In this document: positions 1 through 64,000 of the stretch, piece after piece
Layout: every line of letters starts with the position of its first letter
Numbering within the stretch: position 1 is the first letter of the stretch
From: Ruminococcus sp.
Lineage (GTDB): Bacteria; Bacillota; Clostridia; Oscillospirales; Acutalibacteraceae
Direction: 5' to 3'
NCBI GenBank assembly: GCA_017411835.1
Contig: JAFQPG010000007.1
Location: 20,264 to 84,263 of the forward strand
DNA: 64,000 nucleotides
Program-made: the position numbers and the translations under genes
The notes under the pieces: generated by a model
The model's database searches: none
What the model was told of the DNA's origin: nothing
What the model saw: only the letters and a program-made list of their open reading frames with translations

Positions 1-408
1 TGCAGATGCCGACAGTCCGTCGTTTGTCGCAATACAAAGCAGTAACGGTCGAAGTATTCTCAAATGCGATTTTGCCGCCATCGTGACAGGAGTGTCGGTA
101 ATTGCGTTTGCAATTTTTGCGAGTGTGTTTCCTGTGCATGGTGAAATAAGCAGTAAATCGCACATCTTTTTCGGTCCAATCGGCTCTGCTTTTGTGATTG
201 TATCTACTATCCTTTTTTGAGTAATTTCTTCAATTTTTCTTACAAAGTCTTTTGCACTGCCAAAGCGTGTATCAGTACTTGATGCTGTCAAAGACATAAT
301 CGGCAGAACATCATATCCCAACTGCACGAGATTTTGCATCTGTGCAATCGCTTTAGAAAAGGTGCAAAAGGAACCGCAAAGAGCATATCCTATGCTCACT
401 TTTGACAC
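1..408 (-). CDS. dpaB: Dipicolinate synthase subunit B (partial)
   Basis: Flavoprotein-family subunit of dipicolinate synthase, which makes the spore-core chelator dipicolinic acid from the lysine pathway in the mother cell. The reading frame is open to the window edge, so the C-terminus is missing. The N-terminus (MSKVSIGYALCGSFCTF) and an internal run with 'ISPCTGNTLAKIANAITDT' match the SpoVFB family. The start is chosen as GTG at 408, because a GGAGGA sits 6 nt upstream. A second GTG at 399 overlaps the dpaA stop. Translational coupling with dpaA, overlapping by about 12 nt, is typical of this pair. Confidence 0.9.
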   Translation of the reverse strand, partial: MSKVSIGYALCGSFCTFSKAIAQMQNLVQLGYDVLPIMSLTASSTDTRFGSAKDFVRKIEEITQKRIVDTITKAEPIGPKKMCDLLLISPCTGNTLAKIANAITDTPVTMAAKSHLRILRPLLLCIATNDGLSASA

Positions 409-1265
409 CTGTCATCCTCCTCAAGCATATTTGTAATTGTGTTTTTTATAATTTCGCCTGCTGATTTCGGCGCACATTTTCCGGGTAGCGACAGCGCGTG
501 TATTGCACATATCGACATTCTTGAAGCAGATAAAAAGTCTACTCCGCCGGGGGCTGATGCTAAATCTATAACAATCGCGTGCTTTGCGATGTGCGACAAA
601 ACCTTTGAATTGAAAATAAGTGCAGGCACGGTGTTGAATATTAAATCAAAAGGCTTAAGCGTGTGAAGATCATTTGTAAAAACGCCTTTGCACTGCTTTG
701 TTGAAATATAGGCTAAATCTTTCTTGCTTCTTGCACTTACCGTCACATCAGCGTTTAAAGCAATAAGCATATCGGTAAGCACCTTGCCTATTCTGCCAAA
801 GCCACAAACAAGGCATTTTGAATGTGAAATTGTACCCTCAAACTCACGCATAGCAATCTCAAGCGCACCCTCAGCAGTAGAGACCGCATTTAACACAGCA
901 AACTCTTCTCTTTGTGAGTAATCGTACACAAGCTCTTTATTAATAGACGGAGCAATTTCTAAAAGCTTATCCTTTTGACCGCAAAATATCTTTTTGCCTT
1001 TTATTGCACTTAAAAAAGTCTCGTCAAAAGCGATGTTTTCTTCTGACATAGGAGCATTTAAATATCCGCCCTTTACGCAAGGCAACGGCAAAACTATAAG
1101 CTCGCTTTTAGCCCCCGCTTCTACCGGTGACAAAACCTTTATTTCGCAGTCGCTTTTTATTTTATCAAAGCCACCCAAAGCTACATTTACACCATCGTCA
1201 CAAAAAGCCTTTGCACAAAAAAGCTGGCGTTTGTCTCCACCGATTATGGCTACGCTGTTATACAA
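396..1265 (-). CDS. dpaA: Dipicolinate synthase subunit A
   Basis: NAD(P)-dependent subunit that works with DpaB to oxidise the dihydrodipicolinate-pathway intermediate to dipicolinate during sporulation. An N-terminal domain begins 'NSVAIIGGDKRQ'. A Rossmann fold follows, with 'CLVCGFGRIGKVLTDML' around residue 150, and then 'VIDLASAPGGVDF' near the C-terminus. The TTG at 1265 is preferred (AAAGGTGGG 9 nt upstream), giving 289 aa, a normal family length. An ATG at 1349 would add residues encoded by the upstream terminator region. It is the first gene of the dpaAB operon and lies downstream of a sigma-K-like promoter. Family assignment is firm; the exact start is inferred. Confidence 0.92.
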   Translation of the reverse strand: MYNSVAIIGGDKRQLFCAKAFCDDGVNVALGGFDKIKSDCEIKVLSPVEAGAKSELIVLPLPCVKGGYLNAPMSEENIAFDETFLSAIKGKKIFCGQKDKLLEIAPSINKELVYDYSQREEFAVLNAVSTAEGALEIAMREFEGTISHSKCLVCGFGRIGKVLTDMLIALNADVTVSARSKKDLAYISTKQCKGVFTNDLHTLKPFDLIFNTVPALIFNSKVLSHIAKHAIVIDLASAPGGVDFLSASRMSICAIHALSLPGKCAPKSAGEIIKNTITNMLEEDDRCQK

Positions 1266-1302
1266 AATTTCACGCCCACCTTTCAAAATAATACTACACT
1301 CA

Positions 1303-1330
1303 TATTTTATGTAGGCATAGTTTTTTTGTG
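1303..1330 (-). promoter_or_regulatory. Sigma-K-like promoter of dpaAB
   Basis: On the minus strand, CACA (1330-1327) is followed after 15 nt by CATAAAATA (1311-1303), which fits the sigma-K pattern of an AC-type -35 and a CATA-N3-TA -10. The start codon lies about 38 nt downstream. The spoVF operon of Bacillus subtilis is known to depend on sigma-K, so both the sequence and the context agree. The motif is short and could occur by chance. Confidence 0.5.
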
Positions 1331-1363
1331 AAACAAAAAGAGCAGACAAGTAAGCCTGTCTGC
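1329..1363 (-). terminator. Terminator after the DUF1540 gene
   Basis: Stem GCAGACA/TGTCTGC (1342-1348 with 1357-1363) with an 8-nt loop, followed on the minus strand by TCTTTTTGTTT. It separates the DUF1540 gene from dpaAB. Confidence 0.75.
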
Positions 1364-1384
1364 CCTTTCTTATTTCACCATTTA

Positions 1385-1570
1385 CTAACAGCTCTTGCAG
1401 CTATCCTTGCACATAAAGCTTGCACAGTCTGTGCACTCAACCTTTGTAGGGTTCTTTTCGTGTGTCTGCACGTTGATGCTCTCTAATGAGCAGTAGTTTT
1501 CAGTATTATTGTGGAATTTACAACTGTCTACTGTGCAGTGGATGCTACGGTTTACATAAGTGTTGTCCAT
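1385..1570 (-). CDS. DUF1540 domain-containing small Cys-rich protein
   Basis: A 61-aa protein with six regularly placed cysteines, including 'CTVDSCKFH' near the N-terminus and 'CTDCASFMCKDSCKSC' at the C-terminus. This matches the DUF1540 family of small, probably metal-binding proteins found in many spore-forming Clostridia. The function of the family is not established. The ATG at 1570 has GAGGTGA 5 nt upstream. A longer frame running up to 1750 lacks a ribosome site and is not used. It is a single-gene unit closed by a terminator at 1329-1363. Confidence 0.85.
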   Translation of the reverse strand: MDNTYVNRSIHCTVDSCKFHNNTENYCSLESINVQTHEKNPTKVECTDCASFMCKDSCKSC

Positions 1571-1691
1571 TTTGTTCACCTCGTTTATTTTTCGGCATAA
1601 TACACATACGCCGATTTTATTATCTGTAATAGCAAACGATATATTCGTAACAAATCGCGTTTTTAAAAATATCATATACTGAGGTGATAAT

Positions 1692-2027
1692 ATGAAGATT
1701 GTATTTTTCGTTATACTTTCATTTTTAGCAGTTGTTGGAATATCACACATTGTATTTGAAATTTACTACAGGATAACAAAATTTAATGATGACTGCACAG
1801 CCTTGCTGATTATCCCAAAAATCGGAAAAAGCAAAGACGTAGAATTTACCGTTCGCAGTATTATATCAAAACTAAGAAAGCTAAACGACCTTGAAATCAA
1901 AAACGTGGTGTGCATCAGCGACGACTTAAACGAATACACAAAAAAAGAACTTCGGCTTTTGCAAAATGATTTTGAAAATCTTTACGTTTTAACTAAGCAG
2001 GAATTTATAGAAAAAGTAGGGTCATAA
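1692..2027 (+). CDS. Small single-pass membrane protein, unknown function
   Basis: A 111-aa protein with one N-terminal membrane segment (residues 3-25) followed by a soluble domain of about 80 residues. That domain contains 'LLIIPKIGKSKDVEFTVRSI' and the alternating strand/helix pattern expected of a small alpha/beta fold. GAGGTGATAAT precedes the ATG. I do not recognise the family. It is transcribed divergently from the DUF1540 gene, whose start is 121 nt away. Confidence 0.65.
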   Translation: MKIVFFVILSFLAVVGISHIVFEIYYRITKFNDDCTALLIIPKIGKSKDVEFTVRSIISKLRKLNDLEIKNVVCISDDLNEYTKKELRLLQNDFENLYVLTKQEFIEKVGS

Positions 2028-2049
2028 ATTTTAATATTTTTCAAAAGCA

Positions 2050-2078
2050 TTGACTTAAAAATTTGCATATAGTAAACT
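2050..2078 (+). promoter_or_regulatory. Sigma-A promoter for the 2140 lipoprotein gene
   Basis: TTGACT (2050-2055), a 17-nt spacer, then TAAACT (2073-2078). The start codon of the lipoprotein gene lies 61 nt further on. Confidence 0.55.
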
Positions 2079-2139
2079 GAAATCAGAGAGAAATCTCATA
2101 ATTTTTTACTATAAACAACAATTCGAAAGGATGGTAAAA

Positions 2140-2481
2140 ATGAAAAAACTGAGCATTATTTTATGTGTTGTCATCTTGTTGTCGACAGTACTTTGTGCTT
2201 GCGGTGCTGACTCGATTGTTGGTAGCTGGAGTGCTAGCGTTGAGGGTACTCAGATGACTTTAACCTTCGAAGAAGACGGCACAGGCACTATATCAGCTTT
2301 GGGCGGATTGCTCGCTGTTGATTACACATACGAAGTAAAATCAGATGTCATTAAACTTACACCTGTTGAAAGCTCAGAAGATTTGCTAGATGCAAACGAG
2401 CTCCCGTACACCTTAGACAAAGACACACTCACAATCACTGATGGCGACGATACAATCGAGTTTTCAAGAGACAAAGGCTAA
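2140..2481 (+). CDS. Small lipoprotein (DUF5640-like)
   Basis: A 113-aa secreted lipoprotein. The signal peptide ends in a lipobox (TVLCACG), so Cys22 would be lipidated. The mature part is short and beta-rich, beginning 'GSWSASVEGTQMTLTFEEDG', and resembles lipocalin/META-like 'DUF5640' lipoproteins of Clostridia, whose role is unknown. The ATG at 2140 is chosen over the one at 2131 because GAAAGG ends 9 nt upstream of it. It has its own promoter at 2050-2078. A recombinase remnant starts about 15 nt after the stop. Confidence 0.7.
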   Translation: MKKLSIILCVVILLSTVLCACGADSIVGSWSASVEGTQMTLTFEEDGTGTISALGGLLAVDYTYEVKSDVIKLTPVESSEDLLDANELPYTLDKDTLTITDGDDTIEFSRDKG

Positions 2482-2495
2482 AATACTGAACATAA

Positions 2496-2639
2496 CAAAT
2501 TTCTAAATCTGGTGATGAACGAAAGCCGATAAAGGAAGTTACAACCGAACTGCTAAATAAATATATAGATAAAATTGTTGTCAGTGAAAAAAGAAAGGCT
2601 AAAAACAGAGTTATGATATTTTGGAAAATTAACAATTAA
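2496..2639 (+). pseudogene. Remnant of a large serine recombinase C-terminus
   Basis: An open stretch without a start codon encodes 47 residues, including 'EVTTELLNKYIDKIVVSEK' and ending 'RVMIFWKINN' before a TAA at 2637. This is the pattern seen at the extreme C-terminus of Tn4451/TnpX-type serine recombinases (DUF4368 region: helix 'TxELLNxxIDKIxV' followed by a short beta-strand). No catalytic domain is present in the window. It is interpreted as a scar of a former integrative element. The similarity is judged by eye. Confidence 0.5.
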
Positions 2640-2698
2640 CTTGTTAGTGAAACTAATAGAATATCCAGTTTCTTTAACTATTATTTACTATATCAAAA

Positions 2699-2730
2699 AG
2701 CCCCAGAACACTTTGAAGTGCTCTGGGGCT
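2699..2730 (-). terminator. Strong intrinsic terminator, leftward
   Basis: Long stem AGCCCCAGA/TCTGGGGCT continuing through CACTT/AAGTG with one mismatch, followed on the minus strand by TTTTTG. It probably terminated the RHS-like gene whose fragment lies just upstream (2756-2970). Confidence 0.75.
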
Positions 2731-2755
2731 TAAAACATTTTGTACACCTATTAGA

Positions 2756-2970
2756 TCAGCGAGATACAACTCTACTAATTTCCTGAATGAGCAAACCGCC
2801 TTCGTGAAGATATGTATACTTTACGCCATCTACAGTTTTAGTAAGACGCATACCGTCAGTATCGTAAGTATATTCTACAGTTGTATCGTCTTTAGTGTAA
2901 CTATCAAGCTGTCTACCCTTTGACTAAGAGAAAGTAAAGCCATCTCGATAATTAGTCGGGTTACCTAACC
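2756..2970 (-). pseudogene. RHS/YD-repeat protein fragment with in-frame stop
   Basis: Read on the minus strand, about 70 codons give 'GNPTNYRDGFTFS', then a TAG, then 'SKGRQLDSYTKDDTTVEYTY' and 'DTDGMRLTKTVDGVKYTYL', ending at TGA 2756. These are the YD-repeat and pre-core sequences of RHS-family secreted toxin/wall proteins, where a Trp normally stands at the TAG position (TGG to TAG). An upstream in-frame TGA lies at 2972-2974. There is no start and no toxin or core domain. It is a decayed fragment next to a terminator and a recombinase scar. Confidence 0.65.
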
Positions 2971-2984
2971 TTCAATATTTATTT

Positions 2985-3491
2985 TTAAATATCGTAATAT
3001 TCGTAATTTCTATTTATGTGCCTTAGTGACATTATCACAAAAAACAATAAAACAGCCCTGTAAACAAAAACCAAAAGAAAAAAAATATATGACAACATAA
3101 AAACAAATGATAAGGCTATCTCTACTAGTAAAATAGCAAGCCAAATTCTTAGAACAGTTTTAGCCTTTGGTTTAAATATGTGTAATGAAAAACAAGACAT
3201 AACAACACACAGCAAAACATTGATTACCGTGATAATTATATTAAATCCGATACATTCTGGAATCATACTAATAACCATAACACTGAAATCAAAAACCACA
3301 AAGCTTCCCAGTCTACTATACATATCCAAGAAACTAAACATAAAATCGCCATTATGAAACAGACCTATCGCTATATCTATAGATTGCATAATCAATAAAA
3401 TAATTGTTGACATAATCATAGTTTCGATCAACAAAAAGCTAATAATCTGCCAAAATGAAATGTGCTTTTTAACCACAATAAAACAACGCAT
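2985..3491 (-). CDS. Hypothetical multi-pass membrane protein
   Basis: A 168-aa very hydrophobic protein with four or five likely membrane segments (about residues 12-36, 60-80, 82-103, 112-135 and 138-155). Charged residues are concentrated at the N-terminus and in short loops. AGGTGG lies about 8 nt before the ATG. I do not recognise the family. It is AT-richer than the neighbouring housekeeping genes and sits directly upstream of the RHS fragment, so it may be part of the same acquired island, for example an immunity-type or accessory membrane protein. That is only an inference from context. Confidence 0.5.
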   Translation of the reverse strand: MRCFIVVKKHISFWQIISFLLIETMIMSTIILLIMQSIDIAIGLFHNGDFMFSFLDMYSRLGSFVVFDFSVMVISMIPECIGFNIIITVINVLLCVVMSCFSLHIFKPKAKTVLRIWLAILLVEIALSFVFMLSYIFFLLVFVYRAVLLFFVIMSLRHINRNYEYYDI

Positions 3492-3546
3492 TCATTGCCC
3501 ACCTAACTTTCTGATCCATATCAAAGTCTGCACTCTCAAAATTATC

Positions 3547-3574
3547 AAGCAGGGCTTAAACAAAAGCCCTGCTT
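3547..3574 (-). terminator. Hairpin terminator after the F420-ligase-like gene
   Basis: Perfect 11-bp stem AAGCAGGGCTT/AAGCCCTGCTT, flanked on the plus side by TATTTTT and on the minus side by GATAATTTT. It lies just downstream of the leftward gene ending at 3586. Confidence 0.6.
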
Positions 3575-3585
3575 ATTTTTACTTA

Positions 3586-4284
3586 TTACTGCTTTTTACG
3601 GATAAGAATGAGCGGAGTTGTCTGCTGACCCTGACCTGTAGGGTTGTCCCTTATAAGGCCTAAAAGCTCCTCTTGAGTCAAAGTGATGTCGGAGGAATAG
3701 CCTAAAATCTCCTGACCTAAGTCGTTTGCATCGACTATCATACACGAGATGCCGAGCTTTTCTTTAATCTCGTCGCAAACACCTGATGGGTTTTCAGGGT
3801 TTTCGATACCGATATCGCGGTACTCGCTCCATACGTGGTCGTAAAAGCCGTCGAGTCCCGCAACTTCGCTACCAACGATTTCGTAGAACACGCCTTTTTT
3901 TCCGAACACCTTGCACACGCCGCCTGCAAAAGAAGCCCACAAAACTTTTAAAAGACCGCATTTTGTAATAGCGTACTGCATTTTGATGGTCTCGCCTACG
4001 CCGACGCCTGTATCAGGATGGGAAGCGAATTTAGAAAGAAGCTTTGCAAAGAAGCCGATTTTAAGCTCATCACGATAAACCACGCGGTTTTGACAAAGTG
4101 CAATAATTTTTTCAGCAGAGCTTACGATATCGCCCTCTTGATAAAGCGGAGAAACGTACTTTTCAAAAATGTCAATGTAGCTTTCGCCCTGCTTTACAAA
4201 ATGGGTTTTTATAGCGTGGCGCATATATGTCACGCCGTTAACTTCTATTTCAACGTTTTTGCCTTCGTTTGCAATAAATTCCAT
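3586..4284 (-). CDS. F420-0:gamma-glutamyl ligase-like protein
   Basis: A 232-aa protein matching the CofE/FbiB ligase fold (PF01996). Visible features are 'YMRHAIKTHFVKQGES' near the N-terminus, 'GDIVSSAEKIIALCQNR' around residue 52, and 'MIVDANDLGQEILGYS' near residue 184. In archaea and actinobacteria CofE adds glutamates to coenzyme F420. Clostridia of this type are not known to make F420, and no other F420 gene is visible here, so the substrate is unknown and the name describes homology only. GGGGGATAAAA precedes the ATG. It is divergent from recD2. Confidence 0.75.
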   Translation of the reverse strand: MEFIANEGKNVEIEVNGVTYMRHAIKTHFVKQGESYIDIFEKYVSPLYQEGDIVSSAEKIIALCQNRVVYRDELKIGFFAKLLSKFASHPDTGVGVGETIKMQYAITKCGLLKVLWASFAGGVCKVFGKKGVFYEIVGSEVAGLDGFYDHVWSEYRDIGIENPENPSGVCDEIKEKLGISCMIVDANDLGQEILGYSSDITLTQEELLGLIRDNPTGQGQQTTPLILIRKKQ

Positions 4285-4389
4285 TTTTATCCCCCAAAAC
4301 TATATCTTTATTCTTAACAATATGTTATATTATAAATCACAGAGTAAAAAATTTCAATCTTTATTACTATTTTCTTTTAAGGAATTATT

Positions 4390-6597
4390 ATGAACACTAA
4401 TAACAACGAGCTTTACGAGCTTTGCGGGCAGGTTGAGTCAATCGTTTATCGCAACGAAGAAAACGGCTACACCGTTATCGAGCTTGCAGGAGAAACCCAA
4501 ATGATAACCGCAGTCGGCACGATGCCGATGATAAATGTAGGCGAGCAGGTAAAGCTATACGGTACATATAAAAATCACCCATCGTACGGACAGCAGTTTT
4601 TTGCTACTGCCTGCGAACGCAGTATGCCCGAAAACTTAGACGGCATATTAAAATACTTAAGCTCGGGTGCGATAAAAGGCGTCGGGCAAGCAACTGCACA
4701 ACGACTTGTAAAAGAATTTGGAGCAGACACCCTAAACGTGCTTGAAAACGACCCTGTGCGTGTTTCTAAAATCAGAGGTATATCTGCGGACAAAGCACTC
4801 GACATCAGTATGCAGTTAAAGCAGGTTGTCGGTATCAGAGAGCTTGTAGCTTATCTTTCGGCATTTTCAGTAGACCCGAAGGCTGCGGTTGCGATTTGGA
4901 AATGCTTTGGTAATCATGCGATAAGCTATATTGAGGAAAATCCGTTTATTTTATGCGACGAAAGGCTCAACATCTCTTTTGATACTGCCGATATGATTGC
5001 AAAGCATCAAAATCGCTCAAGTGACGACCGCTACCGCGTGCGTGCGGCACTTTTCCACGTATTAAACCACAACAAGCTAAACGGTCATACCTGTCTGCCA
5101 AAGGACAAGCTTTTATCAGTTACTGCTAATTTGCTTCAAATTGAAATGCCTTGTGTTGAAGCAGCGTTATCGGATACGCTCGAAGACGGCACGCTTATAC
5201 AGGAACTAATGAACGAGAAAGAGTTTATCTTCACATCTACAATGCACCAAAGCGAGGTGTATATTTCAGCACGCTTGCAAATGCTGATGCGTTATCCTGC
5301 AATGAGGATTGAAGATGTAGAAGAAAAAATTGAAAAAATTGAAAAGACAGATAATATCGAATATGCATTTCTCCAGAAAAAAGCGATTAAAGAAGCGCTC
5401 ACAAAAGGTATGCTGATTTTAACCGGCGGTCCGGGTACGGGAAAAACCACTACCCTAAATGCTATTATCCGACTGCTAAAAGAAAATGGGCAAAAGGTCT
5501 CTTTATGTGCGCCAACCGGCAGAGCGGCTCAACGAATGACCAAGCTTACAGGTGAAGATGCAAAGACTATCCACCGTTTGCTTGAGGTAAGCTACGATAT
5601 CGAGGACAGACCTGTATTTAAGAAAAATGAACGCAATATGCTAAACTGTGATGCAATAATTGTCGACGAGGTTTCGATGGTAGACTGCGCACTTTTTGAA
5701 TCTCTTATGCGTGCTCTACCGCTTGCGTGCAGGCTGATTTTAGTCGGCGACTGTGACCAGCTTCCATCAGTCTCAGCGGGAAACGTGCTTTCTGATTTGA
5801 TTTCTTCAAACACCGTACCTGTTGTTGAATTAAAAGAGATTTTCCGCCAGTCAATGAGCAGTTTAATCGTCACAAATGCCCATAAAATCGTTCAGGGTGA
5901 AATGCCTGTTTTAAACGTCACCGACAACGACTTTTTCTTTATCCAAAAAGGCAATATGGAGGAAATCGCGCATACTGTCGTTGACCTTTGCACACGAAGG
6001 CTTAAAAACACCTACGGCTACTCGTGTATGGAGGATATCCAGATACTCTCTCCTACGAGAAAAGGCGTGCTCGGCACACTTGAATTGAATAAAAAAATTC
6101 AAAATATAATAAACCCTAAAGACAAAAGCAAAAGCGAAATAACGGTAAACTTCTGCACGCTCAGACAAGGCGACAAGGTGATGCAGAATAAAAACAACTA
6201 TAACATAAACTGGGTAAAGGAAAACGGTGAATTCGGCGACGGTATTTTCAACGGTGATATCGGTGAACTCATTGAAATAAACAACAGCTCCCACTACGTT
6301 AAAGTCAGATTTGACGATAAGGTCGCTATGTACGATTTCGACTCGATTTCAGATTTAGAGCTTGCATACGCGTGCACCGTACACAAAAGTCAGGGCAACG
6401 AGTTTGAGGCGGTTGTTATGCCGATACACAGCTTTGCGCCACAGCTTATGTATAGAAACCTGCTTTACACCGCAGTCACAAGAGCAAAGAAAATGCTCAT
6501 TTTAGTCGGCGACCAGAGCGCTTTACGACGTATGGTTGAAAACAACAAAAGGATTTTACGCTACTCGGGACTTAAGGTCTTTTTGCAAAGCGAGTAA
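4390..6597 (+). CDS. recD2: RecD2-type ATP-dependent DNA helicase
   Basis: A 735-aa SF1B 5'-3' helicase of the RecBC-independent RecD2 type, involved in DNA repair and replication-fork maintenance. It starts with an OB-like region (NEENGYTVIEL) and helix-hairpin-helix sequence ('IKGVGQATAQRLVKEFG' near residue 95). Motor motifs follow: Walker A 'GGPGTGKTTT' at about 345-354, Walker B 'IIVDEVSMVD' near 427, and the C-terminal 'YACTVHKSQGNEF' and 'YTAVTRAKK' signatures. The length is normal. AAGGA lies 6 nt before the ATG. It is followed 12 nt later by comF, so the two are probably co-transcribed. Confidence 0.95.
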   Translation: MNTNNNELYELCGQVESIVYRNEENGYTVIELAGETQMITAVGTMPMINVGEQVKLYGTYKNHPSYGQQFFATACERSMPENLDGILKYLSSGAIKGVGQATAQRLVKEFGADTLNVLENDPVRVSKIRGISADKALDISMQLKQVVGIRELVAYLSAFSVDPKAAVAIWKCFGNHAISYIEENPFILCDERLNISFDTADMIAKHQNRSSDDRYRVRAALFHVLNHNKLNGHTCLPKDKLLSVTANLLQIEMPCVEAALSDTLEDGTLIQELMNEKEFIFTSTMHQSEVYISARLQMLMRYPAMRIEDVEEKIEKIEKTDNIEYAFLQKKAIKEALTKGMLILTGGPGTGKTTTLNAIIRLLKENGQKVSLCAPTGRAAQRMTKLTGEDAKTIHRLLEVSYDIEDRPVFKKNERNMLNCDAIIVDEVSMVDCALFESLMRALPLACRLILVGDCDQLPSVSAGNVLSDLISSNTVPVVELKEIFRQSMSSLIVTNAHKIVQGEMPVLNVTDNDFFFIQKGNMEEIAHTVVDLCTRRLKNTYGYSCMEDIQILSPTRKGVLGTLELNKKIQNIINPKDKSKSEITVNFCTLRQGDKVMQNKNNYNINWVKENGEFGDGIFNGDIGELIEINNSSHYVKVRFDDKVAMYDFDSISDLELAYACTVHKSQGNEFEAVVMPIHSFAPQLMYRNLLYTAVTRAKKMLILVGDQSALRRMVENNKRILRYSGLKVFLQSE

Positions 6598-6609
6598 AAA
6601 GGAGCTGTT

Positions 6610-7269
6610 ATGGCTGAAAAATTAAATTGCGGTTTTTTGCACAGCTTACTCTACCCTGTGCGCTGTCCTTACTGCAACAAACTGATTGAACGACACGAGT
6701 ACGCATGCAAAGATTGCCTACGTGATATCCCCGAAAACGGAATAGAGCAGGGTGTTTTAGGAGGATACCGATGTTGCTCTCCTCTACCCTATACAGGAAA
6801 TTTCAAAAAAGCTATGCTGCGGTTTAAGCTGGGAGGCAAAAGGCGGTATGCAAAACGCTTTGCACCGCTTTTGTATAAGCAAATAAAAGAAAGCTATGAG
6901 GACACTGTATTTGACTACATAACCTTTGTGCCGATGCACAAGGTCAATATACGTCAGCGTGGTTTTAATCAAAGCGAGCTTTTAGCGCTGGAGCTGTCAA
7001 ATCTGATGAAAATTCCGTATTTCAAAGTTATTGAAAAAGATAAAATGACCCACGCACAGCACGGACTAAAGCTTGATCAAAGACGCACGAATTTAAAAGG
7101 CGCGTTTAAAGTTATAGACAAGCAAAAGATTGATGGGCGAAGCATTTTACTGCTCGATGATATAATCACTACAGGCTCAACCTTAGGCGAATGCGCAAAG
7201 ACTTTGCAAAAGGCAAAGCCGTCGTACATCTGCTGTGTCACCTTGCTTTCTGTCGCAAATCTATATTAA
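6610..7269 (+). CDS. comF: ComF-family phosphoribosyltransferase-like protein
   Basis: A 219-aa ComF/GntX family protein. It has an N-terminal zinc-ribbon (CPYCNKL ... CKDC) and a type I phosphoribosyltransferase fold with the PRPP-binding loop 'ILLLDDIITTGSTL' near residue 179. In naturally competent bacteria ComF helps take transforming DNA into the cytosol. In Clostridia its role is less clear, but the gene is widespread. AAGGAG precedes the ATG, and recD2 ends 12 nt upstream. Confidence 0.88.
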   Translation: MAEKLNCGFLHSLLYPVRCPYCNKLIERHEYACKDCLRDIPENGIEQGVLGGYRCCSPLPYTGNFKKAMLRFKLGGKRRYAKRFAPLLYKQIKESYEDTVFDYITFVPMHKVNIRQRGFNQSELLALELSNLMKIPYFKVIEKDKMTHAQHGLKLDQRRTNLKGAFKVIDKQKIDGRSILLLDDIITTGSTLGECAKTLQKAKPSYICCVTLLSVANLY

Positions 7270-7324
7270 CCTTGAAAAATAGCTTTTACTGATATATAAT
7301 TTTTAGTTGAAAGGTGGTATAAAA

Positions 7325-8338
7325 ATGGATATAGCACTTGATTTAGGTACAAGCAGTACACGCATTTGCGTTGAAAAAGACGGCAAGGTTGTTGACCAGC
7401 CGTCTGTTATAGCATACGACAAAACAAACGACGAAATCATTGCTTTCGGTAACGATGCATACAGGATGCTCGGCAGAACCTCCAACAAAATCGAGGTTGC
7501 TTTTCCGCTTGAGTCCTCTGTTATTGCGCAGTCGGGTCTAGTAGAGGAGCTTGTGAACACATTTTTGTGTGAGGTGTGCACAAGCAGGGTTGTTATGCCA
7601 CGAGTGCTCGCGTGTATTCCGGGCGAAATCACCGAGGTTCAAAAGCGTGCGATTGTAAACGCTATTTCGAGCTTTGGTGTCAGAAGAGTACTTCTTTTAG
7701 AGTCTACAAAAGCGGCGGCTTTTGGATGTGATAAAGATTTTATGAGCCCACACGGCACTATGATTGCTGACATCGGTGCAGGCTCTGTGGATATCGCGGT
7801 GCTCACCTTAGGCGGTGTGTCGGTCGGCAAAACCTTGAAAGTTGCAGGCAACGCGATGGACGAAGAAATCATTAAATACGCAAGAAGAAAGCATAATCTG
7901 ATTATCGGCAAAGCGATGGCAAAAGCGTGCAAGGAAGCTATAGGCACCGTTATGTACGAAGACGATGAGCTCACCTTCCGCTTAAAGGGCAGAGATTCTG
8001 TACGCGGTCTGCCTAAATTTGTGGACGTTACTTCGTCTGAAATTATGGAGGTCATTTTTGACATAGCGAAGAATATAGCGGTCGCAATCGCTGATGTGCT
8101 TGAGGATACTCCGCCGGAGCTTTTAGGCGATGTCAACACAGACGGCATCACAATCACAGGCGGGTTGAGCAAGCTAAAGGGTATGCAAATGCTGATTGAA
8201 AACGCAACAGGCGTTAAAGTACATATTGCTAAAAACCCTGAAGACTGCGTAGTAAACGGACTTTACAAGGCGATTGACTACATCGACGAAGCCGAAGCGC
8301 AGAGAAACTCTTTAAACCCACTTATGATGGTATATTAA
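7325..8338 (+). CDS. mreB: MreB-family actin-like cell-shape protein
   Basis: A 337-aa bacterial actin homologue that assembles into membrane-associated filaments and guides lateral cell-wall synthesis. The phosphate-1 loop 'LDLGTSSTRI' opens the protein. The phosphate-2 loop 'MIADIGAGSVDIAVL' lies near residue 147, and the adenosine loop 'ITITGGLSKLKGM' lies near 278. The ATG at 7325 has AAAGGTGG 7 nt upstream and gives the usual length; a TTG at 7307 is in frame but has no ribosome site. No mreC or mreD follows, so this is a stand-alone paralogue (MreB or Mbl type cannot be distinguished by eye). Confidence 0.88.
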   Translation: MDIALDLGTSSTRICVEKDGKVVDQPSVIAYDKTNDEIIAFGNDAYRMLGRTSNKIEVAFPLESSVIAQSGLVEELVNTFLCEVCTSRVVMPRVLACIPGEITEVQKRAIVNAISSFGVRRVLLLESTKAAAFGCDKDFMSPHGTMIADIGAGSVDIAVLTLGGVSVGKTLKVAGNAMDEEIIKYARRKHNLIIGKAMAKACKEAIGTVMYEDDELTFRLKGRDSVRGLPKFVDVTSSEIMEVIFDIAKNIAVAIADVLEDTPPELLGDVNTDGITITGGLSKLKGMQMLIENATGVKVHIAKNPEDCVVNGLYKAIDYIDEAEAQRNSLNPLMMVY

Positions 8339-8350
8339 AACAAAAAATAA

Positions 8351-8380
8351 AACAGCGGTGGTGCTCCATCGCTGTTTTAT
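8351..8380 (+). terminator. Terminator after mreB
   Basis: Stem AACAGCGGTGG/CCATCGCTGTT with loop TGCT, followed by TTATTAT. Confidence 0.7.
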
Positions 8381-8399
8381 TATATCTGTTTATTTTGTT

Positions 8400-9152
8400 T
8401 TATCCTTTGCGAATACTTTGCACCTTGTAAAGAATTGACATAACAAGCTTTTGAGGAACTAAACGCAGTAAAAACGGCACTACCTTTACAATTCCCGGTA
8501 AAATAATGAGCTTGCCCTTTAACGCTTTGTCCACAGCAAGCTTTGCGACATATTCGCTTTTTACGCCTGCGATTAAAAACTTAACGTTTGCAACGTCAAA
8601 AAACTCGGTGTTAATCGGACCCGGACAAAGTGCGGATACGGTCACCTTACTGCCCTTTTTCTTAAGTTCTTTGTAGATAGCCTGGGTAAGTCTGAGCACA
8701 TAGTTTTTAGTAGCATAATATGTAGCAAGTAAAGGTCCCGGCATAAAGGAAGCGATTGAAGCGACGTTTAAAATTCTTCCGCTGTCACGCTTTACAAAAT
8801 CTTTTAAGTAAAGCTTTGTGAGTGTGTGCAGAGCTTTTACGTTTGTGTCGACCATCTGTAATTCTGTGTCCAAATCGGTATCGACGAAGTCCCCCGCCAA
8901 GCCAAAGCCTGCGTTGTTGATAAGCATATCAATCTGGGCGCCCTTTGTTTCTTCGTACACTCTTTTACATTCGTCGGTTTTCGACAAATCGGCGGTGATG
9001 CACATCACGTCAACGTTTTTTATCTGCTCTTTGAGCTGTAGCAAACGCTCTGTCCTGCGCGCAACAATAACCAAATCCCAGCCCTTTTGTGCAAGATAAA
9101 GTGCCATATCTCTGCCGATACCCGACGATGCTCCTGTAATTAATGCTCTCAT
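8400..9152 (-). CDS. Short-chain dehydrogenase/reductase
   Basis: A 250-aa classical SDR oxidoreductase using NAD(P)H; the substrate is unknown. The cofactor loop TGASSGIG is at residues 6-13. 'INNAGFG' follows near 78. The catalytic triad is visible as Ser132 (NVAS), Tyr145 and Lys149 (YYATK). The hydrophobic, basic C-terminal tail could associate with membranes, as in DltE/SadH-like SDRs. The ATG at 9152 overlaps the stop of the MGMT gene (ATGA) and has AGAGGA upstream, so the two genes are translationally coupled. Confidence 0.88.
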   Translation of the reverse strand: MRALITGASSGIGRDMALYLAQKGWDLVIVARRTERLLQLKEQIKNVDVMCITADLSKTDECKRVYEETKGAQIDMLINNAGFGLAGDFVDTDLDTELQMVDTNVKALHTLTKLYLKDFVKRDSGRILNVASIASFMPGPLLATYYATKNYVLRLTQAIYKELKKKGSKVTVSALCPGPINTEFFDVANVKFLIAGVKSEYVAKLAVDKALKGKLIILPGIVKVVPFLLRLVPQKLVMSILYKVQSIRKG

Positions 9153-9466
9153 AATAAAATATCCTCTTTCCATCTGTATTTTTCTAAATCGACCTTTGAG
9201 TTTACTACCTCAACGCCTTCTGATAAAAGCAGTTTAATCTGCTCATTTTCGCCGCCAAAAACGAAAGCCTGCGCAACCCTGCCCTCGCGGTTTACTACCC
9301 TGTGGCAAGGGATTTTACTTTGGTCGGGGTTTTGGTGAAGTGCGTAACCTACCACCCTCGCCCATCTTTTGTTGCCCGCACGCTTTGCAACATCGCCGTA
9401 GGTAAGTACCTTGCCCTTTGGTATCTGGCTGACGATGTTGTAAATTCTATCAAACACACTTTCCAT
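9149..9466 (-). CDS. MGMT-family DNA alkyltransferase-like protein
   Basis: A 105-aa protein consisting only of the C-terminal DNA-binding domain of O6-alkylguanine DNA alkyltransferases. The active-site motif IPCHRVV is intact (Cys54), unlike ATL proteins, which have Trp at this position. The helix-turn-helix stretch (LTYGDVAKRAG) and the Arg finger (NKRWARVVGYA) are also visible. It could repair alkylated guanine directly or flag damage for excision repair. The ATG at 9466 has AAAGGATG 8 nt upstream. It forms a two-gene unit with the SDR. Confidence 0.85.
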   Translation of the reverse strand: MESVFDRIYNIVSQIPKGKVLTYGDVAKRAGNKRWARVVGYALHQNPDQSKIPCHRVVNREGRVAQAFVFGGENEQIKLLLSEGVEVVNSKVDLEKYRWKEDILL

Positions 9467-9530
9467 AAAATCATCCTTTAAACATTTATCCATAGTGTAC
9501 GCAAAAGCTTAAGTTTTATCAACCTTTTCA

Positions 9531-9561
9531 AGCAAGCAGACAGCTTCCACGTGGGAGGTGC
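9531..9561 (-). repeat. Duplicated 3' end of rlmD (outer copy)
   Basis: 31 bp matching 10393-10423 at 29 positions. On the minus strand it reads in the rlmD frame as TSHVEAVCLL, then continues EKVDKT and stops. It looks like the original end of rlmD, displaced by the EEP gene. The nearby stretch 9588-9623 also holds a direct repeat GGGAATATAT (9588-9597 and 9614-9623). Confidence 0.75.
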
Positions 9562-9631
9562 AATGCAGTTATTAACGCACGTCGACGGGAATATATCCAC
9601 CCCGACTGTCGTAGGGAATATATTAACAAAA

Positions 9632-10357
9632 CTAATCTATCTCATATTCAAATGTAACAGGAAAATGATCTGACAGTTTTATTTCTTCATGTACTATAAG
9701 ATTAAAACATTTATCAACCATATCTTTCCTAACAAACACATGATCGATGCAAGTTCTTCTTCCACTTTGTGTTACTTTGGTAGGCATATTGCATATGCCT
9801 ATATGCTCTTTTAGTATTTGATTAAATGTGTTTCGGTTTTCTGATTCTATATAATCACCTGCATTAAAGTCACCTAAAATAATATCCGCCTTGCCATGCA
9901 AAGAATTTAAATAGGATTTATTTTTTTCTCCATTTTCAGCATGAATACCTAAAATACTAACACCATTAATTTCTACAGCAACTGCACGATTTTTAGGCTT
10001 ATTGTTAGCAGGATAATAATTATCGTCTAAAGGTTTTATCTTGTCTTTTAACGCAATGGCTACAGTCATTAGAATTTGCTTTTCACTCTGCACACGAAAG
10101 AAGATTTCATATTTTTCTTTCGGAAAAATTTCAAGCAGTTTTTCATATACAGTATGCTTATTCCAAGTCACATTTGAATTGTATGGAATTTCCTGCAATA
10201 CAGCTACGGCATTTTCTAAACCATCAATGTATTTCTTTACAACACCAAAAACTTCCTTATATTTACAATCATCAATTGGTTTCACAGGTAAGTTTTTAGC
10301 GATTATATTACCATGTTCATACAACTGTGTATTCCAAGTCATAATATGTAACTTCAA
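9632..10357 (-). CDS. Endonuclease/exonuclease/phosphatase-family protein
   Basis: A 241-aa EEP-fold metal-dependent phosphodiesterase. All signature blocks are seen: 'MTWNTQLY' at the start, 'LQEIPYN' (metal-binding Glu), 'ILGDFNAGDY' (catalytic Asp/Asn), 'CIDHVFVRK' and the terminal 'LSDHFPV' (Asp-His). The substrate cannot be told from sequence; relatives cut DNA, RNA, phospholipid or phosphoinositide. The start is taken as TTG 10357, because GGAGGA lies 6 nt upstream. The gene is AT-rich compared with its neighbours and sits between two copies of the rlmD 3' end, which suggests acquisition. Confidence 0.8.
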   Translation of the reverse strand: MKLHIMTWNTQLYEHGNIIAKNLPVKPIDDCKYKEVFGVVKKYIDGLENAVAVLQEIPYNSNVTWNKHTVYEKLLEIFPKEKYEIFFRVQSEKQILMTVAIALKDKIKPLDDNYYPANNKPKNRAVAVEINGVSILGIHAENGEKNKSYLNSLHGKADIILGDFNAGDYIESENRNTFNQILKEHIGICNMPTKVTQSGRRTCIDHVFVRKDMVDKCFNLIVHEEIKLSDHFPVTFEYEID

Positions 10358-10379
10358 TAATATTCCTCCTACGTCAATT

Positions 10380-11744
10380 TTATTTTCTCGACAGCAAGCA
10401 GACAGCTTCAACATGGGAGGTGCGCGGGAACAAATCGACAGGCGTTATTTCTTTTACAGAATATTTGTTTTCTTCAAACTGCTTTAAATCGCGCGAAAGA
10501 GTCGCGCTGTCGCACGAAACGTAAACCACACGTTTTGGCGCCATTTCGACTATAGTATCGACAAGCTTTTTTGTAAGCCCTTTGCGCGGCGGGTCAACAA
10601 TAATAACGTCAGGGGTTATGCCCTCTTTCTTTAAATCTATCGCGGCTTTTTCGGCATCAGCGCAGATAAAGCGGGCATTTTTTACGCCGTTATTTTTAGC
10701 GTTAATCTTCGCGTTTTCAATCGCTTTGTTTACAATCTCAACGCCGATTAGCTCTTTGCAGTCTTTAGCCATAGTGAGCCCGATTGTGCCCGTACCGCAG
10801 TAAAGGTCTACTAAAACCTCGTCGCCCGATAAAGCGGCGTACTCTTTTGCTTTTTGATAAAGCTTTTGAGCCTGCTCTCGGTTGACCTGATAAAACGCAA
10901 GCGGTGAGAGCTCAAACTCTAAACCACAAAGCACATCTTTTATAGACTCTTTTGAGTAAACGACGATGTTTTCTGTGCCTAAAATCACATTGGTTTTTGC
11001 TTTGTTTACATTGATTATTATGCTTTTTACTTCGCTGTATTTTTCTATAATAGAATTAAAAAGCTCATCTTGGTGGTCAAAGCTTTTACCGTTTACAACG
11101 ACGCAAACCATCACCTCGTTAGTGCTTTCGCCGATACGAAGATACAGATGTCTTATTTTACCAAGATGCTTTTCTTCGTTATAAATAAGGTTCGGGTACT
11201 TTTGGATAAACTCTTTAAAAGTTTGTGAAATACGGGTGAAAATCTCAGGCGATAAAAGACAGTCATCACAATTTGCGATTCGGTGGCTGTGGCGTGAATA
11301 AAAGCCCATCTCGACCTCCCCGTTTTTATCAAGTCCTACAGGAATTTGCGCTTTGTTTCTATATCTGTCGATGCGATTATCATCGGCACCGATGATGCTT
11401 TTTACCTTTTGTCCGTCAATTTTGCCGATGCGGGTGACTGCATCGTACACCTTTTTTTGCTTAATTTTGAGTTCAGCATCGTAGCTTATATGACGATACA
11501 CGCAACCGCCACAACGGGTGCTAACCTTACATTTTGGCTCTACCCTGTCTTTTGACGGCTCTATTATATTTTCGATTTTACCGTAGCACAAGGTTTTTTT
11601 CACCTTTAAAATCTTGGCATCTATGACATCGCCAACTGCAGTATCAGGCACAAAAACAACCGTGCCGTCACTGCACTTGCCTACTCCGCTACCGTCTACG
11701 GTCATATCGGTTATGCTTAATCTGATTATATCATTTTTATTCAT
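10380..11744 (-). CDS. rlmD: 23S rRNA (uracil-C5)-methyltransferase, RlmD/RumA type
   Basis: A 454-aa SAM-dependent methyltransferase that makes 5-methyluridine in 23S rRNA. It has an N-terminal TRAM domain (residues 1-60) and [4Fe-4S] cysteines (CKVSTRCGGC near residue 72, and the later CDDCLL). The SAM motif is 'LVDLYCGTGTIGLTMA' near 315. 'IIVDPPRKGL' and the catalytic Cys in 'VVYVSCDSATLSRDL' follow. AAGGACTG precedes the ATG. The end of the gene is a recombined copy: a second, slightly different 3' end lies 862 bp downstream beyond the EEP gene. RlmD, RlmCD and TrmFO-like specificities cannot be separated by eye. Confidence 0.88.
   Translation of the reverse strand: MNKNDIIRLSITDMTVDGSGVGKCSDGTVVFVPDTAVGDVIDAKILKVKKTLCYGKIENIIEPSKDRVEPKCKVSTRCGGCVYRHISYDAELKIKQKKVYDAVTRIGKIDGQKVKSIIGADDNRIDRYRNKAQIPVGLDKNGEVEMGFYSRHSHRIANCDDCLLSPEIFTRISQTFKEFIQKYPNLIYNEEKHLGKIRHLYLRIGESTNEVMVCVVVNGKSFDHQDELFNSIIEKYSEVKSIIINVNKAKTNVILGTENIVVYSKESIKDVLCGLEFELSPLAFYQVNREQAQKLYQKAKEYAALSGDEVLVDLYCGTGTIGLTMAKDCKELIGVEIVNKAIENAKINAKNNGVKNARFICADAEKAAIDLKKEGITPDVIIVDPPRKGLTKKLVDTIVEMAPKRVVYVSCDSATLSRDLKQFEENKYSVKEITPVDLFPRTSHVEAVCLLSRK
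10393..10423 (-). repeat. rlmD 3' end repeat (inner copy)
   Basis: The copy within the present rlmD reading frame, encoding TSHVEAVCLL just before SRK and the stop at 10380. It pairs with 9531-9561 (29 of 31 bp identical) and lies 862 bp away from it, with the EEP gene in between. Confidence 0.75.
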
Positions 11745-11845
11745 AAAATCAGTCCTTACAAAGTCTAACTACTAAAAATTATACAGTAACAAGCCGATTT
11801 ATTTTTCTATATAATAAAAAAGTAGTAACAAATTTGAAATAGATA

Positions 11846-11874
11846 TTTATTTTTTATACATAAAACATTATAAT
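11846..11874 (+). promoter_or_regulatory. Sigma-A promoter of murC
   Basis: TTTATT (11846-11851), a 17-nt spacer, then a consensus TATAAT (11869-11874). The murC ATG lies 34 nt downstream. Confidence 0.55.
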
Positions 11875-11907
11875 AGTTTTGAATGTATTGTAATGAGGGG
11901 CAAAAAT

Positions 11908-13281
11908 ATGAACTACGATAAATTGCTTGATAATATCAAAAAGATTCATTTTATAGGAATTGGCGGCTCGGGTATGTGTCCGCTTGCTGAAATTTTACAT
12001 TCAGAGGGCTTTGAGCTTTCCGGCTCTGACTGTAACGAAAGCGATACTTTAGAGCGTATCAAAGGCTACGGTATTCCTGTATTTATGGGACATAAAGAAG
12101 AAAACATAACTGATCAGGAGCTTGTTGTTTACACCGCCGCCGTAAAGATGGATAACCCTGAGCTTGTAAAAGCGAAAGAGCTTAATATCCCTTGTATTGA
12201 GCGTAGTATTATGCTCGGTATTGTTACCCGCAGGTACAACCGCTCTATTGCAGTATCCGGTACACACGGCAAAACCTCAACCACCGCGATGCTCTCACAG
12301 GTGCTCATCGGTTCGGGCTTTGACCCGTCCGCGATTATCGGCGGTAAATTGCCGTTTATAGGCGGCAACTCATATGTTGGTCAAAGTGACATTATCGTGT
12401 GCGAGGCATGCGAATATGTCGACACCTTTTTAGAGCTTACCCCGTATATTTCTATCATACTTAACGTTGATGCCGACCACCTTGACTATTTCAAAGATTT
12501 AGACCACATCAAGCAGTCGTTTAATAAATTTGCTAAACAGACAACAGGACTGCTCGTTTTAAACGGTGACGACGAAAACACAATCGATGCCGTAAAAGAT
12601 GTTTCTTTAGAAAAAGTAACCTTTGGCTTTAATAATACAAACGATTACTACGCTGAAAATTTAAAAACTCAGGGCGCTTACTCTACCTTTGATTTTTGCG
12701 CTAAAGGCGAAAAGCTGTGCGAAATTGAGCTTGTAGTCCCTGGTATGCACAATATCTACAACGCTCTTGCGGCAGCGGCTACTGCGGCGACTTTAGGCGC
12801 AACACCAAAGGAAATCGCAGAAAACCTGCACAAATTCACAGGTGTTCACAGACGCTTTGAAATTTTAGGCAAGCCACAGGGCATCACCGTTGCTGACGAT
12901 TTTGCTCACCACCCAACAGAGCTGACAACTACTCTTAATGCCGCAATGAATATGGGCTTTAGAAAGGTATGGGCGATTTTCCAGCCACACACCTTCTCTC
13001 GTACAGCGATGCTACTCGACGATTTTGCAAAGGCACTTTCGATTCCTGACAAGGCTATTATCTCTGAAATTTTAGCAGTAAGAGAAACAAACACCTACAA
13101 CATCTACAACACCGATTTAGGCGAAAAAATCGACGGTGCTTTATGCATTGACACCTTTGAAGATATAACAAAGTTTATCTGCGAAAACGCTCAAGACGGC
13201 GATTTGGTGCTGACTATGGGTGGCGGTAACGTTTATATGTGCGCTAATATGATACTAAAAGCGCTTTCAAAAGAAGAATGA
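11908..13281 (+). CDS. murC: UDP-N-acetylmuramate--L-alanine ligase
   Basis: A 457-aa cytoplasmic peptidoglycan enzyme that adds the first L-Ala to UDP-MurNAc using ATP. The nucleotide-sugar-binding loop 'FIGIGGSGMCPLAEIL' is near residue 15. The ATP loop 'VSGTHGKTSTTAML' lies near 112. The Mur ligase motif 'DDFAHHPTEL' is near 330, and the C-terminal domain contains 'FQPHTFSRTAML'. The length is typical. ATG 11908 is chosen because GAGGGG lies 7 nt upstream; an in-frame ATG at 11893 has no ribosome site. It is transcribed alone from the promoter at 11846-11874, with a shared terminator downstream. Confidence 0.95.
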   Translation: MNYDKLLDNIKKIHFIGIGGSGMCPLAEILHSEGFELSGSDCNESDTLERIKGYGIPVFMGHKEENITDQELVVYTAAVKMDNPELVKAKELNIPCIERSIMLGIVTRRYNRSIAVSGTHGKTSTTAMLSQVLIGSGFDPSAIIGGKLPFIGGNSYVGQSDIIVCEACEYVDTFLELTPYISIILNVDADHLDYFKDLDHIKQSFNKFAKQTTGLLVLNGDDENTIDAVKDVSLEKVTFGFNNTNDYYAENLKTQGAYSTFDFCAKGEKLCEIELVVPGMHNIYNALAAAATAATLGATPKEIAENLHKFTGVHRRFEILGKPQGITVADDFAHHPTELTTTLNAAMNMGFRKVWAIFQPHTFSRTAMLLDDFAKALSIPDKAIISEILAVRETNTYNIYNTDLGEKIDGALCIDTFEDITKFICENAQDGDLVLTMGGGNVYMCANMILKALSKEE

Positions 13282-13291
13282 TTTAAATAAA

Positions 13292-13316
13292 AAAGGCAGT
13301 CATACAGACTGCCTTT
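13292..13316 (+). terminator. Bidirectional terminator between murC and htrA
   Basis: Perfect stem AAAGGCAGTC/GACTGCCTTT with loop ATACA. It has A-rich DNA before it and TCTTTTTT after it, so it can serve both convergent genes. Confidence 0.85.
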
Positions 13317-13341
13317 CTTTTTTATTAATTTTTTTATTTAA

Positions 13342-14904
13342 TTATGAAAACGGGTTAAAGATATCTTCTTGCGGTTTATTTGTAAACTGATTTTGCGGGA
13401 TATACTCCCCGAGCTCAAGCTCGACATCTGCTGTGCGACCATTACGCTCGATTTTAAATGTCACAACATCGCCGACTTTCTTTCCTTCAAGCGCCTTTTC
13501 AACATCAGATGATGTGGAAATCTCCTTGCCGTCTACCGACACAATTCTGTCGCCCTGCTGGACACCTGCTTTATATGCGGCTGAATCAAAGTCAACCGAA
13601 TATACATAACAGCCGTCTTGTGAGTTTCCGTAGTAGTACATCGAGTACATCGAGTTAGAAAGATCGATAAGCTGCATACCAACCGACACTCTGCCTCGTA
13701 CATAGCCGTGCTCTTTTAAGTCGTCTAAAATATCAATTACATCGTTAATAGGAATAGCAAAGCCTAAGCCCTCGATTTCTTCACCAGAAGATTTTGCGAC
13801 AACGATACCGATTAATGCGCCCTGACCATCAAAAAGTCCACCGCCCGAGTTACCGGGATTTATAGCAGAGTCTGTCTGCAAAAGGCTCATTGTTTCGTCG
13901 TCGATTACAACATCTCTGTCAAGGGCTGAAATAATACCGTCGGTTACCGTTCCGCCGAGCTGACCGAGCGGGTTACCGATTGCAACCGCTTTGTCGCCTA
14001 CCTTTAATTTATCGGAGTCGCCAAAGTTTGCGGCTTTTAAATTTGTCGCATCGATTTTGAGTAATGCTACGTCAATAATGCTGTCAGTACCGACAAGCTT
14101 TGCTTCATAAGTAGTTTTATCTCTTAAGGTTACCGTGATTGAAGAAGCACCGTCGATAACATGGTTATTGGTAACGATGTAGCCATCGCTGGAAATGATA
14201 ACGCCCGAGCCTGCGCCTTGCGAAATATACTGACCGTAGAAAGAGTTTGTAGACATAACCTCGGTTGTAATTTCGACAACAGTATCAGCAACCTCGTCGG
14301 TAATCTGAGCGGTTGATTTGTCAGCAACTTTTTCTGCTGTTTCTTCGTCAATATCAACCTTGTTGATAATCATTGCACCGTTGCTTGATATTTCAGCGTC
14401 TGCTACCTTTTTATTTGTATAAAGCATTGCACCCGCAAAACCACACACGCAAGAAAGCAAAACAGACAGCACAAGAACAATCGCTACAACACCTGCAGAA
14501 ATACTCTTCTTCTCTTTTTTCTTTTTTGGTGTTGTTGGTATCTGACTATACGGGTTTGTATATACACCGCCATTTTGCTGTTGGTATGGGTTTGAATACT
14601 CATTTGTATGTGGCTGTTGATATGAGCTGTTAAAGTGTGCACCCTGCTGTTTTGGTGCGCCCCATTGTGCACTGCTATAGCCGTTATTACTATATACATC
14701 AGAGTTTACTGTCGGTGCAGTTGTAAAAACAGTATCTACAGGCTGTACACTTTCTTTATTAGCACTGCTTTCTTTAATATCAGCATTTAGATCATTTTGC
14801 TCATCAGCATTTGAGTAAACCTCATTGATTGCATCATTCTGATTATCTCTTGAATCAGGGGTTTTGTTTTCTTCATTAAACATATCGTTATAATAATCGG
14901 ACAT
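13342..14904 (-). CDS. HtrA/DegP-type membrane-anchored serine protease
   Basis: A 520-aa protein acting outside the membrane in protein quality control. Residues 1-126 are a disordered Asn/Gln/Tyr-rich cytoplasmic region with QQ- and NPYQQQ-like repeats. They are followed by a basic patch and one membrane segment (about 136-161). The trypsin-like domain has the full triad: His248 (TNNHVI), Asp278 (IIDVALLKI) and Ser353 (NPGNSGGGLF). A single PDZ domain ends the protein ('AAYKAGVQQGDRIVSVDG'). GGAGGG lies 5 nt before ATG 14904. The long polar N-tail is common in clostridial HtrA, and its purpose is unknown. Confidence 0.92.
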   Translation of the reverse strand: MSDYYNDMFNEENKTPDSRDNQNDAINEVYSNADEQNDLNADIKESSANKESVQPVDTVFTTAPTVNSDVYSNNGYSSAQWGAPKQQGAHFNSSYQQPHTNEYSNPYQQQNGGVYTNPYSQIPTTPKKKKEKKSISAGVVAIVLVLSVLLSCVCGFAGAMLYTNKKVADAEISSNGAMIINKVDIDEETAEKVADKSTAQITDEVADTVVEITTEVMSTNSFYGQYISQGAGSGVIISSDGYIVTNNHVIDGASSITVTLRDKTTYEAKLVGTDSIIDVALLKIDATNLKAANFGDSDKLKVGDKAVAIGNPLGQLGGTVTDGIISALDRDVVIDDETMSLLQTDSAINPGNSGGGLFDGQGALIGIVVAKSSGEEIEGLGFAIPINDVIDILDDLKEHGYVRGRVSVGMQLIDLSNSMYSMYYYGNSQDGCYVYSVDFDSAAYKAGVQQGDRIVSVDGKEISTSSDVEKALEGKKVGDVVTFKIERNGRTADVELELGEYIPQNQFTNKPQEDIFNPFS

Positions 14905-15041
14905 AATATCCCTCCTATAAATTTTGAATATATCAGAGATTTTGTGATAATACAATATTAATTATATATCGATGTATTGATTATATGAAGTAGTGTTGAC
15001 AGAATTATGATAAAAAATTTAACAATTTTTGAACATAAAAT

Positions 15042-15065
15042 GAGCCTTCCGTGAACGGAAGGCTC
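15042..15065 (-). terminator. Terminator after the NSS transporter gene
   Basis: Perfect 10-bp stem GAGCCTTCCG/CGGAAGGCTC with a 4-nt loop, followed on the minus strand by ATTTTAT. Confidence 0.7.
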
Positions 15066-15070
15066 TGCTT

Positions 15071-16444
15071 TTAGAATTTAACAAACTGCAGTACAAACAC
15101 CGCAAGAATAATAAGCGGAAGTACAAACTGCATATATGGCACTACCCATTTAGGGAATTTTGCACCCTTACCGGTGTTAACCTCTTCAAAGAAGTTTTTA
15201 GAGCCCCAACCAAAGCGCCAAGTACAGAAAGTAACATATACAATGCTACCGATAGGGAGCAACCATTTTGAAACGATAGTGTCCTCTAAGTCCATAAACA
15301 CCTGACCGAACACCTTGATATCTGCCCATACATTGTTTGACAAAATAGCAGGCAAGCAAAGCACAGCCAGAAGTGCAATATTGATAAGACAAACTGTCCA
15401 TCTCTTAAGCTTTGTAAGCTCAAGCCAGAAAGATACGATGTTTTCAAATACCGCGATTACAGTAGAAAATGCGGCAAAAATCATAAACAGGAAGAAAAGT
15501 GTGCCCACAAACTGTCCGCCCGGCATCTGGTTGAAGATGGACGAAAGGGTTGTGAACAAAAAGCCTGCACTTACTGAATTTGCATCAGCGGTAACGCCAT
15601 TGTTGTAAGTAAAGCAAGCAGGGAACACAATCAAACCTGACATAATCGCAACGAAGGTATCAAGACCGATAATAGTAACAGCCTCGCCCAAAAGTCTGCG
15701 TTCTTTTCCGATATAGCTACCAAAAATCGCAACAGAGCCGATACCGACAGAAAGAGTAAAGAACGCCTGTCCCATAGCAGCAGAAACAACCTTGCCAATA
15801 CCCGCTTGCTTCATATTTGTAAAGCTAGGGATAAGGTAAAACTGAAGTCCCTGTGCCGCATTTGACAAGGTGCAGGAATAAACAGCAAGACCTACAAGCA
15901 GCGCAAGCAAAGCTACCATCATAACCTTTGTTACGCGCTCAACGCCCTTTTGCAGTCCAAGCGCACAAACACCAAAGCAAACAACGATAACGCCGAAGGT
16001 CGCTAAAATATTAAGCTCAGTGTTAGTGACTATACCGCCGAAAACATCACCGAGCGCAGAAGCGTCCGTGATGCCGTTCATTGAGCCGGAAATATACTTA
16101 TAAAAATAAATAACCATCCAGCAGGAAATTGTGCAGTAGAACATCATAAGCAGGTAGTTACCCCCAACACCCGCATATTTCATCAAATGCCATTTCTGCT
16201 TTGGTTTTTCAAGCACATCAAATGATGTAGCAATACTACGCTGACTTGCACGACCGACAGCAAGCTCTGCCATCATAACAGGTAAGCCAAGCATAATAAG
16301 AAAAATAATATACATCAAAACAAACGCCGCACCGCCGTATGCACCCGTAATAATCGGGAAACGATAAACGTTACCGAGTCCGATTGCACATCCGGCAGAA
16401 ATCAAAATAAAGCCCAAACGTGAGCCAAGTCGTTCTCTCTCCAT
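15071..16444 (-). CDS. Sodium-dependent neurotransmitter-symporter-family transporter
   Basis: A 457-aa polytopic membrane protein of the NSS (SNF) family, which imports amino acids or related amines with sodium. The family hallmark is at the start: 'LGFILISAGCAIGLGNVYRF', the unwound TM1 that binds Na+ and substrate. About 11 to 12 hydrophobic segments follow, which is usual for the shorter bacterial members (LeuT/MhsT type). The substrate cannot be inferred; bacterial relatives prefer hydrophobic amino acids such as Leu, Trp or Tyr. AGAGGT lies before the ATG. It is a single-gene unit with its own terminator. Confidence 0.9.
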   Translation of the reverse strand: MERERLGSRLGFILISAGCAIGLGNVYRFPIITGAYGGAAFVLMYIIFLIMLGLPVMMAELAVGRASQRSIATSFDVLEKPKQKWHLMKYAGVGGNYLLMMFYCTISCWMVIYFYKYISGSMNGITDASALGDVFGGIVTNTELNILATFGVIVVCFGVCALGLQKGVERVTKVMMVALLALLVGLAVYSCTLSNAAQGLQFYLIPSFTNMKQAGIGKVVSAAMGQAFFTLSVGIGSVAIFGSYIGKERRLLGEAVTIIGLDTFVAIMSGLIVFPACFTYNNGVTADANSVSAGFLFTTLSSIFNQMPGGQFVGTLFFLFMIFAAFSTVIAVFENIVSFWLELTKLKRWTVCLINIALLAVLCLPAILSNNVWADIKVFGQVFMDLEDTIVSKWLLPIGSIVYVTFCTWRFGWGSKNFFEEVNTGKGAKFPKWVVPYMQFVLPLIILAVFVLQFVKF

Positions 16445-16509
16445 AACATACCTCTTTTAAAAAATATTAACATAACTATACCAAAAACAAACCCAAACGG
16501 TCAAGCACT

Positions 16510-17571
16510 TTACACAAACATCATGTCAATTACATTAATATTGATTTCATTTTCAAACTTTTGCTCAAGCAAAAAGCCGTTTTCTACCAAATCTGATGAC
16601 ACATAAAGCTCAGTTTTATCTGCGTTTAGCATAATAAAGCTGTACATCTGACCGCTTTTATTTTTATGAGTTTTTAAGTAATCAAGCGTTTTGTCAACGC
16701 CCATCACATAAAACGCTGTAGACAACGCGTCGTTTTCCACCCCATCGTTACCGATAACAGTAACCGACGAAATGTCGCTTTGTGACGGCTTGCCTGTATA
16801 TGGACTTATAATATGGTGATATTTTTCACCGTTTTCTTCAAAAAAGCGTTGATACGCACCGCTTGTTACCGTGAAAGGGGTTTTCGTCTTAAAGGTTGCA
16901 AAAACCTCGCTTGTATCAGGATATTCAACCCCCAGCGTAAAATCATCAGAGTCGCTATTATTCGAATAAAGAATAATCATACCACCGAGGTTTATAAGCC
17001 CTCTTTCAACATTTTGCTCTTTGAGAATCGAGTAAAAGCGGTTGCCGATATATCCTTTTGCGATACCGCCCAAATCGATACTCATACCTTTTTTAAGGGT
17101 AACAAGATTTTCATCTACATTTATATCTTTATAATTTACATACTGTAATGCGTCATCTATTTCTATTTTTGTCGGCACTTTGTAGTCTTTAGAATCAAAG
17201 CCCCAAAGCTTTACGAGCGGGTAGACGGAAATATCAAAAGCGCCGTCGCAACTTTTCGAAATTTCACAAGCTGATTTTATAAGCTTAGCAGTTTCATTTT
17301 GTACCAAAACAGGCTTAGAGTCAGAATGGTTAATTTTATAGACATCAGAATTTTTGTCGGTTGCGCTCAAAAGCTTTTCAAGTCGCTTAATTTCGTCCTT
17401 ACATTTTTCTACGGTAGCGTCCGCTTTTTCTTTATCGCTATCGCTTACTTTGAAGGTGATTATGGTATCAAGCGCAAACATCTCGTCGCTTTTTTCGTAA
17501 GTGCGGGCACAAGAGCAAAGCAAAAGCAAAACAAAAACTACGCATAAAAAAATACTGCATATTCTTTTCAT
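16510..17571 (-). CDS. apbE: FAD:protein FMN transferase (ApbE), lipoprotein
   Basis: A 353-aa exported lipoprotein (lipobox LLCSC, Cys20) that uses FAD to attach FMN covalently to Ser/Thr of extracytoplasmic flavoproteins such as RnfG/NqrC. The family is recognised from 'MFALDTIITFKVSDS', 'CDGAFDISVYPLVKLWGF', 'SIDLGGIAKGYIGNR' near residue 165, 'INLGGMIILY', and the metal-binding 'GNDGVENDALSTAFYVMG' near 282. The gene start overlaps the end of the upstream GNAT gene by 4 nt (ATGA). No target flavoprotein is encoded in the window. Confidence 0.92.
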   Translation of the reverse strand: MKRICSIFLCVVFVLLLLCSCARTYEKSDEMFALDTIITFKVSDSDKEKADATVEKCKDEIKRLEKLLSATDKNSDVYKINHSDSKPVLVQNETAKLIKSACEISKSCDGAFDISVYPLVKLWGFDSKDYKVPTKIEIDDALQYVNYKDINVDENLVTLKKGMSIDLGGIAKGYIGNRFYSILKEQNVERGLINLGGMIILYSNNSDSDDFTLGVEYPDTSEVFATFKTKTPFTVTSGAYQRFFEENGEKYHHIISPYTGKPSQSDISSVTVIGNDGVENDALSTAFYVMGVDKTLDYLKTHKNKSGQMYSFIMLNADKTELYVSSDLVENGFLLEQKFENEININVIDMMFV

Positions 17572-18038
17572 ATGCCTTCTCCTTTTTCAAAGCACTCTTT
17601 GTTGTGCTTATCAATCACCATCTGCATATACGGCAAAGCTTCAAAACCCATTTGCTCATACAAACGCTTTGCTTTCTCGTTGTCTAGTTCTACCTCGAGT
17701 CTATATCTTGCAGCAGGGATATTTTTGAATAAAAACTCGAAAAACTTCTTGCCTATCCCCTTGTTTCTGTATTTTTCATCAACGTAGATTTCTTCAAGCG
17801 TTATCGAGATACCGCCTGCTTCCTGCGAAAAGGTTTTTGATAAAGACGCAAAACCGCAAGGCACACCATCATACTCAAAAATGTAGCAGAAAGCGTACTC
17901 ATCGCTACGCATAAATTCATCAAAAGCAAGCTTGTAGTTTTCTTTTGGAATCGGTGCATTTACTACATCAGATGAGTAAAATTTATCAATATAGTCGTAG
18001 TAAAGCTCGCGGTCGTTTTCTGTAATTTTTCGTATCAT
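17568..18038 (-). CDS. GNAT-family N-acetyltransferase
   Basis: A 156-aa acetyl-CoA-dependent acetyltransferase of unknown substrate. The GNAT core is clear: beta-4 'ITLEEIYVDEKYRNKGIGKK' with the Q/RxxGxG/A-like acetyl-CoA loop (RNKGIGKKF), followed by 'RLEVELDNEKAKRLYEQMGF', the usual end of the fold. The ATG at 18038 has GGAGCGTGAT upstream; a longer frame up to 18095 lacks a ribosome site. It is coupled to apbE by an ATGA overlap, though a functional link is not obvious. Confidence 0.85.
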   Translation of the reverse strand: MIRKITENDRELYYDYIDKFYSSDVVNAPIPKENYKLAFDEFMRSDEYAFCYIFEYDGVPCGFASLSKTFSQEAGGISITLEEIYVDEKYRNKGIGKKFFEFLFKNIPAARYRLEVELDNEKAKRLYEQMGFEALPYMQMVIDKHNKECFEKGEGI

Positions 18039-18111
18039 TTTATCACGCTCCAACGCTATTTTAACACATATATAAATAAAATAAAAGTACAACATTTAAC
18101 GCATTTTGCTC

Positions 18112-18140
18112 TTGTAGAGCTGATATATTTATGGTAAAAT
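18112..18140 (+). promoter_or_regulatory. Candidate sigma-A promoter for the 18205 lipoprotein operon
   Basis: TTGTAG (18112-18117), 17 nt, TAAAAT (18135-18140), about 65 nt before the lipoprotein start. Confidence 0.45.
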
Positions 18141-18204
18141 AATTGTGTATGCAATGCTTTTTTGATACATAAAAAACTATTATGACATATTTAAAGGTGA
18201 AAAA

Positions 18205-18669
18205 ATGAAAAAACTACTTACTGTTACTTTGATTATTATGCTGTGTGTACTGTGCACCTCTTGCGCTTTTACTACAACACAGGAGCCTACAGAGGATATC
18301 TCTACCCATACAATTCCGCCGACACAAGATCAGACCGTTGCTGAGGAATGGGCTGAAATCGACTGCGACATCAAACTTTTAGACGCTGATGGCAATACAG
18401 TAGTCGGCTTTGATGATTTTGAAACCTTCACGCTTTCGGGCACAAACGACGATGATAGCTGTATCAAAGTAAAGCTTAGCGAAACTGCAACGCAAATGCT
18501 TTGTAGTTTACCAGAACCTACTCAGCTTTACATCTACATATCTGACGAGAAAATCGCGCCTGTCAACATCGACCCCGCTACCTTTAACGGTGAGATTGCT
18601 TTTGGTAGTGATTTGAGCTTTGACAAACTGTGCGAGCTTGCTACCGCTATAAGAGGTCTTTTTAACTGA
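18205..18669 (+). CDS. Lipoprotein with SecD P1-head-like domain
   Basis: A 154-aa lipoprotein (lipobox LCTSC, Cys20) with a Thr/Pro-rich linker and one domain from about residue 50. The pattern 'IKVKLSETATQML ... LYIYISDEKIAPVNI ... GEIAFGSDLSFDKLCELATA' follows the P1 head subdomain of SecD (acidic/hydroxylated strand, 'lxIylDgevisaP', 'tGxfsfeeakelaxxlr'). SecD itself uses this domain to help pull exported proteins across the membrane. Here it stands alone, without membrane segments, so the role is unknown. AAAGGTG precedes the ATG. A 28-nt gap separates it from the O-antigen-ligase-like gene, so the two may be co-transcribed. Confidence 0.65.
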   Translation: MKKLLTVTLIIMLCVLCTSCAFTTTQEPTEDISTHTIPPTQDQTVAEEWAEIDCDIKLLDADGNTVVGFDDFETFTLSGTNDDDSCIKVKLSETATQMLCSLPEPTQLYIYISDEKIAPVNIDPATFNGEIAFGSDLSFDKLCELATAIRGLFN

Positions 18670-18697
18670 ACATAAAACTCAAACCTGAGGTTTTTAT

Positions 18698-20290
18698 ATG
18701 ACAAATTCTAATGTGACTATTGAGAAAAAGTCTACATACAATATGCGAAATGCGATAGTAAACTACTATCTGTTTGTTATGTTCACCTTTTTCGAATTTT
18801 TTTTGACAAATCAATATGCAAGAGCAAGAACAGATAAATTCATTCTATTTATCTGTCTTACATCTGCTTTGGTAATCGCAGTAATCGGTATATCTATCGC
18901 ATACGCCGGCGAGAAAAAAGCTCAGGCAGAAAACATAGTTGTCGAGCAAAAACCGTTTTTTAAGTTTTCTTTAACCGACTATGCTTTTCTGAGTTTCTTA
19001 TTCTGCGCAGTAATTTCTACTCTTATAAGCGACTACAAGCTTGACTCGCTTTTGGGTAGTGCAGGCAGAGATAACGGACTTGTACTGCTACTTTTATACA
19101 CCGCAGTCTACTTTATCATTTCAAGATTTTACTACTTTAAAAACTACGTGCTTTGTGCATTTTTAGTTTTCGGTTGTATCATCTCTTTACTTGCGATTTT
19201 GCACTTTTTCTACATCGACCCTATCGGTATTATGAACGGATATTCGCATGATGTTGTCGTAGACTTTGGTACAACCATCGGTAACAAAAACACGATAGCA
19301 AGCTATATGTGTATTTTCCTGCCATTTTCGATTATGATGTTTGTTGTGCAGAAAAACCGCTCGGTGCTTGTACTTTCTGCTATATCCATTGCGTTTGCTT
19401 ACTGTGGCTTACTTGTTGCAGGTTCAAACAGCGGATATATCGGTCTTTTTGCGATGCTGTTCTTTATGCTACTTGTTTGTATAAGAAAGCTTCATCTACT
19501 CAAAAAGCTGATGCTCGCGCTTTCTGTTATGTTTTTGTCGGGCTTGTTGCTACGACTTTTCTCGCTTGTTATGGACGACAACTCCAAAGGCTTCGAGCAA
19601 ATCGGAAAAGCACTCGTATATAGCAACTACACTTATATATTAATCGGTGCACTTGTTTTAATTACCGCTATTCTTTTATTTATTCCTGAAAAAGCACAGG
19701 ATAAATGGCCGAAAAACACGCTGTCTGCGATTGTCATTTTATTTGGTTGTTTCGCGCTTTGTGTTTGTTCGTATATGTTTTATAAATACACCTTTGTCGA
19801 CACTACCTCCGACATCGGTGCACTTTCACAGATTTTCCGCTTTAACGACAGATGGGGTACTCACCGAGGCTTTATGTGGATAAACGGTGTAAAAGATTTC
19901 TTTAATTTTGATTTTGCACACATTCTTTTTGGAAGCGGTTGCGACACCTTCTACCACGTTTTTGAGCCTCATTTTGCAGAGCTTTTTACCCGCTTTGGCA
20001 ACAGCTCTACCGACTGCATACACTCTGAGTATTTAAACTACCTTATAACGCAGGGTGTACTCGGACTTTTGTCGTACCTTACGATTATTATTTCCACGAT
20101 TATAAGAGCACTTAAAACCTCACGCAAAAACCCTCTTGTGCTTGTATTTGTTTTCCCTGTTATCGCTTACTGTGCACAAGCAATCGTAAATATCTACCAA
20201 CCGATTACAACCCCGTTTTTGATTATATTCATCGCTTTAAGCGAATGCTTATCAAGAGAATCAAATTCAGTTAATATAATAAGCGACTAA
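18698..20290 (+). CDS. O-antigen ligase/polymerase-family membrane protein
   Basis: A 530-aa protein with about 12 membrane segments, and the Wzy_C (PF04932) core around residues 200-460. The large extracytoplasmic loop (about 370-440) holds 'RFNDRWGTHRGFMWINGVKD' and 'SSTDCIHSEYLNYLITQGVL', which correspond to the R...H catalytic pattern of O-antigen ligases and polymerases. In Gram-positive bacteria such proteins polymerise or transfer surface polysaccharide. No glycosyltransferase cluster is nearby, so the substrate is unknown. TGAGGT lies 6 nt before the ATG. Confidence 0.85.
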   Translation: MTNSNVTIEKKSTYNMRNAIVNYYLFVMFTFFEFFLTNQYARARTDKFILFICLTSALVIAVIGISIAYAGEKKAQAENIVVEQKPFFKFSLTDYAFLSFLFCAVISTLISDYKLDSLLGSAGRDNGLVLLLLYTAVYFIISRFYYFKNYVLCAFLVFGCIISLLAILHFFYIDPIGIMNGYSHDVVVDFGTTIGNKNTIASYMCIFLPFSIMMFVVQKNRSVLVLSAISIAFAYCGLLVAGSNSGYIGLFAMLFFMLLVCIRKLHLLKKLMLALSVMFLSGLLLRLFSLVMDDNSKGFEQIGKALVYSNYTYILIGALVLITAILLFIPEKAQDKWPKNTLSAIVILFGCFALCVCSYMFYKYTFVDTTSDIGALSQIFRFNDRWGTHRGFMWINGVKDFFNFDFAHILFGSGCDTFYHVFEPHFAELFTRFGNSSTDCIHSEYLNYLITQGVLGLLSYLTIIISTIIRALKTSRKNPLVLVFVFPVIAYCAQAIVNIYQPITTPFLIIFIALSECLSRESNSVNIISD

Positions 20291-20301
20291 AAAGCACACA
20301 T

Positions 20302-20334
20302 AAAAAGCCAACTCTTTATGAGTTGGCTTTTTTT
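20302..20334 (+). terminator. Bidirectional terminator
   Basis: Stem AAAAGCCAACTC/GAGTTGGCTTTT with a 5-nt loop, A-rich before and T-rich after. It lies between the convergent O-antigen-ligase-like gene and the DUF896 gene, and overlaps the DUF896 stop codon. Confidence 0.85.
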
Positions 20335-20551
20335 ATTTCTTATTCTTTTTTTGTAACTGTGTAAGCGGGATTACCGTTCCATCAGGAAGTTTTACGTCAA
20401 CATTAGAAAGCTGAGTTTTGAATTTGCTTCTAAACTGTACTCGGTACTCTTCTCTAAGCTTTTGCTGGAGCTCTTTTTCTTCTTTTGTAAGTCCCTGCTC
20501 CTTTTCTTTTTTTGCAAGTGCGTTTATCTTTACAAGTAAATCTTCAGTCAT
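20333..20551 (-). CDS. DUF896 (YnzC) family protein
   Basis: A 72-aa basic/helical protein with the characteristic 'INALAKKEKEQGLTKEEKEL' helix-turn-helix hairpin and 'LREEYRVQFRSKFKTQL', ending in a Lys-rich tail. The family (B. subtilis YnzC) is small and widespread in Firmicutes. Its molecular role is not known, although ynzC lies in an SOS-induced operon in Bacillus. It is the last gene of the leftward alr-polA-tsaD-ruvX run, 10 nt after ruvX. Confidence 0.88.
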   Translation of the reverse strand: MTEDLLVKINALAKKEKEQGLTKEEKELQQKLREEYRVQFRSKFKTQLSNVDVKLPDGTVIPLTQLQKKNKK

Positions 20552-20561
20552 ATTATCCCTC

Positions 20562-20972
20562 TTATCTGTTTTTATCTAAATAGTCCTGCAATATAATAGA
20601 CGCCGCTACTATATCGACCTGTGCTTTACGCTTTTTGCCCTTTACGTCGCGGTTGCTTAAATAATTGTGCGCTGTAATGGTCGTGCCTCTCTCGTCCTGC
20701 ATAACCGTTTTTATGCCTGTAACTTCATTAAGCTTGCTCGCAAACTCTCGCGCCGACTTTGCGCTGTCGCCCTCGCTACCGTCCATATTTTTCGGAAGCC
20801 CGACGACTACGAGCTCTGCTTTATTTTCTTTTACTGCGACTGCTACCTTTTCTAAAATTTTAGCAGGACTTTTTTCTTCTATCATCATAAGCGGTGATGC
20901 TAAGAAGCCTGTTTTATCGCTGATTGCAAGTCCGGTTCTGGCTTTGCCTAAATCAACAGAAATAATAATCAT
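20562..20972 (-). CDS. ruvX: RuvX/YqgF-family pre-16S rRNA nuclease
   Basis: A 136-aa RNase H-fold protein (YqgF). The family has been described as a Holliday-junction resolvase homologue, and in E. coli it takes part in maturation of the 16S rRNA 5' end. Acidic residues are seen in 'ISVDLGKARTGLAISD' (start), 'LVVVGLPKNMDGSEGDSA' (middle) and 'MQDERGTTITA'. The C-terminal 'KAQVDIVAASIILQDYLD' carries the last Asp. AGGAG lies 6 nt before the ATG. The upstream gene ends 17 nt before it. Confidence 0.92.
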   Translation of the reverse strand: MIIISVDLGKARTGLAISDKTGFLASPLMMIEEKSPAKILEKVAVAVKENKAELVVVGLPKNMDGSEGDSAKSAREFASKLNEVTGIKTVMQDERGTTITAHNYLSNRDVKGKKRKAQVDIVAASIILQDYLDKNR

Positions 20973-20989
20973 ACTTTTCTCCTGTAGGT

Positions 20990-22324
20990 TTATACATAAT
21001 CTAATACAACCGTCACAACAGACAGACTCTCTTTTTTGTAAAGCGAAAGACTGCTTGTATCGATTGAATAATCGCTTAAACTTTCGTTCACCGTACTGAT
21101 ATAGTTAAAGAAATACTGTGGGTACGAATAAAAAAGACTGTCTACTGCGTAGTCGTAGGTGAACTCGTCAGGGTCGATATAAAAATGGAAGTAGTCTTCC
21201 TTGTCGGTTGCGGCTTTTAACAGGCTGTTTACAACCTCTTTGCCGTCGTAATTTGTAAGATGTGCGCTCTTTCTTACGTAATAATTAAACGCTGTGTTGT
21301 CGCATTTTGGAATATAAAAATTAGAAGTAAGCGCGTTTAAATCGCCGTCGCCGTTGATTTGTTCATCGGTCATTTCGCTTGCAATGGCTGAAAACTCGTG
21401 GTCTTTCTTTAACTGCTTTTCATTTATATTAAAGTAGTCATACATAAACGCCTTATCTTCTATATCGTCCCACGTAGTATCGACATAGTACCAGTCACCA
21501 TCAAGCACAACAGCACTCCACATATGAAGCTCATCCTGACTTGTGCCAATCAGATTAATACATCTGATACCAACGCCATTGCACAAAAGCTCAAATGCAC
21601 GAGAATAGCCCTCGCACACCGCAACCCCGTTTACAAGCGCGCCGTAAGCATCAAAGGCATCGGTCTTTTCGTAGTTTTCCTGCGATGTAAAATCAACGCT
21701 CTCGTCATACTCGCAGTTTTTAAGTATATAATCGTGAATTTCAAGCTCACGCGCAAATTCGCTCATATCAGAGTCAAGCGAAAGATAAAAGTCGTTGACC
21801 TTTTCCTTGAGCTCTTTCATACGTAAAGCAAGCTCATCCGGTGAATAACGCGAGTAAAGCTGAACTGCTGTGTAATTATACTCGCTATGGAGTAAAAAGC
21901 CGAAGGTAGACGACAGCCAGAAAATCTGAGGGTTGTCGTCGGTAAGCGCTTTTATGGTAAGTCTTACCTGTGCTTCGCTTAAATTAGATTCTTCTAAAAC
22001 CGCCTGCTTTGTTTTATACTCGCCGTTTTCTCCTGCTTGCGGGTAAACATAGTACACGTTCTGATAAAGCAAGTCGTAAAGTGCACGCATCTTATCGTTT
22101 TCAAGCAGGTCGTATGAGTCTTTATTCTTATATGGCGTGTAGTGTTCTGAATAAGTAAAATCGCTTATATCCATTTGAGTATAGCCAAGGGAAATATCCT
22201 CAACAATGCCATATTGCGGTTTAAAAAGTGACGATATGGTATCTATCATAGAGCACGAGCATAACGACAAGCAAAGCACTAAGCACAACATTAATGATGT
22301 AATTTTAATAATCTTATTTTTCAT
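20990..22324 (-). CDS. Lipoprotein with transglutaminase-like domain
   Basis: A 444-aa exported lipoprotein (lipobox SLCSC, Cys24). The central domain has the papain-like transglutaminase triad: Cys in 'GVAVCEGYSRAFELL', His in 'ELHMWSAVVLDGDWYYV', and Asp in 'DTTWDD'. Bacterial proteins with this core usually act as proteases or cross-linkers at the surface. N-terminal (about 40-150) and C-terminal (330-444) regions are unrecognised. It lies between tsaD and ruvX in a run of housekeeping genes and may be transcribed with them. Confidence 0.85.
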   Translation of the reverse strand: MKNKIIKITSLMLCLVLCLSLCSCSMIDTISSLFKPQYGIVEDISLGYTQMDISDFTYSEHYTPYKNKDSYDLLENDKMRALYDLLYQNVYYVYPQAGENGEYKTKQAVLEESNLSEAQVRLTIKALTDDNPQIFWLSSTFGFLLHSEYNYTAVQLYSRYSPDELALRMKELKEKVNDFYLSLDSDMSEFARELEIHDYILKNCEYDESVDFTSQENYEKTDAFDAYGALVNGVAVCEGYSRAFELLCNGVGIRCINLIGTSQDELHMWSAVVLDGDWYYVDTTWDDIEDKAFMYDYFNINEKQLKKDHEFSAIASEMTDEQINGDGDLNALTSNFYIPKCDNTAFNYYVRKSAHLTNYDGKEVVNSLLKAATDKEDYFHFYIDPDEFTYDYAVDSLFYSYPQYFFNYISTVNESLSDYSIDTSSLSLYKKESLSVVTVVLDYV

Positions 22325-22364
22325 ATCGTCACCCCTTTCTATAATATCAGTTTAATACTTAAAA

Positions 22365-23378
22365 TTATTCTCTGTAGTCAATCGGTAAGGTTGCAACCGC
22401 GTTTAAATCAAGCGGTGCAATATTACCCGATAAATATTCATAGTAGCCTTGCGAACCAACCATCGCGGCATTGTCACCACAAAGAGAAAGCTGTGGCATA
22501 TAAAGCTTGAAGTTGTTTTCCTTACACTCTTTTTCAAGCTCTTTTCTCAAAAGCGAGTTTGCCGACACACCGCCTGCAGTAACAAGGGTATTAACGCCTA
22601 AATCCTTTGCGGCTTTGATGAAATTGTCAACAAGACAACGTACAACTGCTTTTCTAAAGCTTGCGCAAACGTCCTCTTTTGGCACTTCTTCGCCTTTTTG
22701 CTCAAGGTTGTGGATAATATTAATCACCGCAGTTTTAAGTCCCGAAAAAGAGAAGTCGTACGGTGCATCGTCGACCTTAGGACGCGGAAGCGAAAAGGCA
22801 TCAGGGTTTCCGTTTTCAGCGATTTTGTCAAGCATAATTCCGCCCGGATAAGGTATGCCCATTGTACGAGCCGCTTTGTCAAACGCTTCGCCTGCGGCGT
22901 CGTCGCGGGTGCGACCAATAATTCTCATTTTTGTATAGCTTTCAACCATAACGATGTGGCTGTGTCCGCCAGACACGACTAAGCACAAAAACGGCGGTTT
23001 TAATTCTTTATGCGAAATATAATTAGCGGCGATATGGGAACGCAAATGATGCACAGGCAAAAGCGGTTTTTTAGTCGCAAGAGAAAGTCCCTTAGCAAAA
23101 TTCACGCCGACAAGCAACGCTCCGATAAGACCGGGTGCGTGAGTAACCGCGATTGCATCGATATCTTCTAGAGTAGTACCTGCGTTTTTCAAAGCTTCGT
23201 TTACTACGCCGCATATTGACTCTGCGTGTCTTCGAGAAGCGATTTCAGGCACAACACCGCCGTAGAGCTTGTGTTCTTCAACCTGCGATGCGATAACCGA
23301 CGAAAGCACTTCCCTGCCGTCTTGTATGACCGCCGCGGCTGTTTCGTCACAACTGCTTTCAATAGATAAAATCTTCAT
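22365..23378 (-). CDS. tsaD: tRNA N6-adenosine threonylcarbamoyltransferase
   Basis: A 337-aa ASKHA-fold enzyme that, with TsaB and TsaE, transfers threonylcarbamoyl from TC-AMP to A37 of ANN-decoding tRNAs. It starts 'MKILSIESSCDETAAAV'. Metal ligands His111 and His115 are in 'HHLRSH'. 'VVSGGHSHIVMV' and 'TAGGVSANSLLR' form the nucleotide site, and a late Asp lies in 'LCGDNAAMVG'. ATG 23378 has GAGGAAA upstream, while a TTG 12 nt earlier lacks a ribosome site. It is next to rimI, as in many Firmicutes. tsaB and tsaE are not in the window. Confidence 0.96.
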   Translation of the reverse strand: MKILSIESSCDETAAAVIQDGREVLSSVIASQVEEHKLYGGVVPEIASRRHAESICGVVNEALKNAGTTLEDIDAIAVTHAPGLIGALLVGVNFAKGLSLATKKPLLPVHHLRSHIAANYISHKELKPPFLCLVVSGGHSHIVMVESYTKMRIIGRTRDDAAGEAFDKAARTMGIPYPGGIMLDKIAENGNPDAFSLPRPKVDDAPYDFSFSGLKTAVINIIHNLEQKGEEVPKEDVCASFRKAVVRCLVDNFIKAAKDLGVNTLVTAGGVSANSLLRKELEKECKENNFKLYMPQLSLCGDNAAMVGSQGYYEYLSGNIAPLDLNAVATLPIDYRE

Positions 23379-23392
23379 ACTTTTCCTCAAAT

Positions 23393-23827
23393 TTAAAAAT
23401 ATTTAGTCATCAATATTGCATCTTCTTGGGGCTTTGTGTAGTAGTTTTTTCTTAACGCTACGGTTTCAAAGCCCGACTTTTTGTAAAAGGCTATTGCATT
23501 TTCGTTAGATGCTCTTACTTCAAGCGTAATAAAGCTTAAGTTTTTTTCCTTTGCTTTTTCGCACAGATGAGAAAAAAGCAAATTCGCAACACCTTTTCTG
23601 CGATGTGCTGAATCAACCGCAATATCGAGTAAGCTACCCTCGTCAAGCACAGTAGACATCAAGGCATAGCCGAGAACATCGTCGTTTTCCTCTACAACAA
23701 AAGCAAAAGACGAGTCTTTTTCAAGCTCTGATAAAAAGCTCTCTTTACTCCATGGGTGAGTAAAGCTGTTTTGCTCGATTTTTAATACAGAGTCTAAATG
23801 CTCTTTAGTCATTTTTAAAATCTTCAT
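23393..23827 (-). CDS. rimI: Ribosomal-protein-alanine N-acetyltransferase RimI
   Basis: A 144-aa GNAT enzyme expected to acetylate the N-terminal alanine of ribosomal protein S18. The fold is clear: 'VLDEGSLLDIAVDSAHRRKG' with the acetyl-CoA loop RRKGVANLL, then 'FITLEVRASNENAIAFYKKS', which contains the E/N substrate-side residues typical of RimI. It overlaps the phosphatase gene by 4 nt (ATGA) and is followed 14 nt later by tsaD, the classic rimI-tsaD arrangement. Confidence 0.9.
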   Translation of the reverse strand: MKILKMTKEHLDSVLKIEQNSFTHPWSKESFLSELEKDSSFAFVVEENDDVLGYALMSTVLDEGSLLDIAVDSAHRRKGVANLLFSHLCEKAKEKNLSFITLEVRASNENAIAFYKKSGFETVALRKNYYTKPQEDAILMTKYF

Positions 23828-24273
23828 AGCGTTTTTATCAGCTCGTTTATTGCATCAGTTAAGTCCTGAGCACATTTTTTGTAGGTATTCAAATCGCCTC
23901 CGTACGGGTCAGCGATACCCACCTGTAAATCGTATTTATCTTTTTGTGGCTTTTGCAGTACCTTTACCATTTTTGCAGGTACACCCAAGCTTTCCACCAA
24001 GGTCGCTTGGTCAAAATTCATAGTCACAAAAAGGTCGTAGTCATTAAGCTTTAGGTTAGGTAAAAATCTTGTTTTGTGCTCGCTTATATCAAGCCCGAGT
24101 AAAGCCATAGCATCAACTGCATGCTTTTTGGCACTCAAGCCGTCTATAGTCGCAACGCCTGCAGACGACGCTTGAAAATCAAGATTTTTGTCAGCACAGA
24201 TTTTGTTAAAAATCGCCTGTGCCATTGGGGAGCGACAGGTGTTACCTGTGCATATAAAAAGTACATTCTTCAT
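23824..24273 (-). CDS. Low-molecular-weight protein Tyr/Arg phosphatase
   Basis: A 149-aa LMW-PTP fold phosphatase. The P-loop C8-TGNTC-R14-S is intact at the N-terminus, and the general-acid Asp is in 'GIADPYGGDL' near residue 119. Firmicute relatives act on phosphotyrosine (Wzb/YwqE-like partners) or phosphoarginine (YwlE). A Thr follows the catalytic Cys+1 region (CTGNTC), as in YwlE, but that alone does not prove phosphoarginine specificity. It lies 16 nt after polA and overlaps rimI. Confidence 0.88.
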   Translation of the reverse strand: MKNVLFICTGNTCRSPMAQAIFNKICADKNLDFQASSAGVATIDGLSAKKHAVDAMALLGLDISEHKTRFLPNLKLNDYDLFVTMNFDQATLVESLGVPAKMVKVLQKPQKDKYDLQVGIADPYGGDLNTYKKCAQDLTDAINELIKTL

Positions 24274-24289
24274 AGTTTATTCCTTTAAA

Positions 24290-26884
24290 TTACCCTTTTG
24301 CATCATACCATGTTTTGCCGACAGAAGCTTCTGCAACAAGCGGTACGCTTAATTTTACACAGCTTTCCATTTCTTCCTGCAAAAGCATCGCAACACGCAT
24401 CGACTCGTACATCGGTGCTTCAACAATCAGTTCATCGTGCACCTGTAAAATAAGTCGTGCAGAAAGTCCCTCTTGTTTTAGTCGTTTATCAACACGCACC
24501 ATAGCGATTTTAATGATGTCAGCCGCAGTGCCCTGAATAGGAGCATTTCGGGCTACTCGCTCGCCAAAAGCACGCGTGATATGGTTAGATGCTGTAAGCT
24601 CAGGCAGATATCTTCGACGACCGAAAACGGTATCGACATAGCCGTCTGCTTTTGCACGCTCGATAGTATTTTTCATATATGCATCAATGCCCGAGTAGTG
24701 CTCAAGGTAAGATTTGATATAATTTGATGCTTCTTTGTTTGTAACGCCGATATCTTTCGCAAGGGAGAAAGCACCGATGCCGTAAACGATACCGAAGTTA
24801 ACTGCCTTTGCCCTGCTTCTCATAATCGGTGTAACCATCTCAAGCGGCATATTGAACACCTGAGAAGCGGTGGTTGCGTGGATATCCTCGTTATCAGCAA
24901 ATGCTTTGCACATATTTTTATCGTTTGAGATGTGTGCAAGAACTCTAAGTTCAATCTGTGAGTAGTCAGCATCAATCAAAACGCAGTCGTCTTTTGCAAC
25001 AAAGAAACGGCGAAGCTCTCGACCGAGCTCTGTGCGTACAGGAATGTTCTGTAAATTCGGCTCTGTTGAGCTTATACGACCTGTTCGTGTTTCGGTCTGA
25101 TTAAACGACGAGTGAATACGCCCGTCCTCACGCACAACCTTTACAAGCGAATCACAGTAGGTGGATTTGAGCTTTGCAAGTGTACGATACTGCAAAATCA
25201 TTGAAATTACAGGGTGGTAATTAACAAGGCTTTCAAGCACATCCGCGTTTGTGGAATATCCGCTTTTTGTCTTCTTTTTTGCAGGCAGACCTAAATCTTC
25301 AAAAAGTGCAACCGCAAGCTGTTTTGGTGAATTTATATTAAACTCATAGCCAATCTGATTGTAGATATCCTGCTCTAAATTTTCTACTCTTTGGGCGATA
25401 TCTTCGCCGTAGCTTTTAATGCCCTTAACATCAACCATAAAGCCGATGTTTTCCATTTTAGCAAGCACGTTTGCAAGCTCAATTTCAATATCACACAAAA
25501 GCGATTTCTGATTAAACTCTTCAATTTTTTCATCAAGCTTTTCAAAAAGCGATTTCATACCGTAAACTACAGCATAGTCTTTTTGCTCTTCATTAACCTT
25601 GCAAGGAGCTATTTCATACTGTGCGCAAAGCTTTTCCAAATCGTAGGAAGAAGCATTCGGGTTTAAAAGATAAGCCGCAAGCGAAATGTCAAAAGTAAGG
25701 TTTTCTACTTCAAAGCCACATTTGTCGGCATAAGAGAATAATTCTTTTGAAGAAAAAACAACTTTTTCAATCTCGCTGTTTTTAAGCACGTCGCAAAGCA
25801 AGTCTTCATCGCTACATAAAACAACCTTTTTATCAAGTACGTAGGCGGTTTTTATAGGCATGCGAGAGAGCACATCTTCGCCCTCAAAATAAGTGTAAAG
25901 ACAAAGTGTTTTTGAAGTTTTAATATATTCGTTTATTTCTTTTTTAGAATTTTCTAAATCAAGCTCAGCAATTTCTACAACCTTAGTTTCTTCAGCTTTT
26001 ACATCATCCTGCACGTCTTCTACCACATCGAGTCCGAGTTTAGAAATAAGTGAGAAAAGCTCAAGCTTTGCCATCATTTTTGAAGCAGCAGCGCGGTCAC
26101 AATCGGCAATTTTATACGCATCGATATCGGTATCAATCGGTGCAGTAACGCAGATTTCACCGAGCATACGGCTGATAAGCGCGTTTTCTTTACTGTCAAT
26201 CAGCTTTTTACGCACACCGTCTTTTACATCGATTGTGTCGATATTTTCGTAGATATACTCAACCGTCTTGAATTTCTGGATAAGCTCGGTTGCACCCTTT
26301 GGACCGATACCCGCAACACCCGGTATGTTGTCAGAAGAGTCGCCCTGAATCGCTTTAATTTCAATCAGCTCTTTTGGTGTAACGCCGTATTCTGAAATGA
26401 CAGTATCCTCTGTGTAAATCATAGTACCGTTTAGGTTTTTAGCAAGTCGCACCGATACCTTGTCTGATACTAGCTGTAAGCTGTCTCGGTCTCCTGTTGC
26501 GATAACACATTCGTTTTGCGTATTTTCACACGCTTTTGCAAGTGTGCCCAAGATATCGTCAGCCTCATAGCCCTTGCAGGTAACAAGCTTATATCCTAAA
26601 GCACTCAGCAAATCTTTTAAAGGCTGAAGTTGCATATGAAGCTCTTGTGGCATACCTTTGCGGTTTGCCTTGTATAAAGCGTAAGCTTCGTGTCTGAAGG
26701 TCTTGTCTTTTAAATCAAAAGCAATCGCAATTCTGTCAGGATTTGTGTCTGCCTTTATTTTTTCGAGCATAGTTAAAAAACCGTAAATCGCATTAGTAAA
26801 CATACCGTCTTTTGTACTAAGCGGTCTGATGCCGTAAAACGCACGATTTAATATGCTATTTCCGTCAACTACTAAAAGTTTCAT
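24290..26884 (-). CDS. polA: DNA polymerase I
   Basis: An 864-aa repair and Okazaki-fragment-processing polymerase. The N-terminal 5' nuclease domain (1 to about 290) has 'VDGNSILNRAFYG', 'GYEADDILGTLA', 'IQGDSSDNIPGVAGIGPKGA'. The central 3'-5' exonuclease domain (about 300-480) lacks the DxE catalytic motif and appears inactive, as in Bacillus Pol I. The polymerase domain has motif A 'DADYSQIELRVLAHIS', motif B 'RSRAKAVNFGIVYG' and motif C 'QVHDELIVEAP'. The ATG overlaps the alr stop by 4 nt. Confidence 0.97.
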   Translation of the reverse strand: MKLLVVDGNSILNRAFYGIRPLSTKDGMFTNAIYGFLTMLEKIKADTNPDRIAIAFDLKDKTFRHEAYALYKANRKGMPQELHMQLQPLKDLLSALGYKLVTCKGYEADDILGTLAKACENTQNECVIATGDRDSLQLVSDKVSVRLAKNLNGTMIYTEDTVISEYGVTPKELIEIKAIQGDSSDNIPGVAGIGPKGATELIQKFKTVEYIYENIDTIDVKDGVRKKLIDSKENALISRMLGEICVTAPIDTDIDAYKIADCDRAAASKMMAKLELFSLISKLGLDVVEDVQDDVKAEETKVVEIAELDLENSKKEINEYIKTSKTLCLYTYFEGEDVLSRMPIKTAYVLDKKVVLCSDEDLLCDVLKNSEIEKVVFSSKELFSYADKCGFEVENLTFDISLAAYLLNPNASSYDLEKLCAQYEIAPCKVNEEQKDYAVVYGMKSLFEKLDEKIEEFNQKSLLCDIEIELANVLAKMENIGFMVDVKGIKSYGEDIAQRVENLEQDIYNQIGYEFNINSPKQLAVALFEDLGLPAKKKTKSGYSTNADVLESLVNYHPVISMILQYRTLAKLKSTYCDSLVKVVREDGRIHSSFNQTETRTGRISSTEPNLQNIPVRTELGRELRRFFVAKDDCVLIDADYSQIELRVLAHISNDKNMCKAFADNEDIHATTASQVFNMPLEMVTPIMRSRAKAVNFGIVYGIGAFSLAKDIGVTNKEASNYIKSYLEHYSGIDAYMKNTIERAKADGYVDTVFGRRRYLPELTASNHITRAFGERVARNAPIQGTAADIIKIAMVRVDKRLKQEGLSARLILQVHDELIVEAPMYESMRVAMLLQEEMESCVKLSVPLVAEASVGKTWYDAKG

Positions 26885-28059
26885 ATCTTATACATCACTT
26901 CCACAGTAACGCCGTCTCGGCGGTAAAGTCTTGGTACTCGCTTAGATACCGAGCACACAATCTCGTAATTTATAGTATTGCCCCAAAGTGCTACGTCATC
27001 AGGAGTAGGTTCGCCACCCCTGCCGTTACCAAACAGCACGCAAACGTCGCCTATCTGCACGTTTTCTATATCAGTAACATCAAGGATAGTCTGGTCCATA
27101 CAAATTCTGCCGATGATTTTAGCTTTCTGACCTTTTATATACATATAGCCGTCTTTTGCAAAAGCTCTTATATATCCGTCAGCATAGCCTACAGGAACTG
27201 TTGCAATCTTCATATCCTTGTCGGCAGTAAAGGTTCTGCCGTAGCTGACTGTAGTTCCTTTTTTTATTTCTTTAACGTACGACACCATAGTTTTGAGTCT
27301 CATAATCGGCTCGAGGTCTAATCTGTCCTTAAGTTTATTAGACGGTGCAAGTCCGTAGAGGATAATACCAGCACGCACCATATCAAGCTTTTTGTCCTTA
27401 TGGTCGATTATAGCACCCGAGTTTGAACAATGGGTAAGCTCGAAATTTACTCCCATTTCCTTTAGCTTGTCTACTGTATATAAAAAAGCCTTGAACTGAT
27501 TGTCGGTGTACTCTTTTCCGTCTTCACATTCGTCAGCAACCGCAAAGTGAGTAAAAATACCCTCCGGAATAAGATTTTGAAGCTCGCACGCTTCTTTTAT
27601 TTCTTTTATAGAATTTTCGTCTCTCTCAAATTTCTGACACATAAAGCCTATACGACTCATACCCGTATCGGCTTTGATGTGAATTTTACAAGACACATTG
27701 GCTTTAACACATTCTTCACTAAGCATCTTTGCGTAATCTAAACCGTAAACTGCCTGAGAAATATTATAATCCGCAAGGTCTTTTGCTCTGTTTGCAGGAG
27801 TGTAGCCTAAAATGAGCATAGGTTCAGTAATGCCGGCGTCCCTAAGCTCAAGCGCCTCGTCGAGATTAGACACCGCAAAAAAGTCGCATTTAAGCTCGCT
27901 GTAAAGCTTTGCAAGCTCGACCGCGCCATGACCATAGCCGTCTGCTTTAATAACACAGCACAGCTTTGTGTCCTCTCCTATCTGATTTTTAATTGCGTGA
28001 TAGTTGCTTATAGCGGCATCCATATTAATCTCCGCCCACAATCGTCTGGTAAATATCAC
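26881..28059 (-). CDS. alr: Alanine racemase
   Basis: A 392-aa PLP enzyme converting L-Ala to D-Ala for peptidoglycan. The N-terminus 'RRLWAEINMDAAISNYH' is typical. The PLP lysine is Lys38 in 'CCVIKADGYGHGA', and the catalytic Tyr of the second domain is in 'TVSYGRTF'. 'PVGYADGYIRA' and 'ICMDQTILDVTD' are further family blocks. The start is GTG 28059 with GGGGTG 6 nt upstream; a GTG at 28068 is less well placed. It is the first gene of the leftward run, driven by the promoter at 28091-28119, and overlaps polA. Confidence 0.94.
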   Translation of the reverse strand: MIFTRRLWAEINMDAAISNYHAIKNQIGEDTKLCCVIKADGYGHGAVELAKLYSELKCDFFAVSNLDEALELRDAGITEPMLILGYTPANRAKDLADYNISQAVYGLDYAKMLSEECVKANVSCKIHIKADTGMSRIGFMCQKFERDENSIKEIKEACELQNLIPEGIFTHFAVADECEDGKEYTDNQFKAFLYTVDKLKEMGVNFELTHCSNSGAIIDHKDKKLDMVRAGIILYGLAPSNKLKDRLDLEPIMRLKTMVSYVKEIKKGTTVSYGRTFTADKDMKIATVPVGYADGYIRAFAKDGYMYIKGQKAKIIGRICMDQTILDVTDIENVQIGDVCVLFGNGRGGEPTPDDVALWGNTINYEIVCSVSKRVPRLYRRDGVTVEVMYKI

Positions 28060-28090
28060 ACATATCACCCCAGTTTACATATTCCATTAT

Positions 28091-28119
28091 ATTATAATAT
28101 AAATGTTTAAGTATTACAA
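28091..28119 (-). promoter_or_regulatory. Sigma-A promoter of the alr-polA run
   Basis: On the minus strand, TTGTAA (28119-28114), 17 nt, TATAAT (28096-28091), about 32 nt before the alr start. Confidence 0.65.
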
Positions 28120-28163
28120 TAGTTTTGTAGATTTAATCGCCTTTTATTGCGTATAATGACCTA

Positions 28164-28192
28164 TTGACTTTAATAATTTAATGTGTTAAAAT
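28164..28192 (+). promoter_or_regulatory. Sigma-A promoter of putP
   Basis: TTGACT (28164-28169), 17 nt, TAAAAT (28187-28192), 42 nt before the putP ATG. Divergent from the alr promoter. Confidence 0.65.
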
Positions 28193-28233
28193 GGCAAGGT
28201 ACATTTTATTTTTTAAAATGGAGGGAAAACAAA

Positions 28234-29784
28234 ATGACAGAAAAACAAATCATCATTCTTGTTGCTTTTGCTGCTTATATGCTCATGATGATTCTCATCG
28301 GCGCATTCAGCTCAAAGAACAAGAACAACGAAGACTACTTCTTAGCTGGAAGAGGTCTTGGTAGCTGGACAGCAGCGCTGTCAGCACAGGCATCTGATAT
28401 GAGTGGCTGGTTGCTTATGGGTTTACCGGGTGCCATTTATATCGCGGGTACAGGCGAAGTTTGGATTGCTATCGGTCTTTTAATCGGTACAATTTTAAAC
28501 TGGTATTTAGTTGCAAGAAGACTCAGAAAATACACAATAGTTTCTAACAATTCTTTAACTATCCCGAGCTTCTTTGAAAACCGTTTCCACGATAAGAGCG
28601 GTATCCTTAAAATCGTAGCTTCTCTTATCATTATCGTATTCTTTGCGGTTTACACAGCATCTGCTTTCTCATCAGGTGCAAAGCTGTTTGCAAATGTTTT
28701 CGGCTCAGCCGACAACTCTGACACTATGTACTTAATCGGTCTTTCAATCGCAGCACTCGTTATCCTTATCTATACATTTATGGGTGGTTTCAAGGCTGTA
28801 TGCTACACCGACTTTATCCAAGGTTTGCTTATGCTCGTAGCTATCTTAGCTGTTCCGATTATCGCTTACATCGGTCTTACAGGTGAGTTTGGTAGCTTAA
28901 CATCTGCACTTTCTGCAAACGGTGTTGCTGACCCTATGGGTTATTTAAGCCTTATGAAAGACTCTGAAGGCAACCCTATTTCTGCTGTTTCAATCATCTC
29001 TAACCTTGGTTGGGCGCTTGGCTACTTTGGTATGCCACACATTCTTATCAGATTTATGGCTATCAAATCTGACAAAGAGGTTAAGAAATCAAGAATCATC
29101 GCTATCGTGTGGGTTATCCTTTCTCTGGGTGCCGCATCATTACTCGGTATCTTTGCTAGAGGTTTCTTAACACAAGCACTTGATTCTACAACAAGCGAAA
29201 CAGTATTCATCAAATCTATTCTCCAGATTTTCGACGGCAACTTCGTGCTCATCTTCATCGGCGGTATCTTCCTTTGCGGTATCTTAGCTGCTATTATGTC
29301 AACTGCTGACTCACAGCTTTTAGTTACTGCTTCTGCTGTAAGTGAAGATATGTACAAGGGTGCAATCAACAAAAAAGCATCTGACAAAAACGCTCTTTGG
29401 GTAGGTAAAATTGCTGTTGTAGTTGTTGCTATCATCGCTTATGTAATAGCTTTAAACCCTAACTCATCTATCATGGGTCTTGTATCAAACGCGTGGGCAG
29501 GCTTTGGTGCAGCATTCGGTCCTGTAGTACTGCTTTCACTCTTCTGGAAGAGATTTAACCTTTCCGGTGCGGTTGCAGGTATGGCTACGGGTGCAGCTCT
29601 CGTAATCGTTTGGGAGTACATTCCGATTGGTGGCGAAACACTCGCTGCTTCAACCTCTCTTTACTCACTCGTTGTCGGCTTCTTCTTAGCTGCTTTAGTT
29701 GCTGTAGTTGTGACCCTTTGCACAAAAGCTCCGTCACAGGAAATCGTTGAAGAGTTTGAGAAAGTAAACACAGTTGAAATCTAA
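28234..29784 (+). CDS. putP: Sodium/proline symporter
   Basis: A 516-aa sodium:solute symporter (SSS family) with about 13 membrane segments. PutP-type signatures include 'EDYFLAGRGLGSWTAALSAQ' followed by 'SDMSGWLLMGLPGAIY' at the start, 'YTFMGGFKAVCYTDFIQG' near residue 190, and 'GILAAIMSTADSQLLVTASA' near 355, which carries conserved Na+-site Ser/Thr residues. It imports proline with Na+. ATG 28234 has GGAGGG 8 nt upstream; a longer frame from 28183 runs through the promoter and is rejected. Single-gene unit. Confidence 0.93.
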   Translation: MTEKQIIILVAFAAYMLMMILIGAFSSKNKNNEDYFLAGRGLGSWTAALSAQASDMSGWLLMGLPGAIYIAGTGEVWIAIGLLIGTILNWYLVARRLRKYTIVSNNSLTIPSFFENRFHDKSGILKIVASLIIIVFFAVYTASAFSSGAKLFANVFGSADNSDTMYLIGLSIAALVILIYTFMGGFKAVCYTDFIQGLLMLVAILAVPIIAYIGLTGEFGSLTSALSANGVADPMGYLSLMKDSEGNPISAVSIISNLGWALGYFGMPHILIRFMAIKSDKEVKKSRIIAIVWVILSLGAASLLGIFARGFLTQALDSTTSETVFIKSILQIFDGNFVLIFIGGIFLCGILAAIMSTADSQLLVTASAVSEDMYKGAINKKASDKNALWVGKIAVVVVAIIAYVIALNPNSSIMGLVSNAWAGFGAAFGPVVLLSLFWKRFNLSGAVAGMATGAALVIVWEYIPIGGETLAASTSLYSLVVGFFLAALVAVVVTLCTKAPSQEIVEEFEKVNTVEI

Positions 29785-29811
29785 ACACTATATATAGTAT
29801 ATAAAGATTAT

Positions 29812-29844
29812 AAACCGACGTCTTTTTGGGCGTCGGTTTTTTGT
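29812..29844 (+). terminator. Terminator after putP
   Basis: Stem AAACCGACG/CGTCGGTTT with an 10-nt loop, followed by TTTTG. Confidence 0.8.
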
Positions 29845-29920
29845 TTTATCTTTATTTAATTTTCGCCGATAGAATATAGAAAAACAAAGCTGTAACCATT
29901 GCTTTAACGCTTTAATACAA

Positions 29921-29936
29921 ACACAATATATTGTGG
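29921..29936 (+). promoter_or_regulatory. NrdR box 1 (distal)
   Basis: ACACAATATATTGTGG is an almost perfect copy of the palindromic NrdR consensus (acaCwAtATaTwGtgt). It lies 242 nt upstream of nrdD in the 378-nt gap after putP. NrdR is the (d)ATP-sensing repressor of ribonucleotide reductase genes. Weaker half-matches are centred at 30002-30011 and 30059-30068, the latter inside the promoter spacer. Confidence 0.7.
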
Positions 29937-30047
29937 TATGGGTATAATGCGACACAAAATTTAGTTATTTTTCCTTATTGAAAAATTAACCCCTTGTCAA
30001 TGGATATATTGTACAAATAAAAAGTTTTTTATCGTATAAAATACCGA

Positions 30048-30076
30048 TTGATTTTACTCCATATATCGGCTATACT
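30048..30076 (+). promoter_or_regulatory. Promoter of nrdDG
   Basis: TTGATT (30048-30053), 17 nt, TATACT (30071-30076). The spacer contains CCATATATCG (30059-30068), an NrdR-like core differing at two positions. The predicted transcript starts near 30083, about 80 nt before nrdD. Confidence 0.65.
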
Positions 30077-30097
30077 TTATAAGCACTTTTAGGGTCA

Positions 30098-30113
30098 CCA
30101 CAATATATGGTAT
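30098..30113 (+). promoter_or_regulatory. NrdR box 2 (proximal)
   Basis: Core CAATATATGG (30101-30110) differs at one position from the NrdR core. It starts 42 nt after the core in the promoter spacer, that is four helical turns, and lies just downstream of the predicted transcription start. This is the position expected for a repressor. Confidence 0.6.
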
Positions 30114-30162
30114 TTTTTGACCGAGTTTGTAACAAGAATGTAATTTTATAGGGGGAGAAATT

Positions 30163-32514
30163 ATGATTAACAAAATCGTAAAGCGCGACGGCAGAGCTGT
30201 TGACTTTGATTTAGACAAAATCGCACAAGCTATTTACAAAGCAGCGCAGGCTATCGGCGGTAACGACTACACCGCGGCAAACGAACTCGCACAGAAGGTT
30301 TGCGAATATTTAGAGGCTGAGCAAAACACCGACACACCTACTGTTGAGCACGTACAGGACACAGTAGAAAAGGTGCTTATCGAAAACGGCCACGCAAGAA
30401 CTGCAAAGGAATTTATCCTTTATCGTGCAGAGCGTACACGTGTTCGTGAAATGAATACAAAGCTGATGAAGATTTACGAGGACCTCACATTTATGTCAGC
30501 TAAGGATAACGACGTTAAGCGTGAAAACGCTAACATCGACGGCGACACCGCTATGGGTACTATGCTCAAATACGGTAGCGAGGGTGCTAAGCAGTTCTAC
30601 GAAATGTATATCTTAAACCCTAAGCACGCTAAGGCTCACAGAAATGGTGACATTCATATTCACGATCTCGACTTCTTAACACTTACTACTACCTGCTGTC
30701 AGATTGACTTGCTTAAGCTTTTCAAAGACGGTTTCTCAACAGGTCACGGCTTTATCAGAGAGCCTAACGACATCGCGTCATACTCAGCTTTAGCTTGTAT
30801 TGCTATCCAGTCTAACCAAAACGACCAGCACGGCGGTCAGTCAGTTCCTAACTTTGACTACGCTATGGCTCCGGGCGTTGCTAAAACCTATAGAAAATTA
30901 TACAGAAAGAATATTGCTAGAGCTGTTGAGCTTATCGAAGAGGTAGAAGACACAGCATCTGTACTAGAAAACATCTGCGACAAGGCAGAAGAACTTACAT
31001 CTGACGCTCCTAAGCTCGAAGCAGGCAAAGAGTATATGGCTAAAGAGCTTGAACTTTTAGCTCAAGCTTACGGCGATAAGTCTGCAGGTAAAATCCAGCG
31101 CTTTGCTTTAAAGCACGCTGAAAAGGAAATTGACCGCGCTACTTTCCAGGCTATGGAAGCTTTAGTTCACAACCTGAACACTATGCACTCACGTGCAGGT
31201 GCACAGATTCCATTCTCTTCTATCAACTACGGCACAGATACTTCTCCTGAAGGCAGACTCGTTATCAAAAACGTTATGCTCGCAACCGAAGAGGGGCTTG
31301 GCAACGGCGAAACTCCTATCTTCCCTATCCATATCTTCAAGGTAAAAGAGGGCGTAAACTACAACGAAGGCGACCCTAACTACGATTTGTTCAAGCTTTC
31401 TTTCAGAGTTTCTGCAAAACGTCTATTCCCTAACTATTCATTTATTGATGCTCCATACAACCTCCAGTATTACAAGGAAGGTCACCCTGAAACAGAAATC
31501 GCGTATATGGGTTGCCGTACTCGTGTTATCGGCAACGTACACGATAAAGAAAGAGAAATTACATACGGCAGAGGTAACTTAAGCTTTACTTCCATCAACC
31601 TCCCTCGTCTTGCTATTTTATCAAACAAGAATGTTGACTTCTTCTTTGAACAGCTCGACAGAATGCTTGATTTAGTTATCGACCAGTTGCTCGAAAGATT
31701 TGAAATTCAGTGTCAGAAATGCGTAAGAAACTATCCATTCTTAATGGGTCAGGGCATCTGGATTGACTCTGACAAGCTTTCTATCGACGACGAAGTAAGA
31801 GATGTTTTAAGACATGGCACACTTTCCTGTGGCTTTATCGGCCTTGCTGAAACACTCAAAGCGCTCATTGGCAAGCACCATGGTGAAACCGAAGAGGCTC
31901 AGCGTTTAGGTCTTGAGATTATTGGCTTTATGAGAAAGAAGATGGACAAAGCGTCTGAGAAATATCAGCTTAATTTCTCACTTCTCGCTACTCCTGCTGA
32001 GGGTCTGTCAGGCAGATTTGTTCGTATGGACAAACAGCGTTTCGGCGTTATCCCTGGCGTTACAGACAGAAACTACTACACTAACTCATTCCACATTCCT
32101 GTATATTATCCAATCGGTGCTTTTGATAAAATCAAGCTTGAAGCTCCATACCACAACTTAACAAATGCAGGCCACATCTCCTACGTTGAGCTTGATGGCG
32201 ACCCATCACAGAACCTAGATGCATTTGAGCAGGTTGTAAGATGTATGAAAGAATCAGGCATCGGCTACGGCTCTATCAACCACCCTGTTGACAGAGACCC
32301 TGTATGCGGACACACCGGTATTATCGGCGATGTATGTCCTAAGTGTGGTCGTAAGGAAGGCTCAAGCGGTGTTGGCTTTGAAAGAATCAGAAGAATCACC
32401 GGCTACCTTGTTGGTACTGTTGACCGCTTTAACAACGCTAAGCGTGCTGAGGTTGAAGACCGAGTTAAGCACTCTTTGGGCGAAAGCGGACTTAGCGAAG
32501 CTGAGGCGGTATAA
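30163..32514 (+). CDS. nrdD: Anaerobic ribonucleoside-triphosphate reductase
   Basis: A 783-aa class III glycyl-radical enzyme that makes dNTPs under anaerobic conditions. The N-terminal ATP-cone ('IVKRDGRAVDFDLDKIAQAI', to about residue 95) is the allosteric (d)ATP sensor. The finger-loop Cys is in 'AYMGCRTRVIGN'. The C-terminal zinc site is 'VCGHTGIIGDVCPKCGRK', and the glycyl radical is expected at Gly747 in 'RRITGYLVG'. GGGGGAG lies just before the ATG. The stop overlaps the nrdG start (TAATG). Candidate NrdR boxes precede the gene. Confidence 0.97.
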   Translation: MINKIVKRDGRAVDFDLDKIAQAIYKAAQAIGGNDYTAANELAQKVCEYLEAEQNTDTPTVEHVQDTVEKVLIENGHARTAKEFILYRAERTRVREMNTKLMKIYEDLTFMSAKDNDVKRENANIDGDTAMGTMLKYGSEGAKQFYEMYILNPKHAKAHRNGDIHIHDLDFLTLTTTCCQIDLLKLFKDGFSTGHGFIREPNDIASYSALACIAIQSNQNDQHGGQSVPNFDYAMAPGVAKTYRKLYRKNIARAVELIEEVEDTASVLENICDKAEELTSDAPKLEAGKEYMAKELELLAQAYGDKSAGKIQRFALKHAEKEIDRATFQAMEALVHNLNTMHSRAGAQIPFSSINYGTDTSPEGRLVIKNVMLATEEGLGNGETPIFPIHIFKVKEGVNYNEGDPNYDLFKLSFRVSAKRLFPNYSFIDAPYNLQYYKEGHPETEIAYMGCRTRVIGNVHDKEREITYGRGNLSFTSINLPRLAILSNKNVDFFFEQLDRMLDLVIDQLLERFEIQCQKCVRNYPFLMGQGIWIDSDKLSIDDEVRDVLRHGTLSCGFIGLAETLKALIGKHHGETEEAQRLGLEIIGFMRKKMDKASEKYQLNFSLLATPAEGLSGRFVRMDKQRFGVIPGVTDRNYYTNSFHIPVYYPIGAFDKIKLEAPYHNLTNAGHISYVELDGDPSQNLDAFEQVVRCMKESGIGYGSINHPVDRDPVCGHTGIIGDVCPKCGRKEGSSGVGFERIRRITGYLVGTVDRFNNAKRAEVEDRVKHSLGESGLSEAEAV

Positions 32515-33020
32515 TGCCGAAACTTCGACTTGCAGGCGTAATCAGAAATTCGATTGTTGACGGCCCTGGTATAAGGATGACTGTCTTTACCCAAGGCTGT
32601 CCGCATCACTGCAAAGGATGTCATAACGAGCAGACGTGGGACTTTGAGGGCGGATACGATTCGTCTACCGAGCGTATTTTAGAAGAGCTTAAAAAAGACC
32701 CGCTTATTAGAGGCCTGACCTTTTCGGGTGGCGAACCGTTTTGTCAGGCAGAGGCTCTGTCGGTTTTAGCAAAAGAAGCAAAAGCTCAAGGCTATGACAT
32801 CTTCTGCTACACAGGTTACACCTTTGAAAAGCTGTGCTCACAGTTTGACACACACCCTGAATATAAAGAGCTGCTCACTTACTGCGACTGGCTTGTTGAC
32901 GGTCCGTTTATTTTAGAGGAGCGCTCTCTGATGCTCAAATTCAGGGGCAGTAAAAATCAGCGTATTTTAGACGTTAAACGCTCGCTTGAACAAGAAAAGG
33001 CTGTCGACGCTGATATTTAA
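32514..33020 (+). CDS. nrdG: Anaerobic RNR-activating radical-SAM protein
   Basis: A 168-aa radical-SAM activase that installs the glycyl radical on NrdD. The cluster motif C-x3-C-x2-C is seen in 'QGCPHHCKGCHNEQTWDF'. The SAM-binding 'LTFSGGEPFCQAEAL' lies near residue 70, and 'YCDWLVDGPFI' near the end is typical of NrdG. It overlaps nrdD by one base and is closed by the terminator at 33052-33085. Confidence 0.95.
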   Translation: MPKLRLAGVIRNSIVDGPGIRMTVFTQGCPHHCKGCHNEQTWDFEGGYDSSTERILEELKKDPLIRGLTFSGGEPFCQAEALSVLAKEAKAQGYDIFCYTGYTFEKLCSQFDTHPEYKELLTYCDWLVDGPFILEERSLMLKFRGSKNQRILDVKRSLEQEKAVDADI

Positions 33021-33051
33021 ATTTTTAAAAAAACAGAAACCTTACATAGAT

Positions 33052-33087
33052 AAAAGGCTGGCGGATTTTATTCCGTCAGCCTTTTAC
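33052..33087 (+). terminator. Terminator after nrdG
   Basis: Stem AAAAGGCTGGCGGA/TCCGTCAGCCTTTT with one G-T pair and a 6-nt loop. Confidence 0.75.
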
Positions 33088-33124
33088 GTTGTATTGCCTT
33101 TACAGATTATTTGTCAAACATTTC

Positions 33125-33152
33125 TTGTTTTATTTTTTGTGCGTGATATAAT
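33125..33152 (+). promoter_or_regulatory. Promoter of the dockerin serine hydrolase
   Basis: TTGTTT (33125-33130), 16 nt, consensus TATAAT (33147-33152), 22 nt before the ATG. Confidence 0.55.
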
Positions 33153-33174
33153 AGATTCAGAAAGGGTGGCTAAA

Positions 33175-34518
33175 ATGAAACTTAAAAAAATAATCAGTAT
33201 ATTTCTTTCACTTTTAATGTTCTTAACAGCATTTGTTATTCCCGTAAATGCTACCGGTAAATCCGACTTATCAACTGTTAATGCAATAAGTAAAGACGAT
33301 ATCGCGTCTGTTTCTTCATTGCAGGCATACCAAAATTATCTCGATAGAATAGTCACACTTAAAGACTTTTCGGGTGTTGCTTATGTAACCCAAAATGGTC
33401 GTGTTCTGTGCCAAAGTGCAAATGGTATGCAAAACACTGCCGACAGCAAAAATATGACTATCGACTCTCTGTTTCCTGTTGGTTCAGTGTCCAAGCAATT
33501 TTGTGCTACAGCAATTCTCTTGTTACAAGAGCAAGGAAAACTAAGCGTTGATGAAAAAATAACCAAGTATTTTCCTGAATATGAAATTGGAAAAGACATT
33601 ACTATAAAGCATCTGCTTAGTATGCGCTCCGGTATTCGTGACCATGTTAATCCTGATTACGCTTACACAGGTCACGAAATTCCATTTGAAGAATATACCG
33701 TAACTAAAACTGCAACCGCAAGCGAGAATAAGCAGATAATTACAGATTGGCTCTTCACACAACATTTGAAATTTTCTCCGGGCAACAATTTCTCCTACTC
33801 AAACTCGAACTTCTTGCTTTTATCAATGATTGTAGAGCAGGTATCAGGTATGAGCTACAGCGATTTTGTTAAGCAAAATATTTTTGAACCTCTGAAAATG
33901 ACAAATACAGGTTTTTGCGAGGAGCTTGTAGATTCTCCTGATTTAGCAGAGCATCATATGGATGGTGAACTTATCGAGCCTTATCACCGCGGTTTATCCC
34001 ACGGCGCAGGCGACATCGTTTCAAACGCAAAAGATATGGATAAATGGTTGACCTCTTTATCTGATTGCACACTCCTCAGCGAGAAAAGCTTTAAAGAAAT
34101 GACAACCGACTATTCCTTTGGTGATGGTTACGGCTTTGGTATTATGATTGATGAAAGTAATGGCTCTATTTATCACGCGGGCAACTTTGCATCATACGAA
34201 TCTATGGTAATCATTTTCCCTGCAGAAGACATTAACATTTTTGTTGTTACCAATGATGTAGAAAAAATGTATAAAAAAAATCTTCCTATGAATACTTTTG
34301 CGTTTGCAATCAGCAAAAAAGTCAACAGTGGCATAATGCTGGGTGATGTTGATGGCGACAATGAGGTTTCAATTTTAGATGCAACCGCTATCCAGCTGCA
34401 TATCGCACAACGTAAAACTCTGACAGACGAGCAGATTGAGCGTGGCGACACAGATGCAGACGGAGAGCTTTCAATTCTTGATGCATGTGCCATTCAGCTT
34501 TTTATCGCCAACAAGTAA
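33175..34518 (+). CDS. Secreted beta-lactamase-family serine hydrolase with C-terminal dockerin
   Basis: A 447-aa exported protein (signal peptide about 1-27). The body is a class C beta-lactamase/DD-peptidase fold: nucleophile Ser104 in 'PVGSVSKQF' (SxxK), the 'FSYSNSNFLL' YxN motif (Tyr208), and a HxG motif 'IYHAGNFASY'. The last ~58 residues are a type I dockerin with two repeats ('GDVDGDNEVSILDATAIQLH' and 'GDTDADGELSILDACAIQLF'), each a calcium-binding loop plus helix. It is probably a cell-surface or cellulosome-like attached esterase/peptidase; true beta-lactamase activity is not implied. ATG 33175 has AAGGGTGG upstream; a longer frame from 32986 covers the terminator and is rejected. 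Confidence 0.88.
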   Translation: MKLKKIISIFLSLLMFLTAFVIPVNATGKSDLSTVNAISKDDIASVSSLQAYQNYLDRIVTLKDFSGVAYVTQNGRVLCQSANGMQNTADSKNMTIDSLFPVGSVSKQFCATAILLLQEQGKLSVDEKITKYFPEYEIGKDITIKHLLSMRSGIRDHVNPDYAYTGHEIPFEEYTVTKTATASENKQIITDWLFTQHLKFSPGNNFSYSNSNFLLLSMIVEQVSGMSYSDFVKQNIFEPLKMTNTGFCEELVDSPDLAEHHMDGELIEPYHRGLSHGAGDIVSNAKDMDKWLTSLSDCTLLSEKSFKEMTTDYSFGDGYGFGIMIDESNGSIYHAGNFASYESMVIIFPAEDINIFVVTNDVEKMYKKNLPMNTFAFAISKKVNSGIMLGDVDGDNEVSILDATAIQLHIAQRKTLTDEQIERGDTDADGELSILDACAIQLFIANK

Positions 34519-34556
34519 CTATAAGCTTTTTTAGGCAATAAACATAATTAACCATT

Positions 34557-34590
34557 AAAAAAACACAGGGCTCATTCCCTGTGTTTTTTC
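34557..34590 (+). terminator. Bidirectional terminator
   Basis: Stem AACACAGGG/CCCTGTGTT with loop CTCATT, flanked by A5 and T6. It lies between the convergent serine hydrolase and HAD genes. Confidence 0.85.
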
Positions 34591-34605
34591 TTTACTATAT
34601 AGCTT

Positions 34606-35232
34606 TTATAATAATTCCTTAGCAACATCTTTTATTTCTTCAAAAGAATTAATTACCGCATCGTATTTTTCAACCTCGCCAAAGCCGTAGGACGCATATA
34701 CGAATGGAATTTTTGCATCTTTTGCGGCATCTTCGTCGCTTTTGGTATCGCCGACGTAAATCGCCTTATCTATGCCGTTTCTATTCATTACAAGTCTTAT
34801 GTTTTCTCCCTTAGAAAGCTTTGATGAGCCGGCGCATTCGTAGTCGTATAATATTTCTTTTAGAGAATAATGTGTTAAAAAAGCATTTAAATACCCGCTC
34901 TGACAATTTGACACAATCATAAGCTTGTATTTTTCTTTTAAAACATTAAGCATTTTCATAACACCGTCGTACATATTAGCTCCGTGCTCGATAAGATACG
35001 TCTGCTCTGCTTTAAAAATCTCGCCTATGAGCGACTCTGCTTCATCTTTTTCTATGCCTGTAAAAAAGTCGTCAACAAACTGCGCTTTATTTTTTCCCAT
35101 AAGAGAGCTCATAATTTCCTTTGTCATTTTAAGCTGTGGACATTTTTTTAAGAGCACCATATTCCATATATCAACCACCGTGTCGCTTGTATCCCACAGC
35201 GTGCCGTCTAAATCAAAAATTATTGCTTTCAT
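34606..35232 (-). CDS. HAD-family phosphatase (phosphoglycolate-phosphatase-like)
   Basis: A 208-aa haloacid-dehalogenase-superfamily hydrolase. Motif I 'IIFDLDGTLWDTSDT' is at residues 3-17, motif II 'LMIVSNCQSGYL' is near 105, and the Lys and acidic motifs III/IV are in 'AGSSKLSKGENIRL' and 'IYVGDTKSDEDAA'. The helical cap between motifs I and II is the C1 type seen in Gph/PgmB. The substrate is unknown, probably a small phosphorylated metabolite. ATG 35232 is chosen, with GGGTGATAAT before it. It stands alone and is transcribed away from the hydrogenase cluster. Confidence 0.85.
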   Translation of the reverse strand: MKAIIFDLDGTLWDTSDTVVDIWNMVLLKKCPQLKMTKEIMSSLMGKNKAQFVDDFFTGIEKDEAESLIGEIFKAEQTYLIEHGANMYDGVMKMLNVLKEKYKLMIVSNCQSGYLNAFLTHYSLKEILYDYECAGSSKLSKGENIRLVMNRNGIDKAIYVGDTKSDEDAAKDAKIPFVYASYGFGEVEKYDAVINSFEEIKDVAKELL

Positions 35233-35388
35233 ATTATCACCCAAATTATATTATACTACTGAAAGAACTATTTTTAAAGGGGTACTATATCCGTCATTTT
35301 TCACATAATAATGGGAGAATGTTTGTGTAGAATTAAGTCTTAGTTTGTGATAAAATTATGGTATGTATAAACTGAAAGGACGTTTTTT

Positions 35389-35736
35389 ATGATAGTTAAA
35401 GACATTATTGATATTTTACAGGGCGAGGTTATCTGCGAAGGCGACCTTGATCACGAAATAAAAACCGCCTGCGGCAGCGATATGATGAGCGACGTGCTGG
35501 CTTTTGTTAAAGACCAGTCTGTACTGCTCACAGGTCTTGTAAATCCACAGGTAGTAAGAACTGCTGAAATGATGGATATGGCGTGCATTGTATTTGTTAG
35601 AGGCAAAGAGCCTGACGAGTCTATCATTAAGCTTGCTCAGTCACGCGACATCACCCTTATCAAAACCCGTTTCAGGATGTTTACCGCTTGCGGTCTGCTG
35701 TATTCAAACGGTTTATCAGGAGGCTGTGACGTATGA
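35389..35736 (+). CDS. DRTGG-domain protein (first of two)
   Basis: A 115-aa stand-alone DRTGG-like domain (PF07085), a beta/alpha fold also seen next to CBS domains and in phosphotransacetylases. It begins 'MIVKDIIDILQGEVICEGDL', and contains 'DMMSDVLAFVKDQSVLLTGL' and 'ACIVFVRGKEPDESIIKLAQ'. The function of such stand-alone copies is not known. It is the first gene of a five-gene set leading to the hydrogenase operon and overlaps the next gene by 4 nt (ATGA). A paralogue lies at 37487-37816. AAAGGACG lies before the ATG. Confidence 0.8.
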   Translation: MIVKDIIDILQGEVICEGDLDHEIKTACGSDMMSDVLAFVKDQSVLLTGLVNPQVVRTAEMMDMACIVFVRGKEPDESIIKLAQSRDITLIKTRFRMFTACGLLYSNGLSGGCDV

Positions 35737-36158
35737 GTGCAATTCATTTAAGATACGAAGTACCCGGCGATGATTTCACCAGAGCAGGTGAAGCGAGCGG
35801 TGCTGTCAAAAAGCGTTTAAAGGCTTTGGGCTACAACCCCGATGCTATCAGACGAGTAGCGATTGCTATGTACGAAGCTGAAATTAATATGGTTATCCAC
35901 GCCGAGGGTGGCTACTGCGACGTTGACATCTACCCTGACAGAGTTGAAGTTCTGCTTGCTGATAAAGGTCCGGGTATTCCGGACGTCGAGAAGGCTATGC
36001 AGGCTGGCTTTTCTACCGCGCCTGACAACGTACGAAACTTAGGCTTTGGTGCGGGTATGGGTTTACCAAACATTAAAAAGTACACCGACGATATGCGTAT
36101 CGAAACTGAAATCGGCGTCGGTACAAACCTTTATTTAACCGTTAAAGTTAACAACTAA
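35733..36158 (+). CDS. Small GHKL ATPase (anti-sigma-factor/RsbW-like)
   Basis: A 141-aa protein made only of a HATPase_c domain, as in RsbW/SpoIIAB serine kinases. The N-box is 'RRVAIAMYEAEINMVIHAEG', G1 is 'VLLADKGPGIPDVEKAM', and G2 is 'NLGFGAGMGLPNIKKY'. No histidine-phosphoacceptor domain is present. RsbW-type proteins phosphorylate anti-anti-sigma factors, but no STAS protein or sigma factor is in the window, so the partner is unknown; the neighbouring DRTGG and H-cluster proteins are candidates. Co-translated with the DRTGG gene; 31 nt before the H-cluster gene. Confidence 0.85.
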   Translation: MSAIHLRYEVPGDDFTRAGEASGAVKKRLKALGYNPDAIRRVAIAMYEAEINMVIHAEGGYCDVDIYPDRVEVLLADKGPGIPDVEKAMQAGFSTAPDNVRNLGFGAGMGLPNIKKYTDDMRIETEIGVGTNLYLTVKVNN

Positions 36159-36189
36159 ATCTACTATATTTACATAAGAGGTAAGGAAA

Positions 36190-37464
36190 ATGCAAAAGTA
36201 TTTTCACTCTGTTGAGCTTGAAGCAGACAAGTGTTGTGGCTGTACTAACTGCCTAAAGCGTTGCCCTACTGAAGCTATCCGCGTTCACGACGGCAAGGCT
36301 ACTATCCTGTCTGAGCGTTGCATCGACTGTGGCGAGTGTATCCGCATCTGTCCACACCGCGCTAAAAAAGCTCACTCATCAACAATCGAAGAAATTGAAA
36401 ATTATAAAATCAAGGTTGCTATCCCTGCACCTGCACTTTTCGGTCAGTTCTCTAACCTTGACGATATAGACATCGTCTTAAACGGTCTTAGAGCTATCGG
36501 TTTTGACTTTATTTTTGAGGTATCCCGCGCCGCAGAGCTCGTATCAGAAGCGACAAGAAAGCTCATTAATGAAGGAAAACTCAACAAGCCGATTATCAGC
36601 TCGGCTTGTCCTGCTGTCGTACGACTTATTAAAATTCGTTTTCCTGATTTATGCGACAATGTTATGCCGATTTTGGCTCCGATGGAAATCGCGGCAAGGC
36701 TTGCAAGAAAAGAAGTTAAAAATCAAACAGGTTTGCCTGACGAAGAAATCGGCGTGTTCTTTATTACCCCTTGCGCCGCTAAGGTTACCGAGGTGACTTC
36801 TCCGACAACAGGCGAAAAATCTGCGTGCAACGGTGCGATCGCTATCTCTAAAATTTATCCTGCACTTACACAGGCGATGGAAAAGCTAAGCGTGCTTGAG
36901 CCTATCGCAAACTCAGGCTTAATCGGCGTTGGTTGGGCAACAAGCGGTGGAGAAAGTGCCGCTATGCTCGGCGATAAATATCTTGCAGCCGATGGCATAG
37001 AGAATGTTATTAGAGTGCTTGAAGGTCTTGAAGATGATAAAATCCGTGACGTTGATTTTATCGAGCTAAATGCTTGCTCGGGCGGTTGTGTCGGCGGTGT
37101 TTTAACCGTTGAAAACCCGTATGTTGCGCAGGCACGTATTCAGAATTTGCGTAAATATCTGCCTATTTCACTCAACCACTTAAAGGACGAAGAACTTGAA
37201 GAATTTATGTGGAAGGGCGAGCTTGAATTTAGTGGCGAGGGCTTCAGACTAGACGAAGATATATTCAAGGCTATGGATAAGATGGAGCAGATGGAGGAAA
37301 TCTGCGCAGGTCTTCCCGGTCTTGACTGTGGCTCGTGCGGTTCTCCTACCTGTCGTGCGATGGCGGAGGATATCGTAAAAGGTATCGCTAAAGAGGGCGA
37401 CTGTATCCACAAACTCAAAGAGTCTATCCAGCACATATATGACCATTTGAAAAACACTATCTAA
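36190..37464 (+). CDS. Divergent [FeFe]-hydrogenase-like iron-sulfur protein (putative H2 sensor)
   Basis: A 424-aa protein. Residues 1-60 hold two [4Fe-4S] ferredoxin motifs ('CCGCTNCLKRCP', 'CIDCGECIRICPH'). The middle is the hydrogenase large-subunit fold with altered H-cluster motifs: P1 is 'ISSACPAV' (Cys140) instead of TSCxPxW, P2 is 'TPCAAK' (Cys195), and P3 is 'NACSGGCVGG' (Cys296, Cys300). The four cluster cysteines survive, but catalytic surroundings do not. A C-terminal four-Cys Fe-S domain follows ('GLDCGSCGSPTC'). It is related to the sensory-type hydrogenases near hydABC in Ruminococcus, though no PAS domain is visible. AGAGGTAAGG precedes the ATG. Confidence 0.85.
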   Translation: MQKYFHSVELEADKCCGCTNCLKRCPTEAIRVHDGKATILSERCIDCGECIRICPHRAKKAHSSTIEEIENYKIKVAIPAPALFGQFSNLDDIDIVLNGLRAIGFDFIFEVSRAAELVSEATRKLINEGKLNKPIISSACPAVVRLIKIRFPDLCDNVMPILAPMEIAARLARKEVKNQTGLPDEEIGVFFITPCAAKVTEVTSPTTGEKSACNGAIAISKIYPALTQAMEKLSVLEPIANSGLIGVGWATSGGESAAMLGDKYLAADGIENVIRVLEGLEDDKIRDVDFIELNACSGGCVGGVLTVENPYVAQARIQNLRKYLPISLNHLKDEELEEFMWKGELEFSGEGFRLDEDIFKAMDKMEQMEEICAGLPGLDCGSCGSPTCRAMAEDIVKGIAKEGDCIHKLKESIQHIYDHLKNTI

Positions 37465-37486
37465 TACGTACTAATACGGAGTTATT

Positions 37487-37816
37487 ATGAATATAAAAGA
37501 AGCTGTTGAAAAACTTAATCTTAAAATTTTGGTAGAGGGCGATTTTGAGCGTGAAATCACCGATTGCTACATCGGCGATTTGCTAAGCTGGGTTATGGGC
37601 AGAGCACCGTCTGATTCAATCTGGCTTACGGTTATGGGTAATATCAACTCGATTGCTGTCGCGTCGCTTGCTGATGTTTCCTGCATTGTGCTTGTTGAAA
37701 ACGCTGCACTTGACGAGGACGCAAAAGCAAAAGCGGCTGCTCACGATATCACCATTTTGCAAAGTGAAGAAAACGCTTACCACCTATCAACTAAAATTTA
37801 TGAGCTTTTAAAATAA
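37487..37816 (+). CDS. DRTGG-domain protein (second)
   Basis: A 109-aa relative of the protein at 35389, recognisable by the same plan: 'NIKEAVEKLNLKILVEGDF', then 'GDLLSWVMGRAPSDSIWLTV', then 'VSCIVLVENAALDEDAKAKA'. Two divergent copies flank the H-cluster protein, which suggests a heteromeric or paired role. The ligand is unknown. ACGGAG lies 6 nt before the ATG. The PHP gene starts one base after the stop. Confidence 0.78.
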   Translation: MNIKEAVEKLNLKILVEGDFEREITDCYIGDLLSWVMGRAPSDSIWLTVMGNINSIAVASLADVSCIVLVENAALDEDAKAKAAAHDITILQSEENAYHLSTKIYELLK

Positions 37817-37817
37817 T

Positions 37818-38528
37818 ATGAAATACTACTACGATTTGCACCTACATTCGTGCCTTTCTCCTTGCGGTGATATGGATATGACCCCGAACAATATTGTCGG
37901 TATGGCAAAGCTTTTGGGACTTGATGTCATCGCACTCACCGACCACAACTCGACCTTAAACTGTCAGGCTGTTATTAAAGTCGGTAAAGAAAACGGGCTG
38001 TGTGTTATACCGGGTATGGAGCTGACAACAGCGGAAGAAATTCACGTTGTCTGCCTTTTCCCTACCTTAGAAAAAGCAAACGCTTTTAACGACTATGTAA
38101 AAGCACATCAGATGCAGTTTGAAAACCGCGCCGACATTTACGGTAGACAGGTAATAATGAACGAAAACGACGAGGAAATCGAGGAGGTCAAAAACCTGCT
38201 TATTTTAGCTACCGACATCAGCGTAATGAATGTCAAAGAGCTTGTGAGCGATTTTGACGGTGTGTGCTACCCTGCCCACATCAACCGCGACAGTATGTCC
38301 ATACTATCAGTACTCGGCGAAATCCCGCCCGAATGCGATTTTACAACTGCTGAAATTTCGTCGTCGGGCGATGTTGAGCAATTAAAAGCGATGCACCCGA
38401 TATTAAATAATATGCTTATTGTTAAAAACAGCGACGCACATTACCTTCAAAATATGAAGGATAAAGAAAACTATTTCGAGCTTGATGCTTTGTCTATTGA
38501 GTCGGTGCTCGCTTTACTGAAAAATTAA
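37818..38528 (+). CDS. PHP-domain metal-dependent phosphoesterase
   Basis: A 236-aa protein with the PHP catalytic motifs: 'YDLHLHSCLSPCGD' (metal His8/His10), 'ALTDHNSTLNC', 'GMELTTAEEIHVVCLF', 'CYPAHINRDSMS' and 'VKNSDAHYL'. PHP enzymes hydrolyse phosphoesters of nucleotides, RNA ends or histidinol phosphate. The target here is unknown. Its repeated co-location with DRTGG proteins and hydrogenases in Clostridia suggests a link to this regulatory set. It ends the first operon; a terminator follows within 12 nt. Confidence 0.85.
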   Translation: MKYYYDLHLHSCLSPCGDMDMTPNNIVGMAKLLGLDVIALTDHNSTLNCQAVIKVGKENGLCVIPGMELTTAEEIHVVCLFPTLEKANAFNDYVKAHQMQFENRADIYGRQVIMNENDEEIEEVKNLLILATDISVMNVKELVSDFDGVCYPAHINRDSMSILSVLGEIPPECDFTTAEISSSGDVEQLKAMHPILNNMLIVKNSDAHYLQNMKDKENYFELDALSIESVLALLKN

Positions 38529-38537
38529 AGCTTACTA

Positions 38538-38574
38538 CTAAACGACCGCTTGCGTGATGCAAACGGTCGTTTTT
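38538..38574 (+). terminator. Terminator between sensor set and hydrogenase operon
   Basis: Stem AAACGACCG/CGGTCGTTT, with an inner TTGC/GCAA pairing, followed by TTTTCTTTT. It separates the PHP gene from the promoter at 38722. Confidence 0.85.
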
Positions 38575-38665
38575 TCTTTTAAAGAAATTAATGTAGATTT
38601 TTTCGTCGCATTTTCTAATGCTTTTTCAGGTTAGCTTTTGCTAACTGTAATATGTGACAAAAAGT

Positions 38666-38683
38666 TTGATAAATTTTTGACAA
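38666..38683 (+). promoter_or_regulatory. Candidate Rex operator
   Basis: TTGATAAATTTTTGACAA fits the clostridial Rex consensus TTGTTAA-N4-TTAACAA at 12 of 14 fixed positions. It lies 39 nt upstream of the -35 box of the hydrogenase operon. Rex represses fermentation and hydrogenase genes according to NADH/NAD+. The region is AT-rich, so chance matches are possible. Confidence 0.45.
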
Positions 38684-38721
38684 TTTTCTTGTTTTTGGAG
38701 CAAGAAAAGCCTTTTTTTATA

Positions 38722-38750
38722 TAGACAAACGCGTGCTTTAGTGTTATAAT
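38722..38750 (+). promoter_or_regulatory. Promoter of the hydrogenase operon
   Basis: TAGACA (38722-38727), 17 nt, consensus TATAAT (38745-38750), 71 nt before hydC. A weak AT-rich hairpin (TTTTCTTG 38684-38691 with CAAGAAAA 38701-38708, then T7) lies just upstream. Confidence 0.75.
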
Positions 38751-38820
38751 TTATTTGTGTGCATATACGAATTTTTTGCTACAATTCAAGTACATAATTT
38801 TCTAATCAGGAGGAAAAACG

Positions 38821-39318
38821 ATGCAAAAGAAAATCAGTAGTATCCCGTTTGCGGGAACACCTGAGCAGGAAGCAGAGCTTAAAGCCGTCATCGCTAAACA
38901 CATCGATGATCCGGGCGCAGTAATGCCTGTTCTTCAGGAAGCACAGGAAATCTACGGTTACCTGCCAATTGAGGTTCAGACTATGGTAGCTGAAGGTTTA
39001 AACGTACCACTTGAAGAAGTTTACGGCGTTTCTACTTTCTACTCACAGTTTGCTCTCTCCCCAAAGGGCAAGTACAACATCTCTGTATGTATGGGTACAG
39101 CTTGTTATGTTAAGGGTTCCGGTGAAGTTTTAGACAAGCTTTCCGAGTGCCTTGGCATTGAGGCTGAAGAGTGTACTTTAGACGGTAAGTTTTCTCTTAC
39201 TGCTTGTCGTTGTATCGGTGCTTGCGGTCTCGCACCAGTAATCACAATCAACGATGATGTTTACGGCAGACTTACTGCAGACATGATTCCAGAGATTCTT
39301 GAAAAATACAAGGACTAA
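38821..39318 (+). CDS. hydC: NAD(P)H-linked [FeFe] hydrogenase subunit HydC (NuoE-like)
   Basis: A 165-aa thioredoxin-like [2Fe-2S] subunit. The ligands are in 'CMGTACYVKGS' and 'LTACRCIGACGLAPV'. 'HIDDPGAVMPVLQEAQEIYG' is the usual NuoE N-terminal helix region. With HydB and HydA it would form the cytoplasmic electron-bifurcating hydrogenase that oxidises NADH and reduced ferredoxin together to make H2. AGGAGG precedes the ATG. It is the first gene of the operon that starts at the promoter 38722-38750. Confidence 0.93.
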   Translation: MQKKISSIPFAGTPEQEAELKAVIAKHIDDPGAVMPVLQEAQEIYGYLPIEVQTMVAEGLNVPLEEVYGVSTFYSQFALSPKGKYNISVCMGTACYVKGSGEVLDKLSECLGIEAEECTLDGKFSLTACRCIGACGLAPVITINDDVYGRLTADMIPEILEKYKD

Positions 39319-39321
39319 TTT

Positions 39322-39879
39322 ATGAGAGAATTATCTCTTAATGTAATGGACGTTGTTCAAAACTCTGTATCCGCCAATGCGTCGCTCATCACCATCACCG
39401 TAAAGGAAAGTGATAAAGACGATTTCCTCGACATCTATATCGAAGACAACGGCAAGGGTATGAGCGAAGAACAGGTACAAAACGTCATTGACCCTTTCTT
39501 CACCACCCGCACAACCAGAAAGGTTGGCTTGGGAGTTCCGCTGTTTAAGATGGCTGCACAGCAAACCGGCGGCAGCTTTGATATTAAATCTCAGCTTGGT
39601 GTCGGCACAACACTTTCTGCACATTTTATAAAATCAAGTGTAGATATGACACCGCTTGGAGATATCAACTCCACCGTTAAAATTCTTATCCAGTGCAACC
39701 CTACTCTTGACTTTGTGTTTTCACATTCTACCGACTTAGGCGAGTTTGTGCTGGACACAAGAGAGTTAAGACAGATTTTAGGTGAAGATGTTCCGCTTGA
39801 CACTTTAGACGTATTAGAGTGGATAGACGGATTTTTAAAAGAGCAATCAAACATCATATACGGAGGTGCAAAAATATGA
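39322..39879 (+). CDS. GHKL ATPase within the hydrogenase operon
   Basis: A 185-aa protein with a histidine-kinase-type ATPase domain and no dimerisation/phosphoacceptor helix. The N-box is 'VMDVVQNSVSANASLITI', G1 is 'YIEDNGKGMSEEQ', the F-box is 'DPFFTTRTTRK', and G2 is 'GLGVPLFKMAAQQTGG'. A C-terminal region of about 70 residues ('VDMTPLGDINSTVKILIQCN') is not part of the ATPase. It sits between hydC and the ferredoxin, with a 3-nt gap before it and a 4-nt overlap after it, so it is made together with the enzyme. Its substrate or partner is unknown. Confidence 0.85.
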   Translation: MRELSLNVMDVVQNSVSANASLITITVKESDKDDFLDIYIEDNGKGMSEEQVQNVIDPFFTTRTTRKVGLGVPLFKMAAQQTGGSFDIKSQLGVGTTLSAHFIKSSVDMTPLGDINSTVKILIQCNPTLDFVFSHSTDLGEFVLDTRELRQILGEDVPLDTLDVLEWIDGFLKEQSNIIYGGAKI

Positions 39880-40244
39880 AATCTTTAGCAGAATTACAGG
39901 CTATCAGAGATAAGGCTAAGCTCGAGCTCAATATGAGAAAAGAAAACCCTAACGCAATCAGAGTTTTAGTTGGTATGGCTACATGCGGTATCGCTGCTGG
40001 TGCAAGACCTGTACTTAACGCTTTTACAGAAGAAGTTGCTAAGCGCAACTTACAGGATGTTACTATCACACAGACAGGTTGCATCGGCATCTGTCAGTTC
40101 GAGCCTGTTGTTGAAATCGAAATTCCGGGCGAGGACAAGGTTACTTACGTAAAAATGACACCTGAAAAGGTAGCTAAGGTTGTTAACGACCACATCGTTA
40201 ACAGAAACGTAGTTACTGAGTACACAATCGGTGCCTACAAATAA
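39876..40244 (+). CDS. Thioredoxin-like [2Fe-2S] ferredoxin
   Basis: A 122-aa ferredoxin-like protein of the thioredoxin fold. The four likely cluster cysteines lie in 'GMATCGIAAGARPVLNAF' (one) and 'ITQTGCIGICQFEPVVEI' (two), so one ligand fewer than the classical four is visible; the cluster may be shared or absent. A coiled N-terminal helix (1-35) precedes it. Such 'HydTrx' proteins are often found between nuoE- and nuoF-like hydrogenase genes. ATG 39876 has GGAGGTG upstream and overlaps the ATPase stop (ATGA). Confidence 0.82.
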   Translation: MKSLAELQAIRDKAKLELNMRKENPNAIRVLVGMATCGIAAGARPVLNAFTEEVAKRNLQDVTITQTGCIGICQFEPVVEIEIPGEDKVTYVKMTPEKVAKVVNDHIVNRNVVTEYTIGAYK

Positions 40245-40258
40245 AAGGAGGACAAATA

Positions 40259-42067
40259 ATGTATCGTTCTAATGTGCTTGTTTGCGGCGGTACCGGCTGT
40301 ACCTCCTCAGACAGTTTAAAAATTGTTGATAAGCTCAAAGAAGAAATCGCAGCTCGCGGTTTGGAAAACGAAGTTAACGTTATCACAACAGGTTGCTTCG
40401 GTCTTTGTGCTTTAGGTCCAATCGTAGTTATCTACCCGGAGGGTAGCTTCTACTCAATGGTTAAAATCGACGATATCCCTGAGATTGTTGAAGAGCATCT
40501 CTTAAAGGGTAGAATCGTTACAAGACTTCTTTATCAGGAGACTGTTGAAGAAGACACTATCAAATCACTTAACAAAACTGCTTTCTATGCTAAGCAGCAG
40601 CGTATCGCTCTTCGTAACTGCGGTGTTATCGACCCTGAAAAGATTGACGAATACATCGCTATGGACGGTTACGCAGCTCTTGGTAAAGTATTGACAGAAA
40701 TGACCCCAACAGAAGTTATCGAGACTATTCTCGCTTCAGGTCTTCGCGGTCGTGGCGGTGCAGGCTTCCCTACAGGTTTAAAATGGAAGTTCGCTGCTGC
40801 TAATGATGCTGACCAGAAGTACGTTTGCTGTAACGCTGACGAAGGTGACCCTGGTGCATTTATGGACCGTTCTATCTTAGAGGGTGACCCTCACGCTCTG
40901 CTCGAAGCTATGGCTATCGCAGGTTATGCTATCGGCGCTACAAAGGGTTACGTTTACGTTCGTGCTGAGTACCCTATCGCTGTTAATCGTCTCCAGATTG
41001 CTATCGATCAGGCTCACGAGTACGGTTTACTTGGCGACAACATCTTCGGCACAGACTTCTGCTTTGACATTCAGCTTAGACTTGGTGCAGGTGCTTTCGT
41101 ATGTGGTGAGGAAACTTCCCTTATGACATCTATCGAAGGTAAGCGTGGCGAGCCTCGTCCTCGTCCTCCGTTCCCTGCTGTTAAGGGTCTTTATAAAAAG
41201 CCAACTATCTTAAACAACGTTGAAACATACGCTAACATTCCTCGTATTATTTTAAAGGGTGCTGACTGGTTCAACACAATCGGTACTGAAAAGAGCAAGG
41301 GTACTAAGGTATTCGCTCTTGGTGGTAAGATTGAACACACAGGTCTTGTAGAAGTTCCTATGGGTACAACACTTAGAGAAATCGTTGAGGAAATCGGTGG
41401 CGGTATTCCAAACGGCAAGAAGTTCAAAGCTGCTCAGACAGGTGGACCTTCAGGCGGTTGTATCCCACCACAGCATTTAGATATTCCTATCGACTACGAC
41501 AACCTTCTTGCTATCGGCTCTATGATGGGTTCCGGTGGTCTTATCGTAATGGACGAGACAACCTGTATGGTTGATATCGCTAAGTTCTTCTTAGAGTTCA
41601 CTGTTGACGAGTCCTGCGGTAAATGTACACCTTGCCGTATCGGTACAAAGAGACTTTTAGAGATGCTCGATAAAATCACTAAGGGTCAGGGTACATTAGA
41701 GATGCTTGACGAGATGGAAGATCTTTGTAACTACATCAAGGCAAACTCTCTTTGCGGTCTTGGTCAGACAGCTCCAAACCCTGTTTTATCAACACTCAAC
41801 TACTTCAGAGATGAGTACATCCAGCACGTTGTTGATAAGAAGTGCGTAGCAGGCGTATGTAAAGACCTGCTCGAATTTAGTATCATCAAAGACAAGTGCT
41901 TTGGTTGCTCAATGTGTGCTAGACAGTGTCCTGCAGGCGCTATCACTGTTACTGACTACACAGCTCCTGGTAAGAAAAAGCCAGCTTACGAAATCGACAC
42001 AGCTAAGTGCGTTAAGTGCGGTGCTTGTTTACCTACATGTAAGTTCGGCGCTATCATTAAAGGCTAA
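40259..42067 (+). CDS. hydB: NADH-binding hydrogenase subunit HydB (NuoF-like)
   Basis: A 602-aa flavoprotein subunit. The N-terminal thioredoxin-like [2Fe-2S] domain has 'VCGGTGCTSSDSL' and 'TGCFGLCALGP'. The NuoF core has the NADH/FMN loops 'GLRGRGGAGFPTGLKW' near residue 160 and 'CNADEGDPGAFMDRSILEGD' near 205, and a [4Fe-4S] site 'ESCGKCTPCRIGTKR'. Two C-terminal ferredoxin motifs follow ('CFGCSMCARQCP', 'CVKCGACLPTCK'). The extra C-terminal ferredoxin domain is the form found in bifurcating HydABC enzymes. AAAAGGAGG precedes the ATG. Confidence 0.95.
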   Translation: MYRSNVLVCGGTGCTSSDSLKIVDKLKEEIAARGLENEVNVITTGCFGLCALGPIVVIYPEGSFYSMVKIDDIPEIVEEHLLKGRIVTRLLYQETVEEDTIKSLNKTAFYAKQQRIALRNCGVIDPEKIDEYIAMDGYAALGKVLTEMTPTEVIETILASGLRGRGGAGFPTGLKWKFAAANDADQKYVCCNADEGDPGAFMDRSILEGDPHALLEAMAIAGYAIGATKGYVYVRAEYPIAVNRLQIAIDQAHEYGLLGDNIFGTDFCFDIQLRLGAGAFVCGEETSLMTSIEGKRGEPRPRPPFPAVKGLYKKPTILNNVETYANIPRIILKGADWFNTIGTEKSKGTKVFALGGKIEHTGLVEVPMGTTLREIVEEIGGGIPNGKKFKAAQTGGPSGGCIPPQHLDIPIDYDNLLAIGSMMGSGGLIVMDETTCMVDIAKFFLEFTVDESCGKCTPCRIGTKRLLEMLDKITKGQGTLEMLDEMEDLCNYIKANSLCGLGQTAPNPVLSTLNYFRDEYIQHVVDKKCVAGVCKDLLEFSIIKDKCFGCSMCARQCPAGAITVTDYTAPGKKKPAYEIDTAKCVKCGACLPTCKFGAIIKG

Positions 42068-42084
42068 GAGAAAGGAGAATTAAT

Positions 42085-43824
42085 ATGGAAATGCTTAATA
42101 TTAAAATCAACGGTATGCCTTTCTCTGTTGAGAAAAACACCACTATCCTTGAAGCATGCCACCAGTTCGGTATCAAGATTCCTACTCTGTGCTACCTCAA
42201 GGACATTAACGAAATCGGCGCATGCCGTATGTGTCTTTGTGAAGTAAAGGGCGCTCGTTCACTCGTTGCTGCTTGTGTATATCCTATCGACAGAGAGGGT
42301 ACAGAAATCTTCACAAACACTCCACAGATTCAGAAATACAGAAAGACAACACTCGAGCTTATCCTTTCTAACCACGACAAGAAATGTCTCTCTTGCCCAC
42401 GTTCAAACAACTGTGAGCTCCAGGCTCTTTGTAAAGAATACGGCGTAGACGAAACAAAATTCGAGGGTGAAGAAACTAAGTACGATATCGACGCTACTAC
42501 ACTTCACCTTGTTAGAAATAACAACAAGTGTATTCTTTGCCGCAGATGCTCTGCTGCTTGTAAAAACCAGTACGTTGGCGTTATCGGTGCTAACAACCGT
42601 GGTTTTGATACAGAAATCGGTTGTGCATTCAACCAGACACTCGACGCTGTTTCTTGCGTAGCTTGCGGTCAGTGTACAGCAGTTTGTCCTACAGGCGCAC
42701 TCATTGAGCGTGACGACACCGCAGAAGTTTTCGCAGCTATCGCTGACGAGACAAAGACTGTTATCGTTCACACAGCTCCATCTATCAGAGCAACACTCGG
42801 TGAATGCTTCGATATGCCTATCGGCACAAACGTTACAGGTAAAATGGTTGCAGCTTTACGTCGCCTTGGCTTTGACAAGGTATTTGACACAAACTTTGCT
42901 GCTGACCTTACAATTATGGAAGAAGGCACAGAGTTCTTAGACAGAGTTAAGAACGGCGGTACACTTCCAATGATTACATCTTGCTCACCGGGTTGGATCA
43001 AGTTCTGCGAGCACTACTATCCAGAGCTCATTCCTAACCTCTCAACTTGTAAATCTCCACAGCAGATGCAGGGTGCTATGATTAAGTCATACTACGCTGA
43101 AAAGATGGGCATTGACCCTAAAGATATGGTTGTAGTAGCTGTTATGCCTTGCGTTGCTAAGAAGTTTGAGATTAAGCGTGACGATCAGGGCCACGACGGC
43201 ATCGCTGATAACGATTACGTTATCTCTACACGTGAGCTTGCAAAGATGATTAAAACTGCTGGTATCCAGTTCACAGAGCTTGCTGACGAAGATTTCGACC
43301 CTATTATGGGTATCGGTACCGGTGCTGGTACAATCTTCGGTACAACAGGCGGTGTTATGGAAGCAGCGCTTAGAACAGTTGCTGACATACTCACAGGCGA
43401 AGATTTAGAGTCTATCGACTACACAGAAGTTCGTGGTATGGAAGACATCAAGGAAGCTACCTACAACGTTGCAGGTATGGAAGTTAAGGTTGCTGTAACA
43501 TCAGGCCTTTCAAATGCTGCTAAGCTTCTTGATAAGGTAAAGAGCGGCGAAGCTGACTACCACTTCATCGAGGTTATGTGCTGTCCTGGCGGTTGTATCA
43601 ACGGCGGCGGTCAGCCAATCGTTGATGGTCATACACGCAACTTTGTTGACGTTAAGGGCTTACGTGCTGCTGCTCTGTATGACGATGATAAGAATCTCCC
43701 ATACAGAAAGTCACACAAAAACCCTGAGATTACAGCTATCTATGCTGATTATCTCAAAGAGCCTGGTTCACACAAGGCTCACGAGCTCTTACATACATCT
43801 TATGTAAAGAGAGAAAAGTATTGA
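42085..43824 (+). CDS. hydA: [FeFe] hydrogenase catalytic subunit HydA
   Basis: A 579-aa NADH-linked [FeFe] hydrogenase subunit. Clusters in order: [2Fe-2S] Cys36/47/50/64, His-ligated [4Fe-4S] His97/Cys101/104/110, and two [4Fe-4S] sites (Cys149-159 and Cys191-201). The H-cluster domain has P1 'TSCSPGW' (298-304), P2 'MPCVAKK' (354-360) and P3 'EVMCCPGGCINGGGQP' (496-511). A C-terminal small-subunit-like tail ends at 'REKY'. It makes or oxidises H2 with HydB and HydC. Maturases HydEFG are not in the window. AAAGGAG lies before the ATG; a terminator follows. Confidence 0.97.
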   Translation: MEMLNIKINGMPFSVEKNTTILEACHQFGIKIPTLCYLKDINEIGACRMCLCEVKGARSLVAACVYPIDREGTEIFTNTPQIQKYRKTTLELILSNHDKKCLSCPRSNNCELQALCKEYGVDETKFEGEETKYDIDATTLHLVRNNNKCILCRRCSAACKNQYVGVIGANNRGFDTEIGCAFNQTLDAVSCVACGQCTAVCPTGALIERDDTAEVFAAIADETKTVIVHTAPSIRATLGECFDMPIGTNVTGKMVAALRRLGFDKVFDTNFAADLTIMEEGTEFLDRVKNGGTLPMITSCSPGWIKFCEHYYPELIPNLSTCKSPQQMQGAMIKSYYAEKMGIDPKDMVVVAVMPCVAKKFEIKRDDQGHDGIADNDYVISTRELAKMIKTAGIQFTELADEDFDPIMGIGTGAGTIFGTTGGVMEAALRTVADILTGEDLESIDYTEVRGMEDIKEATYNVAGMEVKVAVTSGLSNAAKLLDKVKSGEADYHFIEVMCCPGGCINGGGQPIVDGHTRNFVDVKGLRAAALYDDDKNLPYRKSHKNPEITAIYADYLKEPGSHKAHELLHTSYVKREKY

Positions 43825-43847
43825 TTGTAGCAAATCTATATAAAGTT

Positions 43848-43880
43848 AGGGCGTCGATTACTCGACGCCCTTTTGTTTTC
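43848..43880 (+). terminator. Terminator after hydA
   Basis: Stem AGGGCGTCG/CGACGCCCT with a 6-nt loop, followed by TTTGTTTT. It also lies at the end of the small leftward gene at 43879. Confidence 0.85.
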
Positions 43881-44055
43881 AGTTATTCATTTTGTTCTTG
43901 CCGCGATATTCCCATACGCTGTGCGAGTTTTCTTCATTTTTATTTACTTTAACCTCGTTTTCAACAACATCTATGATAACGCCTTTATCGATTTTTTGAT
44001 CTTTTGCCGGCATTTCTTCAGGAAATACAAACGGCTTTAAAATCTGTTCGTCCAT
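43879..44055 (-). CDS. Small acidic protein of unknown function (58 aa)
   Basis: A complete frame of 58 codons with a textbook ribosome site (AAGGAGTG, 6 nt before ATG 44055). The protein is soluble, highly charged and has no membrane segment. It begins 'MDEQILKPFVFPEEMPAKDQ' and ends with 'SHSVWEYRGKNKMNN'. I do not recognise the family. Codon use looks like real coding sequence, and the gene ends at the hydA terminator, facing the hydrogenase operon. Confidence 0.6.
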   Translation of the reverse strand: MDEQILKPFVFPEEMPAKDQKIDKGVIIDVVENEVKVNKNEENSHSVWEYRGKNKMNN

Positions 44056-44143
44056 CTATATCACTCCTTTTAGCACTATCATTATGCGTTAAAAGGTGTG
44101 TTTTTATTTATGGAAGATTTTTGTTTTTTATTCTATATTAGAA

Positions 44144-45091
44144 TTATCCGATAGGATGTTCGTCGTAATAAAACTCTATACTCTTAGACACAATGTCTCC
44201 GTGAACATCTTTGATATATATATTCATTTTACAGTCAATCGTCCCTGGATAGCCATAACTATATTCCGGCACAATTTTTGGAAGTTCAAAGTAATTTTGC
44301 TCTGAATAATCCTGCACAGTTAGTTCTACCTCAGATGTATCCCATGGATCATATATAGCACCATCAAGACGTCTACTAAATTCAAACTTATACTGGTATG
44401 GCGCAGTACCGCCTATGCCCTCTGCGTACATTTTCATACCATCTTGGTTGTACGCATAAGTTCCCCAGTATTTGCCTGTTGAATAAATGGTCTTAAACTT
44501 CAGTTCTTCATTTTCCTCTTTGTCAATTACAACATAATCATATAAATTTCTTTCTCCCGTTGCAAACATAGCAACAGTCTCCATTCTGACATCATACATA
44601 CCCGACTTATCAAACGTGTATGTAAGGCTGTTGTCAGTTTCGCTTGTTGCTACGCATTCATCGTTAACATAAAGCTTATAGGAAAGTATAGGTGAGCCGG
44701 CACGCGAGTTCATAGTAAACGTAACAGGTTCCCCTACTCTTGCCACACCTGAATAATAGTCAGCGTAAAAATCGTCTACCATCATATCGTAGTTATACCA
44801 GTCGCCACCATAATATTTATCAATCTCAGCAATTCTGCGCTGAATTTTAGTTGCATCGGCTACGGTGAGAAAACCATCTTTGTCGGTATCTCCCAAATAT
44901 CTTATATAAACAGTTTCTTCTTCGAGTTCGGCGAGTACACGCTGAATAATAGTAGCATCAACGATATTTACTTTACCATCGTCGTTGACATCTCCGATAT
45001 ACGCAGCAGGCGGTGTAGTAGCACCGATACTTACTGTGCATACAGACGCAAGAATAACCAAAGCAATAATCATACATAAAAGTTTTTTCAT
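44144..45091 (-). CDS. Secreted dockerin protein with N-terminal dockerin
   Basis: A 315-aa exported protein (signal peptide about 1-25). A type I dockerin comes first (residues about 33-97), with two calcium-loop repeats: 'GDVNDDGKVNIVDATIIQRV' and 'GDTDKDGFLTVADATKIQRR'. The rest (about 110-315) is beta-rich, with an Ig/PKD-like pattern including 'SYKLYVNDECVATSETDNSL' and 'YTFDKSGMYDVRMETVAMF', similar to Y_Y_Y/PKD-type modules. No catalytic domain is seen. Dockerins normally sit at the C-terminus, so this order is less common. Promoter at 45128-45156. Confidence 0.8.
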   Translation of the reverse strand: MKKLLCMIIALVILASVCTVSIGATTPPAAYIGDVNDDGKVNIVDATIIQRVLAELEEETVYIRYLGDTDKDGFLTVADATKIQRRIAEIDKYYGGDWYNYDMMVDDFYADYYSGVARVGEPVTFTMNSRAGSPILSYKLYVNDECVATSETDNSLTYTFDKSGMYDVRMETVAMFATGERNLYDYVVIDKEENEELKFKTIYSTGKYWGTYAYNQDGMKMYAEGIGGTAPYQYKFEFSRRLDGAIYDPWDTSEVELTVQDYSEQNYFELPKIVPEYSYGYPGTIDCKMNIYIKDVHGDIVSKSIEFYYDEHPIG

Positions 45092-45127
45092 ATTAATTCC
45101 TCCCTAAAGGACATTGCTTTATAACAA

Positions 45128-45156
45128 ATTATAAAACTCTCGTATATATTTGACAA
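45128..45156 (-). promoter_or_regulatory. Sigma-A promoter of the 44144 dockerin gene
   Basis: On the minus strand, TTGTCA (45156-45151), 17 nt, TATAAT (45133-45128). Its -35 box overlaps the -35 box of the divergent promoter at 45150-45178. Confidence 0.7.
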
Positions 45157-45178
45157 GTAACAGTTTTGAAATTAAAAT
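45150..45178 (+). promoter_or_regulatory. Sigma-A promoter of the 45201 gene
   Basis: Consensus TTGACA (45150-45155), 17 nt, TAAAAT (45173-45178), 23 nt before the ATG. It shares five bases of its -35 box with the divergent promoter. Confidence 0.7.
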
Positions 45179-45200
45179 AGTCTATATACGAGGTGATTTT

Positions 45201-45677
45201 ATGTTTCGCAAAATGCGTAGATTTAAACAGCAAATAACTGATAGCGAGTGCAAAAAGCTGCTCAAGAGCGAGTGGCGCGGGGTGCTCTCGCTACTCGGCG
45301 ACGATAGCTATCCGTACGGTGTACCGATGAACTTTTACTACAGCGAGAGCGAGCACAAAATCTACTTTCATTCTGCTTTGCAGGGACACAAAATCGACGC
45401 GATTAAAAAGCACAACAAAGCGTCATTCACGATATTTACACAAGTCGGTAAAAAAGAAAACCACTGGTCTTTAAATTTTAACAGCGTTATCGCTTTTGGC
45501 AAAATCTCGATAGTCAGCGACAGAGAGCTTGCAAAAGAAAAGGTAATAAGCCTTGCAAAGAAATATTTTCCAAAAACCGAGTCTATACAAAAAGAAATGG
45601 ACGCTTCATTTGAGCACTGCGAATGTCTTTGTCTTACTATTGAGCATCTGACAGGAAAATTTGTAAACGAGTCGTAA
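45201..45677 (+). CDS. Pyridoxamine 5'-phosphate oxidase-family (NimA-like) flavin-binding protein
   Basis: A 158-aa split-barrel flavin/PLP-binding protein. Family features: 'LLKSEWRGVLSLLGDDSYPY' and 'VPMNFYYSESEHKIYFHSAL' in the first half, 'GHKIDAIKKHNKASFTI' in the middle, and 'YFPKTESIQKEMDASF' near the end. Relatives include 5-nitroimidazole reductases (NimA) and uncharacterised FMN-binding oxidoreductases. No resistance role can be claimed. ATG 45201 has GAGGTGA upstream; a longer frame from 45150 covers the promoter and is rejected. Confidence 0.82.
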   Translation: MFRKMRRFKQQITDSECKKLLKSEWRGVLSLLGDDSYPYGVPMNFYYSESEHKIYFHSALQGHKIDAIKKHNKASFTIFTQVGKKENHWSLNFNSVIAFGKISIVSDRELAKEKVISLAKKYFPKTESIQKEMDASFEHCECLCLTIEHLTGKFVNES

Positions 45678-45696
45678 TTTACAACACAAAAAACCT

Positions 45697-45727
45697 AAAC
45701 CGCCACATAAACTGTGGCGGTTTTTAT
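45697..45727 (+). terminator. Terminator after the 45201 gene
   Basis: Stem AAACCGCCAC/GTGGCGGTTT with a 7-nt loop, followed by TTATT. It can also stop leftward transcripts (A-rich before it). Confidence 0.8.
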
Positions 45728-47229
45728 TATGTCCATTCTATGTCGGTAACACTTTTAACTTGGTCTTTTTCAAGCTTCGTCAAGAGAACAAACCTTGGTG
45801 TTGTCGGACTTATTCCTGAGCCCGGGTCAACAATTTCTGTAATTTTTACGTACATCGTTTTATTCATAACTGCAACATCATATAGATTGCCGTCAGCCTC
45901 ATCGCAATCAAGGGTATATAAAGCAGCAAGCAGATAATTATTCTCAAAAAACTCTTCGTCATATACATCGTTTTCTACTTTGAAAATTTCGTCGTACTGC
46001 TCTTTTGTCTTGATTACAGCTAAGAAATCTTCGTTATAATAATCTGCATTTACGTAATTTTCAATATCATATATACCGCTTTTTGAATAAACATCTTCAA
46101 ATGCTATGCCACAGTAGTCAGGAGGCATTTGTGGTCTGCCCTGTGGATAATAGCTTTTATCACTATAGCTTACAAAAACCAAGTCCTCGTTGTAAACAGT
46201 TGGGCTAGCTAAATTTGCAAGCTTTCTCTGGATAGAAGTTGCGTCTAAAACGTCTACGCTTTTATCGCCGTTAAAATCTGCAACCGCAAAAATATCAATC
46301 TGCTCAAGTCCTGCAACAATACGCTGAATTTTTGAAGCATCAATAACTGTTACTTCCTTATCTGCGTCTAAATCGCCGACGAGAATACCGTATTCACCGG
46401 AGCAAAAAACTTCTCTTAAGCCTTCATACTCATCAAAGTTGACTTTGGTAATCGCTATAAATTCGTCCTTTTGAGCATCATAAATACAGTACGGAGTCTC
46501 AAACGGATCGTAATAATAAACAGTACTAAAAACAACATTTTCAACTATAGTCGTGAAAACCGTAGGAATCTCAGTAGGCTCCACTAATCTTCCAGAAAAA
46601 GCTTCAATTAAAGCCCAATCAAGCTGAGTATTAAGCTCATCTGAATAAACATTGTATAGTTCTCTAAAAGTTTCCGGCATGCTATATTCTTCTTCAAAAC
46701 GCTCTCTTACTGTCTTTATTGGTACAGGCTCAATCGGTTTATATGGCGGTTCAGTCGGCTCTACAACAGGTCCTACATAATAATAGTCGATAGATGCAAT
46801 CTCTTCCATCTGCGCAATTTCGTACACCTTTGACTTAGTAATAGTTATGATAAAAGAAGGAGTAAGCGTGCTAAAAAAGATTATATCCTCATCAGGTACG
46901 CCGATTTTATCCAAAACGGCTTGATTTTCAGCCTTGTGGAACTCGCTCATCAAGCGGGTGCGCGCTCTTCTGTAAGCATCTATTTCCTCATTAGTATCGA
47001 GCGACTCGCCTAGTAAACCCGTCTCAACTAAAGCCTGATGCTCAATCTCATCCACGTCAATAGCGCTGTATATCCATACCCACACGCTTAGCTTATCATC
47101 ATCGTTTAAAGCATCAAGCTGTTCTTGCAGAGTATCGTTAATAAGATTTGAGCTCTGTGCAAAAACAGGTGTCACAACTAAACTCAACAGCAAAACTGTC
47201 ATAAGCATTATACTAACTATTTTTTTCAT
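45727..47229 (-). CDS. Secreted protein with protease-propeptide-like domain and internal dockerin
   Basis: A 500-aa exported protein (signal peptide about 1-26). Residues ~30-150 have the look of a subtilase propeptide/I9 inhibitor: 'DDDKLSVWVWIYSAIDVDEI' and 'TPSFIITITKSKVYEIAQME', the latter close to the 'vltltkeqveeIaxxpeV' pattern. A Pro-rich linker follows. A two-repeat dockerin lies near 295-355 ('GDLDADKEVTVIDASKIQRI', 'ADFNGDKSVDVLDATSIQRK'). The C-terminal ~130 residues are unrecognised. There is no peptidase domain. It may bind or inhibit a protease on a scaffold; this is a guess. AGGAGGG precedes ATG 47229. Confidence 0.75.
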   Translation of the reverse strand: MKKIVSIMLMTVLLLSLVVTPVFAQSSNLINDTLQEQLDALNDDDKLSVWVWIYSAIDVDEIEHQALVETGLLGESLDTNEEIDAYRRARTRLMSEFHKAENQAVLDKIGVPDEDIIFFSTLTPSFIITITKSKVYEIAQMEEIASIDYYYVGPVVEPTEPPYKPIEPVPIKTVRERFEEEYSMPETFRELYNVYSDELNTQLDWALIEAFSGRLVEPTEIPTVFTTIVENVVFSTVYYYDPFETPYCIYDAQKDEFIAITKVNFDEYEGLREVFCSGEYGILVGDLDADKEVTVIDASKIQRIVAGLEQIDIFAVADFNGDKSVDVLDATSIQRKLANLASPTVYNEDLVFVSYSDKSYYPQGRPQMPPDYCGIAFEDVYSKSGIYDIENYVNADYYNEDFLAVIKTKEQYDEIFKVENDVYDEEFFENNYLLAALYTLDCDEADGNLYDVAVMNKTMYVKITEIVDPGSGISPTTPRFVLLTKLEKDQVKSVTDIEWT

Positions 47230-47535
47230 TTTTATCCCTCCTGATGTTAATATTATTTCGTTTTTAGAATTAAAAGGCAAGAGTTACAACTTAAACCAAC
47301 TGCAAGATTGTAAAAGCGTTGCTTTAAAACTAAGAGCAGTTATTAATAAATTAACTCTTTCATTAATAAAACACATCAAACGTGCATTTTGTTTCATTTG
47401 TTAAAAACTTTTTTCTAATTTCAGTATAGCATTAATATCAGGCATAAACAACTGACAAATTATCTAATATTCTAATTTAGAATTATACAAATTGCATAAA
47501 GCATAATTTCCGTAAATCAACTTGTTTTAATAAAA
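47230..47535. other. AT-rich intergenic region upstream of the 45727 dockerin gene
   Basis: About 300 nt without a credible gene. It holds the leftward promoter at 47423-47451 and a long untranslated leader of about 190 nt. No riboswitch or repeat was recognised. Confidence 0.6.
47423..47451 (-). promoter_or_regulatory. Candidate promoter of the 45727 dockerin gene
   Basis: On the minus strand, TTGTTT (47451-47446), 17 nt, TATACT (47428-47423). The start codon is about 194 nt away, which implies a long leader. Confidence 0.45.
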
Positions 47536-47566
47536 AGAAAAGCCACGACACAAAGTCGTGGCTTTT
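47524..47566 (-). terminator. Terminator of the rplJ-rplL operon
   Basis: Stem AAAGCCACGAC/GTCGTGGCTTT (47538-47566) with a 5-nt loop, followed on the minus strand by TCTTTTTATT. Confidence 0.85.
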
Positions 47567-47589
47567 GATGTAAATTTGCTTTAGTTAAA

Positions 47590-47967
47590 TTATTTAACCT
47601 CAACAGTAGCGCCAGCCTCTTCGAGCTTAGCCTTGAGAGCGTCTGCGTCTTCCTTAGAGATGCCTTCTTTAACTGGCTTTGGAGCTTCGTCAACGAGAGC
47701 CTTAGCTTCCTTAAGACCAAGACCAGTAGCTTCTCTAACAGCCTTGATAACAGCGATCTTCTGTGCACCAGCAGATGCAAGAATAACGTCAAACTCTGTT
47801 TTCTCTTCAGCAGCAGCGCCGCCTTCAGCAGGTGCAGCAGCAACAGCAACAGCTGCAGCAGCAGATACACCAAATTCTTCCTCAACAGCGTGAACGAGAT
47901 CAGAAAGCTCTAAAACTGTGAGGCCTTTTAATTCTTCAATAATAGCAGTAATCTTCTCAGATGCCAT
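47590..47967 (-). CDS. rplL: 50S ribosomal protein L7/L12
   Basis: A 125-aa stalk protein of the large subunit that recruits translation factors. N-terminal dimerisation helices ('[20 protein letters not shown]'), an Ala/Glu hinge (about 38-55), and the C-terminal domain '[20 protein letters not shown]' with '[19 protein letters not shown]' are all present. The length is typical. It follows rplJ by 69 nt, as in nearly all bacteria, and has its own GGAGGT. Confidence 0.98.
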
Positions 47968-48036
47968 TTTTAATTACCTCCAAATAATAAATTAGTAAGT
48001 TGTTTTTAAAATTTAATAAGTTACCGAAAATTTTGC

Positions 48037-48699
48037 TTATTCAGCAGCTGGCTCTTCGGCAGGAGCCTCTGTAGCAGGAGTTTCTTCAGCTTTTGTTTCC
48101 TCAGCCTTAGCCTCTTCTACAGGTGCAGCCTCAGCAGCTGGTGCTTCCTCTGCAGGTGCTTCTTCTACTGGTGCAGCCTCTTCCTTTTCAGGAGCACAAG
48201 CCTCTACGCCGCCCTTGTCAACAATAGCCTGGATAGCACGAGCAAATGATGCGATAGGAGCCTGGAATGCACCGAGTACGTTTGCGAGAAGAACATCTCT
48301 TGTTGGGAGCTTAGCAAGTCTGTCGATAGTAGCCATATCAACTACTTCGCCATCAAGGTAGCCACCCTTAACTTCGAAAGTTTTGCTCTTCTTAGCATAA
48401 GAAGAAAGGATTCTAGCAGCAGCGGCATAATCGTCATCGCTGGTAGCAAGAGCAGTTGTACCCTCTAAAGTACCCTGAAGACCTGTAAGGTTAGCCTCTT
48501 CACAAGCACGAGATAAAAGAGTGTTCTTAACTACTGTGTAGTTAACACCAGCTTCTCTAAGCTCTTTTCGAAGTGCTGTATCGTCAGCAACGTTGATACC
48601 CTTGTAGCTAACGAGTACACCTGTTACAGATTTCTGAAGTCTTTCTGATAAAGCAGCAACTATAGCTTTCTTTTCTTCTAAAACCTTTACACTTGGCAA
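48037..48699 (-). CDS. rplJ: 50S ribosomal protein L10 with acidic tail
   Basis: A 220-aa stalk-base protein that anchors L7/L12 dimers. Residues 1-168 are a standard L10 ('VTGVLVSYKGINVADDTALR', 'GVNYTVVKNTLLSRACEEAN'). The last ~52 residues are an Ala/Glu/Pro-rich repeat region (EEAP, EETKAEET, AEEPAAE), unlike the usual ~170-aa L10. The tail follows the helices that bind L7/L12. The start is TTG 48699 with GGAGGTG 7 nt upstream. An L10 leader with attenuator precedes it. Confidence 0.96.
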   Translation of the reverse strand: MPSVKVLEEKKAIVAALSERLQKSVTGVLVSYKGINVADDTALRKELREAGVNYTVVKNTLLSRACEEANLTGLQGTLEGTTALATSDDDYAAAARILSSYAKKSKTFEVKGGYLDGEVVDMATIDRLAKLPTRDVLLANVLGAFQAPIASFARAIQAIVDKGGVEACAPEKEEAAPVEEAPAEEAPAAEAAPVEEAKAEETKAEETPATEAPAEEPAAE

Positions 48700-48711
48700 T
48701 TTGTTTCACCT

Positions 48712-48890
48712 CCGTAAAATATAGTGTTTTTACGCAGTTTCTAAAAAAAGCAGCCTCTCCCTTTTGAGGAGAGGCACAAAATTACATAGTTTAGATGTAA
48801 AATGCTTCTTCCTCGGCAGGCGGATTAACCATTATGTCAAAAGACACCTGCTGTCTTTAGAACAGCGAATATATTGATACTAAAAAGTAT
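48712..48890 (-). promoter_or_regulatory. L10 leader (r-protein autoregulatory leader with attenuator)
   Basis: The 200-nt gap between rplA and rplJ holds, on the minus strand, the bulged-hairpin hallmarks of the L10 leader (CTGCCGAGGAAG at 48813-48824 and flanking stems). It also holds an intrinsic terminator: stem GCCTCTCC/GGAGAGGC (48753-48775) then CTTTTTTT. Binding of L10-L12 to such leaders is known to repress the operon, in Firmicutes through termination. Boundaries are approximate. Confidence 0.75.
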
Positions 48891-48901
48891 TAATACCTAA
48901 A

Positions 48902-49597
48902 TTAAGAACCGAACTTGTTAGGGTTGATTCTAACACTTGGACCCATTGTAGATGTTACTGCACAAGACTTGATGTACTGGCCTTTTGCAGCAGCAGGCTT
49001 AGCCTTAACGATAGCACCCATAAGAGTATCTAAGTTCTCCTGGAGCTTTTCTGTACCGAAAGAAGCCTTACCGATTGGGCAGTGAATGATGTTTGTTTTG
49101 TCAAGTCTGTACTCGATTTTACCAGCCTTAGCTTCTTTAACAGCCTTAGCGATATCAGGAGTAACAGTACCAGCCTTAGGGTTTGGCATTAAGCCACGTG
49201 GACCGAGGATTTTACCAAGACGGCCTACAAGACCCATACAATCAGGTGTTGTGATAAGAACGTCGAAATCCATCCAACCTTCTGTCTGGATTTTCTGTGT
49301 CATATCTTCTGCACCTACGAAGTCAGCGCCAGCTTCCTTAGCGAGGTTTTCGTTTTCGCCCTTGCAGATAGCAAGTACTCTAACGTTTTTACCTGTACCG
49401 TTTGGAAGTACGATAGCGCCTCTAACCTGCTGGTCAGCGTGACGTGAGTCAACACCAAGCTTTACGTGAAGCTCGATAGTCTCGTCAAATTTAGCAGTAG
49501 CTGTCTTAACAACTGTGTCAAGAGCTTCTGTTGTGTCATATAATTTTGTTCTGTCGATAAGCTTAGCGCTGTCGACATATTTCTTACCGTGTTTCAT
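48902..49597 (-). CDS. rplA: 50S ribosomal protein L1
   Basis: A 231-aa protein of the L1 stalk. The N-terminus '[20 protein letters not shown]' is typical, and the internal '[20 protein letters not shown]' is the L1 signature. L1 is also a translational repressor that binds an mRNA copy of its rRNA site. Such a hairpin lies directly in front of this gene (49617-49644) and another in front of rplK. Confidence 0.98.
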
Positions 49598-49616
49598 CTT
49601 TTTTCCTCCATTATTA

Positions 49617-49644
49617 GGTGGTTAAGCGGATAGTTCCTCCCACC
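49617..49644 (-). promoter_or_regulatory. Candidate L1-binding hairpin before rplA
   Basis: On the minus strand: outer stem GGTGG/CCACC, internal loop GA against GCTTAA, inner stem GGA/TCC. The 5' strand GGTGGGAGG and the 3' CCG...ACCACC match the L1-binding helix of 23S rRNA. It ends next to the ribosome site of rplA. Confidence 0.6.
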
Positions 49645-49656
49645 CGGATACATTTA

Positions 49657-50082
49657 TTAGTCGACTACTTCGATGCCCATTGATCTAGCAGTACCTGCGA
49701 TCATTGAGGTAGCTGTTTCGATAGATGCTGCATTTAAGTCTTTCATCTTCTGCTCTGCAATCTTAGCGCACTGCTCTCTTGTGATCTTAGCAACCTTCTT
49801 TTTGTTAGGTTCGCCAGATGCCTTCTCAATAGAGCAAGCCTTTTTGATGAGTACAGCTGCAGGTGGTGTCTTTGTAATAAATGTGAAAGAACGGTCTGCA
49901 TAGACTGTGATTACTACAGGAATGATAAGTCCTGCATCGTTTTTTGTACGCTCGTTGAATTCTTTAGTAAATGCAACGATGTTTACACCGTGCTGACCAA
50001 GTGCTGGACCAACAGGTGGTGCTGGTGTAGCTTTACCAGCTGGAATCTGTAACTTAATATAACCAGTTACTTTCTGAGCCAT
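49657..50082 (-). CDS. rplK: 50S ribosomal protein L11
   Basis: A 141-aa protein of the GTPase-associated centre. '[20 protein letters not shown]' with '[17 protein letters not shown]' at the N-terminus, and '[19 protein letters not shown]' at the end, are diagnostic. It is the first gene of the rplK-rplA pair and follows nusG by 104 nt. A hairpin resembling the L1 site lies 7 nt upstream of its AGGAGG. Confidence 0.98.
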
Positions 50083-50102
50083 TGTTTATTCCTCCTAAAT
50101 TC

Positions 50103-50133
50103 GTGGTAGATGGCGGAGCGGTGCTCCTCCCAC
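50103..50133 (-). promoter_or_regulatory. Candidate L1-binding hairpin before rplK
   Basis: On the minus strand: outer stem GTGG/CCAC, internal loop GA against GCCATCTA, inner stem GGAGC/GCTCC with loop ACC. It has the same plan as the hairpin before rplA. A second small stem (GGGACTAAAGTCCC, 50136-50149) lies just upstream. Confidence 0.6.
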
Positions 50134-50186
50134 AAGGGACTTTAGTCCCTCATATAAAAAGCGAAATGCTAATTATTCCAAGATTA

Positions 50187-50711
50187 TTATTCTTCTATAG
50201 CTTCTGCCTGATTGAGCTCGAGCTCAACAGGTGTTTCACGTCCAAACATAGAGATTGTAACGCGAACGTAATTCTTGTCAGTATCAAGCTCGTCGACAAT
50301 ACCAACAAAGTCCTCAAGCGGACCGTCGATAATGCGAACCTGATCGCCGACCTTGTACGAAACCTCGACCACGCGTGTTTCAACGCCCATACGGTAAACC
50401 TCAGCCTCTGTAAGAGGAACCGGCTTACTAGAAGGACCAACAAAGCCTGTGCATCCGCGAATGTTGCGAACGACATACCATGTTTCGTCGGTATAGACCA
50501 TCTTTACAAATACGTAGCCAGGAAAGAGCTTGCGCTCTACCTCCTTGGTTGCTCCGTCGTCTTTAACCTCTGTTACGATTTCTGTCGGAACCTTAACGTC
50601 TAAAATCATATCAGAAAGACCGCGGTTTTCAACAGTAGTCATAAGAGTAGACGCAACCTTGTTCTCGTATCCTGAATAAGTATGAACTACATACCATCTT
50701 GCTTCACTCAT
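50187..50711 (-). CDS. nusG: Transcription termination/antitermination factor NusG
   Basis: A 174-aa RNA-polymerase-binding factor. The NGN domain begins 'ARWYVVHTYSGYENKVASTL' and includes 'LFPGYVFVKMVYTDETWYVV'. The KOW domain is at the C-terminus ('VGDQVRIIDGPLEDFVGIVD'). The order secE-nusG-rplK-rplA is universal. The start has AAAGGAGAAG upstream. Confidence 0.97.
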   Translation of the reverse strand: MSEARWYVVHTYSGYENKVASTLMTTVENRGLSDMILDVKVPTEIVTEVKDDGATKEVERKLFPGYVFVKMVYTDETWYVVRNIRGCTGFVGPSSKPVPLTEAEVYRMGVETRVVEVSYKVGDQVRIIDGPLEDFVGIVDELDTDKNYVRVTISMFGRETPVELELNQAEAIEE

Positions 50712-50757
50712 GATAATTACTTCTCCTTTAATAATAAGATGCGAAGTTAAGAATCAA

Positions 50758-50991
50758 TTATGATACTACAGATGAGCCAGGGTCCATAACTAAACTGAGG
50801 AGCTTGAACAAACCCATATCAAGAGCAAAGATGAACAGACCAACGATAACAATAACTAAAACAACGATACCGAAGTTCTTAGTTGTTGTAGAAACTGATG
50901 GCCAAGTAATCTTTTTGATTTCACCAATGCATGAACGGAAGAATGAACCGATCTTAGAAAAAATGTTTTTCTTTGCTTTTGCTTCAGCCAT
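50758..50991 (-). CDS. secE: Preprotein translocase subunit SecE
   Basis: A 77-aa single-span SecE. The amphipathic helix 'FFRSCIGEIKKITWPS' is followed by one membrane segment (about 40-62, 'FGIVVLVIVIVGLFIFALD'). It stabilises SecY in the translocon. GAGGGG lies before the ATG. It lies between rpmG and nusG. Confidence 0.95.
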   Translation of the reverse strand: MAEAKAKKNIFSKIGSFFRSCIGEIKKITWPSVSTTTKNFGIVVLVIVIVGLFIFALDMGLFKLLSLVMDPGSSVVS

Positions 50992-51007
50992 TGTGTTCCC
51001 CTCCGTC

Positions 51008-51157
51008 TTACTTTGTTTCCTTGTGCAGAGTGTGTTTCTTGCAGAATCTGCAATACTTGTTCATCTCAAGCCTGTCAGGATCGTTTTTCTTGTTTTTCAT
51101 TGTGTTGTAATTACGCTGTTTGCACTCAGTGCAGGCCAATGTGATTTTTACTCTCAT
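51008..51157 (-). CDS. rpmG: 50S ribosomal protein L33
   Basis: A 49-aa protein starting '[20 protein letters not shown]' and ending '[15 protein letters not shown]'. Two CxxC pairs indicate the zinc-binding form of L33, made when zinc is sufficient in species that have both forms. ATG 51157 has GGGAGGTG upstream. It is the first gene of the operon driven by the promoter at 51246-51274. Confidence 0.96.
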
Positions 51158-51245
51158 TTAACGGCACCTCCCGGTTATTTTCGGAATAATTTAGCCTCCC
51201 TCAAAAGGGCGCAAAAAAATAGACCCCTTTTTCGAGGTACTTAAG

Positions 51246-51274
51246 AGTATATCATAATAAAGTCAAGCCGTCAA
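51246..51274 (-). promoter_or_regulatory. Promoter of the rpmG-secE-nusG operon
   Basis: On the minus strand, TTGACG (51274-51269), 17 nt, TATACT (51251-51246). The leader of about 85 nt before rpmG contains short G/C-rich hairpins of unknown role. Confidence 0.75.
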
Positions 51275-51294
51275 GCGATTTTGAAATAATTTTG

Positions 51295-51337
51295 TAAAAA
51301 ATCGGCACGCTGACAAAAGATATGTCAAAGTGCCGAT
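51295..51337 (-). terminator. Terminator after the 51382 gene
   Basis: Stem ATCGGCAC/GTGCCGAT, with inner TGACA/TGTCA, followed on the minus strand by TTTTTAC. Confidence 0.8.
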
Positions 51338-51381
51338 TAATTAGCTAAAACAAAGGTGCGCTTAGGTGCTTTTACCCACAA

Positions 51382-52155
51382 TTACAGGCGTGTGCCTGTG
51401 CTTGTTACGGCTTTCTTCACCTTTTCTGGCTTAACCTTTTTATTTTTAAATTTAAGTGCGCTCTTATAAGCCTTTGAAAGCTCGTCTGACATAAGCGGTT
51501 CAATAATATCCTGATACTTGCTTTCTACAGAATTTAAGATAACAATCGTAACGATTGCGCGGGTGTCAGGGTCGCCGTTTAAATACTGTGCAGATAGCAC
51601 GCCCATAAGCTTTGTGATTTCCCTTTTGTCGCCACGAGCTAAACAAGTGTTGATTTTATTTACAACGTGCTCTCTTGCAAAGGTAACTGCTCTAAACGGA
51701 TAGTAGGTATCCTCTTCGTATTTAATCTCTTCCTTAAGCTCAGGGAAGAATTTCACAAGACGCTTGAAAAGGAAAACAGGGTCAGCACTACCCTCGTCAC
51801 TTTTCTTTTTCTTAGTCTGCTTAGCGCGTTTAATATTAACAGGGCTTGATACCGCATCTGCAAAATCATTACCGATTGAGCTTGCTTCCTTTTCGGTATC
51901 AGTTTCTGGGTTGAACATCCAAGTAGCCATAGTCTTCCACTCGTTGTCAGGACCGTCTTCAGTCATAGTACAAGAGCGCATTACCATATGCATCTTTTCA
52001 GTATAGTAAATTACAGAATATGCAACGTTTTCACCGGTGAAAAGTGCAACAATTTCATCAGCGTTGCTGTTATCAACCTTTTGCTTTTTGAAGCCTTGAG
52101 GCTCGAGCACAGTGTTCACTTTATCTGTAACGATAGTAAACGCCTTTTTTATCAT
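51382..52155 (-). CDS. Conserved-looking protein of unknown function
   Basis: A 257-aa soluble protein with no signal peptide. The N-terminal ~90 residues alternate strands and helices ('AFTIVTDKVNTVLEPQGFKK', 'VAYSVIYYTEKMHMVMRSCT'). A lysine-rich linker (about 105-118) follows, then a helical C-terminal part ('LFKRLVKFFPELKEEIKYEE'). The C-terminus is basic. I do not recognise the family. ATG 52155 is preferred because AAGGA lies about 10 nt upstream, while the ATG at 52164 abuts it. It has a perfect-consensus promoter (52187-52215), so it is probably well expressed. Confidence 0.75.
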   Translation of the reverse strand: MIKKAFTIVTDKVNTVLEPQGFKKQKVDNSNADEIVALFTGENVAYSVIYYTEKMHMVMRSCTMTEDGPDNEWKTMATWMFNPETDTEKEASSIGNDFADAVSSPVNIKRAKQTKKKKSDEGSADPVFLFKRLVKFFPELKEEIKYEEDTYYPFRAVTFAREHVVNKINTCLARGDKREITKLMGVLSAQYLNGDPDTRAIVTIVILNSVESKYQDIIEPLMSDELSKAYKSALKFKNKKVKPEKVKKAVTSTGTRL

Positions 52156-52186
52156 AAAAATCATTCCTTTTATAAGCTTTCATAAA

Positions 52187-52215
52187 ATTATACATTGTAT
52201 TGCCTAAATTGTCAA
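52187..52215 (-). promoter_or_regulatory. Perfect-consensus promoter of the 51382 gene
   Basis: On the minus strand, TTGACA (52215-52210), 17 nt, TATAAT (52192-52187): an exact match to the sigma-A consensus, 31 nt before the ATG. Confidence 0.85.
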
Positions 52216-52227
52216 AGGTTTTCATAC

Positions 52228-52256
52228 TTGAAAGCGTCACCACTTTGTGCTATTAT
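52228..52256 (+). promoter_or_regulatory. Promoter of murI-DUF1934-argS
   Basis: TTGAAA (52228-52233), 17 nt, TATTAT (52251-52256), 53 nt before murI. Back-to-back with the leftward promoter. Confidence 0.65.
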
Positions 52257-52309
52257 ATATAAGTATATTTATGTCTACAAGCAAATTCATACAATAAAGA
52301 GGTTTTTAT

Positions 52310-53122
52310 ATGAATAAAAACGCTATCGGAGTTTTTGACTCGGGCTTAGGCGGACTATCTGCAGTCAAGCAGATGCTGTGCGCTATGCCGAATGAAAACA
52401 TCATATACTTTGGTGACACCGGCAGAGTGCCTTATGGTAACCGCAGTAAGGATACCATCAGACGCTACGCTATGCAGGATGCTAATTTTCTTTTAAAGAA
52501 CAATGTTAAGATGGTCGTTGCGGCTTGCGGTACTGTCAGCTCTGTTGCCCCTGATTTAGAGAGCACACTCAAAGTACCGTACACAGGCGTTGTTCTTCCT
52601 ACCTGCTTTACAGCACTAAAAGAAAGTAAAAACGGTAAAATCGGCGTTATCGGTACAACTGCTACCATAAATTCACACAGCTACAAAACACGCATACAGC
52701 TTAAAAACCCTTCTTTTGAAGTTTTTGAGCAAGACTGCCCGATGTTTGTACCGCTTGTTGAAAACGGCTTTATAGACAGGGACGATATGGTAGTTAAGCT
52801 GATTGTTGAAAAATATATGTCTAATCTTAAAAACGCAGGCGTAGACACCGTTATTCTAGGTTGCACCCACTACCCTATCTTAAAAGACGCTATACAGGAC
52901 TTTATGGGTAAGGACGTAACGCTTATTGACTCGGGTAAGGAAACCGCCCTCTACACCAAAAAGGTTTTAGAAGAAAACGGTCTTAACAACACAGACAAGA
53001 CTCCTGGCACAGCGCAGTTTTTTGTCAGCGATACTCCGGACAACTTTGAAAAAATCGCATCGCTGTTTTTATCAAAGGATATGCAAAACTGCGTAAGCAG
53101 AATAAATATTGAAGAATACTAA
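52310..53122 (+). CDS. murI: Glutamate racemase
   Basis: A 270-aa cofactor-independent racemase making D-Glu for peptidoglycan. The N-terminal 'IGVFDSGLGGLSAVKQM' carries the Asp/Ser substrate residues, and the second catalytic Cys is in 'VILGCTHYPIL' near residue 185. The first Cys region reads 'VVAACGTVSSVAP' (Cys73) instead of the usual ACNTA(S/T): the conserved Asn is Gly. 'VENGFIDRDD' matches the lid region. Length is normal. AAAGAGG precedes the ATG. It is followed 8 nt later by the DUF1934 gene. Confidence 0.9.
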   Translation: MNKNAIGVFDSGLGGLSAVKQMLCAMPNENIIYFGDTGRVPYGNRSKDTIRRYAMQDANFLLKNNVKMVVAACGTVSSVAPDLESTLKVPYTGVVLPTCFTALKESKNGKIGVIGTTATINSHSYKTRIQLKNPSFEVFEQDCPMFVPLVENGFIDRDDMVVKLIVEKYMSNLKNAGVDTVILGCTHYPILKDAIQDFMGKDVTLIDSGKETALYTKKVLEENGLNNTDKTPGTAQFFVSDTPDNFEKIASLFLSKDMQNCVSRINIEEY

Positions 53123-53130
53123 GGAACACT

Positions 53131-53562
53131 ATGCAGGATAATTACATCATCACCGTCACGGGTATTCAGGAGGTTGACGGAGAAAAGGACAAAATCGAGG
53201 TTATCACCACAGGCGAGTACATTTTAAAAAACGGTCATCGCTACATCAAGTACAAAGAGTACGACAACGATAACCCGAACATAAGCATCGACGCAGTAGT
53301 CAAGGTTGAAAACGACAAAAAGGTTTCTATTATCCGCTACGGCGAACGACAGTCACGACTGATTTTAGAAAAAGATGTCAGACATCAATGTCACTACCGC
53401 ACCGTTATGGGCGATATTATGATGGGCGTTTACACGTCAAAAATCGAGCATAATCTCACAGATGACGGCGGAGATATCAAAGTAAAATACCAGCTCGACT
53501 TTTTTGCAGATTTAGTATCCGACAACGAAATTCACATCAACGTTAAGAAAAAAGAGGAATAA
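53131..53562 (+). CDS. DUF1934 (YwiB-like) beta-barrel protein
   Basis: A 143-aa protein of the DUF1934 family, a lipocalin-like beta-barrel next to argS in many Firmicutes (B. subtilis ywiB-argS). Diagnostic runs are 'ITTGEYILKNGHRYIKYKEY', 'VSIIRYGERQSRLILEKDVR' and 'GVYTSKIEHNLTDDGGDI'. The function is unknown. It lies 8 nt after murI and 2 nt before argS. Confidence 0.88.
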   Translation: MQDNYIITVTGIQEVDGEKDKIEVITTGEYILKNGHRYIKYKEYDNDNPNISIDAVVKVENDKKVSIIRYGERQSRLILEKDVRHQCHYRTVMGDIMMGVYTSKIEHNLTDDGGDIKVKYQLDFFADLVSDNEIHINVKKKEE

Positions 53563-53564
53563 AT

Positions 53565-55301
53565 ATGGCACACACATCTATAAACACAGTAAACTCTTTG
53601 AAAACTGTAATCGAAAACGCAATTAACAAAGCAATAGAAAAAGGACAGCTCCCGCAAGCAGATATTCCTGCTTTTGTTATCGAGGAGCCTGCTGATAGAA
53701 GTCACGGCGATTTAGCAACAAACGCTGCTATGGTATCCGCAAAAGCGTTTAGACTTCCACCATTTAAGATTGCTCAGGCGATTACCGAGAACCTTGATTT
53801 AGAGGGCACATTAATCGAGCGTTTTGAAACAGCAGGTCCGGGCTTTATCAACTTCTTTTTATCAAGCCAGTACTTTGCTGAAGTAATCAAGGATGTTTTA
53901 ACTGAAAAAGAGCATTACGGCGAAAGCGACTTTGGTCAGAATAAAAAGGTTATGGTTGAATTTGTTTCCGCTAACCCTACAGGACCTATGCATATGGGTA
54001 ACGCTCGTGGCGGTGCGCTCGGCGACTGTCTGTCTGCTGTTATGCAAAAGGCAGGCTACGACGTTTACAGAGAGTTCTATGTTAACGACGCAGGTAATCA
54101 GATTGAAAAATTCGCTTGCTCACTTGAAGCTCGTTATCTCCAGCTTTTTGATTCAAGCGTAGAGTTCCCGCAAGACGGCTATCAGGGCGGCGACATCATC
54201 GACCACGCTAAAGCATACGCGCAAGAGTTCGGCGATTTCTTAGTTTCTAAAGACTCTGAAAAGCGTAAAAAAGTTTTAGTAGATTACGCTTTGCCTAAAA
54301 ATATCGACAAGATGCAATCTGATATGGCAAAATACCGCATCACCTACGACAAGTGGTTTTTCGAGAGCACTCTGCACGAAGCAGGCGACGTTAAGCGTGT
54401 TGTTGACATCTTGACCGAGAAAGGTCTTACCTACGAAAAGGAAGGCGCTATCTGGTATAAAAACAAAGAGGTCTGCACAAAGAAACTTCTGTCTCTTGGC
54501 AAAACTCAGGAATATATCGATAACCTCGAATTAAAGGACGACGTGCTTATCCGTCAAAACGGCAACCCAACTTACTTTACAGCAGACATCGCTTACCACA
54601 AAAATAAATTTGAGCGTGGCTTTGAAACACTTATCGACGTATGGGGCGCTGATCATCACGGTCACGTTATGCGTATGCAAAATGCTATGGACGCTATCGG
54701 ATGTGACGGCGACAGCTTAAACGTACTTTTGATGCAACTTGTAAAGCTCGTTAAAAACGGCGAAGCTGTTAAAATGAGCAAGCGTACAGGCAAGGCTATC
54801 GGACTTTCCGACCTGCTCGACGAGGTTCCGGTAGACAGCGTGCGTTTCCTTTTCAACACAAGAGAAGCAAACACACAGATGGACTTTGATTTAGGCTTAG
54901 CGGTTACTCAGGACAACCAAAACCCTGTTTACTACGTTCAGTATGCACACGCTAGAATCTGCTCTATTTTAAAAGCACTTGAAAAAGACGGCGTAAATTT
55001 CAGAGCTTGCACCGACGATGAATTAAAGCTTTTGACTCAGAGCGAAGAAATCGAGCTTATCCACCATCTGGCAAGTTTTGAGTCGCAGATTATTTCATCC
55101 GCTGTAGACTACGACCCTACAAAAATCACACGCTACGTTACAACACTTGCGACACTCTTCCACAAGTTCTACAACGCGTGTCGTGTTAAAGGCGAAGACG
55201 AAAGCCTTACACAGGCTCGACTCTCTCTTTGCATCAGCGTAAAGACTGTTATCAAAAATGTATTAGAGATGTTCTCTATCACCTGCCCAGAGCAGATGTA
55301 A
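53565..55301 (+). CDS. argS: Arginyl-tRNA synthetase
   Basis: A 578-aa class Ia synthetase charging tRNA-Arg. The N-terminal Add-1 domain comes first ('LPQADIPAFVIEEPADRSHG'). The HIGH motif is present as 'PTGPMHMGNARGG' near residue 140, the KMSKS motif as 'VKMSKRTGKAIGLSDLL' near 405, and the anticodon-binding domain ends 'VLEMFSITCPEQM' as in the family. It is the last gene of the murI-DUF1934-argS unit, with a terminator 10 nt later. Confidence 0.97.
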   Translation: MAHTSINTVNSLKTVIENAINKAIEKGQLPQADIPAFVIEEPADRSHGDLATNAAMVSAKAFRLPPFKIAQAITENLDLEGTLIERFETAGPGFINFFLSSQYFAEVIKDVLTEKEHYGESDFGQNKKVMVEFVSANPTGPMHMGNARGGALGDCLSAVMQKAGYDVYREFYVNDAGNQIEKFACSLEARYLQLFDSSVEFPQDGYQGGDIIDHAKAYAQEFGDFLVSKDSEKRKKVLVDYALPKNIDKMQSDMAKYRITYDKWFFESTLHEAGDVKRVVDILTEKGLTYEKEGAIWYKNKEVCTKKLLSLGKTQEYIDNLELKDDVLIRQNGNPTYFTADIAYHKNKFERGFETLIDVWGADHHGHVMRMQNAMDAIGCDGDSLNVLLMQLVKLVKNGEAVKMSKRTGKAIGLSDLLDEVPVDSVRFLFNTREANTQMDFDLGLAVTQDNQNPVYYVQYAHARICSILKALEKDGVNFRACTDDELKLLTQSEEIELIHHLASFESQIISSAVDYDPTKITRYVTTLATLFHKFYNACRVKGEDESLTQARLSLCISVKTVIKNVLEMFSITCPEQM

Positions 55302-55310
55302 AACAAAAAC

Positions 55311-55342
55311 AAAAGGCTGTTCAATAGAACAGCCTTTTTTAT
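55311..55342 (+). terminator. Bidirectional terminator after argS
   Basis: Perfect 12-bp stem AAAAGGCTGTTC/GAACAGCCTTTT with loop AATA, followed by TTATTT. It lies between convergent genes. Confidence 0.88.
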
Positions 55343-55534
55343 TTACTCGTCTTTTTTATCTTTTTTCTCTTTGTGTAGCAAAAGGAAAACTCCGACAAGC
55401 GATATAAAAACGCAAACAAGTGCAAAGTAGCCGCTGATTTGCATAAATACCGCTTCTTCAATTAAAAGTGCCGCTACCATCATGGTGATGCATATAAGTA
55501 GCAAAGTCATAATAAGTACAAGCTTTTTAATCAT
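55343..55534 (-). CDS. Small two-span membrane protein
   Basis: A 63-aa protein with two hydrophobic segments (about 2-23 and 30-52) and a strongly charged C-terminal tail (HKEKKDKKDE). The family is not recognised. The ATG at 55534 has AAAGGGG upstream, inside the end of rsmA, and the rsmA stop is one base before it. Probably co-transcribed with rsmA. Confidence 0.65.
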   Translation of the reverse strand: MIKKLVLIMTLLLICITMMVAALLIEEAVFMQISGYFALVCVFISLVGVFLLLHKEKKDKKDE

Positions 55535-55535
55535 A

Positions 55536-56396
55536 TCAACAACCCCTTTCATAAAATGCGTCTGCGATTTTTGCAAAGTCAGAAAGTTCTAACTGTTCTG
55601 CCCTGGTACTTCGCTCAATTTGAACATCGTCTAAAACTTCGTTGACTAAAGCTTTTGAAATGCCCATAGTACAAAGTGTATTTGACAAGGTTTTTCTTCG
55701 TTGAGCAAAAGCGGCTTTAACAACTCTGAAAAACATTTTTTCGCTTTTTGTGTCCACCCTCGGCTTACTTGATATATCAAGTCTAATAACTGCCGAGTCT
55801 ACCTTTGGTGCAGGCATAAACGAACCTGAGCTTACGTGAAACAAGAACTTCGGCTCGCTGTAGTAGTTAACCGCAACCGTAAGCGCCGAGCTATCCCTGC
55901 TTGCAAGCTTTGCACAAATACGCTGTGCCGCCTCTTTTTGAACCATAACGGTAATAGACTCAATCGGCAGTTTTTCTTCAAGCAGTTTCATTATAACAGG
56001 CGATGTAATATAATACGGCAGATTTGCGCATACTACAACGTGCATATTTTTAAACTCGTCTTCAATAAGCTTGTGCAAATCTATCTTTAATATATCTTCG
56101 TTAATAACTTTAAAATTACTGTGCTCTGCCATAGTCTCTTCTAGTACAGGCATCAGTCTTTTATCAAGCTCAATGCTGACCACCTTGTCTGCACGAAGAC
56201 AAAGCTCGTGGGTAAGAACGCCAAAGCCCGGACCAACTTCGATTACGCCGACACCCTCTGTTGCGCCACAAAACTCTGCCATACGCGGACACACCGACGG
56301 ATTAATCAGAAAATTCTGACCAAGCGCTTTTGAAAAAGTAAAGCCATGACGACTAAGCAAATCTTTAATTGTCAGAATGTTAGTAAGATTATCCAT
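55536..56396 (-). CDS. rsmA: 16S rRNA dimethyladenosine transferase
   Basis: A 286-aa SAM enzyme (KsgA) that dimethylates A1518/A1519 in helix 45 of 16S rRNA. 'SKALGQNFLINPSV' is at the start, the SAM loop 'VIEVGPGFGVLTHEL' is near residue 49, and the catalytic motif 'CANLPYYITSPVIMKLL' is near 122. The C-terminal domain is present. The gene overlaps the end of the RsmF-type gene by 8 nt. Confidence 0.96.
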   Translation of the reverse strand: MDNLTNILTIKDLLSRHGFTFSKALGQNFLINPSVCPRMAEFCGATEGVGVIEVGPGFGVLTHELCLRADKVVSIELDKRLMPVLEETMAEHSNFKVINEDILKIDLHKLIEDEFKNMHVVVCANLPYYITSPVIMKLLEEKLPIESITVMVQKEAAQRICAKLASRDSSALTVAVNYYSEPKFLFHVSSGSFMPAPKVDSAVIRLDISSKPRVDTKSEKMFFRVVKAAFAQRRKTLSNTLCTMGISKALVNEVLDDVQIERSTRAEQLELSDFAKIADAFYERGC

Positions 56397-57762
56397 TTAA
56401 ATTCCTTAAACCCTTCGGGTACTTATTTTTCAGCATACCACCTACGGCTTTTGAAAAGCCAAGCGGTATATCCATAACGCAAACACAGGTATAGCCTTTA
56501 AGGCTTTTATCAGCCTCAATCTCTTCCCCATGTAGAAATTTATACAGCCTTTTGTCGTTTATGTCAAGATTTACGACATTTTTCGCGCTTTGCATTTTGC
56601 ACGCAGTAAAGGCATTATGACAAGGCTCGTAGCGATTACCTTTTAAAACCGCAACCTCAACGCCCATTTTGATGACGTTTATTTTTCTTAAATCGAAATT
56701 TAAATCGAGCAGTTTTTCCATCTCGCATGTTAGAGCGTATACCCTCTCGCCTATACTATATAAATTAGTATATTCGTCTTCTTTAAAAATCTGTGCTAAA
56801 AAGTCGTACGCTGACTTGTCCGCTTTTTTCATTACCGGCGGTACATTTTTCTTTTTATTTTTCTTATTGTATGTATTTACGACTTCGTTATCAGGTGAGT
56901 AGTTTTTTCTAAATTTTGCGGCAAAATGCCCCTCGCCACCATCCATCGGAAAAATACGCTTTGCAAACTCGAGCGTGCTTCTGCCAAAATCTTCTTTGCT
57001 ATCAATAAGCTCGAATTCAGGATTTTGCTGTAAAAAGCGTTTGACCACGCCTTCGTTTTCTTCATACGAAAAAGTGCAGGTTGAGTACACAAGCTCACCG
57101 CCTGCTTTCAGCGACTCTTTTGCGCTGTTTAATATGTTAAGCTGGCGATTGGCACACGCGCAAACATGCTCCACACTCCACTGACTTTGAGCGTCCTTGT
57201 CTTTTCTGAACATTCCCTCTCCACTACAAGGAGCATCGACTAAAATTTTATCGAAATAGCCTTTTAGCATCGGGCATAAATTTTCAGGAGAGGTTGAAGA
57301 CACAACAGCGTTTTTCACGCCCAAGCGCTCTAAATTCTGGAGCAGGATATTTGCACGACTTTTAACGATTTCGTTAGACCACAAAAGTCCCGTACCGCAA
57401 AGTGCAGACGCAATCTGCGTAGTTTTCGAGCCCGGTGCCGCGCACAAATCAAGAACTCTATCCCCTTTTTTTACATCAAGCATAGTAACCGCCGACATAG
57501 CAGACGGCTCCTGCAGATAAACAGCTCCTGCGTGGTGAAACGGGTGTGTGCCGATATGCTTTTCGTCATTTTCGATATAGTAACCGTCTTTGCAAAACGG
57601 GGTTTGTTTTGTTTTAAATGGTAAAAGCTGTAAGAGCTTTTCTTTGTCCGCCTTTAAGGTATTTATCCTAATACCTCGAAAAGACGGCTCGTCCATACTT
57701 TTTAAAAATGCGTCGAAATCTTCCTTTAGTAAATCACGCATTCTATTTAGAAAATCATTCAT
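56389..57762 (-). CDS. rsmF: RsmF-type 16S rRNA m5C methyltransferase
   Basis: A 457-aa NOL1/NOP2/Sun-family RNA cytosine-C5 methyltransferase. SAM motif I is 'VLDLCAAPGSKTTQIASAL' near residue 107. The two catalytic cysteines are in 'LVDAPCSGEGMFRKD' near 175 and 'VYSTCTFSYEENEG' near 228. The C-terminal domain with 'LNLDINDKRLYKFLHG'-like sequence (here 'VVNLDINDKRLYKFLHGEEI') is the PUA-like RsmF part, which favours RsmF over RsmB. ATG 57762 has AAGGAT upstream; a longer frame to 57831 runs into the divergent gene and is rejected. Confidence 0.9.
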   Translation of the reverse strand: MNDFLNRMRDLLKEDFDAFLKSMDEPSFRGIRINTLKADKEKLLQLLPFKTKQTPFCKDGYYIENDEKHIGTHPFHHAGAVYLQEPSAMSAVTMLDVKKGDRVLDLCAAPGSKTTQIASALCGTGLLWSNEIVKSRANILLQNLERLGVKNAVVSSTSPENLCPMLKGYFDKILVDAPCSGEGMFRKDKDAQSQWSVEHVCACANRQLNILNSAKESLKAGGELVYSTCTFSYEENEGVVKRFLQQNPEFELIDSKEDFGRSTLEFAKRIFPMDGGEGHFAAKFRKNYSPDNEVVNTYNKKNKKKNVPPVMKKADKSAYDFLAQIFKEDEYTNLYSIGERVYALTCEMEKLLDLNFDLRKINVIKMGVEVAVLKGNRYEPCHNAFTACKMQSAKNVVNLDINDKRLYKFLHGEEIEADKSLKGYTCVCVMDIPLGFSKAVGGMLKNKYPKGLRNLNG

Positions 57763-57814
57763 AAGTATAATCCTTAAATATGTGCTCATAATATTCTCAA
57801 GGGAGGTGCAAATT

Positions 57815-57994
57815 ATGAGCAACCAGTACAATAATCAGTCAAACAACCAGAACAAAAACAATAGCAATAATTCTAACAACCAGAATAGAAATCAGAATAA
57901 CAATTCTAGCAATCAGAACAGAAATCAGAATAACAACTCTAACAATCAGTCAAACAATCAGAACAGAAACCAGTCAAATAATCAGTCAAGATAA
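57815..57994 (+). CDS. Asn/Gln-rich low-complexity small protein
   Basis: A 59-aa protein made almost entirely of Asn, Gln, Ser and Arg, in repeats such as NNQNRNQNNNS (residues about 20-50), starting 'MSNQYNNQSNNQNKN'. There is no hydrophobic segment. GGGAGGTG lies 7 nt before the ATG, so translation is likely. Composition recalls gamma-type small acid-soluble spore proteins or coat-associated Q/N-rich proteins, but no diagnostic motif is present, so the role is not assigned. A hairpin follows the stop. Confidence 0.65.
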   Translation: MSNQYNNQSNNQNKNNSNNSNNQNRNQNNNSSNQNRNQNNNSNNQSNNQNRNQSNNQSR

Positions 57995-57998
57995 GTTG

Positions 57999-58026
57999 AT
58001 GCAGTCCCGGGAAATTGGGACTGCAT
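57999..58026 (+). terminator. Hairpin after the Asn/Gln-rich gene
   Basis: Perfect 10-bp stem ATGCAGTCCC/GGGACTGCAT with an 8-nt loop, five bases after the stop codon. No U-tract follows, so it may act as an mRNA 3'-end stabiliser rather than a terminator. Confidence 0.5.
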
Positions 58027-58049
58027 ACATAGATAAAACAAATATAAAA

Positions 58050-58709
58050 TCAGTAACCGAGCTTTTCGCCAACGATTATGACTTTGATTCTCTCTTTATG
58101 GCGTTGCTGTGCACAAACAACATAGTTACAGCAAATTCTGCCGTCACCTCTACAGCCGTCACACATAAAGCTACCATCACTGCCACACGACAAGCATTCG
58201 CCTGCGTTTTCGCAGTACGCGCCTGTGTGCAGTCTTTTTGTATTTGGTGGTGCGGCTTTAGTCTTTACTCGATAAACCGCCTCGTCAAAGTTCTTTACTA
58301 TTTTATTATATCCGCAAACTACAATAACGCTCTTTGGTCCGTATAAGATTGCAGAAACGCGGTTAGAATTTCCGTCAACATTATAAAGCTCACCGTGCTG
58401 AGTAACAGCATTTGAGCTTGTAAGATAAACATCAGCAAAGTATGCTTCACGCATTAATTCCTCTGCTTCTTCTTTTGATTGTGCCTGACTTCTGTCAACA
58501 TAGTTATAGTTGCCTGATTTTACAGCCTCAATAACGCCGGTTTCTTTTAAAGTTTCAGAACCGCCGTTTGTAACGGTGTCGCCCTCATTAATAAAAGACA
58601 AAACCTTTTTTAGCGCTTCGTCTTTTGTTTCGCAGTAAAAGGCGAGCATATTGTTTCTTTGCAAATTTGCAATAGTCTTTTCAATTATTTTCATATCCGG
58701 TGTTTTCAT
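58050..58709 (-). CDS. LUD-domain protein with Cys-rich C-terminus
   Basis: A 219-aa protein with the LUD fold (PF02589, LutC/YkgG-like): 'INEGDTVTNGGSETLKETGV', 'ADVYLTSSNAVTQHGELYNV', then 'DGNSNRVSAILYGPKSVIVV'. LUD proteins act in lactate utilisation in some bacteria. Here no LutA/LutB partner is nearby. The C-terminus (about 165-205) holds nine or more cysteines ('CENAGECLSCGSDGSFMCDG'), which may bind metal or Fe-S. Stand-alone copies are frequent in Clostridia and uncharacterised. GGAGGTAA precedes the ATG. Confidence 0.85.
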   Translation of the reverse strand: MKTPDMKIIEKTIANLQRNNMLAFYCETKDEALKKVLSFINEGDTVTNGGSETLKETGVIEAVKSGNYNYVDRSQAQSKEEAEELMREAYFADVYLTSSNAVTQHGELYNVDGNSNRVSAILYGPKSVIVVCGYNKIVKNFDEAVYRVKTKAAPPNTKRLHTGAYCENAGECLSCGSDGSFMCDGCRGDGRICCNYVVCAQQRHKERIKVIIVGEKLGY

Positions 58710-58776
58710 CGTTTACCTCCGCTTTTACAAATATTTAGCAATATAATATGTATTATACAGCCATTTTTTACATATT

Positions 58777-59325
58777 TCAAGCACCAGGCTCTACAAACGG
58801 AACACCAAAATAATCGGCAATGCTTTTTGAAAAATTACGTGCTATGTTATCTATATTATCTCTGATAAACTGAGCATCCTCAACGTTGTCGTGATACGCC
58901 ACCTCCGCAAGCACCGCGGGGGCTTTTGTTCTGCGCGTTTCTGCAAGCGATGTGGTTGCAACTGTTTGTATCCTGTCATCAAGCGGATATACCTCTTTAT
59001 AATTCTCTTTCAGAATATTGGCGAACTGTTCTCCATTAGACGAAGTCGGGTAATAGTAAAACTCTACTCCCCTGACATTTCCAGAATTTGCTTGACCGGC
59101 GGCATTTGAATGTATCGCAAAATGCAAGTCAAAGTCGCCTGCATTTGACTGCGCAATCGCCTGCGACAGGGTCTGGGTCGGTGTGTTTCTCTCGAAGTCA
59201 ATTCCCGATGCTCTTAAATACGGCTCCATCGCATCGGCAACTAAGTTCATATAGTATTCCTCATTTCCTCCGCCTACATAAGGGTTAAACTCCTGTAGCG
59301 ACGGGCTCAAAAAAACTCTCGGCAT
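58777..59325 (-). CDS. N-acetylmuramoyl-L-alanine amidase family protein (Amidase_3-like)
   Basis: A 182-aa protein resembling zinc amidases that cut the MurNAc-L-Ala bond. Visible blocks are 'RVFLSPSLQEFNPYVGGGNE', 'LHFAIHSNAAG' (metal His), 'RGVEFYYYPTS', and 'APAVLAEVAYHDNVEDAQFI' (catalytic Glu). The first zinc His of the normal DxGHGG motif is absent (LSPSLQEF). There is no signal peptide or wall-binding domain, so export would need another route such as lysis or the mother cell. Such short amidases occur in Clostridia and their phages. AGGAGG region precedes the ATG. Confidence 0.8.
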   Translation of the reverse strand: MPRVFLSPSLQEFNPYVGGGNEEYYMNLVADAMEPYLRASGIDFERNTPTQTLSQAIAQSNAGDFDLHFAIHSNAAGQANSGNVRGVEFYYYPTSSNGEQFANILKENYKEVYPLDDRIQTVATTSLAETRRTKAPAVLAEVAYHDNVEDAQFIRDNIDNIARNFSKSIADYFGVPFVEPGA

Positions 59326-59423
59326 ATAGTCCTCCTTAGCGTGTGTAAAAGCGATTTTGCAAAATTTTGCTCTTTTACCAATAGATTATATGAAAAAAAT
59401 TTCAAAAAAATTCCAAAAAACTC

Positions 59424-59452
59424 TTTACAAACGATTTGATGTCTGCTATACT
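59424..59452 (+). promoter_or_regulatory. Promoter of perR-rubrerythrin
   Basis: TTTACA (59424-59429), 17 nt, TATACT (59447-59452), 49 nt before the perR ATG. Confidence 0.65.
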
Positions 59453-59460
59453 AATGACAG

Positions 59461-59483
59461 AAAACAGGAATGATTACTGTTTT
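59461..59483 (+). promoter_or_regulatory. Inverted repeat at the perR transcription start
   Basis: AAAACAG (59461-59467), 9-nt gap, CTGTTTT (59477-59483), a few bases downstream of the -10 box. The position suits an autoregulatory operator. It is not a close match to the Bacillus Per box. Confidence 0.4.
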
Positions 59484-59500
59484 TCAAGGAGGTGACCAAT

Positions 59501-59884
59501 ATGAAAGGTCACAATTACAGTTCTAAACGAGAGGCTATATTCAAGACGATAGCAAGCACGAAGTCCCACCCGAGTGCTGCTTGGGTTTACGAACAGCTCA
59601 AAGATGAGATACCAAACTTAAGTCTTGGTACTGTGTACCGAAACATCTCGCTCTTTAAAGAGCAGGGTAAAATCATCACGGTAGCCAATGTCAACGGTGA
59701 GGAACGAATCGACGCAGATACCTCTGACCACGCACATTTTGTTTGTGAAGCATGCGGAGGCGTTTACGATTTAATTCAAAGCGAGCAATCGCCTTTAGAA
59801 AAAGAGCTTTCTCAAAAAGGATTTGTTATCAAAAGAAAAAATGTTGTATTCCACGGCACTTGCAGCGGATGCACAAAAAATTAG
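59501..59884 (+). CDS. perR: Fur-family peroxide regulator PerR
   Basis: A 127-aa metal-dependent repressor of oxidative-stress genes. The winged-helix part has '[20 protein letters not shown]' and '[19 protein letters not shown]'. The structural Zn site is given by 'CEACGG' and 'CSGCTKN'. '[20 protein letters not shown]' supplies His ligands of the regulatory site. Its pairing with a rubrerythrin 25 nt downstream matches PerR rather than Fur or Zur. ATG 59501 is chosen, with AAGGAGGTG upstream. Confidence 0.88.
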
Positions 59885-59909
59885 TATCATTATTTTGGAG
59901 GTTATTATT

Positions 59910-60449
59910 ATGAAATGGGTATGTCCAGTATGCGGTTACGTTCACGAAGGAGACGTAGCACCAGAAGTTTGTCCGGTATGTAAGGTACCAGGCGAGAAAT
60001 TTAACAAAATGGCTGATGAAGAGGGCTTTGCTTGCGAACACGTTGTTGGTATCGCAAAAGATGCCCCTGAAGATATTATCATGGATTTAAGAGCTAACTT
60101 CGAGGGCGAATGCAGCGAGGTTGGTATGTATCTTGCAATGTCAAGAGTTGCTCACAGAGAAGGCTATCCTGAAATCGGTCTTTACTGGGAAAAAGCAGCA
60201 CTTGAAGAAGCAGAGCACGCTGCTAAATTTGCTGAATTACTCGGCGAGGTTGTAACAGACTCAACAAAGAAAAACTTAGAGCTTAGAGTAGACGCTGAAA
60301 CAGGCGCTTGTGCAGGCAAGCTTGACCTTGCTACAAGAGCAAAGGCTTTAGGTCTTGATGCTATTCACGACACAGTTCACGAAATGGCAAAGGACGAAGC
60401 AAGACACGGCGCAGGCTTTAAAGGCCTTCTCAAGAGATATTTTGGTTAA
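59910..60449 (+). CDS. Reverse rubrerythrin (NADH peroxidase family)
   Basis: A 179-aa non-haem iron peroxidase that reduces H2O2 (and O2) in anaerobes. A rubredoxin domain comes first ('[10 protein letters not shown]', '[11 protein letters not shown]'), then the four-helix di-iron domain with '[20 protein letters not shown]' and '[17 protein letters not shown]', and the final '[17 protein letters not shown]'. The rubredoxin-first order marks reverse rubrerythrin, known to be repressed by PerR in Clostridium. ATG 59910 has GGAGGTTATT upstream. Co-transcribed with perR. Confidence 0.93.
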
Positions 60450-60454
60450 AACAG

Positions 60455-60490
60455 ATGCAGGAAGGCGACACCGTCTTTCTGCATTTTTTT
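60455..60490 (+). terminator. Terminator after rubrerythrin
   Basis: Stem ATGCAGGAAGGCG/CGTCTTTCTGCAT with two G-T pairs and loop ACAC, followed by T7. Confidence 0.85.
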
Positions 60491-60532
60491 CTTTAATATT
60501 TGCAAATATTAAAAAGATTGGAGGATAATAAA

Positions 60533-60952
60533 ATGAAAAAATTATTAGTTTTAGCACTTGTACTTGTGCTTACATTCACCATCGCAGGTTGTTCAACTAA
60601 CGCTCAAAGCGGTGCAAACCTTGATATAGCTGACGTTACTGAAACAGTCACTGCAATCGAAACACAACCACCAACACAACCTAAAACAGAAGAAGTAACC
60701 ACCGCTCCTACACAGGCTCAAACACAAGCGAAAAAGGACGAAAACATCGGTGAGAAAAAAGCAAAATCAATCGCTTTAAAGCACGCAGGCCTAAAAGAAT
60801 CTGAAGTAAGCGGACTTTATGTAGAGCTCGACTACGATGACGGCGTGCTCAGATATGAAGTTGATTTCAGACAGGGCCAGATAGAATACGATTACGATAT
60901 AGATGCTAAAACAGGCGATATCCTCTCCTACGATAAAGATTACGACGACTAA
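60533..60952 (+). CDS. PepSY-domain lipoprotein
   Basis: A 139-aa lipoprotein (lipobox TIAGC, Cys18) with a Thr/Gln-rich linker (about 30-70) and a single PepSY domain: 'EKKAKSIALKHAGLKESEVS' followed by 'YEVDFRQGQIEYDYDIDAKT' and 'GDILSYDKDYDD'. PepSY domains are often inhibitory or chaperone-like modules of extracellular proteases. ATG 60533 has GGAGGATAAT upstream. Single-gene unit between two terminators. Confidence 0.85.
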   Translation: MKKLLVLALVLVLTFTIAGCSTNAQSGANLDIADVTETVTAIETQPPTQPKTEEVTTAPTQAQTQAKKDENIGEKKAKSIALKHAGLKESEVSGLYVELDYDDGVLRYEVDFRQGQIEYDYDIDAKTGDILSYDKDYDD

Positions 60953-60964
60953 TATAAAAAGCTT

Positions 60965-60996
60965 AACCCCATCAATTATTGATGGGGTTGTTTTTT
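60965..60996 (+). terminator. Terminator after the PepSY lipoprotein
   Basis: Perfect 10-bp stem AACCCCATCA/TGATGGGGTT with a 5-nt loop, followed by GTTTTTT. Confidence 0.88.
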
Positions 60997-61056
60997 ATAA
61001 GCAAAATGATATAATCATAAGTAGATTAAATAAGCTACCATAAAGGAGTGCATAAA

Positions 61057-61440
61057 ATGCTAAATACAGGAATCAAAAACACTATTACAATCACAGTAAA
61101 TAACGACAAAACCGCAAAGGCTATGGGCAGTGGCACGCTCGATGTTTTTGCAACCCCTGCGATGGTAGCCCTTATGGAGCAAACAGCGGCAGAAAGCGTA
61201 CAGCCTTTCTTAGATGAGGGTGTTACAAGTGTCGGTACAAAAATAAATGTTGAGCATCTATCTGCTGACCCTTTGGGGATTGAAATCACCTGCGAAAGCG
61301 AGCTTTCAGAAATCGACGGCAGAAAGCTTTGCTTTGAAATTATTTGTAGCGACAAATGCGGTATAGTCGGCAAAGCTTACCACGAGCGTTTCCTCATAAA
61401 ATCAGAAAGCTTTATGAACAAAACAAACGCTAAATTATAA
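61057..61440 (+). CDS. Hot-dog-fold thioesterase (FlK-like)
   Basis: A 127-aa protein of the fluoroacetyl-CoA-thioesterase-like family. Landmarks are 'MGSGTLDVFATPAMVALMEQ' with 'TAAESVQPFLDEGVTSVGT' and 'INVEHLSADPLGIEITCESE', which carry the Thr/Glu/His pattern of FlK relatives. It probably hydrolyses an acyl-CoA thioester; fluoroacetate is not implied. ATG 61057 has AAAGGAGTG upstream; a GTG 9 nt earlier is not needed. Single-gene unit. Confidence 0.85.
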   Translation: MLNTGIKNTITITVNNDKTAKAMGSGTLDVFATPAMVALMEQTAAESVQPFLDEGVTSVGTKINVEHLSADPLGIEITCESELSEIDGRKLCFEIICSDKCGIVGKAYHERFLIKSESFMNKTNAKL

Positions 61441-61461
61441 TTTGATATAAAATTTTTATCT

Positions 61462-61493
61462 AAGACAGCATCTTTTTCGGTGCTGTCTTTTTG
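61462..61493 (+). terminator. Terminator after the thioesterase
   Basis: Stem AAGACAGCA/TGCTGTCTT with a 10-nt loop, followed by TTTG. Confidence 0.8.
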
Positions 61494-61527
61494 TTACGCA
61501 GTTGTATATTTATCTTCTTACACACGC

Positions 61528-61556
61528 AAAAAAGCTCGGGATAAACCCGAGCTTTT
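61528..61556 (-). terminator. Terminator after the amylase gene
   Basis: Perfect stem AAAGCTCGGG/CCCGAGCTTT with loop ATAAA. On the minus strand it is followed by TTTGCG; T-rich on the plus side too. Confidence 0.8.
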
Positions 61557-61578
61557 GCTTTTATATATTAAGGAAATA

Positions 61579-63978
61579 TTATTTGAGATATGTCTGACCT
61601 GTTGGGCCTACAGCGCCGGTAATGCCTGTAAAGCCTGATTCGCAGCATACGTAAACTCTCATATTACCCTTACCAACGTTAGATACAGTAAGTGTACCGT
61701 TTGTTACCTGCTTAACATCGCCTGTGATAGCATCGATGTATTTGCCGTTTGGAAGGTTTTTAAATGTTGCGCCGTCTGTAACGGTAACGCAAGCGAGAGA
61801 GTCGATTCCTTCACTTGCATCAGTATATCTCTTGATATAAGCCATATTGCCTGATACATAGTTAGAAGAAACTGTGTACTGACCCTTTTGGAGTGCAGGA
61901 ATAGCACGTCTTACAGCATTTAACTTCTGGATGTGCTTAGCAAGTGGGTAGTTAAGAGTATCAGCAACTTCACCTGTAGCTGTGTACTCACTAAAGTCAG
62001 TAGCATTAACAGTACCCTCAAGATAGTCACCAAAGTATGCTCTACCTGTCTGCGAGAGTGGCTTGTTAGGACCTACGTCGATAACAACGCCCTTCTGGAA
62101 CTCAACCTCACCGCCGTAGTAAAGACAAGGAATACCACGGAATGTAAACATAAGGTTTAAGTTCTCAGCCCAAGTCTGAGTACCGCCTGCAAATCTGTTA
62201 GCCTGACCGCCGTCAGGAGAGTAGTCGTGAGACTCAACATATACAACGTTCCAAGTAGAGTCGTTGTAGTATTTATCAGAAGACTTACCGATATTAAATG
62301 CGCCGGAAGCAGAGTTGAAGCACCAGTGCATCTGGAAGTCGATAGCGCCCATACCCGAACTCTTTGAATAGTCAGGTGTGTGGTATGTGATACCATTTAA
62401 GAATGCGTTATCTGATGTAGGCTGTGAGCTTACATTGTCGTACTTTTTGTAGTGGTCAAATGTAAGGTTCATATTTTCGTTAATCTCTTCAGCAGTAGCG
62501 TTTACATTTGAGTTCCACTTGCTTGAAAGCGATGTGTCAGGTTCGTCCCAAGTATAGAACTGAACAGATTCACAAGCGTGGTCACGATACCAAACCTGTG
62601 AGTAACGACAGCAGATTTCGCCGAACATATAGAAGTTGTTGTTGCCAAATGCTTTAGCCGCATTGTTAAGCTGGTCGTTATACATCATATTAAGAGAAAG
62701 TCTTGAAATATGACGAACTGTATCAACTCTGAATGCGTCAACGCCCATTTCGATATAGTCGGTATATGTATCTGTAATATACTTAGCTACTGCAGGGTTT
62801 TCTGTATTAAGGTCAACACAGTCGCCTGCAATCTGACAGTACTTACAGGTCCAGTCGTCCCAGTTAAGGCTCTGGAAATAACCGGTATGGTAGTAGTTGT
62901 TAGCATTATACTTAGGGTCTGTAGAAATCTTATCCATTGAGTAGTCAACATCATCAGGATGTGTACCTGTTGAGTTGTTGGCACCAGCAGCAGATGAAGT
63001 GTTTTTCATCAGGTCAAGACGCTGTTTATACTGTACTTCCGGTTTCTGTGCCCAGTAATCTTCAGGCTTGGAAAGACCGAAAGAATCAAGCAGATAATCG
63101 GTAGGAACCATACATTCCTCAAGGTTAGCTAAATCAGCGTCCTCGTCCTTTTCAAACAGCGGACAGAAATAGCTTTCACCAAAGTTACCTGTATGCTGGA
63201 ATACAACGTCCTGAATAACCTTCATATCCTTATCGTGCGCAGCATCGATGAAATCCTGATAAGTAAAGTTTGAGCTCTCGTAACGTGAGTCAACTGTCGC
63301 AAAGTCCATTGCGTGGTAGCCGTGGTAGTCATAGCCCGATGCGTTTGTAACAACAGGAGTAATCCAAATTGCACTAAAACCTAAAGCTTTGATATAATCA
63401 AGCTTTTCAGCAAGGCCTTTGAAATCGCCACGCCATGCAGGGTCAGAGTCAGGGTTGTTAGCCTTTTGGTCGTCCCAGCAATGTACGTTGTTGCCTGTAT
63501 CACCGTCGTAGAAACGAGTTGTGATTACAAAGTAGATAGAATCTTCTCTTAAATCTGTGAACTCGTTGTCGATAGGAATATCAGGGTTTCTGTCTCTCCA
63601 TTTACCGTCTTTGTACCACCACTCGCCTGTTGTACGAGTAGTTTCAACAGAAATCTGACCATCAAGAGTAGTTGTACCGTTTGTAAATAACATATTGATT
63701 TTCTCAACATCTGAGAAATTATAGGTGTACCAGTTATCTCCGGTCTGATTTTTATCAAGTGTCATTTTAACACCCGGATAAGCAGTTGAGATATCATTTG
63801 GCAATGCATTCCAGTAGTAAACATAAGGAATGCAGTCCTCTGATTTAACATGAATTGTGATAGAGTTTGCAGAAGTGTCTGCGATGTCGGTCTCGGTTGC
63901 GTATGTAGAGATAACAGCAACTGATACGATTAACATTATACAAAGCACTACTGCCAATAATCTTTTAATTGTATTCAT
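61579..63978 (-). CDS. Secreted alpha-amylase-family glycoside hydrolase (GH13)
   Basis: A 799-aa exported starch-degrading enzyme (signal peptide about 1-28). Residues 30-125 look like a starch-binding module (CBM26-like, 'YVYYWNALPND'). The GH13 barrel has region I 'DVVFQH' (257-262), region II 'AFRVDTVRH' with nucleophile Asp419, region III 'MFGEIC' with acid/base Glu454, and region IV 'VESHD' (His583, Asp584). A C-terminal beta domain ends the protein. No dockerin or wall anchor is present, unlike the other secreted proteins here. AAAGGAGGT precedes the ATG, close to the window end. Confidence 0.92.
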   Translation of the reverse strand: MNTIKRLLAVVLCIMLIVSVAVISTYATETDIADTSANSITIHVKSEDCIPYVYYWNALPNDISTAYPGVKMTLDKNQTGDNWYTYNFSDVEKINMLFTNGTTTLDGQISVETTRTTGEWWYKDGKWRDRNPDIPIDNEFTDLREDSIYFVITTRFYDGDTGNNVHCWDDQKANNPDSDPAWRGDFKGLAEKLDYIKALGFSAIWITPVVTNASGYDYHGYHAMDFATVDSRYESSNFTYQDFIDAAHDKDMKVIQDVVFQHTGNFGESYFCPLFEKDEDADLANLEECMVPTDYLLDSFGLSKPEDYWAQKPEVQYKQRLDLMKNTSSAAGANNSTGTHPDDVDYSMDKISTDPKYNANNYYHTGYFQSLNWDDWTCKYCQIAGDCVDLNTENPAVAKYITDTYTDYIEMGVDAFRVDTVRHISRLSLNMMYNDQLNNAAKAFGNNNFYMFGEICCRYSQVWYRDHACESVQFYTWDEPDTSLSSKWNSNVNATAEEINENMNLTFDHYKKYDNVSSQPTSDNAFLNGITYHTPDYSKSSGMGAIDFQMHWCFNSASGAFNIGKSSDKYYNDSTWNVVYVESHDYSPDGGQANRFAGGTQTWAENLNLMFTFRGIPCLYYGGEVEFQKGVVIDVGPNKPLSQTGRAYFGDYLEGTVNATDFSEYTATGEVADTLNYPLAKHIQKLNAVRRAIPALQKGQYTVSSNYVSGNMAYIKRYTDASEGIDSLACVTVTDGATFKNLPNGKYIDAITGDVKQVTNGTLTVSNVGKGNMRVYVCCESGFTGITGAVGPTGQTYLK

Positions 63979-64000
63979 TTATGTTACCTCCTTTACCAAG

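Follow-up and report, generated by a model that had tools for sequence, protein, structure and literature searches.

Sensory roles have been proposed for group D (M2e) [FeFe] hydrogenases, and their position upstream of bifurcating HydABC, as possible H2 sensors, has already been published (PMC3561251, PMC8163306, PMC13104023). According to the 2026 study of TamHydS, the proteins with which group D [FeFe] hydrogenases interact are still to be identified (PMC13104023). The present locus, in a 64,000-nucleotide stretch of Ruminococcus sp. DNA (hereafter the window), raises the question of how such a protein could pass on its signal.

Locus structure and transcription units

Ten genes, all on the + strand, form two units. 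The first (35389-38528) comprises DRTGG-1 (D1), HATPase-1 (h1), the H-cluster protein (M), DRTGG-2 (D2) and the PHP enzyme (P), and is followed by hydC, HATPase-2 (h2), a ferredoxin gene, hydB and hydA. The original prediction had described this ten-gene block, and every gene was recovered in its place and on the + strand. The tight packing it had noted was also seen, with gaps of 1-31 nt within the units, an ATGA overlap of D1 and h1, and a 7-nt overlap of h2 and the thioredoxin-like ferredoxin gene. A terminator and a promoter had been placed between P and hydC. An intrinsic terminator closes the five-gene module (38540..38580, +; RNA fold -17.3 kcal/mol, z -4.7), and a promoter-like site of the hyd operon follows (38722..38750, +; TAGACA-17-TATAAT, 11/12 matches, TG before the second hexamer); 24 such sites were present in 35200-44200 against 15.7 expected, so this site is weak alone. 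The hyd operon terminator lies 3' of hydA (43848..43871, +; fold z -6.5). The segment 35389-38528 would be one signalling module with its own transcription unit, adjoining the hydABC operon.

No HisKA phosphoacceptor match was found in either HATPase, as predicted, and no receiver, STAS or sigma family match in the ten genes or the six flanking ORFs. The locus therefore does not have the HisKA and response regulator of a two-component system among its ten genes, nor a receiver in the six flanking ORFs.

The hydABC operon and HATPase-2

The second unit encodes HydC (NuoE-like; 38821..39318, +; PF01257, 176.9 bits), h2 (185 aa; 39322..39879, +; HATPase_c, 55.9 bits), the thioredoxin-like [2Fe-2S] ferredoxin (39873..40244, +; PF01257, 26.4 bits), HydB (40259..42067, +; Complex1_51K, 154.2 bits, with NADH_4Fe-4S and Fer4) and HydA (42085..43824, +). 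HydA scored 890.4 bits against NCBIfam NF040763 (cut-off 765) as a group A6 catalytic subunit and, together with the HydB and HydC domains, identifies an electron-bifurcating HydABC of group A6. The two HATPases had been treated as one kind, which did not hold: h1 belongs to the SpoIIAB/RsbW/RsbT group, and h2 is a HATPase_c of the HydE type found in hyd operons and is assigned to the enzyme operon. The nucleotide-motif residues of h2 were well kept (D10 in 45/48, N14 in 47/48, D42 in 47/48 and G71 in 48/48).

A Rex-operator-like site is present at 38666..38683 (+; two mismatches to the consensus used), and the genome contains a Rex-type gene. By the same consensus, sites with ≤3 mismatches were not significant in the window (12 against 11.2 expected). 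Sites with ≤2 mismatches occurred in 7 of 46 PHP-HydC intergenic stretches (from L008-L147, window excluded), as opposed to 0.3% of shuffled copies that preserve base content only. hydABC transcription is probably under separate control by Rex.

Conservation, gene order and fusions

In a phylum sample of 60 M2e loci, h1 immediately preceded M in 56, a DRTGG gene followed M in 55, and all five genes were together and in order in 44. A second sample was picked on the DRTGG-kinase pair alone and consisted of the best 80 of 585 matches, named loci from approximately eight phyla as judged by record titles; M was directly next in 75 of these 80. DRTGG and PHP genes followed M in 51 of the 75, and they were absent downstream in 24, of which nine are explained by a contig end (≤1.5 kb away) and 15 are away from ends. 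The locus sets overlap, in that three pairs (L012 and L082, L062 and L068, L100 and L152) share the same M and h1 sequences. The five upstream genes are a real conserved unit. The original prediction had been made conditional on co-occurrence beyond close relatives, and the unit is conserved far beyond them (44/60; 75/80). The combination of DRTGG, kinase, M2e, DRTGG and PHP as one conserved module was not found described in the literature searched.

Neighbouring genes were also found fused. D-h1 fusions occurred in nine distinct loci (those of L054 and L138, 94% identical, were counted as two), an h1-M fusion in one locus (L055), an M-D2 fusion in one (L030), and PHP-h2 fusions in five (L043, L051, L061, L148 and L153). 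The last join the PHP enzyme to a HATPase of the hyd-operon type. A conserved operon whose parts are functionally unlinked would accommodate the 15 loci without D-P and the three without h1 beside M (L045, L063 and L065; a further locus, L022, was scored as without h1 although h1 is present upstream, since an in-frame stop splits M and its first piece comes between). Gene order kept over about eight phyla and four kinds of neighbour fusion make this explanation very improbable.

Some modules adjoin Rnf or formate dehydrogenase genes. No HydB, Rnf or formate dehydrogenase gene was found in the fetched stretch in 8/60, 8/20 and 36/80 loci of the three sets, or 52/160 in sum, a sum that includes three loci two times over and some stretches truncated at a contig end. 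Two Nitrospirota loci have D-h1-D-P without M and carry a histidine kinase and a receiver upstream (domains read by eye); their genomes gave no Fe_hyd_lg_C match at E ≤ 1e-10.

These data bear on a reading in which the two GHKL ATPases and the DRTGG proteins assist in the maturation or assembly of HydABC-type complexes or of their Fe-S clusters, with M as a scaffold rather than a sensor. The location of h2 within the enzyme operon fits it, as does the hyd operon of A. woodii, whose histidine-kinase-like ATPase HydE did not form part of the active enzyme and has a suggested role in assembly or signalling (PMC3315566). The loci lacking all three enzymes, the histidine kinase and receiver accompanying the Nitrospirota module, the similarity of h1 to SpoIIAB/RsbW among solved structures, and the H-cluster cysteine ligands and sensor-type residue swaps of M (both below) argue against it, and we consider an assembly role quite unlikely.

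The H-cluster protein

M (36190..37464, +; 424 aa), a putative H2/redox sensor, matched Fe_hyd_lg_C (PF02906, 112.7 bits), with a Fer4 pair at the N-terminus and an FeS domain (PF04060) at the C-terminus. The H-cluster cysteines C140, C195, C296 and C300 were kept in 155, 156, 156 and 156 of 156 M rows, respectively. The C-terminal Cx2Cx4Cx16C (C380, C383, C388 and C405) corresponds to the group D motif (PMC8163306), and C299, M353 and M497 are replaced by A139, T193 and N294. M gave no PAS domain match and is thus not of the PAS-type group C HydS. By the cysteine, motif and residue-swap tests, M is a group D (M2e-like) homologue.

Co-occurrence with HydG and HydF was examined as a sign of an H-cluster in M. 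HydG was detected at E ≤ 1e-100 in 122 of 163 M-bearing phylum genomes; among 398 phylum genomes, 41 had M only, 103 HydG only and 132 neither, many of the genomes scored for HydG and HydA being MAGs of unknown completeness. The absence of HydG from the 41 does not indicate the absence of an H-cluster, as 32 of them carry a group A HydA over the cut-off; in one genome (G358), HydG is split across two contigs. M residue Lys198, which we take to be K358 of CpI in numbering and role, was replaced by Gln in all four members of one family (G142, G272, G320 and G342), in which HydG, HydF and group A HydA all gave no match over the cut-off. Of the nine of the 41 genomes without HydA over the cut-off, M was seen in eight, with Gln198 in four and Lys in four (L046, L154, L155 and L156), and HydG was present in five of seven genomes with Lys198 lost among the named loci. 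Lys198 loss was consequently rejected as a general sign that the [2Fe] site is missing.

It is possible, but doubtful, that M is a ferredoxin/[4Fe-4S] redox sensor and not a general H2 sensor, the [2Fe] site of the H-cluster being optional. The four-genome family is consistent with this, and M was the sole Fe_hyd_lg_C protein in 6 of 14 HydG-less M-locus genomes searched with PF02906, although the other eight hold further ones. TamHydS, for which putative sensing has been published, offers evidence on both sides: its C-terminal cluster responds to strong photoreduction and not to H2, whereas the protein takes up a synthetic [2Fe] site and is reactive towards H2 (PMC13104023). Against a pure redox sensor stand the group A HydA of most HydG-less genomes, so that a HydG miss by the model is no proof of a missing H-cluster, the Lys198 kept in half of the M proteins from HydA-less genomes, the failure of Lys198 loss to track HydG elsewhere, and the uncertain completeness of the MAGs.

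The kinase, DRTGG and PHP proteins

h1 (35733..36158, +; 141 aa) is a SpoIIAB/RsbT-type GHKL ATPase and putative serine kinase (HATPase_c_2, 39.1 bits), with SpoIIAB (1til/1th8) and RsbW (6m36) as its closest solved structures by sequence. The original prediction that the nucleotide motifs of both HATPases are intact was borne out: the Bergerat residues E48, N52, H56, D77, G79, G81, G106, G108 and G110 of h1 were each present in 55/55, alongside the 45-48/48 of h2. E48 aligns with the N-box Glu of SpoIIAB, the catalytic-base Glu, which places h1 in the GHKL serine-kinase superfamily. It is not a SpoIIAB/anti-sigma F equivalog (NCBIfam TIGR01925, 51.9 bits; cut-off 135), and the SpoIIAB of the genome sits in its own spoIIA operon. 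The single STAS protein found in the genome (E ≤ 0.01) is SpoIIAA, within that operon, which leaves h1 without a spare STAS partner and the locus without the STAS substrate of a stressosome.

D1 (35389..35736, +; 115 aa; PF07085, 36.6 bits, cut-off 25.2) is a candidate phospho-target or ligand-binding partner. D2 (37487..37816, +; 109 aa) scored 23.6 bits, slightly below the cut-off, and shares 27% identity with D1 across 105 aa. D1 keeps D31 (43/44), S34 (44/44) and T48 (44/44), with D31 and S34 invariant in a second alignment of 55 rows, and D2 keeps each of the three in 49/49. The full set was present in 12/12 module DRTGG proteins and 5/5 standalone ones, and in none of 13 DRTGG domains from large proteins, which we take to be of the CBS-pyrophosphatase/Pta type (D31 0/13, S34 1/13, T48 0/13). 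These belong to the same family, sometimes with CBS domains, but lack the set. Module-specific invariant Ser/Thr residues fit the need of a kinase-substrate model, and they could instead bind a ligand.

P (37818..38528, +; 236 aa) is a PHP-domain phosphoesterase (PF02811, 38.4 bits), in which H8, H10, D42, H43, E68, H76 and H154 were present in 50/50, D206 in 48/50 and H208 in 49/50. Small molecules and nucleic acids are common substrates of PHP enzymes, and an exoribonuclease and endonuclease Q are among the solved structures closest to P in sequence. A relay of small molecules could therefore be envisaged, in which DRTGG (and CBS in some h1) would bind adenine nucleotides or dinucleotide alarmones, the PHP enzyme would hydrolyse the ligand, and h1 would bind ATP without being a protein kinase. 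The nucleic acid substrates of the PHP relatives, a CBS pair fused to h1 in one locus (L058), and several papers naming the DRTGG domain, which concern nucleotide-regulated CBS pyrophosphatases or Ap4A, are in its favour. Since the invariant residues of the module DRTGG proteins are unlike those of the 13 other domains and the Glu aligned with the SpoIIAB N-box is kept in 55/55, we regard it as unlikely.

Proposed mechanism

The reading we put forward, to which we give somewhat less than an even chance, is a serine-kinase relay resembling a stressosome, in which DRTGG substitutes for STAS and the signal read is H2 or the redox state of ferredoxin. In its favour are the gene order in both samples, the fusions, the module-specific DRTGG residues, the kinase motifs of h1, the lack of a spare STAS protein, the Nitrospirota loci and the CBS pair fused to h1 in L058. 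Counting against it are the named loci with M but no D-P downstream, the loci with no HydB, Rnf or formate dehydrogenase gene in the fetched stretch, the solved relatives of P, the possibility that the conserved Ser/Thr residues bind a ligand, and the single occurrence of the h1-M and M-D2 fusions. M would use its H-cluster and [4Fe-4S] clusters to read H2 and/or the low-potential (ferredoxin) redox state, and may gate the adjacent h1, as suggested by gene adjacency and the one kinase-M2e fusion. h1 would then act as a serine kinase on D1 and D2, most likely at the invariant Ser34 and less so at Thr48. The PHP enzyme may reset the state, either by dephosphorylating phosphoserine or by stripping a nucleotide ligand from the DRTGG domains; this is the weakest step. 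Finally, phosphorylated or free DRTGG, or the kinase, may alter the activity or assembly of neighbouring ferredoxin:NAD-linked enzymes, HydABC here and Rnf or formate dehydrogenase elsewhere, perhaps via the HydE-like ATPase, with which PHP forms a fusion in one family. The sequence and neighbourhood data gave no sign that the hydrogenase itself is phosphorylated. The parts would mirror the stressosome sensor, RsbT kinase, two scaffold substrates and RsbX phosphatase.

More broadly, and more doubtfully, the module may represent an undescribed serine-kinase system in which a SpoIIAB/RsbT-type kinase acts on DRTGG and not STAS. Its input would be exchangeable (mostly a group D protein, a histidine kinase and receiver in Nitrospirota), its output would be the ferredoxin/NAD branch point (HydABC, Rnf or formate dehydrogenase), and in some lineages the sensor would lack the [2Fe] H-cluster.

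The analysis names predicted partners of group D proteins (a serine-kinase-like ATPase, two DRTGG proteins and a PHP enzyme), one candidate phosphosite and natural fusions, and their recurrence in many unrelated bacteria makes the question of signal transfer from the sensor testable. If true, the proposal would explain how fermenting bacteria adjust the flow of H2, formate and ferredoxin in real time, with relevance to rumen and gut H2 and methane and to fuel-producing Clostridia, and partner-switching kinases would gain a new class of non-STAS substrate.

Comparison with known systems

The nearest relatives of M are the putative sensory group D/M2e proteins TamHydS, Cthe_0335, Athe_1292, Csac_1857, Cphy_3798 and Teth39_1463. 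They share with M two N-terminal [4Fe-4S] motifs, the H-cluster cysteines, the C-terminal Cx2Cx4Cx16C, the lack of PAS, the replacement of C299 and both Met, and the position upstream of bifurcating HydABC. In the genomes of the last five, the M2e gene is five locus numbers from the nearest Fd/HydB/HydA gene (PMC3561251 Table 6), the spacing seen in the window. Group D reports name a histidine/serine kinase or histidine kinase-like ATPase, and an AraC regulator for TamHydS, but mention of DRTGG or PHP was not found in their group D passages. Group C HydS (R. albus, PMC6776011; T. maritima, PMC10055695; Hydrogenedentota C3, PMC11406978) is likewise a putative sensor with an H-cluster, but carries PAS or a histidine kinase domain, or works with a phosphatase as a separate subunit. 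The HydE of A. woodii, a histidine-kinase-like ATPase within a hyd operon, is the counterpart of h2 (PMC3315566), but is uninformative on h1 and the DRTGG and PHP genes.

The RsbR/RsbS-RsbT-RsbX system offers a parallel in its sensor, kinase, two substrate-like small proteins and phosphatase-like enzyme (PMC9237128). SpoIIAB, RsbW and RsbT are of the same ATPase family as h1 and share its N-box Glu/Asn/His and G-boxes. Partner switching and the stressosome differ from the module in having a STAS substrate and a sigma factor, a place taken in the module by DRTGG. RsbX is a PP2C-type phosphatase, and where the stressosome has this enzyme, the module has PHP.

Gene Content of the Hydrogenase Locus

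The hydrogenase locus was comprised of two transcription units, separated by a strong terminator (z -4.7) and a promoter-like site. The first unit (35389-38528) encodes D1 (a DRTGG protein), h1 (a small GHKL ATPase), M (an [FeFe]-hydrogenase-like protein), D2 (a second DRTGG protein) and P (a PHP-domain enzyme). The second unit, at 38821-43824, comprises the genes for HydC, h2 (a second GHKL ATPase), a thioredoxin-like ferredoxin, HydB and HydA. The gene content and two-unit layout of the original prediction were confirmed. An Rfam scan of positions 35000-44200 returned no families at the gathering score. The Ruminococcus sp. genome is 1.72 Mb, ~99% complete and in 20 contigs. Three proteins encoded near the locus (32986-34518, 44144-45091 and 45727-47280) contain dockerin type I domains, in one case on a beta-lactamase-type serine hydrolase; these domains point to a cellulosome-like system.

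Conservation and Fusions of the Module

Matches to M at E ≤ 1e-55 were obtained for 163 of the 398 phylum genomes, representing 102 of 271 genera. At the order level, 87 of 117 genomes matched M at E ≤ 1e-20, a count that mixes in other hydrogenase groups. Sample 1 consisted of 60 loci spread over families and drawn from the phylum M matches. Here, h1 was directly upstream of M in 56, with D-h1-M in 48, M-D in 55, M-D-P in 49 and all five genes in 44. In sample 2, which comprised 20 loci from genomes without HydG, h1 and the order D-h1-M were present in all 20, and M-D and the full set of five in 19 each. Sample 3 was obtained by scanning named genomes with a DRTGG-kinase query, and is biased towards good DRTGG-kinase matches because the best 80 of 585 matches were kept. 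Among these best 80 of 585, M followed h1 in 75, a DRTGG gene followed M in 53 and D-P was present in 51; 12 of the 75 loci with M were ≤1.5 kb from a contig end. The loci with M among the best 80 of 585, mostly from MAGs, belonged by record title to Bacillota, Bacteroidota, Spirochaetota, Synergistota, Cloacimonadota, Desulfobacterota-type lineages, Aminicenantes and Coatesbacteria. The five without M were L084 (at a contig end), L101, L114, L128 and L130. The counts from these 60, 20 and 80 loci extend the conservation of the module far beyond what could be known from the window.

Three loci (L045, L063, L065) had no h1 beside M, and their genomes hold another M locus. In L045 and L065, a second M paralogue was observed in the order M-DRTGG-Fd-HydC-HydB-HydA (Fd, ferredoxin), with no kinase beside M; these genomes also hold h1-M-D-P loci (L044, L064).

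Several genes of the module were found fused. DRTGG-kinase single proteins were present in nine distinct loci (L019, L032, L054, L062 = L068, L069, L119, L132, L138 and L147), and PHP-h2 formed one frame in L043, L051, L061, L148 and L153, all from one family (f44). Kinase-M was one 601-aa frame in L055 and M-DRTGG one 563-aa frame in L030; a fusion seen at one locus only could be mimicked by a single frameshift. A CBS pair was fused to the kinase in L058, and L020 and L021 were alike by eye. L030 also encodes (14588-17501, minus strand) a protein of FeS-PAS-HisKA-HATPase architecture whose hydrogenase-domain match is partial, truncated where the fetched stretch ends. It lies beside a sigma-54 response regulator and next to the M-DRTGG fusion, and L030 combines a histidine-kinase type sensor and a group D module in one locus.

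The H-Cluster Protein M

M combines two N-terminal 4Fe-4S motifs with an H-cluster domain and, at the C-terminus, a Cx2Cx4Cx16C site. A PAS domain was not matched in it. At the positions of the prototype proton-relay cysteine and two methionines, the window protein has Ala, Thr and Asn. According to PMC8163306 and PMC3561251, such features characterise the putative sensory hydrogenases of group D (M2e), to which M was assigned from its motifs as a putative member. The sensory role originally proposed for M is already published as a proposal for group D. Across 156 M rows, which include three identical pairs, the four H-cluster cysteines were kept in 155-156. The proton-relay position (C299) was occupied by A in 80, S in 31, F in 23, Y in 8, T in 5, N in 3, H in 2, V in 2, I in 1 and a gap in 1, with no Cys in the full tally of 156.

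A PF02906 search was performed on 18 genomes, chosen mostly for missing HydG. In 14 of them the fetched locus includes M, and none of these 14 has HydG at E ≤ 1e-40. M was the sole Fe_hyd_lg_C protein in six of the 14, with further ones in eight. In four genomes of one family, HydG, HydF and group A HydA were all below the cut-off, and Lys198 of M was replaced by Gln. Among the 41 HydG-negative phylum genomes, which carry M, group A HydA was over the cut-off in 32 and HydF in only 4. The presence of HydA without HydG over the cut-off could mean that the HMM misses some sequences, or that maturation takes a different route. Of the eight M proteins seen from genomes in which HydA does not reach the cut-off, four keep Lys198, and loss of this residue does not follow HydG elsewhere. 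The results point both ways as to whether M would sense H2 in all lineages: the six genomes with M alone and the family with Gln198 speak for exceptions, and the HydA of HydG-negative genomes and the other Lys198 results speak against them.

The Kinase and DRTGG Proteins

The closest solved relatives of h1 were SpoIIAB and RsbW. Residues E48, N52, H56, D77, G79, G81, G106, G108 and G110, each conserved in 55/55 rows, align to the SpoIIAB N-box and G-boxes. The window h1 showed 28% identity over 101 aa to the genome's own SpoIIAB. As the sole STAS protein found in the Ruminococcus genome was SpoIIAA, which adjoins SpoIIAB and SigF in the spoIIA operon (locus L191), h1 is without an obvious STAS partner.

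By their sequences, D1 and D2 are paralogues. D1 retains D31 in 43/44, S34 in 44/44 and T48 in 44/44, and all three residues were present in 49/49 D2 proteins. In a further alignment of 55 rows (A4), D31 and S34 were invariant and T48 was at least 90% conserved, and a D-x-x-S motif of this kind was present in 274 of 275 DRTGG ORFs matched in the fetched loci. As a control, 60 genomes of the class were searched, giving 22 DRTGG matches at E ≤ 1e-10. All five small standalone proteins adjoined other genes of the module. The remaining 17 were in large proteins, of which the 13 alignable to the profile were compared and the other 4 left out; these had Ala at 31 in all 13, Ser at 34 in one and Thr at 48 in none. 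Ser34 is thus conserved in the module but rare in the 13 large proteins, and is therefore the first candidate phosphosite; we infer that it may be phosphorylated. The best-supported reading of the mechanism is a putative stressosome-like serine relay on the DRTGG proteins.

Possible Exchange of the Sensor and Proposed Output

Two related loci (L101, L114), from Nitrospirota by record title, carried D-h1-D-P without M. A CxxCH-motif histidine kinase and a receiver protein (domains by eye) were present just upstream. Fe_hyd_lg_C had no match at E ≤ 1e-10 in their genomes (G536, G545), which nevertheless have HydG over the cut-off. These two loci suggest, if thinly, that the kinase/DRTGG/PHP part may be a unit able to take another input. 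L101 (a Nitrospirota MAG) also encodes a HydC-type protein (13598-14470) starting with receiver-like sequence, by eye.

Neighbouring enzymes were counted within fetched stretches, which vary in length and in some cases stop at contig ends. In samples 1, 2 and 3, respectively, HydB was present in 50/60, 12/20 and 43/80, Rnf C and D in 12/60, 1/20 and 2/80, a formate-dehydrogenase-type protein in 5/60, 3/20 and 2/80, and none of HydB, Rnf or formate dehydrogenase in 8/60, 8/20 and 36/80. The position of HydABC relative to the module varied (downstream, upstream or on the opposite strand). From these counts and positions, we propose that the module tracks the ferredoxin/NAD branch point rather than HydA alone.

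Rex was present in 12/60, 5/20 and 5/80 stretches. Of 46 PHP-HydC intergenic stretches, 7 have Rex-like sites, and the window has one with 2 mismatches. These sites suggest that hydABC transcription may answer to Rex and that the module would act after transcription.

In five loci (L057, L059, L060, L067, L162), a formate-dehydrogenase-type protein split in two frames replaces HydA. For the first four of these loci, the two frames measure ~352-359 and ~528-537 aa. A selenocysteine TGA would give such a split. NuoE/NuoF-like subunits adjoin this protein, and the loci likely encode a bifurcating formate dehydrogenase.

Comparison with Known Systems

Searches of open-licence PMC papers showed no description of the five-gene set, although subscription papers could hold one. 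Within the reach of these searches, the complete module, its fusions, the DRTGG residues specific to it and a possible exchange of sensor are new. According to PMC3561251, sensory hydrogenases are usually upstream of trimeric bifurcating hydrogenases, often with a histidine/serine kinase between, and the locus numbers of at least five genomes in its Table 6 match the spacing of the window locus. Cthe_0339, within Cthe_0338-0342, is annotated as a histidine kinase according to PMC3990059. The HydE of A. woodii, described in PMC3315566, corresponds to h2. Directly upstream of the C. aceticum rnf operon, PMC7911925 notes a histidine-kinase-like ATP-binding protein, which fits the h2-Rnf order of L078.
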